Below are positions 1 to 39,908 of a stretch of DNA of 39,908 bases, in pieces (the stretch's first letter is position 1; each line of letters begins with the position of its first letter). The translations under genes were made by a program, and so were the position numbers. Source of the DNA: Pseudomonadota bacterium (GTDB lineage: Bacteria; Desulfobacterota; Desulfobacteria; Desulfobacterales; RPRI01); contig JAHJRK010000420.1 of assembly GCA_018830925.1 (NCBI GenBank), positions 1 to 39,908 of the forward strand, written 5' to 3'. A model generated the notes under the pieces. That model made no database searches. It worked only from the letters and a program-made list of their open reading frames with translations, and had not been told where the DNA came from.

Positions 1-183
1 ACCAACCAGCTTTTTTTGAAAAGGCCGAAGATTACGATCATTATCGACAGAGACGGTTACAGAGTGGCGGGAACAACGGTTGATCTCACAGAAAAAGATG
101 AGAAGGGTGAATATATCCGGACAATCATCAAAACGGTAAATCCTGCCAGGTACAAGATGACCATCGCAAAATATCTCCTGTAG
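1..183 (+). CDS. C-terminal end of a CDS cut by the window edge, function unknown
   Basis: Open frame from base 1 to TAG at 181-183: TNQLFLKRPKITIIIDRDGYRVAGTTVDLTEKDEKGEYIRTIIKTVNPARYKMTIAKYLL*. Confidence 0.5.
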   Translation, partial: TNQLFLKRPKITIIIDRDGYRVAGTTVDLTEKDEKGEYIRTIIKTVNPARYKMTIAKYLL

Positions 184-342
184 AAGGATTGGCCTGCCCG
201 GCTTTTGCATCAAAACAATTTATATTTCCCCGTTTGTAAAACTTTTGTAAAATTCCAAATACTGCTTTGCATTTACAACACTTTTTACCTAAAATACCTG
301 CTAAGGATATATGTCAAAACCCTTACGGAAGGGGTGAAAAGC

Positions 343-960
343 ATGCATTACACAATATATGATACTCCTGTCATAAAATCTCTGATGCGATGGCTTTCTC
401 TGGTAAGCCTCAAAATTATCGGATGGCATGCCGAAGGCCGGTTGCCGAACATCCCTAAGTTTGTTCTGATTGCAGCTCCCCATACTTCCAACTGGGATTT
501 TCCAATCGGAATATTTACCGCATTTGCTCTTAAAGCCAAGATTTACTGGATGGGGAAAGACTCTCTGTTCCGCCGTCCTTTTGGAAGCTTTTTTAAATGG
601 CTGGGAGGAATCCCCGGCGACCGTTCCAGATCGAATAATGTGGTGGAATGGACTATCCGCCAATTTTTCAACACTGAAAAGCTGATTGTGGCTATTCCGC
701 CGGCCGGAACCCGTAAAAAAGTCATGAAGTGGAAAACAGGATTCTATTATATCGCAAGAGGCGCCAACGTTCCGATTGTTCTCGGGTTTTTTAACTATGC
801 AAAAAAGGCTGCCGGGTTCGGACCTGTTTATTTTCCCACAGGAGATATCGCAGCGGATATGAAACAGATAAGATCCTATTATGCAGGTATTAAGGGAAAG
901 TACCTGGTAGAAGAAGAATCATTTTTCATAAATCCCACTTATATCGAAAAGCCCAATTAA
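343..960 (+). CDS. 1-acyl-sn-glycerol-3-phosphate acyltransferase-like (PlsC family) protein
   Basis: ORF 205..960, probable start at ATG 343 after GGAAGGGG; APHTSNWDFP (HxxxxD-like acyltransferase motif) and GGIPGDRSRSNN. Confidence 0.7.
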   Translation: MHYTIYDTPVIKSLMRWLSLVSLKIIGWHAEGRLPNIPKFVLIAAPHTSNWDFPIGIFTAFALKAKIYWMGKDSLFRRPFGSFFKWLGGIPGDRSRSNNVVEWTIRQFFNTEKLIVAIPPAGTRKKVMKWKTGFYYIARGANVPIVLGFFNYAKKAAGFGPVYFPTGDIAADMKQIRSYYAGIKGKYLVEEESFFINPTYIEKPN

Positions 961-1351
961 ATGATTGCTCCTTAATTCCTATCAAAAAGCTATATGTAGT
1001 CCCATAAGCAAGGAAGACGCGTTTATGAATTGGAACCGGACTTTTTCACGGCGCCATTTCAAAAAATGCGATGAAGAAAACTGACATTCTCCAGCCTTCT
1101 GAGAAATTGCCCGTATTTGCATGAGACGATTGCAGACAAAAGCCACCCTGAACATATGCACAAGATCCCGATATTTTTCATTGTAAGGCTCCATATACAA
1201 CAGCCACTCGAAACACGTAAAAAAAAGTCAAAAACTGATTTTTCAAGATCGCCAAACCGCTGGAATCACAGTCTCCATCTACAACCAAACGATCTATAAT
1301 AAGTGGATTACCTAGAATTGCCAATTGAAACAGAGTATAACGCAGGCATAA

Positions 1352-1582
1352 CCAGCAGGAGAGCAAGAAAAAGAAAGAACTCGTTATGAAAAAACCATTA
1401 TCCTTGTTGAATTCTGCGCTATCTGCGGATACCATCGCAAAAGGATGATAGACGGGAAATATCTGAGTGTAAGGCAGCGTGAATTGTCCGGGTTATTGAA
1501 TATAACTCAATCGGCGGTGAGCATGGCGGCCGGACGTGGTCGGATACAGTCAGAAGAACTGAAATTGAACTTTGAAATATGA
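1352..1582 (+). pseudogene. Possible remnant of a REP-associated (Y1/RAYT-type) transposase C-terminus with HTH
   Basis: Frame ending at TGA 1580-1582 reads ...EFCAICGYHRKRMIDGKYLSVRQRELSGLLNITQSAVSMAAGRGRIQSEELKLNFEI*, resembling the C-terminal helix-turn-helix of RAYT proteins; no catalytic HUH region. Confidence 0.35.
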
Positions 1583-1931
1583 TCAACTTATATAATGATG
1601 ACCCCCATACCGTCCCCAAAATTTGAGAATTCTTCTCTCATCTCTTTTTTCACCGTAATGAGCTGGACCCAGAAACTGCTAACATGCTTAATTATTTAAA
1701 TATATATCCAAATACAGGTCCTTGAAATAGAAAACCCCCCTAAAAAACACCCAATTTTGTAGGCACACGACAATTTTCTGGAAGTGACATAAGTGGCAAC
1801 AACATCAATGTTTATCTAACGCCGTGTTTTTACAGACCGTAAACGCAAGATAGTCAACACCACAAGCTAAAATTTATTATTTTTTTATTTTTTTTCTTGA
1901 CAGGTGAGTTTTACAGGTGTACCAAGACAAC

Positions 1932-1945
1932 CAAACGTTAGTTTG
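1932..1945. promoter_or_regulatory. Candidate TetR/PsrA-type operator CAAAC-N4-GTTTG
   Basis: Perfect 5-bp inverted repeat CAAACGTTAGTTTG about 100 bp upstream of the TetR gene; fits the published Pseudomonas PsrA motif (G/C)AAAC(N2-4)GTTT(G/C). Confidence 0.4.
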
Positions 1946-2043
1946 TTTTTAGGTGATGCCGAGATGTCTGGCTCTGGAGAGTTTGATAGGCAATTTGAGG
2001 CATATACTCCGCCGTATATTTTAAGATTAAAGGATGTGTTGTT

Positions 2044-2646
2044 GTGACAAAGAGGAAGGCTGAAAAACAAAAGACAGATAGCTCCCGGTTCAAGGATATT
2101 CTGGACGCGGCTGCAAGGGTCTTTAGGCAGAAGGGATATCACCATGCCAATATCTCGGATATTGCGAGGGAGGTAGGCCTGCAGAAGGGGAGCTTGTATC
2201 ATCACATTAAGGGAAAGGAAGAACTGCTCTATAAGATAATCATATCGGCCCTCGATCTTTATGTGAAGTCGCTCAGGAGTATTGTCATTTACGGAATGCC
2301 TGCCGATGAAGCGATAAGGAAGGCTATTATTGCCCACATGGAGCCGATAGGCATCAAATTCGATTATATATACGTTTTTATAAACGAAATGAGAAATCTC
2401 CCCGAAGAATACAGAAAAGAAGCTGACAGCGAACTGGAAAACTACGAAAGGCTGTGGATTAAAATGTTGGAGGAAGGAAAGGCCTGCGGGCTGTTAAAGC
2501 CTGATGTTGACAGTAAAATGACAATGCTCTCTATATTCGGGATGTGTAACTGGAGCGTCAGATGGTACAAACCTGAAAGGAAGTACAGCACCACCGATCT
2601 CGCAAAGATATATGCGAGAAATCTCTTGGAGGGGATCAAGGCTTGA
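2044..2646 (+). CDS. TetR/AcrR family transcriptional regulator
   Basis: N-terminal HTH ILDAAARVFRQKGYHHANISDIAREVGLQKGSLYHHIKGKEELLYKII; GTG start. Confidence 0.9.
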   Translation: MTKRKAEKQKTDSSRFKDILDAAARVFRQKGYHHANISDIAREVGLQKGSLYHHIKGKEELLYKIIISALDLYVKSLRSIVIYGMPADEAIRKAIIAHMEPIGIKFDYIYVFINEMRNLPEEYRKEADSELENYERLWIKMLEEGKACGLLKPDVDSKMTMLSIFGMCNWSVRWYKPERKYSTTDLAKIYARNLLEGIKA

Positions 2647-2812
2647 ACTGACTGACATCCAAGGCACACCAAGGCTGGGACTCTTTATGTTCCCAATGAA
2701 TCTACCAAGCGTTAGGTAGAGTTGGCGCTAACGTTCTCGTATTTGAGGATCCTGAAGAAATGGGGGTCGATTTGAAACAACATTCCTATAAGCTGATTTC
2801 GGAGGTAAAGGC

Positions 2813-3604
2813 GTGAAAGACTGGGCCCATAAAGGGGAGCAGGCATTGCTCCGGTTTCAGGATATATCCCTCTCATTTGGACGTGTGGGTGCCCTCGTCG
2901 GCATTTCTTTTGAGATAGGGAACGAAGGAATTTTTGCTATCATCGGACCCAACGGCGCGGGAAAAACATGCATCTTCAATGTTATAAACGGGTTTTATCG
3001 CCCCCAGAAGGGCCGTGTGTATTTTGACGGCAGGGACATCACCAGGCTCGGGTCGGCAAAAATTGCCCGTCTCGGCGTGGCCAGGACCTTTCAGAACATT
3101 GAACTTTATACTGGATTGACAACCGTAGAAAACCTCATGGCTGCGAGGCATATGCTTTTCAAGGACACCATTGTGGAGGGGGCCTTCTATTTTGGCCGGA
3201 CCCTGAAACAGGAGGTGGCCCACCGGCGAGTCGTGGAAGAGGTGATTGATTTTCTTGAAATAGAGAAGATTCGAAAGGTTGAGGTGGGTCTTCTCCCATA
3301 CGGTCTCCGCAAACTAGTCGAGTTAGGAAGGGCCTTGGCAATGGAACCTAAGCTGTTGCTCCTTGATGAACCAATGGCGGGGATGAATATGGAAGAGAAA
3401 GAGGACATTGCAAGGTTTATTGTGGATATCTCTGAGGAAAAGAAAATACCTGTTCTGCTTGTCGAGCACGAAATGGATGTGGTTATGGATATCGCGGACA
3501 ACATCATAGTCCTCGACTTTGGGACAAAGATAGCCGAAGGACCCCCAGAGGAGATCATGACTAACCAGTCTGTGATAAAGGCGTATCTGGGTTATGATGC
3601 ATAA
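2813..3604 (+). CDS. livG: Branched-chain amino acid-type ABC transporter ATP-binding protein (LivG family)
   Basis: Walker A GPNGAGKT, Walker B LLLLDEPMAGMN, VEHEMDVVMDIAD; clustered with LivH/M/K/F homologs. Confidence 0.88.
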   Translation: MKDWAHKGEQALLRFQDISLSFGRVGALVGISFEIGNEGIFAIIGPNGAGKTCIFNVINGFYRPQKGRVYFDGRDITRLGSAKIARLGVARTFQNIELYTGLTTVENLMAARHMLFKDTIVEGAFYFGRTLKQEVAHRRVVEEVIDFLEIEKIRKVEVGLLPYGLRKLVELGRALAMEPKLLLLDEPMAGMNMEEKEDIARFIVDISEEKKIPVLLVEHEMDVVMDIADNIIVLDFGTKIAEGPPEEIMTNQSVIKAYLGYDA

Positions 3605-3612
3605 ATCTGATT

Positions 3613-5535
3613 ATGGAGTTAATGATGCCGGCTGACACACTTCCTAAATTGCTCAGGGAAAGGTATCGGGATTATGGCGACGGAAAAATCGCCATGCGCC
3701 GTAAGGACTATGGTATCTGGATCGAATATACCTGGAAGGACTATTATGAGAACACAAAGTACTTCTCCCTGGGATTGATAAAACTGGGGTTGACGGCCGG
3801 TGACAAGGTGGCCATTCTCGGAGAGAACGACCCCGAGTGGTACTGGTCGGCACTTGCGGTACAATCGGCCAGGGCCGCCTGCGTCGGTGTATTTGCCGAT
3901 TCCATAGCCTCTGAAGTGGAATACATCGTCAACAATTCCGATTCGGTTTTTGTCATAGCCGAAGATCAGGAGCAGACAGACAAGATATTGGGGATCAAAG
4001 AGCGGGCCCCCCAGGTGAAGAAGGTTATCTACTGGGACCCAAGAGGAATGTATGTGTATCGGAAAGACCAATTCGTAATGGATTTTTACGATGTGGTTGC
4101 ACTGGGGAGAGAATATGAAAAGGAGGCCCGGGGTCTGTTTGAAAAAAATGTAGAGGAAGGCGCTTCCGACGACATCGGCGTTATCTGTTACACCTCAGGC
4201 ACCACAGGGGCAAAGCAGAAGGGGGTTATGGGTTCCCAGAGATATCTGATGGTCGCTGGTGAAAGCTGGTGTACAGTTGATAACTGGTCTTCAGAGGATG
4301 ACTACCTCTCCTACCTCTCTCCGGCATGGGCCACGGAGTGGGCGCTGGGAATTTCCAGCGCCTTGCGAGCAGGGACCACAGTCTGTTTTCCTGAAAAGCC
4401 TGAGACGGTGCAGTCAGACATCAGAGAGATAGGACCAAAGGTCGTATTTTACAGCGCAAGGATGTGGGAGAGTCTTAACTCGACGATTCATGCAAATATT
4501 GCGGATACCCTTGGCGCCTTTCAGCTCATATTCAATTTATCTCTCAAGATCGGCTACAAGGTTATTGACGCCCGTTTTCAAAAAGAGCCGGTGGGTCTCC
4601 CCTGGAGAGCCCTTTACAAGCTGGCGGATTGGGTTCTTTTCAGATATGTACGGGATCGGATCGGGCTCGCCAACATAAAGTGGGCATATACTGCTGGCGC
4701 AAGCATCAGCCCGGATATCCTGAGGTTTTTCCATGCCATCGGTGTCAATCTCAAACAGATCTACGGTCTGACTGAAGCCCTTATGAACTCTGTTCATCGT
4801 GACGGGGACATAAAGCCCGAGACTTGCGGCACGGCGGTACCCGGCAATGAATTCAGGATATCTGAAGATGGGGAGCTTTTAGTTAAACCCGCCGCTTGTT
4901 TTTCGGGGTACTACAAAGACCCTGAAAACACCAGGAAACTGTTTGACGGGGATGGCTGGATGAAAACGGGTGATGCGGCCCACATCACCTCTGATGATCA
5001 TCTGGTGGTACTGGGGAGGATGAAAGAACTCGTTGACCTGGGTAATGGGAACAAGTTCGCGCCGGATTTCATAGAAACGCGGCTAAGATTCAGCCCCTAT
5101 ATCAAAGATATCATGGCCTTCGGCGGGGCGGGAAGGGCCTTTGTGGGCGCTATGGTAGTGATTGATTACGAGAATACGGGGAAATGGGCTGAGAATAACC
5201 GGCTTAACTATACCACCTTTGCTGACCTTTCTCAGAAGCCGGAGATATCTGAACTCATACTCAAAGAGGTGGTGAAGATCAACTTGGTACTCCCGGGCTG
5301 GAGCAATATCAGGAGATTTGTCCTGCTGCACAAGGAATTTGATCCGGATGAGGGAGAGTTGACCCGAACCAGGAAACTGAGACGGAATTTCATGGTAGAA
5401 AGATTCAGAGGCCTTATAGATGCTATCTATTCCGGTGCCGATGAAGGCATGGTGGAAGCGTCTGTAACCTACAGGGACGGCAGAAAAGGGGTTTCCAAAA
5501 TCGTAATCAAGGTCAGAGATGTTGGAGGAGGATAG
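3613..5535 (+). CDS. AMP-dependent long-chain acyl-CoA synthetase (FadD15-like)
   Basis: CYTSGTTGAKQKGV P-loop, YGLTE, DGWMKTGDAA, GRMKELVDLGNGNKFAPDFIE motifs. Confidence 0.9.
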   Translation: MELMMPADTLPKLLRERYRDYGDGKIAMRRKDYGIWIEYTWKDYYENTKYFSLGLIKLGLTAGDKVAILGENDPEWYWSALAVQSARAACVGVFADSIASEVEYIVNNSDSVFVIAEDQEQTDKILGIKERAPQVKKVIYWDPRGMYVYRKDQFVMDFYDVVALGREYEKEARGLFEKNVEEGASDDIGVICYTSGTTGAKQKGVMGSQRYLMVAGESWCTVDNWSSEDDYLSYLSPAWATEWALGISSALRAGTTVCFPEKPETVQSDIREIGPKVVFYSARMWESLNSTIHANIADTLGAFQLIFNLSLKIGYKVIDARFQKEPVGLPWRALYKLADWVLFRYVRDRIGLANIKWAYTAGASISPDILRFFHAIGVNLKQIYGLTEALMNSVHRDGDIKPETCGTAVPGNEFRISEDGELLVKPAACFSGYYKDPENTRKLFDGDGWMKTGDAAHITSDDHLVVLGRMKELVDLGNGNKFAPDFIETRLRFSPYIKDIMAFGGAGRAFVGAMVVIDYENTGKWAENNRLNYTTFADLSQKPEISELILKEVVKINLVLPGWSNIRRFVLLHKEFDPDEGELTRTRKLRRNFMVERFRGLIDAIYSGADEGMVEASVTYRDGRKGVSKIVIKVRDVGGG

Positions 5536-5538
5536 AAA

Positions 5539-6426
5539 ATGCTTATGTCTGTCGCAGAAGGGATTATCTCAGGGATAATGATCGGAGGGGTTTACTCGCT
5601 GGTTGCTCTGGGCATCGTGGTAGTGTTCAAATCCACCAGGGTAATCACCTTTACACAGGGGGGCCTGCTGCTGATGGGGGCGATAACAGGATGGGCGCTC
5701 CTGGGACCGGCCGGTCTTCCCGTCGGTCTCGGGGTTGTTCTGACATTGGCCGCCTGCGCCTTCCTTGGGATGTGCTTAGACCGATTTACCCTCCGGCCGA
5801 TTATCGGGCAGCCGATTCTGGCCTCCATTATGGTGACCATCGCACTCGCCTGGCTTTTTGATTCTGTCGGAACCCTTATCATCGGAGGCGGTTTGAGGCC
5901 GTATCCGCCGCTCCTTCCACATGGGACCTACAAGTGGGGACGGGTCTACATTTCCCAGTCTCTCTTGCTGCAATTTATCATTGCGGTCCTCCTGTTTATT
6001 GCCTTTACTCTCTTCTACAAATATGGCCGGTTAGGCCTCGCCATGAGGGGCACGGCCGAAGATCATACGGTGGTGCAGAGCTTAGGCATAAAGGTAACAA
6101 ATATCTTTAGCTATTCATGGGTAATCGCCGCGCTTTCAGGCGGTGTCTCCGGGATTCTCCTGGCAAGCACATTGGGCGCCACCGTTGGCCTATCGGGAAT
6201 AGGGATGAAGGCGTTGGTCGTTGTCCTGATAGGAGGAATGGAGTCAATTCCCGGCGTTATCCTGATGGGTCCTATAATCGGTATCCTGGAAAATCTCTCC
6301 ATCCAGTTCCTGGATCCTTTGGTGGGCGGTGGCCTCGGCGAAGTGGTCCCTTACGCTGTCATGCTCATAGTGCTTTTGGTCAAACCTTATGGCCTGTTCG
6401 GTCTGAAAAGAATAGAAAGGATATGA
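5539..6426 (+). CDS. livH: Branched-chain amino acid-type ABC transporter permease (LivH family)
   Basis: GGVYSLVALGIVVVFKSTRVITFTQGG and GLAMRGTAEDHTVVQSLGI, hydrophobic, next to livM. Confidence 0.88.
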   Translation: MLMSVAEGIISGIMIGGVYSLVALGIVVVFKSTRVITFTQGGLLLMGAITGWALLGPAGLPVGLGVVLTLAACAFLGMCLDRFTLRPIIGQPILASIMVTIALAWLFDSVGTLIIGGGLRPYPPLLPHGTYKWGRVYISQSLLLQFIIAVLLFIAFTLFYKYGRLGLAMRGTAEDHTVVQSLGIKVTNIFSYSWVIAALSGGVSGILLASTLGATVGLSGIGMKALVVVLIGGMESIPGVILMGPIIGILENLSIQFLDPLVGGGLGEVVPYAVMLIVLLVKPYGLFGLKRIERI

Positions 6427-6429
6427 AAG

Positions 6430-7485
6430 ATGCACTGGGTGCCATGCGGAACATACAACGTTAATTACCGGCAGGACTTTGCAATATTCAGGACAAAGCC
6501 GCACTGGATATCCCTTGTTGTCTTTCTCCTTATCCTGTTCACTCTCCCCTTCTACTGCAGCCGCTACATGCTTGCCCTGCTTTCAACGATCGGGATCACA
6601 ATTATTGCGGTGCAGGGCCTCGGGATCCTTACAGGTTACGGAGGGCAGATATCCATAGGCCAGGCCGCCTTTATGGGAACAGGTGCCTATCTCTCCGTCA
6701 TTCTCATGCAGCGATTCGATTTCCCCTTTTTACTCGCCCTCTTTTCCGCAGGAATCGGCTCGGGTCTGGTCGGGGTCGTGTTCGGACTCCCGGCGCTGAG
6801 GATCAAGGGGTTCTACCTCGCCATGTCCACCCTGGCCGCACAGTTGATACTGGGGTGGTTCTTTTTGCACCTGAGGGGGATTACAGGCGGGACCGAAGGG
6901 CTACATGTGGAGCATGCCAGTTTTGCAGGGATTACCTTCAACACTCCGCAAAACAAATACTGGCTGGTAATGGTCTTTACCCTGCTTGCAATATTTTTTG
7001 CAAAGAACCTGATGCGCACCAAGGTGGGAAGGGCCCTGGTAGCGATAAGAGACAATGACCTGGCCGCTAAAGTAATGGGTATTGAGGTCGCGCTCTACAA
7101 ACTGCTTGCTTTCTTTATTTCATGCTTTTTTGCGGGTATCGCTGGGGCCGTCTATGCGCACTATATAGGCTTTATAAGCCCTGTGCAGTTTACCCTGCAG
7201 GATTCCATCCTCTATCTGGGCATACTGATTGTGGGCGGGATGGGAAGCATCATGGGTGCGATCTTCGGAACGGTTTTCATGAAGTTAATAGAGGAATTCG
7301 TCTTTGTCATCTCCCCCATGTTGGCCACGTGGTTTCCGGGATTCGGGGCGCAATTTTTCGCAGCGCTTTCGTTGGCCTTTTACGCGATTATTATTATTTT
7401 ATTTCTTGTCTTTGAACCGAGGGGCATAAATCACCTGTGGGTCGTCCTGAAAAACAGATACCGTCTTTATCCATTTTCTCATTAG
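6430..7485 (+). CDS. livM: Branched-chain amino acid-type ABC transporter permease (LivM family)
   Basis: GLGILTGYGGQISIGQAAFMGTGAY, LPALRIKGFYLAMSTLA, VGRALVAIRDNDLAAKVMGI. Confidence 0.9.
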   Translation: MHWVPCGTYNVNYRQDFAIFRTKPHWISLVVFLLILFTLPFYCSRYMLALLSTIGITIIAVQGLGILTGYGGQISIGQAAFMGTGAYLSVILMQRFDFPFLLALFSAGIGSGLVGVVFGLPALRIKGFYLAMSTLAAQLILGWFFLHLRGITGGTEGLHVEHASFAGITFNTPQNKYWLVMVFTLLAIFFAKNLMRTKVGRALVAIRDNDLAAKVMGIEVALYKLLAFFISCFFAGIAGAVYAHYIGFISPVQFTLQDSILYLGILIVGGMGSIMGAIFGTVFMKLIEEFVFVISPMLATWFPGFGAQFFAALSLAFYAIIIILFLVFEPRGINHLWVVLKNRYRLYPFSH

Positions 7486-7586
7486 ACGGTGCGGGGCCTG
7501 ATTTTGTGCAGGCAGGGGGGTCGGTCCGGCTAATTCGGCAGAGCGACCATTAACTAAACACATCAAACATTAAGAAAGGAGAGAGT

Positions 7587-8891
7587 ATGATGAGAATGAA
7601 AATGAATGTATGGCTGCTTTTGTTATCGTTGGGCATCTTTTTGGCAGGATCATCTTTTGGTCTGTTTGGGTATGCGCTCGCACAGGAAAAAGGGGTTCTG
7701 GATCGTGACCCGATCGGTTCTGTAGCGATCTTTGAGATCAACGATCTTACCGGTCCCACCTCGGATTCCTGTGTTCCTCACCATAACGGGATTTGGGATG
7801 TGATCAGGGACGTCAATGAAAAGGGCGGAATAATCTATAGTGACCCAAAGACGGGAAAGAAGGAACGGGTGAAGATCAATTTTGAATGGGGCGACAATAA
7901 GGCCCAGGCAGGGCCAGTGCCGACCCTTTATGAGCGCATGGCAAACGCAAGTCCCAGGCCCATTATATGTTATATGGGAAGTTCCGCAGCCGGTGAAACG
8001 ACTCCCCCCTGGACTCAACGTGACAAGATCGTCCAGATTAATGCGGGAGGGGGACAGCCGGGCTGGTATCCCCCGAGGTATGCTTTCACAATCAATTCCG
8101 ATTACCCGGGGAATGCCTGCACCGCTGCCTGGTGGGCAATGAAGGACTGGAAAAGCAAGGGGCATACAGAGGCCCCCGGTTGGGCATGGTTCACCCTTGA
8201 CATTCCGTACGGAAGGGCCACGATCAAACCCGAATCTGAGGCGTACATCAAGAGCCTTGGATTCAAGATAGTCGGCACCTGGACAATGCCCTTTGTCCCT
8301 GTGGATACCGGGGCGCAGTTTCGTTCCATGATAGATGCAGGCGCCAACTACTGTTACGGTAACCTGGTCATCCTCCAGCAGCAGAAGCTGATGAAAGACG
8401 TGACGATGTTAGGTCTCAAGGAAAAGATCCAGGTTATCGCCTGTCCCTACGGGATAATGGAGGATATTATTAAGGTGGCAGGAAAGGACGCTGAGGGTCT
8501 GGTCGGGGTTCATAATACGGCATTTCCTGATGAACTGGATAAGCCCGGTGTCAAATGGGCCCATGACATAACCAAGAAATACAAGCACGCCTGGAATAGT
8601 GACTCCATCCTGGGCTGCGCCTACGGAAAAATAATGGTCACGGCAATCAAGTGGGCTCTCGAAACAAAAGGGTATCCTGTCACCGGTGAGGATGTATACA
8701 ACTCCATGCTGAGCCCGGATGGTTTTGACACCGGTGGTTTGCTGCCCCCCGTGAAGTTCACCCAGACCGAAAGAAGAGGCATATGGAAAACCCACATGAG
8801 AGGGGTGAAAGACGGCAAGATCGTCAGAATAAGTGAAGATTTCACTATTCCGGATATGAAGCCCGGCGGACCGTGGACGCCGAAAGAATAG
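7587..8891 (+). CDS. livK: ABC transporter periplasmic substrate-binding protein (LivK family)
   Basis: Signal peptide MNVWLLLLSLGIFLAGSSFG; periplasmic-binding-like fold sequence between livM and livF; RBS AAGGAGAGAG. Confidence 0.85.
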   Translation: MMRMKMNVWLLLLSLGIFLAGSSFGLFGYALAQEKGVLDRDPIGSVAIFEINDLTGPTSDSCVPHHNGIWDVIRDVNEKGGIIYSDPKTGKKERVKINFEWGDNKAQAGPVPTLYERMANASPRPIICYMGSSAAGETTPPWTQRDKIVQINAGGGQPGWYPPRYAFTINSDYPGNACTAAWWAMKDWKSKGHTEAPGWAWFTLDIPYGRATIKPESEAYIKSLGFKIVGTWTMPFVPVDTGAQFRSMIDAGANYCYGNLVILQQQKLMKDVTMLGLKEKIQVIACPYGIMEDIIKVAGKDAEGLVGVHNTAFPDELDKPGVKWAHDITKKYKHAWNSDSILGCAYGKIMVTAIKWALETKGYPVTGEDVYNSMLSPDGFDTGGLLPPVKFTQTERRGIWKTHMRGVKDGKIVRISEDFTIPDMKPGGPWTPKE

Positions 8892-8896
8892 ACGTT

Positions 8897-9018
8897 GGAG
8901 CCAATTGCAAAACTCAATGAAACCTTCACCCCGGCAAAAGCAGGGGTCCAGAAAGCCTTGAAAAACCTGGATTCCTGCTTTCTCAGAAATGACGTTGAAG
9001 GACTTTTGCAAGAGGCTC
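8897..9018. mobile_element. MITE-like 122-bp element, copy 1
   Basis: Near-identical to 9897..10018; terminal inverted repeats GAGCCaaTTGCAAAAcTC / GAGCCtcTTGCAAAAgTC; flanked by GTT (8894-8896) and GTT (9019-9021). Confidence 0.75.
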
Positions 9019-9039
9019 GTTGGGGGGGCTGGGCATAAA

Positions 9040-9834
9040 ATGCTAAAAATCAGCAATGTTGAAGTAAAGTACAGCAACGTTATCCTGGTATTGAAGGGGG
9101 TTTCCCTGGAGGTGCCTGATGAGGCAGTGGTCTGTCTGCTGGGGGCCAATGGCGCCGGGAAGACCACCCTGATTCGCGCTGTCTCGGGCATGCTCAAGAC
9201 TCAGTTGGGAAAGGTGACAGACGGGGTCATTGAAATAGGTGGCCAGAGGGTCGAAAACCAGAGCCCTGAGGTCATAGCTGCCTTGAGGGTCGCCCAGGTC
9301 ATGGAGGGCAGAAGGGTGCTCGAACAACTTACCGTGGAGGAAAATCTGAAATTGGGGGGGTATATCGGTCCCGGAGGGAGCCGTCTAAAGGCCGATCTGG
9401 ACAGGGTCTATGACTACTTTCCCAGGCTCTGGGAGCTAAAGACCCGAACAAGCGGTTATATCTCCGGGGGCGAGCAGCAGATGGTGGTTATCGGCAGGGC
9501 ATTGATGACCCACCCGAAGCTAATGCTTCTGGATGAGCCCTCCCTGGGCCTTGCCCCGCTCATGGTAAAGAGCATCTATGAGGTTTTGGAGAGAATAAAC
9601 AGGGAGGAAAAAACCAGCATGCTCCTCGTTGAGCAGAATGCCAGGATTGCCCTGTCCATTGCGAGTTACGGGTATATAATGGAATCGGGGAGGATAGTGC
9701 TTGATGGTGCGGCTGAAAAGCTGAAAGATAACGAAGACGTGAAGGAGTTCTACTTAGGTCTCTCAGCTGTGGGCAAGAAGAAGAGTTACAAGGATGTCAA
9801 GCACTACAAACGAAGGAAGAGATGGCTGGGGTAG
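9040..9834 (+). CDS. livF: Branched-chain amino acid-type ABC transporter ATP-binding protein (LivF family)
   Basis: Walker A GANGAGKT, SGGEQQMVVIGRALM, LMLLDEPSLGLAP; ATG 9040 preferred because the upstream ORF extension (8989) lies in the MITE. Confidence 0.88.
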   Translation: MLKISNVEVKYSNVILVLKGVSLEVPDEAVVCLLGANGAGKTTLIRAVSGMLKTQLGKVTDGVIEIGGQRVENQSPEVIAALRVAQVMEGRRVLEQLTVEENLKLGGYIGPGGSRLKADLDRVYDYFPRLWELKTRTSGYISGGEQQMVVIGRALMTHPKLMLLDEPSLGLAPLMVKSIYEVLERINREEKTSMLLVEQNARIALSIASYGYIMESGRIVLDGAAEKLKDNEDVKEFYLGLSAVGKKKSYKDVKHYKRRKRWLG

Positions 9835-9896
9835 TGAACATCTGATCGCTGTTGATTTGTTTCCTGAATAGCAACAGGGGCAAAATGATTTTAGAT

Positions 9897-10018
9897 GGAG
9901 CCAATTGCAAAACTCAATGAAACCTTCACCCAGGCAAAAGCCGGGGTCCGGAAAGCTTTGAAAAACCTGGATTCCTGCTTTCTCAGAAATGACGTTGAAG
10001 GACTTTTGCAAGAGGCTC
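9897..10018. mobile_element. MITE-like 122-bp element, copy 2
   Basis: Direct repeat of 8897..9018 with a few substitutions; same terminal inverted repeats; flanked by GAT (9894-9896) and GAT (10019-10021). Confidence 0.75.
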
Positions 10019-10208
10019 GATAGTTAGCCGATTTTGTTGATCCCGTTTGGTTCCAGGAACTGGTCACGCGGACGCGGTTCAGGCGCAGGATGTCTCTGTG
10101 TCAGGAACAGATTTCTGGATGTGATAGACGGGGAAAGTGCCCTTGATGAGCAACTTTGGATGTGATTACCACTAATTAGTTTTTATAGAATTAATGAGGA
10201 GGCTTTTG

Positions 10209-10997
10209 ATGGACAGAGAGAAATCGATAACTGTACCTGGATATGAATCTGCAATAACTGATGTGGGATTTCATAAGATAAATATTCGCGGGTATCCACT
10301 CGCGGATATTATTCGAAAACTCACTTTCACGGAAGCGGTTTTCCTGACAATCAGGGGAGAACTGCCCACTGAAAAGCAGAAAAGGGTCATGGACGCGGTC
10401 CTTTGCGGTATCGTGGATCATGGATTGTTTGCGCCAACCAGCCTCGCTACAAGGGTGGTAGCCTCTGCTGCCCCTGATAGTATTATGCCTGGGGTTGCAG
10501 CAGGAATGCTTACGGTCGGTGCTGTGACGGTCTCGCCGCAGGATACGGCCGTCATTATAGAAGAAGCGCTAAGGATGGTTAAAGAGGAAGGCCTAAGCCA
10601 AAAAGAAGCGGCCACCAAGACCGTAGAAGACCATAAGGCCAAAAGGAAGAGGATGCCGGGACTCGGTCATCCCCTCCATCCAACAGGAGACCCCAGAGCC
10701 ATTGCACTGAAAGAGGTGGCCGTGGAAAATGGCGTGTGGGGAGAAAAGGGGGATATCTACGACGAGATCCACAAAGCATTTGGTGAGATAACCGGTAAAA
10801 AGTTTCCCATCAATATAGATGGGATGATGGGATGTGTTTTGAGCGAGTTAGGATTTGCACCCAAAGAGATGGCGGGAATTGCTGCGCTCTCATTTATGCC
10901 GGGGATGATTGCCCATGCAGTTGAGGAGAGTGAAACAATCAAGCTGCGGGTTGCCGAATGCAAATATACGGGAGTATCGGAGAGAAAGCTACCTTAG
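10209..10997 (+). CDS. Citrate synthase/citryl-CoA lyase-family protein
   Basis: GLGHPLHPTGDPRA and INIDGMMGCVLSELGF motifs of the citrate synthase superfamily. Confidence 0.75.
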   Translation: MDREKSITVPGYESAITDVGFHKINIRGYPLADIIRKLTFTEAVFLTIRGELPTEKQKRVMDAVLCGIVDHGLFAPTSLATRVVASAAPDSIMPGVAAGMLTVGAVTVSPQDTAVIIEEALRMVKEEGLSQKEAATKTVEDHKAKRKRMPGLGHPLHPTGDPRAIALKEVAVENGVWGEKGDIYDEIHKAFGEITGKKFPINIDGMMGCVLSELGFAPKEMAGIAALSFMPGMIAHAVEESETIKLRVAECKYTGVSERKLP

Positions 10998-11120
10998 GGC
11001 TGAAGAACCAATCAAACGTGTAAGGCATAAATAAATGTACGTGATACGCCACGATATGTTGTGAAACGGGCATGCACCCTAATCGCAATTAGAAATCCTG
11101 TAAATGGGTAGGTGAATAAA

Positions 11121-11543
11121 ATGAGATATTTTGATGACTTTGAAATAGGAGAAAAAATAGTAACCAAGAGCAGGTCTATTACTGAGGCTGATATTGTGCT
11201 TTTTTCGGCATTTAGCGGTGACTGGCATCAGCTTCACACAGACATTGAATTTGCAAAGAAAGGGCCGTTCGGCGAGCGGATAGCACATGGCTTCCTTGTC
11301 CTTGCTGTGGCTTCCGGGTTGATGCCTCTCGGAGAAATGGCTGTTCTGGCCTTTTACGGAATGGACAAGGTCCGGTTTGTGGGGCCCACCAAAATAGGGG
11401 ATACAATCCATGTGGAGATGGAGGTCTTGGAGAAACAGGAAAAGGAAAAGGGCGGGGTTGTCTCTTTTAAGAGCAGTATAAGAAATCAAAAGGAAGAAGA
11501 CGTAGCTATTCTTACCATGAAGGTAGCACTACACAAGAAATAG
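11121..11543 (+). CDS. MaoC-like enoyl-CoA hydratase/dehydratase
   Basis: FSGDWHQLHTDIEFAKKGPFGERIAHGFLVLAVASGL hotdog/MaoC signature. Confidence 0.85.
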   Translation: MRYFDDFEIGEKIVTKSRSITEADIVLFSAFSGDWHQLHTDIEFAKKGPFGERIAHGFLVLAVASGLMPLGEMAVLAFYGMDKVRFVGPTKIGDTIHVEMEVLEKQEKEKGGVVSFKSSIRNQKEEDVAILTMKVALHKK

Positions 11544-11556
11544 GGGACACAAGACG

Positions 11557-13494
11557 ATGACAGCGCTAAAATATCTCTTTTCACCCATAAAGATCGGGGC
11601 TATGGAGGTGAAAAACAGATTGGTTATGCCCCCAATGGGTATCAATTTCGGTGTTGATGAGGGGGGATACGTCACTGACCAGCTCAAGGCGTATTTTGCT
11701 GCAAGGGCTAAGGGCGGGACCGGCATGATGATCGTAGGAGGGGCCGCTGTTCACCCCACAGGGCTGGATCTCCCCAAACTGCCGCGAATCTGGGCTGACG
11801 AGTATATCCCGGCATTCAGGGAGATGACCGATGCAATTCATCAATATGACGTGAAATTCGGGATACAGCTACTTCACGGCGGAAGGCAGTGTTACCACGG
11901 CAAAGGGGTTGCGCCCTCTCCCCTCCCGGCCCAGGGGGTGGTCAGAGGGACGCCCCGGGAACTTACAATACCAGAGATCGGGGAGATGGTGGAGGCTTTC
12001 GGAGACTCTGCCCGCAGGAGCGAGGAAGCGGGTTTTGATTTCGTTGAAATTCACGGGGCTCACGGCTATCTGGTGACGCAGTTTTTGGCCTTGAATTCCA
12101 ATAAAAGAGAAGACGCATATGGCGGTTCTTTTGAAAACAGGATCCGATTCCTGCTGGAGGCCGTCAGAGATATCAAGAAAAAAACGAGCCCTGATTTTCC
12201 ATTAGGGATCAGAATAAACGGTGATGACTTCATCAAGGATGGATGGATTATTGAAGACGCCAAACGGATTGCCCCCATTCTTGAGAGGGAGGGCGCAGCA
12301 TACCTCCATATTACAGCGGGCATTTATGGATCCTACCCGCCAGGCATAAGTATTCCATCCATGTATGCCAGGCAAGGGGTCTTTATTCACTTGGCCGAAG
12401 AGATCAAAAAGGTGGTGTCGATCCCTGTAATAGGCGTGGGGAGAATAAAGAATCCTGAACATGCAGATCGCATCATCAAAGAAGGGAGGGCCGACATGAT
12501 CTCCATGGGCCGTGCCCATCTGGCGGACCCCGAACTGTCTAATAAGGCCAGGATGGGCAACATTGCAGATATCAGACCTTGCCTCGGCTGCTGTCTGGGT
12601 TGTGCGCACAATGTCTTTTCTCTGGAAGCCGCCACCTGTGTGATGAATCCCGAAGTAAACAGGGAATATCTGTTCAAGGGCCATGAGAAAGTCGCAAACC
12701 CAAAGAAAATATTGGTCATTGGCGCAGGCCCTTCTGGTTTGGCCGTATCGAGACTGGCAGCCATTCGCGGTCATAAAGTCATAGTATGCGAGCAGAAGAT
12801 GCATGTCGGTGGCATGTTGCGGCTAGCCTCTATACCGCCCGGGCGTTCAGAGTTTATGGAACTTATCGACTACTATCAAAGGGAACTGGAAAAGCTGTGC
12901 GTTGAGATAAGATTGAATGTGCTGATTGACGATGACCTTGTAGATTCAATTAAACCGGATACAATCGTTCTTGCTACGGGGAGTCTTCCCGAGATGCCGC
13001 AGATCGAGGGGCTCTTTGATACCGATATGGATATCCATACCGTAGTCGAGGTGCTCAAAGGGGAGGTGAGTCTTGGTGACAGAGTGATTGTACTGGGCGG
13101 AAATCAGGTGGGGCTTGAAACTGCGGATTTCCTGGCCGGAAAGGGCAAGGAGGTGGTGGTCCTCCATAGAGACGGGCATTTTGCAATAGAAATGGCGGCC
13201 AATGACAGGGTTTTTTTGATAGAAAGGCTGAAGCAGCAAAATGTCAAACGCTACAAAGAGGTTTCCATAAAGCGATTTTTGCCCCAGGGAGTTCTTTTTC
13301 GAGTGGGGGATAAAGAGATCAGGCTTGACCATTTTGAGGACATGGTTCTTTCAGAGGGGATGAGATCCATCAGGACTCTGGCAGATCTTTTCAAGAGGAA
13401 AGGGCTGGAAGTCTACTTTATCGGAGATGCCAAAAACCCGAGGTCTCTTCTGGAATCCCAGAGTGAAGCGGATGAGCTGGGTCGCTCTATCTAA
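11557..13494 (+). CDS. NADH:flavin oxidoreductase / 2,4-dienoyl-CoA reductase-like protein (OYE + FeS + FAD/NAD domains)
   Basis: OYE barrel GIQLLHGGRQ, EIHGAHGYLVTQFLALNSNKREDAYGGSFENRIRFLLE; PCLGCCLGCAHNVFSLEAATCVMNPE 4Fe-4S ligands; GAGPSGLAVSRLAAIRGHKV. Confidence 0.88.
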   Translation: MTALKYLFSPIKIGAMEVKNRLVMPPMGINFGVDEGGYVTDQLKAYFAARAKGGTGMMIVGGAAVHPTGLDLPKLPRIWADEYIPAFREMTDAIHQYDVKFGIQLLHGGRQCYHGKGVAPSPLPAQGVVRGTPRELTIPEIGEMVEAFGDSARRSEEAGFDFVEIHGAHGYLVTQFLALNSNKREDAYGGSFENRIRFLLEAVRDIKKKTSPDFPLGIRINGDDFIKDGWIIEDAKRIAPILEREGAAYLHITAGIYGSYPPGISIPSMYARQGVFIHLAEEIKKVVSIPVIGVGRIKNPEHADRIIKEGRADMISMGRAHLADPELSNKARMGNIADIRPCLGCCLGCAHNVFSLEAATCVMNPEVNREYLFKGHEKVANPKKILVIGAGPSGLAVSRLAAIRGHKVIVCEQKMHVGGMLRLASIPPGRSEFMELIDYYQRELEKLCVEIRLNVLIDDDLVDSIKPDTIVLATGSLPEMPQIEGLFDTDMDIHTVVEVLKGEVSLGDRVIVLGGNQVGLETADFLAGKGKEVVVLHRDGHFAIEMAANDRVFLIERLKQQNVKRYKEVSIKRFLPQGVLFRVGDKEIRLDHFEDMVLSEGMRSIRTLADLFKRKGLEVYFIGDAKNPRSLLESQSEADELGRSI

Positions 13495-13539
13495 GGTGTG
13501 ATCGTTGGAAGACATTATCGAATTATAGGAGATATAGAG

Positions 13540-14967
13540 ATGAGAACGGCAGTGCAATATTACGAGGACATAGGTAAGCTAAGAAACAACGTGTATGTGA
13601 GTGGCAAGAAGGTTGGTCGTCATGATCCCATCTTCGAGAAATCCCTGAATGTGATAAGATGTACTTTTAATGCCGTGGATGATCCTGATCTGCGGCCACT
13701 TGTTGTTGTAAAGTCTGAAGTTGACGGCCGCGAGATCAATCGCTTCAACCACACGCACCGGAGCGTCCAGGATCTGTTGAATAAACAGGAAATGACAAGG
13801 AAATTGTGTTGGAAAAGCGGTAGCTGCATTCAGAGATGCATGGGCACGGACGCCCTCAATGCTGTGGGGGTCGTATCGAGAGAGATAGATGAGGCAAAGG
13901 GGACGGAATATCATAAAAACTTTCTGGTGTTTCTTAAGCATTTTCAGGAAAACGACCTGATCGGCAATGCGGCCCAGACAGATGTCAAAGGAGACCGCAG
14001 CAAGCGGCCCCATGAGCAGGAAGACCTTGACCTCTATCTTCGTGTGGTTGAGAAGAGGTCCGATGGAATAGTCGTGAGGGGCGCAAAGGCGCATAATACG
14101 ACTGGTCCCTACGCTGAAGAAATTATTGTTCTTCCCACGCGGGCGCTGACGAAGGAAGAAGGGGCTTGGGCCGTCGCCTTTGCCATCCCGGCTGATACTG
14201 AAGGCATAAAACTGGTGTGCAGGGTCAGCTCCATGCGCGAGCGCAAACATCTCTCTGCCCCTGGTAGCGAGTTCGGCATGTCCGATTCCATGACGATTTT
14301 TGATGATGTCTTTATTCCATGGGAGAGGGTATTCATGTGCGGGGAGTGGGAGTTCGGCGCCCGAATGGCCTTGTTGTTTGCCAATTACCATCGGCATACC
14401 TACTGCGGCTGCAAACCGGCTGTAACTGATATTATTATGGGTCTAACTGCCCTGGTCGCCGACTATAACGGCATTGGCAAGGCCCCCCATGTTGTGGATG
14501 ACATATCAGAGCTTATGATTCTGGCCGAACTGGTCTTTGCCGCCGGGATTGCCGCTTCAGTCAAGGGGAAAGAGTCTTTATCAGGAATTTATGAACCTGC
14601 CTTCATTTACTCAAATGCTGGTCGCTATATCGCCGGCGAAAATATCTACCACGAGTATGAAATACTTGCAAAGGTAGCTGGAGGGTTCCCTGCAACCATT
14701 CCTTTTGAAGATGACTGGTACAGTGAAGAGACGGGCGATCTTCTCCATAAATATATCATGCGCAACCCTTCTGTTTCCGCTGAGGACCAGCATCGTCTCT
14801 TCAGATTTATCTCCGATTATAGCTGTTCAGCTATTGCGGGGGTCTACCAGTACGCCGGAGTCCATGGAGGGGGATCGCCGATTATGGAAAAGATTGGAAT
14901 CAGGACCAACTATGACCTTGAGCTGAGAAAGAAAATTGCAAAGAATCTGGCGGGTATCAAGAGCTGA
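13540..14967 (+). CDS. 4-hydroxybutyryl-CoA dehydratase/4-hydroxyphenylacetate 3-hydroxylase family protein (AbfD-like, divergent)
   Basis: CIQRCMGTDALNA (CxxxC) plus HRHTYCGCK (H-x6-C) FeS ligands, GAKAHNTTG; ATG 13540. Confidence 0.85.
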   Translation: MRTAVQYYEDIGKLRNNVYVSGKKVGRHDPIFEKSLNVIRCTFNAVDDPDLRPLVVVKSEVDGREINRFNHTHRSVQDLLNKQEMTRKLCWKSGSCIQRCMGTDALNAVGVVSREIDEAKGTEYHKNFLVFLKHFQENDLIGNAAQTDVKGDRSKRPHEQEDLDLYLRVVEKRSDGIVVRGAKAHNTTGPYAEEIIVLPTRALTKEEGAWAVAFAIPADTEGIKLVCRVSSMRERKHLSAPGSEFGMSDSMTIFDDVFIPWERVFMCGEWEFGARMALLFANYHRHTYCGCKPAVTDIIMGLTALVADYNGIGKAPHVVDDISELMILAELVFAAGIAASVKGKESLSGIYEPAFIYSNAGRYIAGENIYHEYEILAKVAGGFPATIPFEDDWYSEETGDLLHKYIMRNPSVSAEDQHRLFRFISDYSCSAIAGVYQYAGVHGGGSPIMEKIGIRTNYDLELRKKIAKNLAGIKS

Positions 14968-15049
14968 TGACTGAATTCTATTTTCGATCCAGCAGGAACA
15001 GATACTTTGGCCAACATTGAGAACCACGACTCTTTTTGAAGGAGACGAG

Positions 15050-16234
15050 ATGCTGTTTGAAAAAGTAGACCGTGACGAGTATACGCAGGATCAGCGCATT
15101 ATGGCCGATTTTGTAGGCAAGCTTGCCAATCGGTATGGCCGGGAATACTGGCTTGCCAAGGCGGAGAAAAAGGAATTTCCACAGGAGATGTGGGATGAAA
15201 TCGCCGATAATGGGTATTTTGGACTTGTCATTCCTGAGGAATATGGTGGCGCAAGCCTCTCTTTCAGTGATATGAGAGTATTTTTGGAGGAGCTTGCGAA
15301 AAAAGGCCTGTTTACTCTCCATTTTGTAAGCTTTTTCATGGATAGTATTATGCTCCTGCATGGAAGCGAAGCTCTGAAAAGGGAATACCTCCCCCAGATG
15401 GCCCGAGGCACATATTTCAGCTTTGCGCTGACCGAGCCTGATGCGGGAACAAACTCCTTGCGGATAAGGACAGCTGCTATAAGGGATGGGGATTCATATC
15501 GGATTAATGGTCAAAAGCTATTTATTACCGGCGCAGACGAATCAAAATATATGCTCCTTGTAGCTCGAACAATGCCTTTCAACGAAGATAGCAGGGAGGC
15601 AAGAAAGAACGGGATCAGCCTGTTTGTCCTCGATTCACACGCTGAAGGCATATCCATGCAGACCCAGGACATTGACATCGTTACACCTGATAAGCAATAT
15701 ACCGTGTTTTTTGACGACGTCAAAGTGCCTGCAAAAGATCTGATCGGGAAAGAAAATATGGGTTTTTCTTACCTGCTCTCAGGTCTCAATCTTGAGAGAG
15801 TGATCATCTCCTGTTTTGCTCTCGGGATGGGAAAATATGTACTTGAAAAGGCCGTTAATTATTCGCGTGAGAGGAATATCTTCGGCGATCCCATCGGCAA
15901 GTACCAAGGGGTACAGCATCCCCTGAGCCGCGCCTTTATCGGGCTTCAATTGGCCAGCCTCGCAAACCGGAAGGCATCTCAGGCTCTGGATGGCGGCGAA
16001 AACTCCGGCATAACGGGGATGTATGCCAATATGGCAAAACTTGCCTCCAGTGAGGCGGCCTTTCATGCGTGTGATGCAGCCATACAGGTACATGGTGGTT
16101 ATGGCCTTACCAAGGAATATGACGTAATTAATTTTTCCAATGCAATACGTGCCCTTCGGATTGCCCCTGTCAACAATGAAATGATTCTCAACTATATTGG
16201 GGAGCATTTCCTGGGTCTACCAAGAAGTTATTGA
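15050..16234 (+). CDS. Acyl-CoA dehydrogenase
   Basis: FALTEPDAGTNSLRIRTAA, YRINGQKLFITGA, RNIFGDPIGKYQGVQH, VHGGYGLTKEYDVINF; start ATG 15050 with GGAG RBS. Confidence 0.9.
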   Translation: MLFEKVDRDEYTQDQRIMADFVGKLANRYGREYWLAKAEKKEFPQEMWDEIADNGYFGLVIPEEYGGASLSFSDMRVFLEELAKKGLFTLHFVSFFMDSIMLLHGSEALKREYLPQMARGTYFSFALTEPDAGTNSLRIRTAAIRDGDSYRINGQKLFITGADESKYMLLVARTMPFNEDSREARKNGISLFVLDSHAEGISMQTQDIDIVTPDKQYTVFFDDVKVPAKDLIGKENMGFSYLLSGLNLERVIISCFALGMGKYVLEKAVNYSRERNIFGDPIGKYQGVQHPLSRAFIGLQLASLANRKASQALDGGENSGITGMYANMAKLASSEAAFHACDAAIQVHGGYGLTKEYDVINFSNAIRALRIAPVNNEMILNYIGEHFLGLPRSY

Positions 16235-16278
16235 CATAAAGCTTATGTTATCAAGTGCGGTTGAGAGAGGAAATAAGA

Positions 16279-17043
16279 ATGATAAAAGAACTGTTCGGTT
16301 TAGAGGGGAGGTCAGCCCTTGTGGTTGGAGCAAGCAAAGGCTTGGGAAAGGCAATGGCCCTGGCTCTTGCAGGCGCCGGTGCAGATGTGGCGGTGGCAAG
16401 CAGATCACAGAAGTTGATTGAAGAGGTCAGGGATGAAATCCTTGCCTCGGGTAGGAAGGCGGTTGCCGTAAAGGCCGACATAAGCAGGGAAAAGGATATC
16501 ATCGGTATGGCAGGCCAGGTGATTGACTCTTTCGGGAAGATAGACATCCTCGTGAACAATGCTGGGATCTATCTCCCTGCAACGGCCCTTGATATGACTG
16601 CCGAGGATTGGGACAAAACTCTAAATATCAATCTAAAGGGTATTTTCCTTACCTGCAAGGCAGTGGGAAGACATATGGTTGATCAGAAAAATGGAAAGAT
16701 CATCAATATAGCGTCTGTCCTCGGAAAGCGGGCCGCTCAGACGTCTTCTGCCTATTCAGCTTCCAAGGCTGCGATAATTCAGTTCACCAGATCTCTGGCC
16801 CTTGAACTGGCTCCCCACAATATCAGGGTCAATGCCATTGCTCCGGGGTGGTTTGAAACGGAAATGGTGAAAAATGAGCTTGGGGATCCAAATACGAGAA
16901 AATACTTCCTTTCCAAAACGCCGCTTAAGAAATTTGGAGTACCCGAGGAGTTGGGTGGCGCCATTATTTTTCTTGCATCAAAGGCATCCGACTTCATGAC
17001 AGGAGAGACTATCACCATAGATGGAGGGTTCTCTATATGGTAG
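16279..17043 (+). CDS. Short-chain dehydrogenase/reductase
   Basis: VVGASKGLGKAMALALAGAGADVAVASRS, NNAGIYLP, YSASKAAI, PGWFETEM. Confidence 0.92.
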   Translation: MIKELFGLEGRSALVVGASKGLGKAMALALAGAGADVAVASRSQKLIEEVRDEILASGRKAVAVKADISREKDIIGMAGQVIDSFGKIDILVNNAGIYLPATALDMTAEDWDKTLNINLKGIFLTCKAVGRHMVDQKNGKIINIASVLGKRAAQTSSAYSASKAAIIQFTRSLALELAPHNIRVNAIAPGWFETEMVKNELGDPNTRKYFLSKTPLKKFGVPEELGGAIIFLASKASDFMTGETITIDGGFSIW

Positions 17044-17139
17044 TATGCGGAGCCTAACCGGATTATTAGACTTATTGTCGGCAGGACAATCGTTTCTTGT
17101 AACGCTTTCAGCTTTAATACACGCGCACGTAAATCTATA

Positions 17140-17260
17140 GCGTTTCAGATAATGATTTTGGCAAGGATAGATGGAGGAATCCGAGTAAGGAGTACATGTT
17201 AGTGCGTCGTCGAGGATCCCGACCGATAACGCGGTCCAAAATCTTCATATGGAAGGCTAT
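17140..17260 (+). repeat. 121-bp imperfect direct repeat, copy A
   Basis: GCGTTTCAGATAATGATTTTGGCAAGGATAG...CCAAAATCTTCATATGGAAGGCTAT; matches 21549..21669. Confidence 0.8.
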
Positions 17261-17347
17261 GTTATAATTCAGTAATGACCGTCGAGCAAGTAGCCTTTGG
17301 AGAAGTCACTATTTATTGATTATTATGGCTGTATTAGAGGAAAAAAA

Positions 17348-19192
17348 ATGGAAAACTTATTAGTAGATAAAAGAGATCAGTCGTTCGTTTTACAAGAAAT
17401 GCTTAGAATAAAAGAATTATTAGAACATTCTCTCTATAACGAATACTCATATAAAATGTGTGATATGGCACTGAAAGAGGCTCATAAATTAGCAAAAGAT
17501 AAATTAATGCCGACAAATAAAGAGGCAGATGACAAAGGCTGTATTTACAATACTGAGGACAATTCGGTTAAGATGCCTGAAAGTTACCACGCTCTATATA
17601 AAATGCTTCGGCAGGGCAACTGGATTGCCATGTGTGAAAGTGCTGAGGTTGGGGGGGAGGGGTTCCCGCTTGTCATTGGAACGGCAATATCCGAGGTTTT
17701 TTATGCGGGGTCTGTTTGTTTGTACGGCGCTGCTGAGTTGACGCATGGAGCTGCGAAACTTATTGAAGTTTTCGGAGACAGCCATCAAAAAAAACAGTTT
17801 CTTAAAAAACTGTACTCCGGCGAATGGATGGGCACAATGTGTCTCACGGAATCCGGCGCTGGAAGCGATGTGGGCGCCATAGAAACAAAGGCGGCTGAAA
17901 ACGACGACGGCACTTATTCAATCTACGGTACAAAAATCTTTATTTCTGCAGGCGAGCACGATCTTACCGAGAATATAGTCCATATGGTACTGGCAAGGGT
18001 CGAAGGGGACCCGTCAGGAACAAAAGGCCTTTCACTGTTTATCGTTCCGAAATATCTGGTTGGAGAGGATGGAAAACTTGAAGATAGAAATGACGTGCGA
18101 TGCACCGGAATCGAGCACAAAATGGGGTGCCATGGTCTTTGCACTTGTACAATGGTGTTCGGAGATAAGGGTGGATGTGTCGGATACCTCCTTGGTGAGC
18201 AGCGAAAAGGGATTTTAGAGATGTTTCACATGATGAACGAACAGCGGCTGCTTGTAGGGATTGAGGGACTTGCACTTTCTTCAAGCGCATATTTGCACGC
18301 AGTGGATTATACAAAAAGTCGCATCCAGGGGGTTTCAATACATGATAACAAGACGCCGGTTCCTATTATCCAGCATCCTGATATAAAGCGGATGCTTCTG
18401 ACAATGAAGGCGTATGTTGAAGGCTGTAGAGCGTTATCTTATTTTACCAGTCTCTGCATCGACTACGCAAAAATTTCAGAGGGTGACGACAAGGCGGAAT
18501 GGGAGGGGTTGGTTAATCTACTCATTCCCATAGTTAAAGCTTATATTACAGACAGATCATGGGAAATAACCGGATTAGCCATCCAATGTGCTGGTGGATA
18601 TGGTTATTGCTCAGATTACCCATTTGAGCGATTTGCGCGTGATTGTAAAATTACCTCCCTTTTTGAGGGAACAAACGGTATTCAGGCGATGGATTTGTTG
18701 TTTAGAAAACTTATCAGAAATAAATTGGTTGACTTCCATCAACTCATGAAACGAATTGATACGGCAATAGAAAAAGCAGATGATATTGAAGAAATCAAGG
18801 AATACGCGAAGACAGTGAGGAAAGCAAAAGATGGCCTTATTGAAATTGTTGATGGAGTAGTGGAAATGGCAAAGGAAAAGGATGCGTTACATTTGTACAT
18901 AAAAGCAACGCCTTTTCTTGAGGCGATGGGGGATGTCGTACTGGGTTGGATGCATTTGTGGCAGTTGACGATTTCTCATAAAGAATTGACCAGATATAAG
19001 TCCGGTGAGAATAAAGAGAAAAAGGATAATACACTACACATAAATAAAGAAGCCGCATTTTATGCCGGTAAGATATCAAGCGCTAAATTTTATATCGGAA
19101 CAATTCTCAAAAGAACGATCGGTAAATTTGAAGAATTAAAATCAGATGCGAGTCCCGTAATGGAAATTATCGATAAATCTTTTGCTGGGTAA
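17348..19192 (+). CDS. Acyl-CoA dehydrogenase, long form with C-terminal extension (DmdC-like architecture)
   Basis: MCLTESGAGSDVGAIETKA, YSIYGTKIFISAGEHD, CAGGYGYCSDYPFERFARDCKITSLFEGTNGIQAMDLLFRKL; ATG 17348. Confidence 0.88.
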   Translation: MENLLVDKRDQSFVLQEMLRIKELLEHSLYNEYSYKMCDMALKEAHKLAKDKLMPTNKEADDKGCIYNTEDNSVKMPESYHALYKMLRQGNWIAMCESAEVGGEGFPLVIGTAISEVFYAGSVCLYGAAELTHGAAKLIEVFGDSHQKKQFLKKLYSGEWMGTMCLTESGAGSDVGAIETKAAENDDGTYSIYGTKIFISAGEHDLTENIVHMVLARVEGDPSGTKGLSLFIVPKYLVGEDGKLEDRNDVRCTGIEHKMGCHGLCTCTMVFGDKGGCVGYLLGEQRKGILEMFHMMNEQRLLVGIEGLALSSSAYLHAVDYTKSRIQGVSIHDNKTPVPIIQHPDIKRMLLTMKAYVEGCRALSYFTSLCIDYAKISEGDDKAEWEGLVNLLIPIVKAYITDRSWEITGLAIQCAGGYGYCSDYPFERFARDCKITSLFEGTNGIQAMDLLFRKLIRNKLVDFHQLMKRIDTAIEKADDIEEIKEYAKTVRKAKDGLIEIVDGVVEMAKEKDALHLYIKATPFLEAMGDVVLGWMHLWQLTISHKELTRYKSGENKEKKDNTLHINKEAAFYAGKISSAKFYIGTILKRTIGKFEELKSDASPVMEIIDKSFAG

Positions 19193-19270
19193 AAAAAATT
19201 AGAAAAATGTCTCAGAAAAGCAATATAAGCTTGAATCAATGGTGTTTTTTAAAGGGAAAGAGGAGTTGTC

Positions 19271-20128
19271 ATGGATATAAAAAAAGTCGCGGTTATCGGA
19301 GCGGGAATCATGGGGCATGGAATCTCGCAAGTGATTGCAACGGCAGGTTTAGAAGTTAAATTATATGATATTTCAGAAGAGATGTTAGAAAAGGCAAAAT
19401 ACAAGATTGAGAATTCACTGGAACGCGGAATAAAAAAGGGTAAAATAGATGAAAAGGCTAAAAAAGATATTCTTGAACGAATATCCTTTACACCCAATTT
19501 AAGCGAGGCCGTTAAAAATGCTGATCTCATTATCGAGGCCGTTTATGAAAATTTGGATCTGAAAAAAGATATATTTAAAAAACTGGATGCGATATGTCTG
19601 AATGAAACAGTATTTGCATCCAATACATCTCAATACAGTATAACCGATATTGCGTCAGTTGTATCGAATCCTTCGAGAGTTATCGGGATGCATTGGTTCA
19701 ACCCGCCAGTAGCCATGAATCTGATCGAAATAGTGCGGGGTATTGAAACCTCCGAAAAGACCGTATCCCGGATTAAAGAGTTCTCTTTGAAAGTGGGAAA
19801 AGAATCAGTTGTTTGCAAAGATTCACAGGGATTTATAAGTACAAGAATATTAGTTGCCATGCGGCTTGAGTGTTATCGCATATTGGAAGAAGGGATTGCA
19901 ACTAAAGAAGATATCGATAAAACGCTGCGATTGGCCTTTGGTCATCCAATGGGGCAGTTCGAGTTGTCGGATCTGTCAGGACTCGATATCGAGGTGCCTA
20001 TATGTGAGTCGCTGGTCAAAGTTTTCGGTGATCGGTTCAGACCTCCCCAGAATCTACTACAACGCGTAAGCGCCGGTAAGTTTGGAAGGAAAACAGGAGA
20101 AGGCTGGTATGATTACGACGAAAAATAA
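19271..20128 (+). CDS. 3-hydroxyacyl-CoA dehydrogenase
   Basis: VAVIGAGIMGHGISQVIATAG, FASNTSQYSITDIASVVSNPSRVIGMHWFNPPVAMNLIEIV. Confidence 0.93.
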   Translation: MDIKKVAVIGAGIMGHGISQVIATAGLEVKLYDISEEMLEKAKYKIENSLERGIKKGKIDEKAKKDILERISFTPNLSEAVKNADLIIEAVYENLDLKKDIFKKLDAICLNETVFASNTSQYSITDIASVVSNPSRVIGMHWFNPPVAMNLIEIVRGIETSEKTVSRIKEFSLKVGKESVVCKDSQGFISTRILVAMRLECYRILEEGIATKEDIDKTLRLAFGHPMGQFELSDLSGLDIEVPICESLVKVFGDRFRPPQNLLQRVSAGKFGRKTGEGWYDYDEK

Positions 20129-20158
20129 TACTGCCGTTAATATCAAAGGAGAATCAAC

Positions 20159-21397
20159 GTGAATGAAATAAACACAAGAGCTACTACAAAAACGGATGAA
20201 GATGTTGTGATTGTCAGTGCGGCCAGATCACCGTTTAGCAAGTTTGGCGGTGTCCTCAAGGAAATGCACAGTATAGATATCGCAGTTAAGGTAATGGAAG
20301 GTGTGCTCGATAGAAAAAAATTAGAAAAAAGTATTGTCGATGTTATTTACTACGGCATGTGTATCCAGTCCGAAGCTGCTATCGAATATAATGTAAACGC
20401 CAGGCAGGCAATGCTTAGAGCTGGTTTTCCACCCGAAACTCTATCGCTGACGATCGACAGGGCCTGCTGTTCATCTTTGACAGCAATACATTTAGGATAC
20501 AAGGATATACGGCTGAGTGAAGCCGATGTTGTTATGGCGGTCGGTACGGAAAATATGAGTAATACTCCGTTTGTAATGCACAACGTTCGCTGGGCTAAAG
20601 GCTTGGATCAGCCTCAGATCAAGGACCACCTGTTCCCTGTAACATATACCGGATACAAGCCTTTAGCTTATGATGCGGGAGAAGTAGCGCTGGAACATGG
20701 CATCAGTAGAGAAGAACAGGACGAATGGGCTTACCAAAGCCAAATGAGATATCAGGAAGCAAAAGAAAAAAAAGTTTTTATGGATGAAATAATACCTATC
20801 GAAATTTTTCAACGCAAGGGGGAAAAATATATTTTTGCGGAAGATGAATTTCCTAAGCCGAATACCAAACTCGAAAAATTAGCAGAGCTGAAAACTGTTT
20901 ATAACAGTCTGACCGTAACAGCCGGTAATGCTCCGGGGTTGGACGCAGGCGCATCGGCCATCGTTTTGATGAAACGAAAACAAGCAAATGAACTGGGACT
21001 TGATATTCTTGGTAAAATAGTTTCAATTGCAAGTATCGCACTGGAGCCCCGTTTACTAGCGGTAGCGCCTGCGCCAGCAATTGAAAAGGCGCTTGAAAAA
21101 GCCGGGCTTACTATTGATGATATTGATAGGATTGAAATAAATGAGGCATTTGCCGTAATGCCTTTAGTGGCAACGAAAATATTAGGGAGAGGAAATGCCG
21201 AAAAAGTAAAAAAACTTCGAGAGATAACAAATGTAAACGGAGGAGCAATAGCTATAGGGCATCCTGTCGGCGCCAGCGGAGCAAGAATTTTGATGACTCT
21301 TCTGTATGAACTTAGACGGAGTAGTGGGAGATACGGGGTGTGTTCAATATGCGGCGGTCTCGCGCAGGGAGATGCGGCTGTTATCCAAGCTGAATAA
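20159..21397 (+). CDS. Thiolase (acetyl-CoA acyltransferase)
   Basis: DRACCSSLTAIHLGYKDI, NVNGGAIAIGHPVGASGARI, CSICGGLAQGDAAVI. Confidence 0.92.
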   Translation: MNEINTRATTKTDEDVVIVSAARSPFSKFGGVLKEMHSIDIAVKVMEGVLDRKKLEKSIVDVIYYGMCIQSEAAIEYNVNARQAMLRAGFPPETLSLTIDRACCSSLTAIHLGYKDIRLSEADVVMAVGTENMSNTPFVMHNVRWAKGLDQPQIKDHLFPVTYTGYKPLAYDAGEVALEHGISREEQDEWAYQSQMRYQEAKEKKVFMDEIIPIEIFQRKGEKYIFAEDEFPKPNTKLEKLAELKTVYNSLTVTAGNAPGLDAGASAIVLMKRKQANELGLDILGKIVSIASIALEPRLLAVAPAPAIEKALEKAGLTIDDIDRIEINEAFAVMPLVATKILGRGNAEKVKKLREITNVNGGAIAIGHPVGASGARILMTLLYELRRSSGRYGVCSICGGLAQGDAAVIQAE

Positions 21398-21548
21398 TGC
21401 TTTTAGTGTGGGTTTGCTAATTATGGGGGTGATCCAGAAGACCTAATAAATACAAGGGGGCGAGGTTTGCACAAACGCGAATAATTGATCAGTTCCCGCA
21501 AAACATCGATTGAATAATAAAAACTGTTAAAATTAAGTAGCATATATG

Positions 21549-21669
21549 GCGTTTCAGATGATGATTTTAGCAAGGATAGAGAGAGGAATCCGAGTAAGGC
21601 TTACATGTTAGTACGTCGTCGAGGATTCTGACCGATAACGCAGTCCAAAATCTTTATGTGGAAGGCTAT
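21549..21669 (+). repeat. 121-bp imperfect direct repeat, copy B
   Basis: GCGTTTCAGATGATGATTTTAGCAAGGATAG...CCAAAATCTTTATGTGGAAGGCTAT; matches 17140..17260. Confidence 0.8.
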
Positions 21670-21743
21670 AGAATGTCGGAAAGGACTGACAAGTTGGGGT
21701 TTAAAGATATATGTTTTCAGATTAAAAGAAGTGTCGTCAAATA

Positions 21744-21992
21744 TTGTTTGTTGAATATGAATTCCATAAATTAGTTGAACAGATAAAATCAAAATGCAAT
21801 TTTGTAAAAAGACTCTTTTGCGTAGGGCCTGTGAAGGACGGAGGAGATGAGGAAGAGATAGATTTGACAGAACTCGTGGGGGGAAAAATAGCCGGATATA
21901 AAAAACCCAGGTCTGTTACATTTGGTGACGATTTGCCAAAGACAGAAGATGGTTCCATTGATCAAACTGCCGTTAAGTATTCACATCAATAG
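21744..21992 (+). pseudogene. C-terminal remnant of an AMP-dependent acyl-CoA ligase
   Basis: DLTELVGGKIAGYKKPRSVTFGDDLPKTEDGSIDQTAVKYSHQ* matches the AMP-binding C-terminal domain end; no catalytic N-domain. Confidence 0.75.
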
Positions 21993-22041
21993 GTTAACGA
22001 GTATCGGGGAAAAACTTCCGGAAAGAGAAGGAGATTTAATC

Positions 22042-23565
22042 ATGGCACGAATGACTGGAAGAGAGTACGTTGAATCTTTAAAGGAGCTTGAACTAGAGGT
22101 TTATTACATGGGCAGAAAGATTACCCGTGTTACAGACGAACTGATGTTTATGCCACATATTAACACAGCGGCAATGACATATGAGTTGGCTTGCGATCCT
22201 GAATATGCGGAGATCATGACAGCCACTTCTCATCTGAGCGGTGAAACCATAAACAGGTTCACCCATATCCATCACAGCATCGATGACCTGGTGAAAAAGA
22301 TCCGGATGATGAGGCTGCTGGGACAAAAGACCGGTACATGCTTTCAGAGATGCGTCGGTCTTGACGCGCTGAATGCCCTTTATACAACGACTTACGACTT
22401 GGATCAGGAGAGAGGAACCCAATACCACAGGAATTTTAAAAAGTTTCTAAGTCATGTGCAATCCAAAGACTTAATGTCCGCAGGCGCCATGACCGATCCG
22501 CGGGGAGACCGGAGTTTCAGGCCGTCAGAGCAAAAAAGCCCGTACGCTTATCTGAAAATCACTAACCGTAACCAGGACGGCATCATTGTGAACGGGGCAA
22601 AGGCGCACATTACCGGGGCGATCAATTCCCACGAGATCATCGTGTTGCCTACTCGGGCCATGGGAGAAGATGACCGGGAGTTTGCCGTATCTTTTGCAAC
22701 ACCTGTGAACACACGCGGGATAAAGTACATTTTTTCACGCCAGACCAATGATAGCCGCCGCCTTGAGAGCCCGTTGGACTCAGGCAATCCTAAATATGCC
22801 ATCGTCGGAGGGGAAGCAGTGATTCTGTTCAAGGATGTCTTCATCCCTTGGGAGCGGGTTTTCATGGCCGGAGAGGCGGAGTTCTGTGCATCCCTGGTGG
22901 AGACCTTCGCTGGGAATCACCGAGCCAACTATGGTGGGTGTAAAGTGGGTCTTGCCGATGTAGTAATCGGCGCTTCCCATTGGATCGCAGACGCCCACGG
23001 TGTGGCCAAGGCTTCCCATATTGTCGACAAGCTCACAGACATGATTGCCATGGCCGAAACATGTTGGTCCTGCTCCCTATCTTGCTCTTACGAAGGACAC
23101 CAAACCCCATCGGGGTCCTACTCGATCAATCCAATGCTGGCCAACGTGACAAAGCTGAACATCACCAAGCTGGCCTACGAGTGGATGCGGGTGGCACACG
23201 ATATCGCAGGGGGGAAAATCATCACACTCCCGTCCGAAAAAGATCTGGATATGCCTGAACTCGGAGACATTATAAGGGAGTGTTTCAGCGGCCGCGACGG
23301 TGTTGATGTGGACGATATTTTCAAGATGCTCAGACTGATCGAAAACATGTCCGTAGGCGCGGGTCTGCCGGAGGCCATGCACGGAGCTGGATCGCCGGCA
23401 GCGCAGAAGATTATGATCGCCCGCCGCAGCGGTATTGACCGCAAACGAGTTTATGCTGAAACCATAGCGGGAATTAGACCGGATCAGCTTTTTGAATCGA
23501 TTGTCGGTATGAACGAGGCCGAATATTGGAAAAAAACTCGGGACCGGATCAAGAATCAGCAATAA
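22042..23565 (+). CDS. abfD: 4-hydroxybutyryl-CoA dehydratase/vinylacetyl-CoA isomerase family protein
   Basis: CFQRCVGLDALNA, GAKAHITGA, GGEAVILFKDVFIP, HRANYGGCKVGLADVVIGA, EAMHGAGSP; ATG 22042 with AAGGAG RBS. Confidence 0.85.
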   Translation: MARMTGREYVESLKELELEVYYMGRKITRVTDELMFMPHINTAAMTYELACDPEYAEIMTATSHLSGETINRFTHIHHSIDDLVKKIRMMRLLGQKTGTCFQRCVGLDALNALYTTTYDLDQERGTQYHRNFKKFLSHVQSKDLMSAGAMTDPRGDRSFRPSEQKSPYAYLKITNRNQDGIIVNGAKAHITGAINSHEIIVLPTRAMGEDDREFAVSFATPVNTRGIKYIFSRQTNDSRRLESPLDSGNPKYAIVGGEAVILFKDVFIPWERVFMAGEAEFCASLVETFAGNHRANYGGCKVGLADVVIGASHWIADAHGVAKASHIVDKLTDMIAMAETCWSCSLSCSYEGHQTPSGSYSINPMLANVTKLNITKLAYEWMRVAHDIAGGKIITLPSEKDLDMPELGDIIRECFSGRDGVDVDDIFKMLRLIENMSVGAGLPEAMHGAGSPAAQKIMIARRSGIDRKRVYAETIAGIRPDQLFESIVGMNEAEYWKKTRDRIKNQQ

Positions 23566-23568
23566 AAA

Positions 23569-23877
23569 GTGTATAGCGAGACCGGGGTGATGAGGCTTGA
23601 AGCAGACATGGTCCGGCGGCTGAGCATATTGGTCAGGTTCTGCGGAGGATGCAGCCCTGAAGTCGATCGTGGCCGCCTGGTTAGAGCTGTTAAGCTTAAG
23701 TTAGGCTTCTGGTTGATTTTGACGCCAAGCGGTCTGAGGATGATGTATGAGGTGTATAAGCAGCTTCAGGAAAAGGCCGGCCCACGGCAGGTAAAAAACC
23801 TATCTCTCGGCCTCAGTCATAATATTGGCGGTGTGCCGGGTTCAGGTGTTTGCAACATCATTATTGCGGGTAATTAG
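23569..23877 (+). pseudogene. Chimeric remnant ORF: CGGC-motif segment joined to a thiolase (SCP-x type) C-terminus
   Basis: Residues about 52-102 SGLRMMYEVYKQLQEKAGPRQVKNLSLGLSHNIGGVPGSGVCNIIIAGN read as a thiolase C-terminus; N-part ILVRFCGGCSPEVDRGRLVRAVK is unrelated. Confidence 0.6.
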
Positions 23878-23928
23878 GCCAGATGGGACAAGAACCCAGG
23901 AGTTTGTTGATAGGGAGGGCAATATTGC

Positions 23929-25455
23929 ATGGGAATCTATGATTATACAATCTATGACATGCTGAGCCGGAGCGCCATCAGCTTCAGGAAAAATCCGGCA
24001 TGGTTTGAAGCTGAAACGAATGAGACGTTTACCTTTTTGCAGCTTAAGAAAAAGGTCGATCGATTAGCCGCTGGTCTTCAGAGAAATGGCGTAAAAAAAG
24101 GTGATCGGATTGGAGTAATAGGCAAAAACAGTGTGGAGAGTTTTCTTGTATGCATTGCGGCGGCAGCCGTTGGAGCTATCGTGGCACCTTTGAACTGGAG
24201 GTTATCCGCTGGGGAAATCGGTTATAATTTGACTGATTGCGAACCAGTAATTCTATTTTCCGATAAAGAATTTCAGGAAACGATCGAAGGATTGAGGGAC
24301 AAACTTCCCTCGGTAAAAAAATACTTTGACCTTGGTCAGGAAAAAGGCAGTTTCTCTGAATTTGATGCGCTTATGGACAATCAGGGCAACTTTAACCGAC
24401 CTGAGACCCTTTCTTCTGATGATGGCTTTGTCATTATTTATACCGCTGCTGTCGCAGGCCAACCGAGGGGTGCTCTATTAAGTCATGTTAATGTTCTTCT
24501 CGCATGTTGGGGGTTTGCAGGCTATTTGAATTTGGGGTCGGCAGATGTCCATCTAAGCATTCTGCCTTTTTTTCATGTAGCAGGGCTATTTTCTTCCATG
24601 ATCGCCCTGCAAATAGGCGCCCTCAATGTTAACGTGAATCAGTACGAGACAGATGAGGCTGTGAAGCTGATTGAAAAGAAAAAGGTATCGGTTTTATTCG
24701 AGTTTTCGCCAATTCTTTCCCAAATCCTGGAGCAAAACGAAAAAACTGGGGGAGATCTCTCATCTCTTAAGGCCGTTGCTGGTCTAGATACTCCGGAGAC
24801 AATCGAAAAATATCAGAAAACCACCGAAGGGACCTTTTACTCGTTATATGGCCAGACAGAGGTTTCTGGATTTGTCACGTTGGGTCGGTATGACGAAAGG
24901 CCCGGTTCAGCAGGGAAGATGCTTCCATTCGTGGAATTGAGTCTTGTGGATGATTATGATCGCCAAGTCCCGTTAGGCCATACAGGCGAGATCGTCACTA
25001 GAGGTCCCATGATCTTTAAAAGTTACTGGAATCTACCGGAGGAAACTGAATACACCTTCAGGAACGGGTGGCATCATACCGGAGACCGGGGACGTTTTGA
25101 TGAGGATGGTTTCCTGTGGTATGCGGGCCGGAAGGCAGAAAAGGAGCTGATCAAGCCTGGAGGGGAGAATGTCTATCCTGCTGAAGTGGAAAAAGTGATA
25201 CTTGAACACCCTGCAATTGAAAAAACCGTGGTCTTCGGGGTCCCCGACTCCAAGTGGAAAGAAGGGATCAAAGCGGTTTGCCAGTTGAAGGAAAGGGAGA
25301 CACTTGAACCACAGGAGCTGATCGATTTTGTGGGGGAGAGGATCGCAAGGTACAAGAAACCCCAGTGCGTGGAATTCGTGGTCGATCTTCCACTCCTTGA
25401 GGATGGCTCGCCCGACAGGGCAAAGGTCAAGGAGCTGTACGGCGGGGAGCAATAG
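23929..25455 (+). CDS. AMP-binding acyl-CoA ligase-family protein with degenerate P-loop
   Basis: ANL fold: LYGQTEVSG, NGWHHTGDRGRFDEDGFLWYAGRKAEKELIKPGGENVYPAEVEKVI. Confidence 0.88.
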   Translation: MGIYDYTIYDMLSRSAISFRKNPAWFEAETNETFTFLQLKKKVDRLAAGLQRNGVKKGDRIGVIGKNSVESFLVCIAAAAVGAIVAPLNWRLSAGEIGYNLTDCEPVILFSDKEFQETIEGLRDKLPSVKKYFDLGQEKGSFSEFDALMDNQGNFNRPETLSSDDGFVIIYTAAVAGQPRGALLSHVNVLLACWGFAGYLNLGSADVHLSILPFFHVAGLFSSMIALQIGALNVNVNQYETDEAVKLIEKKKVSVLFEFSPILSQILEQNEKTGGDLSSLKAVAGLDTPETIEKYQKTTEGTFYSLYGQTEVSGFVTLGRYDERPGSAGKMLPFVELSLVDDYDRQVPLGHTGEIVTRGPMIFKSYWNLPEETEYTFRNGWHHTGDRGRFDEDGFLWYAGRKAEKELIKPGGENVYPAEVEKVILEHPAIEKTVVFGVPDSKWKEGIKAVCQLKERETLEPQELIDFVGERIARYKKPQCVEFVVDLPLLEDGSPDRAKVKELYGGEQ

Positions 25456-25471
25456 CGCAGGACTGAGATCA

Positions 25472-25544
25472 ATCGGGTAGGAGGCGGGGTCACCCCCGCC
25501 TTCCTCCCACACCACCGGACGTACGGTTCCGCTTCCGGCGGTTC
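25472..25544 (-). mobile_element. Group II intron 3' end (domains V-VI), truncated
   Basis: Minus strand GAACCGCCGGAAGCGGAACCGTACGTCCGGTGG (DV-like hairpin) then TGTGGGAGGAAGGCGGGGGTGACCCCGCCTCCTACCCGAT (DVI-like hairpin with bulged A; typical 3' end CTACCCGAT). Confidence 0.65.
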
Positions 25545-25548
25545 ATTG

Positions 25549-25878
25549 AAGTACGGTTGCCCCGAGATCTTCAATACGGACCAAGGCAGCCAGTTCACCG
25601 CGGAAGCATTTACAGACGCTCTCCGTTCAAGAGACATTGCGATCAGCATGGACGGCAAGGGCCGTTGGATGGACAACGTCTTTATCGAGCGGCTGTGGAA
25701 AAGCGTCAAGTACGAAGATATTTACCTGAAGGCGTATGGTTCAATGGCGGAGGTGAAGAAAGGACTTGCCACCTATTTCATGTTCTACAACGAAAGACGA
25801 TGGCACCAAAACTTTGACAGGAAGACCCCGTCTATGATTTACTTCAGCACTCAACCGCAGAAACAGGCTGCGGCATGA
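25549..25878 (+). pseudogene. IS3-family transposase (OrfB) C-terminal fragment
   Basis: YGCPEIFNTDQGSQFTAEAFTDALRSRDIAISMDGKGRWMDNVFIERLWKSVKYEDIYLKAYGS...YNERRWHQNFDRKTPSMIYF; rve/DDE core, N-terminus missing. Confidence 0.88.
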
Positions 25879-26045
25879 CCATAAACCAGGAGCACTTTAC
25901 CACTTATAAATCCCTGTTTCCTGTCCTAAGAACCCAAGCCACCTGCAGGCACCCCCTGAATTAGTCACCTCATATTTAGGTGAATAACTACGAAATGTCA
26001 AGAGCTATAAGTAGATTCTATGGCACCCGTTTTTGAGAATTTTCG

Positions 26046-26210
26046 GATTTTTCAACGAGCGATCCAGCCATTACAAGAGATTACTATGACGAACCCGCAA
26101 AGCACTGTAAAAAAAAGTTTGATCGATTTTTCCCGGGGGCCGGACAGGTCGGCGCCTTGATCAGAGACATCAAACCGGTGCGGGAGATCAGCGGAGAAAC
26201 GGTTTCTTAA
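26046..26210 (+). pseudogene. C-terminal remnant resembling a nitronate-monooxygenase/2-nitropropane-dioxygenase-family protein
   Basis: Frame ending TAA 26208-26210: DFSTSDPAITRDYYDEPAKHCKKKFDRFFPGAGQVGALIRDIKPVREISGETVS*, comparable to the GQVAGLIGDVPAAAEVI end of the following gene. Confidence 0.45.
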
Positions 26211-26231
26211 AAACAAATTAGGAGGTAGGAG

Positions 26232-27239
26232 ATGGCAAAGAGTCGCATATGTGAACTGGTGGGGATCCGTTATCCCATCATTCAGGCGCCGATGAACTGG
26301 GTGAGCGGTGCCGGTCTGGCTGCAGCGGTATCGAACGCAGGCGGGTTGGGCACCCTGGGTCCGAATGCGGGTGCCGATTCGATTACGGCGGATGTGGAGC
26401 TCACGGGGGAACGATTGCGGGAACAGATCAAGAAGGTGAAGAGCCTGACCCGGGCCCCATTTGCCGTAAACGTGCCCATTGGGGTCGGGGATGCCATGAA
26501 GTATTCGAAAAAGTGCGTGGAAGTGGTCATCGAGGAGGCCGTCCCCGTCGTGATCACATCGGTGGGCGGACCCAATGTGTACACCAAGACGCTCCAGAGT
26601 GCAGGGATCAAGGTCTTTCATGCCGTTTCCACGCCGAAACACGCGAAGAAGTCCGAGGCGGTTGGCGTAGACGCCGTTGTCTGCGAGGGGTTTGAAGCAG
26701 GTGGCCACAAAGGGTTCACGGAGCTGACGACCATGGTTTTGACCCCCATGGTGGCCGATGCCGTCAAGATTCCCGTCATCACAGGCGGGGGCATATGCGA
26801 TGGACGGGGGGTCTTGGCCGCCCTGGCCCTGGGGGCCGACGCCGTCTATCTGGGGACGCGCTTCATGGTCACGCAGGAATCGGAGAGCCACCAGAACGTA
26901 AAAGAGGCCATTGTCCGGGCGGAGGATGTGTGCACCGTGTCGGTACCGAAGGATTTCATGCTGGCGCGAGACCTGAGCAATACGTTTACCCGGGAGTACC
27001 TGGAGATGAGGAGATCGGGGACATCGGCTGAAGCCTTGAGTGTGTTTCTGGCCGATCATTCCCAATATCCCGGCCAGCATTTGGGTGACGCAGACAACGC
27101 CGAGATATGCTGCGGCCAGGTGGCCGGGTTGATTGGTGATGTGCCGGCGGCGGCGGAGGTCATCAACGACATCATCAAAAACCTCTTCTCGGTCCTGGAG
27201 GAAGTGAAACAAAAGCTGGCGGATTTTCAGTGTCGGTAG
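26232..27239 (+). CDS. Nitronate monooxygenase / 2-nitropropane dioxygenase-family FMN protein
   Basis: GIRYPIIQAPMNWVSGAGLAAAVSNAGGLGTLG, CEGFEAGGHKG, PVITGGGICDGRGVLAALALGADAVYLGTRFMVTQES. Confidence 0.88.
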   Translation: MAKSRICELVGIRYPIIQAPMNWVSGAGLAAAVSNAGGLGTLGPNAGADSITADVELTGERLREQIKKVKSLTRAPFAVNVPIGVGDAMKYSKKCVEVVIEEAVPVVITSVGGPNVYTKTLQSAGIKVFHAVSTPKHAKKSEAVGVDAVVCEGFEAGGHKGFTELTTMVLTPMVADAVKIPVITGGGICDGRGVLAALALGADAVYLGTRFMVTQESESHQNVKEAIVRAEDVCTVSVPKDFMLARDLSNTFTREYLEMRRSGTSAEALSVFLADHSQYPGQHLGDADNAEICCGQVAGLIGDVPAAAEVINDIIKNLFSVLEEVKQKLADFQCR

Positions 27240-27269
27240 ACAGGGGGGATCAACAATTGCAGAAGCGTT

Positions 27270-27620
27270 GCGAGTAGATCCACGGTATTGATATCGCAAC
27301 ATCCAAAACGGAACCTATCGTGCCAAACCCTCCAAGCGAATCTATGTACCAAAGCCGGACGGCAAACAAAGACCAATCGGGATAGCAGCATTGGAAGACA
27401 AGATAGCCGAACTGGCCGTGGTGACCGTACTGAACCAGATATATGAAGAAGACTGGGATTCAGCTACGGATTCCGACCAGGGAAAAGCCAGCATAGGGCT
27501 TTGGACGCAATCTATATAGGGATCACCAAACGCAAGGTGAACTGGGTGCTGGAAGTGGACATCCGAAGTTTTTTTGACAACCTTGATCACGGATGGCTGC
27601 TTAAATTTCTGGAGCACCAC
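27270..27620 (+). pseudogene. Group II intron reverse transcriptase (LtrA-like) N-terminal remnant, frameshifted
   Basis: YRAKPSKRIYVPKPDGKQRPIGIAALEDKIAELAVVTVLNQIYEEDW then, in another frame, FSYGFRPGKSQHRALDAIYIGITKRKVNWVLEVDIRSFFDNLDHGWLLKFLEHH; YADD region absent. Confidence 0.85.
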
Positions 27621-28007
27621 ATATCACGGCTTTTGTCCAGTGAATGATCGCAAGAAAGATGTATCTCTTGGAGTAGGCCGCTTGTTGAGTATGCCTCCAA
27701 TAGATTATATATAATGTTATATTAAATTGTTATGCAGTTGAATTTAGTAAAACATTAAGACCGCTGACGTTAGTTAATTTTTCATTTAAGATTAAGTTCG
27801 CATTTAAAGTGCGATTTGGTCAACAGCCCGGTTGGAGTTAATCATTAAAGAATTAGCACAATTTGAAGCTGATTATAATAATGTATAATTTTCAGCGATC
27901 GCATCTTTCTATATGTCAAAAATCAGAAAGACCATCAAATGGATAATATATTTGCAGCTGTTGATCAAATAATAATCGGCCGCGAATACTCCCCAAAAGG
28001 AGTTTTT

Positions 28008-28982
28008 ATGCTTAAGGAAATATTTCCCAATCTGTTTCAAGTTAAAATTCCGTTACCGGAAAGCCCACTTAGATATTTGAATTCATATGTTATTAAAGGT
28101 GGTGACAGAAATCTAGTGATCGATACCGGATTCAATCACCCGAAGTGTCTCAAGGCTATGCAGGCCAGTCTGGAAGAACTCCATGTCGATCTGAATCATA
28201 CCGATTTTTTTATTACCCATCTGCACGCAGATCATTTTGGTCTAGTTGGTAGGCTTGTTGCAGAAACCGGTATTATTTATTTCAACCGGCCGGATAAGGA
28301 ACTGCTCCAATCCTGGGAGGGGTTTGAGCCTATGATTGAATACGCCGGGAAAAACGGTTTTCCCGGAAACGAATTAAGAACCGCTCTTCACCAGCATCCT
28401 GGCTTTAAAAATGGTTCGGACTGGACGCCGGAACTGAGCATTATAAACGATGGGGACATGTTCAATATTGACGACTACCATTTTGCCTGCGTACAAACGC
28501 CCGGCCATACCATGGGACATATCTGTCTGTATGAACCTGACCGGAAAATTCTTATTGCAGGGGATCATCTTCTGATCGATATTACGCCCTATATTCAGTG
28601 CTGGTCCGACGATGAAAATCCGCTAAAGAATTATCTATCCAGCTTGGACAAGGTCTATGAGCTGGAAGTGAAAACAGTTCTGCCCGGACACCGTCGAATC
28701 TTTAGTGATCATCGACAGAGAATTGACGAATTAAAACAGCATCACGCAATCAGAGCGGAGGAATCCTTGGACATCCTGAAGGAGGGACCTCTGACCGCCT
28801 TTGAAGTGGCATCCAGAATGACTTGGGGCATCCGGTGCAATTCCTGGGAAGAGTTTCCGGTTGCGCAACGCTGGTTTGCCACTGGCGAGGCGATTTCTCA
28901 CCTGCGTTTTCTTGTAGAAGAGGGTAAGATCTGCCGACTTAAAAATGGAAATATTACGGTCTATGCGCTGATAAAACATTGA
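28008..28982 (+). CDS. MBL-fold metallo-hydrolase
   Basis: FITHLHADHFGLVG (HxHxDH), QTPGHTMGHICLYEPDRKILIAGDHLL, TVLPGHRR; ATG 28008 after AAAAGGAG. Confidence 0.9.
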   Translation: MLKEIFPNLFQVKIPLPESPLRYLNSYVIKGGDRNLVIDTGFNHPKCLKAMQASLEELHVDLNHTDFFITHLHADHFGLVGRLVAETGIIYFNRPDKELLQSWEGFEPMIEYAGKNGFPGNELRTALHQHPGFKNGSDWTPELSIINDGDMFNIDDYHFACVQTPGHTMGHICLYEPDRKILIAGDHLLIDITPYIQCWSDDENPLKNYLSSLDKVYELEVKTVLPGHRRIFSDHRQRIDELKQHHAIRAEESLDILKEGPLTAFEVASRMTWGIRCNSWEEFPVAQRWFATGEAISHLRFLVEEGKICRLKNGNITVYALIKH

Positions 28983-28999
28983 TGTCTGTTTGGTTTTCG

Positions 29000-29031
29000 G
29001 GTAAAGGCATCGGTTATCCGATGCCTTTACC
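29000..29031. terminator. Strong hairpin between convergent genes, possible bidirectional terminator
   Basis: Perfect 14-bp stem GGTAAAGGCATCGG-TTAT-CCGATGCCTTTACC just after the MBL stop; no clear U-tract. Confidence 0.45.
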
Positions 29032-29513
29032 ACAGAGTACCTTTCTTGATGGTTGAACTCAAGATATTCCACCGATGTTGACGATGGCTCCCTCCAGCTC
29101 TCAAATAGCAGGAGACATCTGGAAGGTGGAAAGCTGAAAAACAGATAGCATTGACTCACATACAGTTGCAGTTTATAGTAACATTTATCATTGAGGCAAT
29201 GGGAATGGGAATTATAATTGTCGTTGATCACTGGGGTGAGAGAAAAGGCGCAAGGAGGCTGAAAAAGCTCATCGCAGATATCAAGCACAGCTACATCTAC
29301 TGAACATAGAAAAAAGATCAGTACTTTCCCGGTTGCATCAACGGGAGTTTCATCCTTGTTGATGTAGTCGAATGTCATCTTCAAGGATAGCAACTCTATT
29401 ATATAACATCTTTCCGATGAAGTCGTGGTACTCATATTTTAACCTGGCTCCAATTTGGCAGACATTATTTCTTATCAATAAATTGAAACGATGTCTATGA
29501 ATTACAAGTATGC

Positions 29514-30038
29514 CTATAATCCTTCTGCCTTGTATTTTCTGGATAATCTGGCATACACCTTGTGCGCCTCTTTTATCCACCATTGTTGATCAGGTGAAGG
29601 CGATCCTTTGATTTTGCCAGGTACGCCGACTACAAATGAATTGTCGGGAATCTTCATCCCCTGACGGACTAAGCAGTTGGCTCCTATAATGCACTTGCTA
29701 CCAATTGTAACATCATGTAGGATTGTTGCATTCATTCCGATAAGAACGTCATCTCCAACGCTAGTACAATTTAAAACAGCGCCGTGACCGATATGGACTC
29801 TATTGCCTATAAACACATCTCCTATTACAGTCGACGGTGTGCCCGAATGGATAACACAATTATCTTCAATGGCTGTATTATTGCCAATTGTGATTTTTCC
29901 AAAATCCCCTCTGATCACAGCACCTGGCCACACACTGGAGTTCTGCCCAATTTCAACATCTCCAACGATGTAAGCAGCTTCACTCACGAACGCCGATTTT
30001 GCGATATTCGGGGTCTTACTATTAAATTTTCTTATCAC
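29514..30038 (-). CDS. Gamma carbonic anhydrase-family hexapeptide-repeat protein
   Basis: VGDVEIGQNSSVWPGAVIRGDFGKITIGNNTAIEDNCVIHSG, VHIGHGAVLNC, IGMNATILHDVTIGSKCIIGANCLV; GTG start with GAAGAGG RBS more likely than TTG 30071. Confidence 0.88.
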   Translation of the reverse strand: MIRKFNSKTPNIAKSAFVSEAAYIVGDVEIGQNSSVWPGAVIRGDFGKITIGNNTAIEDNCVIHSGTPSTVIGDVFIGNRVHIGHGAVLNCTSVGDDVLIGMNATILHDVTIGSKCIIGANCLVRQGMKIPDNSFVVGVPGKIKGSPSPDQQWWIKEAHKVYARLSRKYKAEGL

Positions 30039-30453
30039 TTGCAACCTCTTCAATAATAATAGTTTATCCAAGCTTTTTATCTAAAGCATTCTGAACTTCC
30101 CTCTTATATAATTTTAGAAATTGAAGTCTTGCATTTTCATCGAGGTTGACGATTTACTGACTTCAGGAAGCTTCAATAAAAAAACCGCATTAAGATTTTT
30201 CAAGATCGACAAACCACTGGAATCGCTGTCTCCTCCTACAAAATAGTAGCTTTCGGGTTGAAATTGAAGTAAGGATTATCACTTGAAATCTTCAAAGATT
30301 CCTCTTGCTACGGGCGGTGCAGTTACGGACTTCCGGGCATGGACAGTTCATGCCCCTCATCCCGCTCCTTCTACTCCGCCCAGAGTTTATCCTGAACGAA
30401 GTGAAGGACCTTTCCCCTCAGAAAACCATAAAAAAAGCGGTTGAAGCCGGAGT

Positions 30454-30729
30454 TCAGCCGGGCGCTTGTGCATCGGCTGCAACGTCTTGGCAGCCTATTT
30501 TTTCGTATAATGTCTCAGGGGCTACATCGGCGCCATTCGGCCAGGAGATTGTTCCGCCTTCTATCGTTGCCTTTTGGAAAAAGACCGTGTCTCGCAGCGG
30601 TTCAAAAACAGGGCCTTTCCCGACATACCCTGAGAAGTCTATGTCACCACTCTTCCCATCGTCGAATACAACACGATAGACAAACCCTCCCCTATATTCT
30701 ATTTTTATCACGTCGTTCATATTCCACAT
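30454..30729 (-). CDS. DUF2442 domain-containing protein
   Basis: [67 protein letters not shown]. Confidence 0.75.
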
Positions 30730-30737
30730 AATTCACC

Positions 30738-30905
30738 TCACTCCAAAGGAGCTATTTTCTTTACTTCCTTACCTGCTCTTGCCAGCTCCCAATCTTCTTC
30801 AAGTTCGTTAAGGCGGATGTCTATCCACTCCCTGACGAGTCTCGTTGCTGTTTTTGAATTCAGATTTCCCTTCAAATCATTATTCACTACAGAATCAGTA
30901 GTGAC
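30738..30905 (-). pseudogene. Possible C-terminal remnant of a DUF4160-like partner of DUF2442
   Basis: Minus frame: ...KGNLNSKTATRLVREWIDIRLNELEEDWELARAGKEVKKIAPLE*; upstream stop, no N-terminal domain. Confidence 0.4.
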
Positions 30906-31252
30906 ATATCATAATTTTCGAGGAAATAAAATCAATAATTACGCGTTGAAGTCTTGCCTTTTTGTCGAGATTGATGATTTGTGGAGGAAGCTATATGTAT
31001 AGCAGGACGTTCTCTATGTCCCCGCTCTTATTTGCAGGTTGATCATTTTTATCAATTTTAATATGAATGCAAACCTATGATAATGGTTTAACTTGTTTAA
31101 ATAAAACTACTTTTCCGGCCAGGCGATAAAATTGTTAGAAGCTTGTCCGGGATTGTGATAAGATAATAATATATTTGATTTAATCGATTAATAAGATTAT
31201 TAAAGAACATATCGTTTTTAATATTGAAAATATATGTCCGAAGGAAATATCA

Positions 31253-32848
31253 ATGAATTGTTTCATCAGGTTGCCCAAACGTATATTCTCTGCCCGGTAT
31301 TATTTTGCCATTCTTTTTTTCATGATTTCCCTCCTTTTATCGGTTGCTTTTGCCGGTGAAAATCCTTTGCCGAAGGATGCGCCCATGGAAAAAATTCATG
31401 TTACGGCAGACAGCCTGAGTTCGGATAGTGATGCCAAATTTGCCGAGTTCATAGGGAATGTGAAGGCAACCCAGGGTGACTTTGTCATCAAATCGGACAG
31501 GCTCAAAATATATTATAAAGAGAGCGCGGAGAGCAAAGCAGCTCCCGGAACGGCGGAATCGATTGAAAAGATTGTCGCAACCGGAAATGTTGAAATAAAA
31601 TCGGAAGAAGGTGTAGGGCTTACCGAGCAGGCGGAATACGATACAAAAACAATGATCGTGGTTTTAACCGGAGAGAATTCGAAGGTTTTTGATCAGAAGA
31701 ATTCAGTCACAGGCTCCAGAATAACCATTTACAGGAATGATGGCCGGGTTAAGGTTGAAGGCGATAAAAACAAGAAGGTGAACGCCGTCCTGTACCCGAA
31801 AGAGAAAACACCGGCAAAAGAAGGGGCTGTAAAAAAAGAAACAGCCGTATTGAAAGAAGCGGATATGGTTCAGGCAAAGGCCGATAAACTTCCGCCTGCG
31901 GCTCCGCCGGTTGTATTGAATGAGGAAAAAGCGCCAGTTGTTCTGGTAAAGGCCGATAAGCTTCAGCCTGTTGCTCCTGTAAGTGTTGTTTATGCGCCGG
32001 CAGTGAAAGAAAAAGCGAAACCGAAAACCGAAGCTGGAGGGAAAGTTGCTCCGGGAAGCCTGAGAAAGAGCATGGGAATGGCAGTTTTTGAGAACAGGAC
32101 TGTTTATACTCTGATTGACTTTCAGGAAACTCTCCGGAACAATCTTGCAGGGGCTTTGCAGAGAAACTGCTCCGGCCTTATTATCCTGAAGGATAACGAC
32201 GAAAATTACCCTTCAGATTTTGAAAAGCTTCCAAGGCTCTCATCCGGCGGCATTGACAGTTTTAAACTTTGTAAAACGGGGAGGGAGCTGGGGCTGACTG
32301 CAATAATGACCGGTTCCATAGCAGATATAAAAACCGGCGATGAATCGCGGGGCATTCTGCTGTGGAAAGATTCCTATCCTGTGATAAGCTTGACCGTTCG
32401 TATCAATGTTCTTGACACCGAAACCGGCACAAAGCTCCTTGATGAAAGCTTTACGCACAAAAAATATTCGGATGAGATCGAGATGGAATCCATAAAATCC
32501 GGGAAAATAGAGCCGGCTTTTTTTAAAGAGGCTTTCTTGCACATTGCCGGAGAAGCGGGGAAAAAGGTATGCGAGAGAATGAAGAGAGAGTCCTGGAAAG
32601 GATATGTCTCTGCGGTTTCCGGGGATAAAGTCACCATATCTTCCGGAAACAATACGGGTGTCGTCCAGGGCAAGGCATTTGAGGTTTTCGGAAACAGTTT
32701 GATTGTCGGAATGCAGGGTCATAGGTTCCTTGTTCCCGGGCCTAAAACAGGCGAAGTTAAAATAACCGGAGTTTTCGGCGACAGCGCGGAAGCTCTAATA
32801 GTTTCGGGAGACTCAATAAGGGAAGGCAATACTGTAAGGGCGAAGTAA
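31253..32848 (+). CDS. LptA/OstA-like periplasmic protein with C-terminal FlgT/CsgG-like region
   Basis: Signal peptide; EKIHVTADSLSSDSDAKFAEFIGNVKATQGDFVIKSDRLKIYY...VATGNVEIKSEEGVGLTEQAEYDTKT (OstA); C-terminal MAVFENRTVYTLIDFQETLRNNLAGALQ...ELGLTAIMTGSIADI...YVSAVSGDKVTISSGNNTGVVQGKAFEVF. Confidence 0.75.
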   Translation: MNCFIRLPKRIFSARYYFAILFFMISLLLSVAFAGENPLPKDAPMEKIHVTADSLSSDSDAKFAEFIGNVKATQGDFVIKSDRLKIYYKESAESKAAPGTAESIEKIVATGNVEIKSEEGVGLTEQAEYDTKTMIVVLTGENSKVFDQKNSVTGSRITIYRNDGRVKVEGDKNKKVNAVLYPKEKTPAKEGAVKKETAVLKEADMVQAKADKLPPAAPPVVLNEEKAPVVLVKADKLQPVAPVSVVYAPAVKEKAKPKTEAGGKVAPGSLRKSMGMAVFENRTVYTLIDFQETLRNNLAGALQRNCSGLIILKDNDENYPSDFEKLPRLSSGGIDSFKLCKTGRELGLTAIMTGSIADIKTGDESRGILLWKDSYPVISLTVRINVLDTETGTKLLDESFTHKKYSDEIEMESIKSGKIEPAFFKEAFLHIAGEAGKKVCERMKRESWKGYVSAVSGDKVTISSGNNTGVVQGKAFEVFGNSLIVGMQGHRFLVPGPKTGEVKITGVFGDSAEALIVSGDSIREGNTVRAK

Positions 32849-32906
32849 AGGCGAGAGGCGAGAGGCGTAAGTCGATATTCGAAGTACTATCAACGAATCA
32901 CGGGCC

Positions 32907-34277
32907 TTAACTTTTCCACGAGGCATAGACTTTTTGCCTTGATACGGCTGCCGCTTTCAAGATATCAACTTTCACATCAACGTAATCATAAACAACGGCT
33001 TTATTTTTGCCGGGAGCAGGCCTTAAGACCCTTCCTAAATACTGAAGCACCCTCCCGCTGAACTTTATGGGTGTGACTATAAAAAGGGTAGAGAGGTTTT
33101 TGCAGTCGAATCCTTCCCCGATGAGCTGGCCTGTCGCCACAAGGACTTTTATTTCCCCGTTATTAAGGCGGTCAAGGACCTCTTTTCTGCCGGCATCCGG
33201 CACGTCTCCGGTGAGCAGTTCGGATGATATTTTATGCTTGAATTTGAGAAGCGCCCGGAGTGTCTCGCAGTGTTTTTTCCTGTCCGTCAGAACCAGGCAG
33301 CAGCTTCCCGTGCCGTTTTTCACTTCATTTGCAATATCAGATGCTATAAGATGATTCCTGCCGTCATTTGAGGTAAGTTCCGAGAGCATCCTGCTGTATT
33401 CGTTGACGGGATCAAAAAAGGGACTGAAATCTGTTTCCCTTACAACGACTTCCGCAGGCACCACATCTCCCGTTTCAATCAGCCCGGCTTTCTCCACTTC
33501 ATGCCGGACATCTCCAAGGTGCCAGAAAATAAGCTTCGACAGGTTATCTCTGCGCCAGGGTGTCGCCGACAATCCAAGCATATATTTCGAATCAAAACCG
33601 GTGACTGCATCGGTGAATGTTCTGCTGGGCGTCCTGTGGCATTCGTCCACCAGGAGGAAACCGGTCCTTAAAGATACTTCTTCAACGCACTTGTAAATGG
33701 ACTGAACAAGGGCTACGGTTATTTTGTCGCCGGTTATTTTTTTGCCCGAGCCTATAATTCCTACCTCTTCTTTCGGGATTCCAAGAAATGTTTCAATCCT
33801 CTCAATCCACTGTGAGGCGAGCTCTTTTGTATGGACTATTATCAATGCAGGCTGCATCCGTTGCGCTATGATATAAAGCGCCATGACGGTCTTGCCGCTT
33901 CCGGTCGGTGCGCTCAATGTGCCGAAATCCTTGGAAAGCATGACTTTGACCGCCTGATCCTGGAATGGCTTCAATGAGCCGCTGAATTTAAAATCAACCG
34001 GAGGAAGCAAGCGCCTTTTGTCTGTTATTTCATATGCTACTCCATGTCGTTTACAGAGGAAGATGAGCTGACGCATAAAGCCTCTCGGGATCCAGAGACC
34101 TCCCCCTTTTATCCTGTCGTATAAACGCAGAATTCTGGGAGTTCCCCTGTTCCAGCGCCCCATTCTCTCATTTTCCACCCATTTGGGGTTTGATACTGTA
34201 AGACTTTCTGTAAGTATTTGATATAACTGAGTTGAAATTCCGGAAAGCCTCAGGTTGTTTGTTACGATTATCTCCAT
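32907..34277 (-). CDS. DEAD/DEAH-box (XPB/SSL2-like) superfamily 2 helicase
   Basis: SAPTGSGKTVMAL, LLVDECHRTPS, GLSATPWRRD, QYLGRVLRPAPGK. Confidence 0.9.
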   Translation of the reverse strand: MEIIVTNNLRLSGISTQLYQILTESLTVSNPKWVENERMGRWNRGTPRILRLYDRIKGGGLWIPRGFMRQLIFLCKRHGVAYEITDKRRLLPPVDFKFSGSLKPFQDQAVKVMLSKDFGTLSAPTGSGKTVMALYIIAQRMQPALIIVHTKELASQWIERIETFLGIPKEEVGIIGSGKKITGDKITVALVQSIYKCVEEVSLRTGFLLVDECHRTPSRTFTDAVTGFDSKYMLGLSATPWRRDNLSKLIFWHLGDVRHEVEKAGLIETGDVVPAEVVVRETDFSPFFDPVNEYSRMLSELTSNDGRNHLIASDIANEVKNGTGSCCLVLTDRKKHCETLRALLKFKHKISSELLTGDVPDAGRKEVLDRLNNGEIKVLVATGQLIGEGFDCKNLSTLFIVTPIKFSGRVLQYLGRVLRPAPGKNKAVVYDYVDVKVDILKAAAVSRQKVYASWKS

Positions 34278-34516
34278 CCGTTACCTTATAATATGGGTTT
34301 AAAAAGAGGGTGCGGCAGTTTCTGCTTTCAGATATCATTTATTATTTTGTTTATGCAATATTTATATTGAGCGATCTTGCATAACACAATGAGAGCTATT
34401 AATAACTCGCATTGGTTCCACGTTCAGGTATTTACCGGGAGGGCATAACCTGACATATAGTTGATTGACCGGGGGAAATGGGGATGGTATAAATCAGGCA
34501 TAAGAAAGGAGGTACT

Positions 34517-34936
34517 ATGAAAAAAGCTATAAAATGCATAATAGGTATTTTCTTTGTAATAACGGTATCATCACTCTTATGGGCAGGCAACAGGGAGATG
34601 GTTGAAAAGAGAGTTGATGAGCTTGATAAGCTGAACAAAGAAGCAGTGAGCCGGATTGCCGGACAACCTGAAAGCGGGAAAATAAACATCAAGGTGAGGG
34701 TAATTCCTGAAAGAGACGGCTACAGATTCGAAACTGTTGATAAGGAAACGACGGCTTCCATTCCGGATACTTTTTTGCCGCAGCAGGATGAAAACAAGTT
34801 TTTTACTTTCCGGGAAGGAATAGCAAGACTTGCACAAAAAAAGCCGTCAATAACTCCGTATAAGAGTTACAGAGATGACGGTGAATACACTTCATTTAAA
34901 GATGCGATTACAAGACTGAGCAGGAGTAAAAAATAA
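34517..34936 (+). CDS. Small exported protein of unknown function
   Basis: Signal peptide MKKAIKCIIGIFFVITVSSLLWAG; RBS AAAGGAGG; stop overlaps the next ATG (TAATG). Confidence 0.7.
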   Translation: MKKAIKCIIGIFFVITVSSLLWAGNREMVEKRVDELDKLNKEAVSRIAGQPESGKINIKVRVIPERDGYRFETVDKETTASIPDTFLPQQDENKFFTFREGIARLAQKKPSITPYKSYRDDGEYTSFKDAITRLSRSKK

Positions 34937-36285
34937 TGCAGAAGCCTCTTGTCGCCTGTGATTTTCAAAAGCTTCACAAACACGCTTCCGGGATTTTTTA
35001 CGCAGGCCTTGCCGCAGTTGAGCCTGAAGCTGCTGTGAAACGGTTCTGCAGCCGGAGAAAAAATTATCTGTTAATCGGGGGTTTGAAATATAACCTTGGC
35101 AAGTTTGACAATATATTTGTAATCGGGGCCGGAAAAGCAGGCGCTCCCATGTCTTCCGCTATTGAGGATCTTCTTGGTGAGCGAATCACTGAAGGCATAG
35201 TCAATGTCAAATACGGCCATGTCGCTTCCCTGAAACATGTGAAGCTTGTCGAGGCGGGCCATCCTGTTCCCGATAAAAATGGGCACGCCGGCGCATCGAA
35301 GATACTGGATCTGGCAAAGAAGGCAGGGAGAGATGACCTTGTTATCTGCCTGTTTTCAGGAGGCGGCTCCGCGCTTCTTCCCTTTCCGGCGCCCGGACTG
35401 ACCCTGAAAGACAAGCAGAATACAATAAAAATGCTTATCTCCTGTGGGGCAACCATTCATGAAATCAACACTATCCGGAAACACACTTCTCTTGTAAAGG
35501 GCGGAAGACTTGCAAAAGCAGTCTTTCCTGCAACACTTGTTACCCTGATTCTCTCGGATGTTGTCGGGGATGATCTTGATGTCATAGCATCCGGCCCGAC
35601 GGTTTTTGATTCGAGTACGTATAAGGATTGCCTTGGAATAATTAAAAAATACGACTTAAGCAGGAAACTGCCGGGAAAAGTAGTAAAATATTTGGCCGAC
35701 GGGGCAAAGGGAAAGATACCTGAAACACCGAAAGCGGGAGACACGATTTTTGAAAAGACCCGGAATTATATTGTCGGAAGCAATATCGAGGCCATAAAGT
35801 CCGCAAAAAAGAAGGCTGAAAGTTTGAAATATAATACCATTGTTCTTTCATCAATGATAGAGGGGGATACAAAAGAGGCTGCTCTTTTTCACTGCGCAAT
35901 AGCAAAAGAGATTGTGAAAACAGGCCTTCCGGTTCCAAAGCCTGCATGTATCATTTCAGGGGGAGAGACTACCGTGAATGTTACAGGGAAAGGACTTGGA
36001 GGAAGGAACCAGGAATTTGCTCTTGCCGCAGCCCTTGAGATTGCAGGACTTGAAAATACTGTTGTTTTAAGCGTAGGAACCGACGGAACAGACGGGCCGA
36101 CTGATGCGGCAGGGGCTTTTGCGGATTCAACCACGTTAAGGAGAGCATCAGTCATTGGAATAGATCCGCTTCAATATCTTAACGATAATGATTCATATAA
36201 TTTTTTCAGGAAGCTTGGAGATCTTTTGATTACCGGGCCGACAAATACAAATGTTATGGATTTAAGGATTATTCTGGTCAGGTAA
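34936..36285 (+). CDS. Glycerate 2-kinase (DUF4147/MOFRL family)
   Basis: VIGAGKAGAPMSSAIEDLLGERI, VEAGHPVPDKNG, CLFSGGGSALLPFPAPGLTLKDKQ, SGGETTVNVTGKGLGGRNQEFALAAA, GTDGTDGPTDAAGAFAD. Confidence 0.93.
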   Translation: MQKPLVACDFQKLHKHASGIFYAGLAAVEPEAAVKRFCSRRKNYLLIGGLKYNLGKFDNIFVIGAGKAGAPMSSAIEDLLGERITEGIVNVKYGHVASLKHVKLVEAGHPVPDKNGHAGASKILDLAKKAGRDDLVICLFSGGGSALLPFPAPGLTLKDKQNTIKMLISCGATIHEINTIRKHTSLVKGGRLAKAVFPATLVTLILSDVVGDDLDVIASGPTVFDSSTYKDCLGIIKKYDLSRKLPGKVVKYLADGAKGKIPETPKAGDTIFEKTRNYIVGSNIEAIKSAKKKAESLKYNTIVLSSMIEGDTKEAALFHCAIAKEIVKTGLPVPKPACIISGGETTVNVTGKGLGGRNQEFALAAALEIAGLENTVVLSVGTDGTDGPTDAAGAFADSTTLRRASVIGIDPLQYLNDNDSYNFFRKLGDLLITGPTNTNVMDLRIILVR

Positions 36286-36287
36286 GG

Positions 36288-36360
36288 CGAATATCGAATA
36301 TCGGACATCGAACTTCGTACACCGAATATCGAAGATCGTACATCGAATATCGAAAGGCGA
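36288..36360. repeat. Degenerate AATATCGA/ACATCGA intergenic tandem repeat
   Basis: CGAATATCGAATATCGGACATCGAACTTCGTACACCGAATATCGAAGATCGTACATCGAATATCGAAAGGCGA. Confidence 0.8.
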
Positions 36361-36478
36361 CAGGAGTGAAGTGAAAGATAAAAAGAAGGCTGAAGCTATT
36401 AAAAGTCTTCAGTCTAAATACCTTAAGACTATAAAAGTACGATCAACGAATCTCGATCCACGGGAAAAAGGGTAAAAG

Positions 36479-37378
36479 ATGGAATTGCAGTTTGAACCGA
36501 TAAATATTGAAAGGCAGCAGGATTACCTGAGACTTTTCCGCGGATGCACACAGAACGCATCCGATTACAGTTTTGTGAACATCTGGGGCTGGGCTGATGA
36601 ATATGGCCTCATGTGGGCATGGGATGAAAACCTCGTATGGATAAAGCAGACAAAACCGGAAACCGTTTTCTGGGCGCCTGTGGGGCCGTGGAAAGATATG
36701 GACTGGAAAAAAATTCTCGGGTCGAAATTTTCCATACCTGCCGTGTTTATAAGGATTCCGGAAGACCTGGTGTCAATCTGGAAGAATTGCGGACACAGCG
36801 AAATGGCAATCGAAGAGTCAAGGGGGCACTGGGACTATCTTTATTCGGTTAAGGAGCTTGTCGAATTGAAAGGAAATCGTTTTCATAAAAAGAAAAATCT
36901 TCTTTCACAGTTCATTAAAACGTACAAATACGATTATATCCCTTTAGATCATGACATGGTTGATAATGCTCTTTCCATGCAGGATGACTGGTGCGCGTGG
37001 CGGGATTGCGAAGCATCCGAAACCCTTTCTTCTGAAAATCGGGTTATAGAAAAGGTACTCAAAGCATGGCATAAACTTCCGGATCTGAAAGGAGGAGCCG
37101 TTATGGCGGATGGTAAAATAGCGGCATATACGGTTGCGGAGCAGTTGTCGGATGATACCCTCCTGATTCATTTTGAGAAGGGAAACCAGGATTACAAGGG
37201 AGCTTACCAGGCAATAAACCGGATGTTTCTTGAACATAACATGGCAGGATATAAAATTGTAAACAGGGAGCAGGATCTTGACAATGAAGGCTTGAGGAAG
37301 GCAAAGCTTTCGTATAATCCGGTTGATTTTCTGAAAAAATACAGAATCCGGACATCGAATATCAAACATCGAACATAG
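36479..37378 (+). CDS. DUF2156 (phosphatidylglycerol lysyltransferase C-terminal-like) protein
   Basis: MELQFEPINIERQQDYLRLFRGCTQNASDYSFVNIWGWADEYGLMWAW ... KKKNLLSQFIKTYKYDY ... HFEKGNQDYKGAYQAINRMFLEH. Confidence 0.85.
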   Translation: MELQFEPINIERQQDYLRLFRGCTQNASDYSFVNIWGWADEYGLMWAWDENLVWIKQTKPETVFWAPVGPWKDMDWKKILGSKFSIPAVFIRIPEDLVSIWKNCGHSEMAIEESRGHWDYLYSVKELVELKGNRFHKKKNLLSQFIKTYKYDYIPLDHDMVDNALSMQDDWCAWRDCEASETLSSENRVIEKVLKAWHKLPDLKGGAVMADGKIAAYTVAEQLSDDTLLIHFEKGNQDYKGAYQAINRMFLEHNMAGYKIVNREQDLDNEGLRKAKLSYNPVDFLKKYRIRTSNIKHRT

Positions 37379-37452
37379 AACATCGAATATCGGAGATCGA
37401 ACTTCGAAGTGCGAAATTCGGCTTTTCTCGATATTCGAAGTCCGATGTACGA
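37349..37452. repeat. Degenerate ACATCGAATATCG repeat with inverted 3' part
   Basis: CGGACATCGAATATCAAACATCGAACATAGAACATCGAATATCGGAGATCGAACTTCGAA... then opposite-strand units TCGATATTCGAAGTCCGATGTACG. Confidence 0.75.
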
Positions 37453-37520
37453 TTTACTGATCAGTAATCGGAAGCCTGAGTACTTAATAAGCGCCAATAC
37501 GGAAACCAATAAGGGGAGAG

Positions 37521-39779
37521 ATGAACGAAGCACATATATCTAACATAACTGATGAACTGAATATAAATATATCGCAGGTAAGGGCTGTTTCAGAGCTTCT
37601 TGAAGAGGGCGCTACAATTCCTTTTATTGCCCGGTACAGGAAGGAGGTTACCGGAAGCCTTGATGAGGTTGTGATTATGGCAATAAGGGACAGGCTTACC
37701 CGGCTTGAAGAGCTGGACAGCCGCAGGGAAGCGGTTTTAAAATCATTGGAGCAGAACGGCCATCTTACGGATGAGCTTCGTGAAAAGGTCATGTCTGTTT
37801 CCACTCTTGCTGTCCTTGAGGATATTTATCTGCCATTCAGGCCGAAACGGCGGACAAAAGCGACCATCGCGAGGGAAAAAGGTCTTGAACCTCTTGCGCT
37901 GATTATCTTTAAACAGGAAGGCGCCAATCCGGATAAAGAGGCGGAACGGTTTGTTGACCCCGAAAAGGGCGTTGAAAGCACTGAAGATGCGCTTTCCGGT
38001 GCAAGGGACATAATCGCCGAAATGGTAAGTGAAGATCAGAATGCGCGTGCTGCTTTGAGAAATCTCTTTGCGTCAAAAGGTATGTTCATATGCAGGGTTG
38101 CAACCGGAAAGGAGGAGGAAGGCTCAAAATACAGGGATTATTTTGACTGGCAGGAGCCGGCGGCTAAGGCCCCCTCTCACAGGATTCTTGCCATGCGGAG
38201 AGGGGAGAAGGAAGAGCTTCTCAACCTCACCATTGCTCCTTCTGAAGAAGATGCCGTTAATATGCTTGAAGGGCTGTTTGTAAAAGGATCAGGAGACGAT
38301 TCAGGCCAGGTCAGGATTGCCATGCATGACAGTTACAAAAGGCTCCTTTCGCGCTCGATGGAGACGGAAGCAAGGCTTATGACGAAAGAGAGAGCCGATT
38401 CCGAAGCAATAAGGGTCTTTGCCGACAACCTCCGCAACCTGCTGCTATCTCCTCCTCTCGGAGCAAAGCGGGTGATGGGAATTGATCCAGGGTTCAGAAC
38501 AGGATGCAAGATAGTTTGCCTTGACCGTCAGGGGAAGCTCCTTTGCCATGATACGATATATCCTCATTTTTCTGAAAAAGGGGCTGAAGAAGCTGTCAAA
38601 AAAATGAAGGATCTTTGTGAACGTTTTGAAGTTGAAGCGATAGCCGTCGGAAACGGGACAGCAGGAAGGGAGACCGAGGCATTCGTCAAAAGCATCGGTT
38701 TTCCGGGAAAAATTCAGGTTATAATGGTCAATGAGAGCGGAGCGTCGATTTATTCGGCTTCAGAAATAGCAAGAGAAGAGTTTCCCGACCTTGATCTGAC
38801 TGTAAGAGGCTCTGTTTCAATCGGAAGAAGGCTCATGGATCCCCTTTCCGAGCTTGTCAAAATAGACCCTAAATCGGTCGGAGTGGGTCAGTATCAGCAT
38901 GATGTCGACCAGGCTGCATTGAAGCAGTCTCTTGATGATGTTGTAATGAGCTGTGTGAATGGGGTGGGGGTTGATGTGAACAGAGCAAGCGTACAGCTTC
39001 TCACCTATGTTTCCGGCCTTGGTCCACAGCTTGCAAAAAACATTGTCGCGTGCAGGGATGAAAACGGGCCTTTCGAATCAAGGAAAGAGCTTAAAAAGGT
39101 TCCACGCCTTGGGCCGAAGGCCTTTGAACAGTCGGCCGGTTTTTTAAGGATAAGGGATGCGAAAAATCCGCTTGACGGGAGCGCGGTCCATCCTGAGAGC
39201 TATCACATTGTTGATAAAATGGCTGAAGATCTTTCATGCAACGTTGAAGACCTGATAAAAGATCCTGCAAAAAGAAGCGGAATCGACATTTCCATGTATG
39301 TCACCGAAAGCACGGGGATTCCGACTTTAAGGGATATAATGGAAGAACTCGCAAAGCCTGGGCGTGATCCGCGGGAGGAATTCGAAGAATTTGCCTTTGA
39401 GAGCGGTGTTGAAAAGATAGAAGACCTAAGGGCCGGGATGAGACTTCCGGGCATTGTGACAAATGTTACGGCGTTCGGCGCATTTGTGGATGTGGGGGTT
39501 CATCAGGACGGTCTTGTGCATGTGAGCGAACTGTCGGACAGGTATATCAGGGATCCGGGAGAGCTGGTTAAAGTGCATCAGAAAGTCACGGTTACGGTCA
39601 TTGATGTTGATGTTGACAGAAAAAGAATTTCTCTTTCGATGAAAACAAATCCGGGCAGAAAGGCAAAACCCGGAAAGAGGGATGAGAAAAAACCTGTTCC
39701 GAAACCGGCAAAATTTGAAAAGCCGAAGAATGTCCCGTTTAATAATCCGTTCGGGAAGCTGTCCGGGGTGAAGATATGA
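37521..39779 (+). CDS. tex: Tex-family RNA-binding transcription accessory protein
   Basis: ATIPFIARYRKEVTGSLDE, MGIDPGFRTGCKIVCLD, VGVGQYQHDVDQ, DVNRASVQLLTYVSGLGPQLAKNIV, C-terminal S1 domain GIVTNVTAFGAFVDVGVHQDGLVHVSELS. Confidence 0.95.
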   Translation: MNEAHISNITDELNINISQVRAVSELLEEGATIPFIARYRKEVTGSLDEVVIMAIRDRLTRLEELDSRREAVLKSLEQNGHLTDELREKVMSVSTLAVLEDIYLPFRPKRRTKATIAREKGLEPLALIIFKQEGANPDKEAERFVDPEKGVESTEDALSGARDIIAEMVSEDQNARAALRNLFASKGMFICRVATGKEEEGSKYRDYFDWQEPAAKAPSHRILAMRRGEKEELLNLTIAPSEEDAVNMLEGLFVKGSGDDSGQVRIAMHDSYKRLLSRSMETEARLMTKERADSEAIRVFADNLRNLLLSPPLGAKRVMGIDPGFRTGCKIVCLDRQGKLLCHDTIYPHFSEKGAEEAVKKMKDLCERFEVEAIAVGNGTAGRETEAFVKSIGFPGKIQVIMVNESGASIYSASEIAREEFPDLDLTVRGSVSIGRRLMDPLSELVKIDPKSVGVGQYQHDVDQAALKQSLDDVVMSCVNGVGVDVNRASVQLLTYVSGLGPQLAKNIVACRDENGPFESRKELKKVPRLGPKAFEQSAGFLRIRDAKNPLDGSAVHPESYHIVDKMAEDLSCNVEDLIKDPAKRSGIDISMYVTESTGIPTLRDIMEELAKPGRDPREEFEEFAFESGVEKIEDLRAGMRLPGIVTNVTAFGAFVDVGVHQDGLVHVSELSDRYIRDPGELVKVHQKVTVTVIDVDVDRKRISLSMKTNPGRKAKPGKRDEKKPVPKPAKFEKPKNVPFNNPFGKLSGVKI

Positions 39780-39908
39780 TCGATTCGAGCATTATCATTC
39801 AGGGATCGTATTCCTGACACCTAAGGATACCAATTATGGACGGCCAGAACAGGTTTGATCTGGTCAAGTAAAAACAGACACCTGGTTAAGCTGCTTTTGT
39901 CAAAGTAG

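Follow-up and report, generated by a model that had tools for sequence, protein, structure and literature searches.

The closest described relatives of the protein studied here are 4-hydroxybutyryl-CoA dehydratases (4HBDs), for which structures of AbfD from Clostridium aminobutyricum (1u8v) and of the N. maritimus enzyme (6vjr, source according to its PDB title) are available. AbfD is unusual in that its radical reaction is triggered by substrate binding alone, and Glu455 is held, from mutagenesis work, to be needed for this start. In their 2015 mutagenesis study of AbfD, Zhang et al. are said to have assigned E455 to the deprotonation of Y296, and E257, acting via T190, to the protonation of the flavin; the E455Q variant reportedly loses activity. 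The HpaB-type 4-hydroxyphenylacetate 3-monooxygenases (2yyg, 9lft) have the same Pfam domains and overall fold as the protein under study, and they contain no [4Fe-4S] cluster.

Gene, fold and clade of the protein encoded at 13540-14967

The window, i.e. the whole stretch of 39,908 nucleotides that was analysed, belongs to a 3.2-Mb draft genome. Its Tex protein shares 62-67% identity with the counterparts from Desulfobacterales and Syntrophales-type genomes in the comparison, and the host is therefore most likely an uncultured representative of the Desulfobacterota. At 13540-14967 of its forward strand lies an uninterrupted open reading frame for a protein of 475 aa (P0001); the antisense frame across the same interval is broken by stops. 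The ATG at 13540 has a GGAG motif ~8 nt on its 5' side and coincides with the N-termini of homologs, for which reasons the GTG at 13498 that was chosen by the ORF finder is the less likely start. Scans for promoters and terminators yielded nothing above chance level.

A preliminary description of this DNA, made from the letters alone, had called P0001 a paralog of the AbfD family and had suggested a structural model and a tree as checks. The assignment held from end to end: HpaB_N (E 1e-88) and HpaB (E 1.1e-57) domains span the entire protein, and the top phmmer match in the PDB was 1u8v (E 2.5e-111, residues 2-474 covered), while the second 4HBD structure, 6vjr, was matched at E 3.7e-96. An AlphaFold model, built from the window and fetched loci (mean pLDDT 94.6, pTM 0.92), predicts the AbfD fold, with a TM score of 0.95 and an rmsd of 2.0 to 1u8v across 489 columns at 39% identity. 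The modelled fold is equally close to 6vjr (TM 0.95), and reaches at most 0.90 when compared with HpaB-type enzymes.

Scanning a single genome per species gave 75 relatives of P0001, and further ones came from searches among relatives and across the class. This sample was collected with P0001 peptide patterns and includes close copies, so that all counts given below describe the sample and not natural frequencies. In a tree of 111 rows, P0001 fell into a clade of 66 rows (clade B, SH-aLRT 100) that is apart from the AbfD-type clade holding AbfD and 6vjr (clade A). Both clades had 100/100 support in a more careful tree of 41 rows, where joining P0001 to clade A was rejected (p-AU 1.7e-30), which places P0001 outside the clade with the solved 4HBDs. 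Rebuilding the tree without the columns around 257, 292-300, 380, and 455-466 left the split at 100 for both groups, excluding the possibility that the grouping is an artefact of these signature columns.

Clade B was found in Desulfobacterota, Chloroflexota (Dehalococcoidia), Bacillota, and Aquificota, and among archaea in Bathyarchaeota, Jordarchaeia, Sigynarchaeota, and Archaeoglobi, that is, in largely anaerobic lineages. Judged by its sequences, it is a large subfamily of bacteria and archaea that is separate from the clade of the solved 4HBDs and has no characterised member; a literature search, with most subscription papers outside its coverage, found no clade-B protein that had been characterised biochemically. 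The clade-B gene of Desulfurella acetivorans (L061:10001-11420) contains an in-frame TAA in a finished genome and is either a pseudogene or carries a sequencing error.

Two other branches of the family differ from AbfD in their motifs. One is rich in Syntrophales (L068-L072, L075, L078) and has VRxxKGxCT in the place of the H292/Y296/K300 motif, by which the cluster ligand H292 is lost, and CAGGTP instead of HGAGSP. The other (L007:18880-20340, L015:19710-21169, L141, L145) has CYC for CQC and retains HGAG or HGGG, and its motif in the region of Y296 reads HRMTCGGTCK or HRYVGSGCK, without Y296.

Exchange of catalytic residues between the two clades

AbfD numbering was taken from 1u8v in the phmmer alignment, in which C99, Q101, C103, T190, E257, H292, Y296, C299, K300, E455, and A460 of 1u8v were all the expected letters. 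On this numbering, the by-eye alignment of the preliminary description proved correct throughout: P0001 keeps the [4Fe-4S] ligands C99, C103, H292, and C299 as well as Q101, T190, Y296, and K300, and it has D at 257, A at 455, and G at 460, while the second paralog in the window (P0002, 22042-23565, forward strand) retains E257, E455, and A460. Further differences from AbfD are M149 to Q, Q294 to H, and I380 to E. The N. maritimus enzyme shares the cluster ligands, the tyrosine, and the lysine with P0001, but it groups with AbfD and keeps E257, E455, and A460, neither of which is true of P0001.

Residues were then counted in 26 clade-A and 66 clade-B sequences, both sets being defined by the tree, since picking members by motif would have made the conservation of H294 circular. 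Position 455 is E in all 26 clade-A sequences and never in clade B (57 A, 6 G, 1 D), and position 460 is A in 26 sequences of clade A and G in 64 of clade B. Histidine at 294 and glutamate at 380 were each found in 66/66 clade-B sequences, as opposed to mostly Q or A and mostly I, respectively, in clade A. Position 149 is M in all 26 clade-A sequences, against 59 Q and 7 M in clade B, while position 257 changes from 26 E to 47 D, 17 E, and 2 H. The cluster ligands, together with Y296 and K300, show essentially no variation in either clade (in clade B, C99 and C103 in 65/65, and H292, C299, Y296, and K300 in 66/66). A homolog from Ignisphaera (L063) stands between the two: it has V at 455 together with G at 460, yet lacks H294. 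Changes that are common to 66 tree-defined sequences exclude a quirk of a single protein, chance, or a sequencing error.

The claim that P0001 has altered catalytic residues therefore stands in part. It stands for E455A with A460G, and probably not for E257D, which from the alignment appears to be a minor, conservative change because position 257 is acidic in 64/66 clade-B sequences and is still E in 17 of them; and what had been presented as a trait of one paralog is the property of a widespread subfamily. The change that matters in clade B, as far as sequences can tell, is the replacement of E455 by A or G along with A460G, H294, and E380. The loss of E455 is thus accompanied by two newly invariant ionisable residues, either of which may have taken over its role. 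On the AbfD model attributed to Zhang et al., clade B would have retained the flavin side and replaced the tyrosine side. By analogy with the reported inactivity of AbfD E455Q, clade B could be unable to carry out AbfD-type chemistry.

It is very improbable that P0001 is catalytically dead or an HpaB-type flavin monooxygenase. HpaB models are the only ones that NCBIfam offers for it, but its scores of 160.5 bits against a cut-off of 480.2 (TIGR02309) and of 65.1 against 885.2 (TIGR02310) are so far below these equivalog thresholds that a monooxygenase identity was ruled out. Moreover, a clade that extends from bacteria to archaea shows no variation at the ligands and Y296, unlike what decay would leave, and the anaerobic character of most host lineages also speaks against it.

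The reading favoured here, at a probability of roughly 0.55, is that P0001 is a radical lyase or isomerase with FAD and a [4Fe-4S] cluster and a rebuilt acid-base relay, which acts on an acyl-CoA other than 4-hydroxybutyryl-CoA and yields a 2-enoyl-CoA. The occupancy of both cofactors and the radical mechanism are what I infer from the conserved residues. The type of chemistry would most likely be that of AbfD: a CoA ester lying between flavin and cluster would undergo one-electron activation, the gamma substituent would be lost and/or the double bond shifted, and the resulting 2-enoyl-CoA would pass to beta-oxidation. As for the relay, Glu455 is gone and Ala460 is changed to Gly, while an invariant His294 and Glu380 are gained.

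Coexisting paralogs, gene neighbourhoods and candidate substrates

The host genome of the window has both types, clade B at 13540-14967 and clade A at 22042-23565. The same is true of Dethiosulfatibacter aminovorans, in which the clade-A copy shares 79% identity with AbfD. In four loci (L007, L008, L010, L017) both types are found within a single locus. In Desulfofundulus australicus and Desulfoscipio geothermicus, clade B was the only family member found. Possibly comparable are crenarchaeal second 4HBD copies such as Msed_1220, which is listed without a value ('ND') beside the assigned Msed_1321 (PMC7078158); here too, an additional member of the family accompanies a working 4HBD. Searches of nine genomes of the same genus found no clade-B copy, with best matches of the AbfD type at ~40% identity or nothing, and this absence suggests, on the basis of gene distribution, that the host genome gained the clade-B gene horizontally. 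The same genome contains a second clade-B gene (L108:4290-4523, on G000:C153), cut by the contig end so that only the C-terminus is present.

These distributions bear on the distinctly unlikely alternative that P0001 is a genuine 4HBD in which H294 and E380 do the job of E455. Such an enzyme would fit Desulfofundulus and Desulfoscipio, where clade B as the only family member found lies beside a ligase and a 3-hydroxyacyl-CoA dehydrogenase (HADH), in Desulfofundulus also a thiolase, but it would be at odds with the AbfD-type copies that coexist in the window and in Dethiosulfatibacter, as well as with the placement of P0001 outside the clade of the solved 4HBDs. Some close relatives (L020, L021, L015, L029) have as neighbours alcohol dehydrogenases of the iron type, the family to which 4-hydroxybutyrate dehydrogenase belongs, yet the one that was tested had its highest scores with other subfamilies (ErcA, lactaldehyde reductase). 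The substrate is probably other than 4-hydroxybutyryl-CoA.

In the window, the following neighbours of P0001 are all on the same strand. Upstream lie a branched-chain-amino-acid-type ABC importer (two ATPases, two permeases, and a binding protein) with an acyl-CoA ligase (2813-9834), with similar importer sets preceding the clade-B genes of L007, L010, L015, and L030, followed by a citryl-CoA-lyase-like protein with a citrate synthase C-terminal domain (10194-10997), a MaoC-like hydratase (11112-11543), and an OYE-family flavin/Fe-S reductase (11557-13494) which stops 45 nt before the P0001 gene. Downstream lie a member of the acyl-CoA dehydrogenase family (15017-16234, from TTG as a putative start), a short-chain dehydrogenase (SDR; 16255-17043) from the SDR group that most frequently accompanies clade-B genes, a long-form acyl-CoA dehydrogenase with an Acyl-CoA_dh_C domain (17297-19192), an HADH (19271-20128), an acetyl-CoA C-acyltransferase or thiolase (20159-21397), P0002, and an AMP-forming acyl-CoA ligase (23929-25455). 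Domain and profile matches thus bear out the OYE, MaoC, acyl-CoA dehydrogenase, and citrate-synthase-like neighbours named at the outset.

The best PDB match of the OYE-family protein is 2-naphthoyl-CoA reductase (6qkg, 2e-99), before 2,4-dienoyl-CoA reductase (1ps9, 1.6e-93), and enzymes of the latter type (DCR) give 3-enoyl-CoA. This would agree with P0001 being solely a delta3-delta2 enoyl-CoA isomerase that kept the vinylacetyl-CoA isomerase half of AbfD and lost the dehydratase half, as would the loss of E455, and its substrate would be the 3-enoyl-CoA that the OYE, with its gene ending 45 nt before, produces. Across loci, an OYE gene lay no more than three genes from a clade-B gene in four cases, and in none at a distance of six genes or more (p 0.055, window included). 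Such an isomerase-only role with this substrate is nevertheless rather unlikely, given that OYE neighbours are rare over clade B, that isomerisation requires proton transfers too, and that crotonase-fold isomerases normally do the job without a radical.

The flanks of P0002 (21398-22041 and 23569-23877) hold gene remnants, namely the C-terminus of an acyl-CoA ligase at 21819-22031 (39% to the L054 ligase) and that of a thiolase at 23719-23874 (92% to the L054 thiolase). SURF_67 (L054) has an intact thiolase gene adjacent to a ligase gene whose DNA is 88% identical, and for this reason the AbfD-type gene of the window seems, from the sequence comparison, to have inserted into a thiolase gene. 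Two copies of an intergenic repeat of 128 bp, which share 89% identity, lie before the second acyl-CoA dehydrogenase gene (17133-17260) and before the P0002 gene (21542-21669); this is possibly a small mobile repeat tied to the rearrangement.

Frequent neighbours of clade-B genes are acyl-CoA ligases or CoA-transferases, crotonase, HADHs, and thiolases, so the product of P0001 is, by inference, probably a 2-enoyl-CoA. The D. aminovorans and Youngiibacter loci comprise a clade-B gene, HADH, crotonase, CoA-transferase, an unknown protein, and thiolase; the Desulfofundulus locus has ligase, clade-B gene, HADH, and thiolase; and downstream of the second copy in the host genome come genes for an HSD10-type SDR, a crotonase, a thiolase, and lastly a small protein that looks OB-fold/zinc-ribbon-like from its sequence. 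The gene between CoA-transferase and thiolase in D. aminovorans (L039:14838-15740) encodes 301 aa with no Pfam match and a marginal crotonase-fold match (E 0.004). By gene content, several clade-B loci encode a putative short pathway by which a CoA-activated acid would be converted to acetyl-CoA, and in the D. aminovorans/Youngiibacter, Desulfofundulus, and second-copy loci the clade-B gene takes what would be the place of an acyl-CoA dehydrogenase supplying the enoyl-CoA.

SDRs made up 19/301 near neighbours against 6/319 far ones (p 0.007), and HADHs were counted 8 times near and once far (p 0.018); both p values are uncorrected, and allowing for the ~18 tests the enrichment is only suggestive. 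Many clade-B loci are without SDR- or HADH-type neighbours. As a guide to the substrate, the conserved neighbours gave no single answer, with ligases, CoA-transferases, iron-type alcohol dehydrogenases, SDRs, and ABC/TRAP transporters differing by lineage.

The D. aminovorans locus, with its carnitine-dehydrogenase-like HADH and a beta-keto acid cleavage enzyme, raises the thought that P0001 eliminates another gamma leaving group, for example the quaternary amine of gamma-butyrobetainyl-CoA, which needs no protonation on leaving. A reaction of this kind is known from BbuA, a gamma-butyrobetainyl-CoA lyase that forms trimethylamine and crotonyl-CoA by gamma-elimination (PMC8364193); a flavin-based mechanism to crotonyl-CoA has been proposed for it (PMC8364193), but BbuA belongs to the acyl-CoA dehydrogenase family and has ~10% identity to 4HBD (PMC8364193). 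The two D. aminovorans enzymes, however, score under curated cut-offs, the best match of the cleavage enzyme is the lysine-fermentation family, and the window holds no amine-related pointer, which makes an amine-eliminating P0001 hardly credible.

Clade B, the AbfD radical start and 4HBD as a marker

P0001 resembles AbfD in outline and should not be filed as a 4-hydroxybutyryl-CoA dehydratase, because tests for two defining features, Glu455 and clade placement, found the glutamate absent and the protein outside the AbfD clade. A large natural clade that is without Glu455 and has all ligands and the tyrosine offers a direct test of the radical-start model of AbfD. Tentatively, clade B may be a separate class of radical flavoenzymes that start without Glu455 via a His294/Glu380 relay, on an acyl-CoA (branched, cyclic, or with another leaving group) that is not yet known as a substrate of any radical dehydratase, lyase, or isomerase. 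If true, this class would serve anaerobic acid degradation in sulfate reducers, Dehalococcoidia, and archaea.

The 4HBD gene serves as a marker of carbon fixation through the 3HP/4HB and DC/4HB cycles (PMC3654217; PMC12794621), and counts of it could wrongly include clade-B genes of Desulfobacterota, Dehalococcoidia, Bathyarchaeia, and others. Checking for Glu455 and A460 (4HBD) versus H294 and G460 (clade B) would separate the two.
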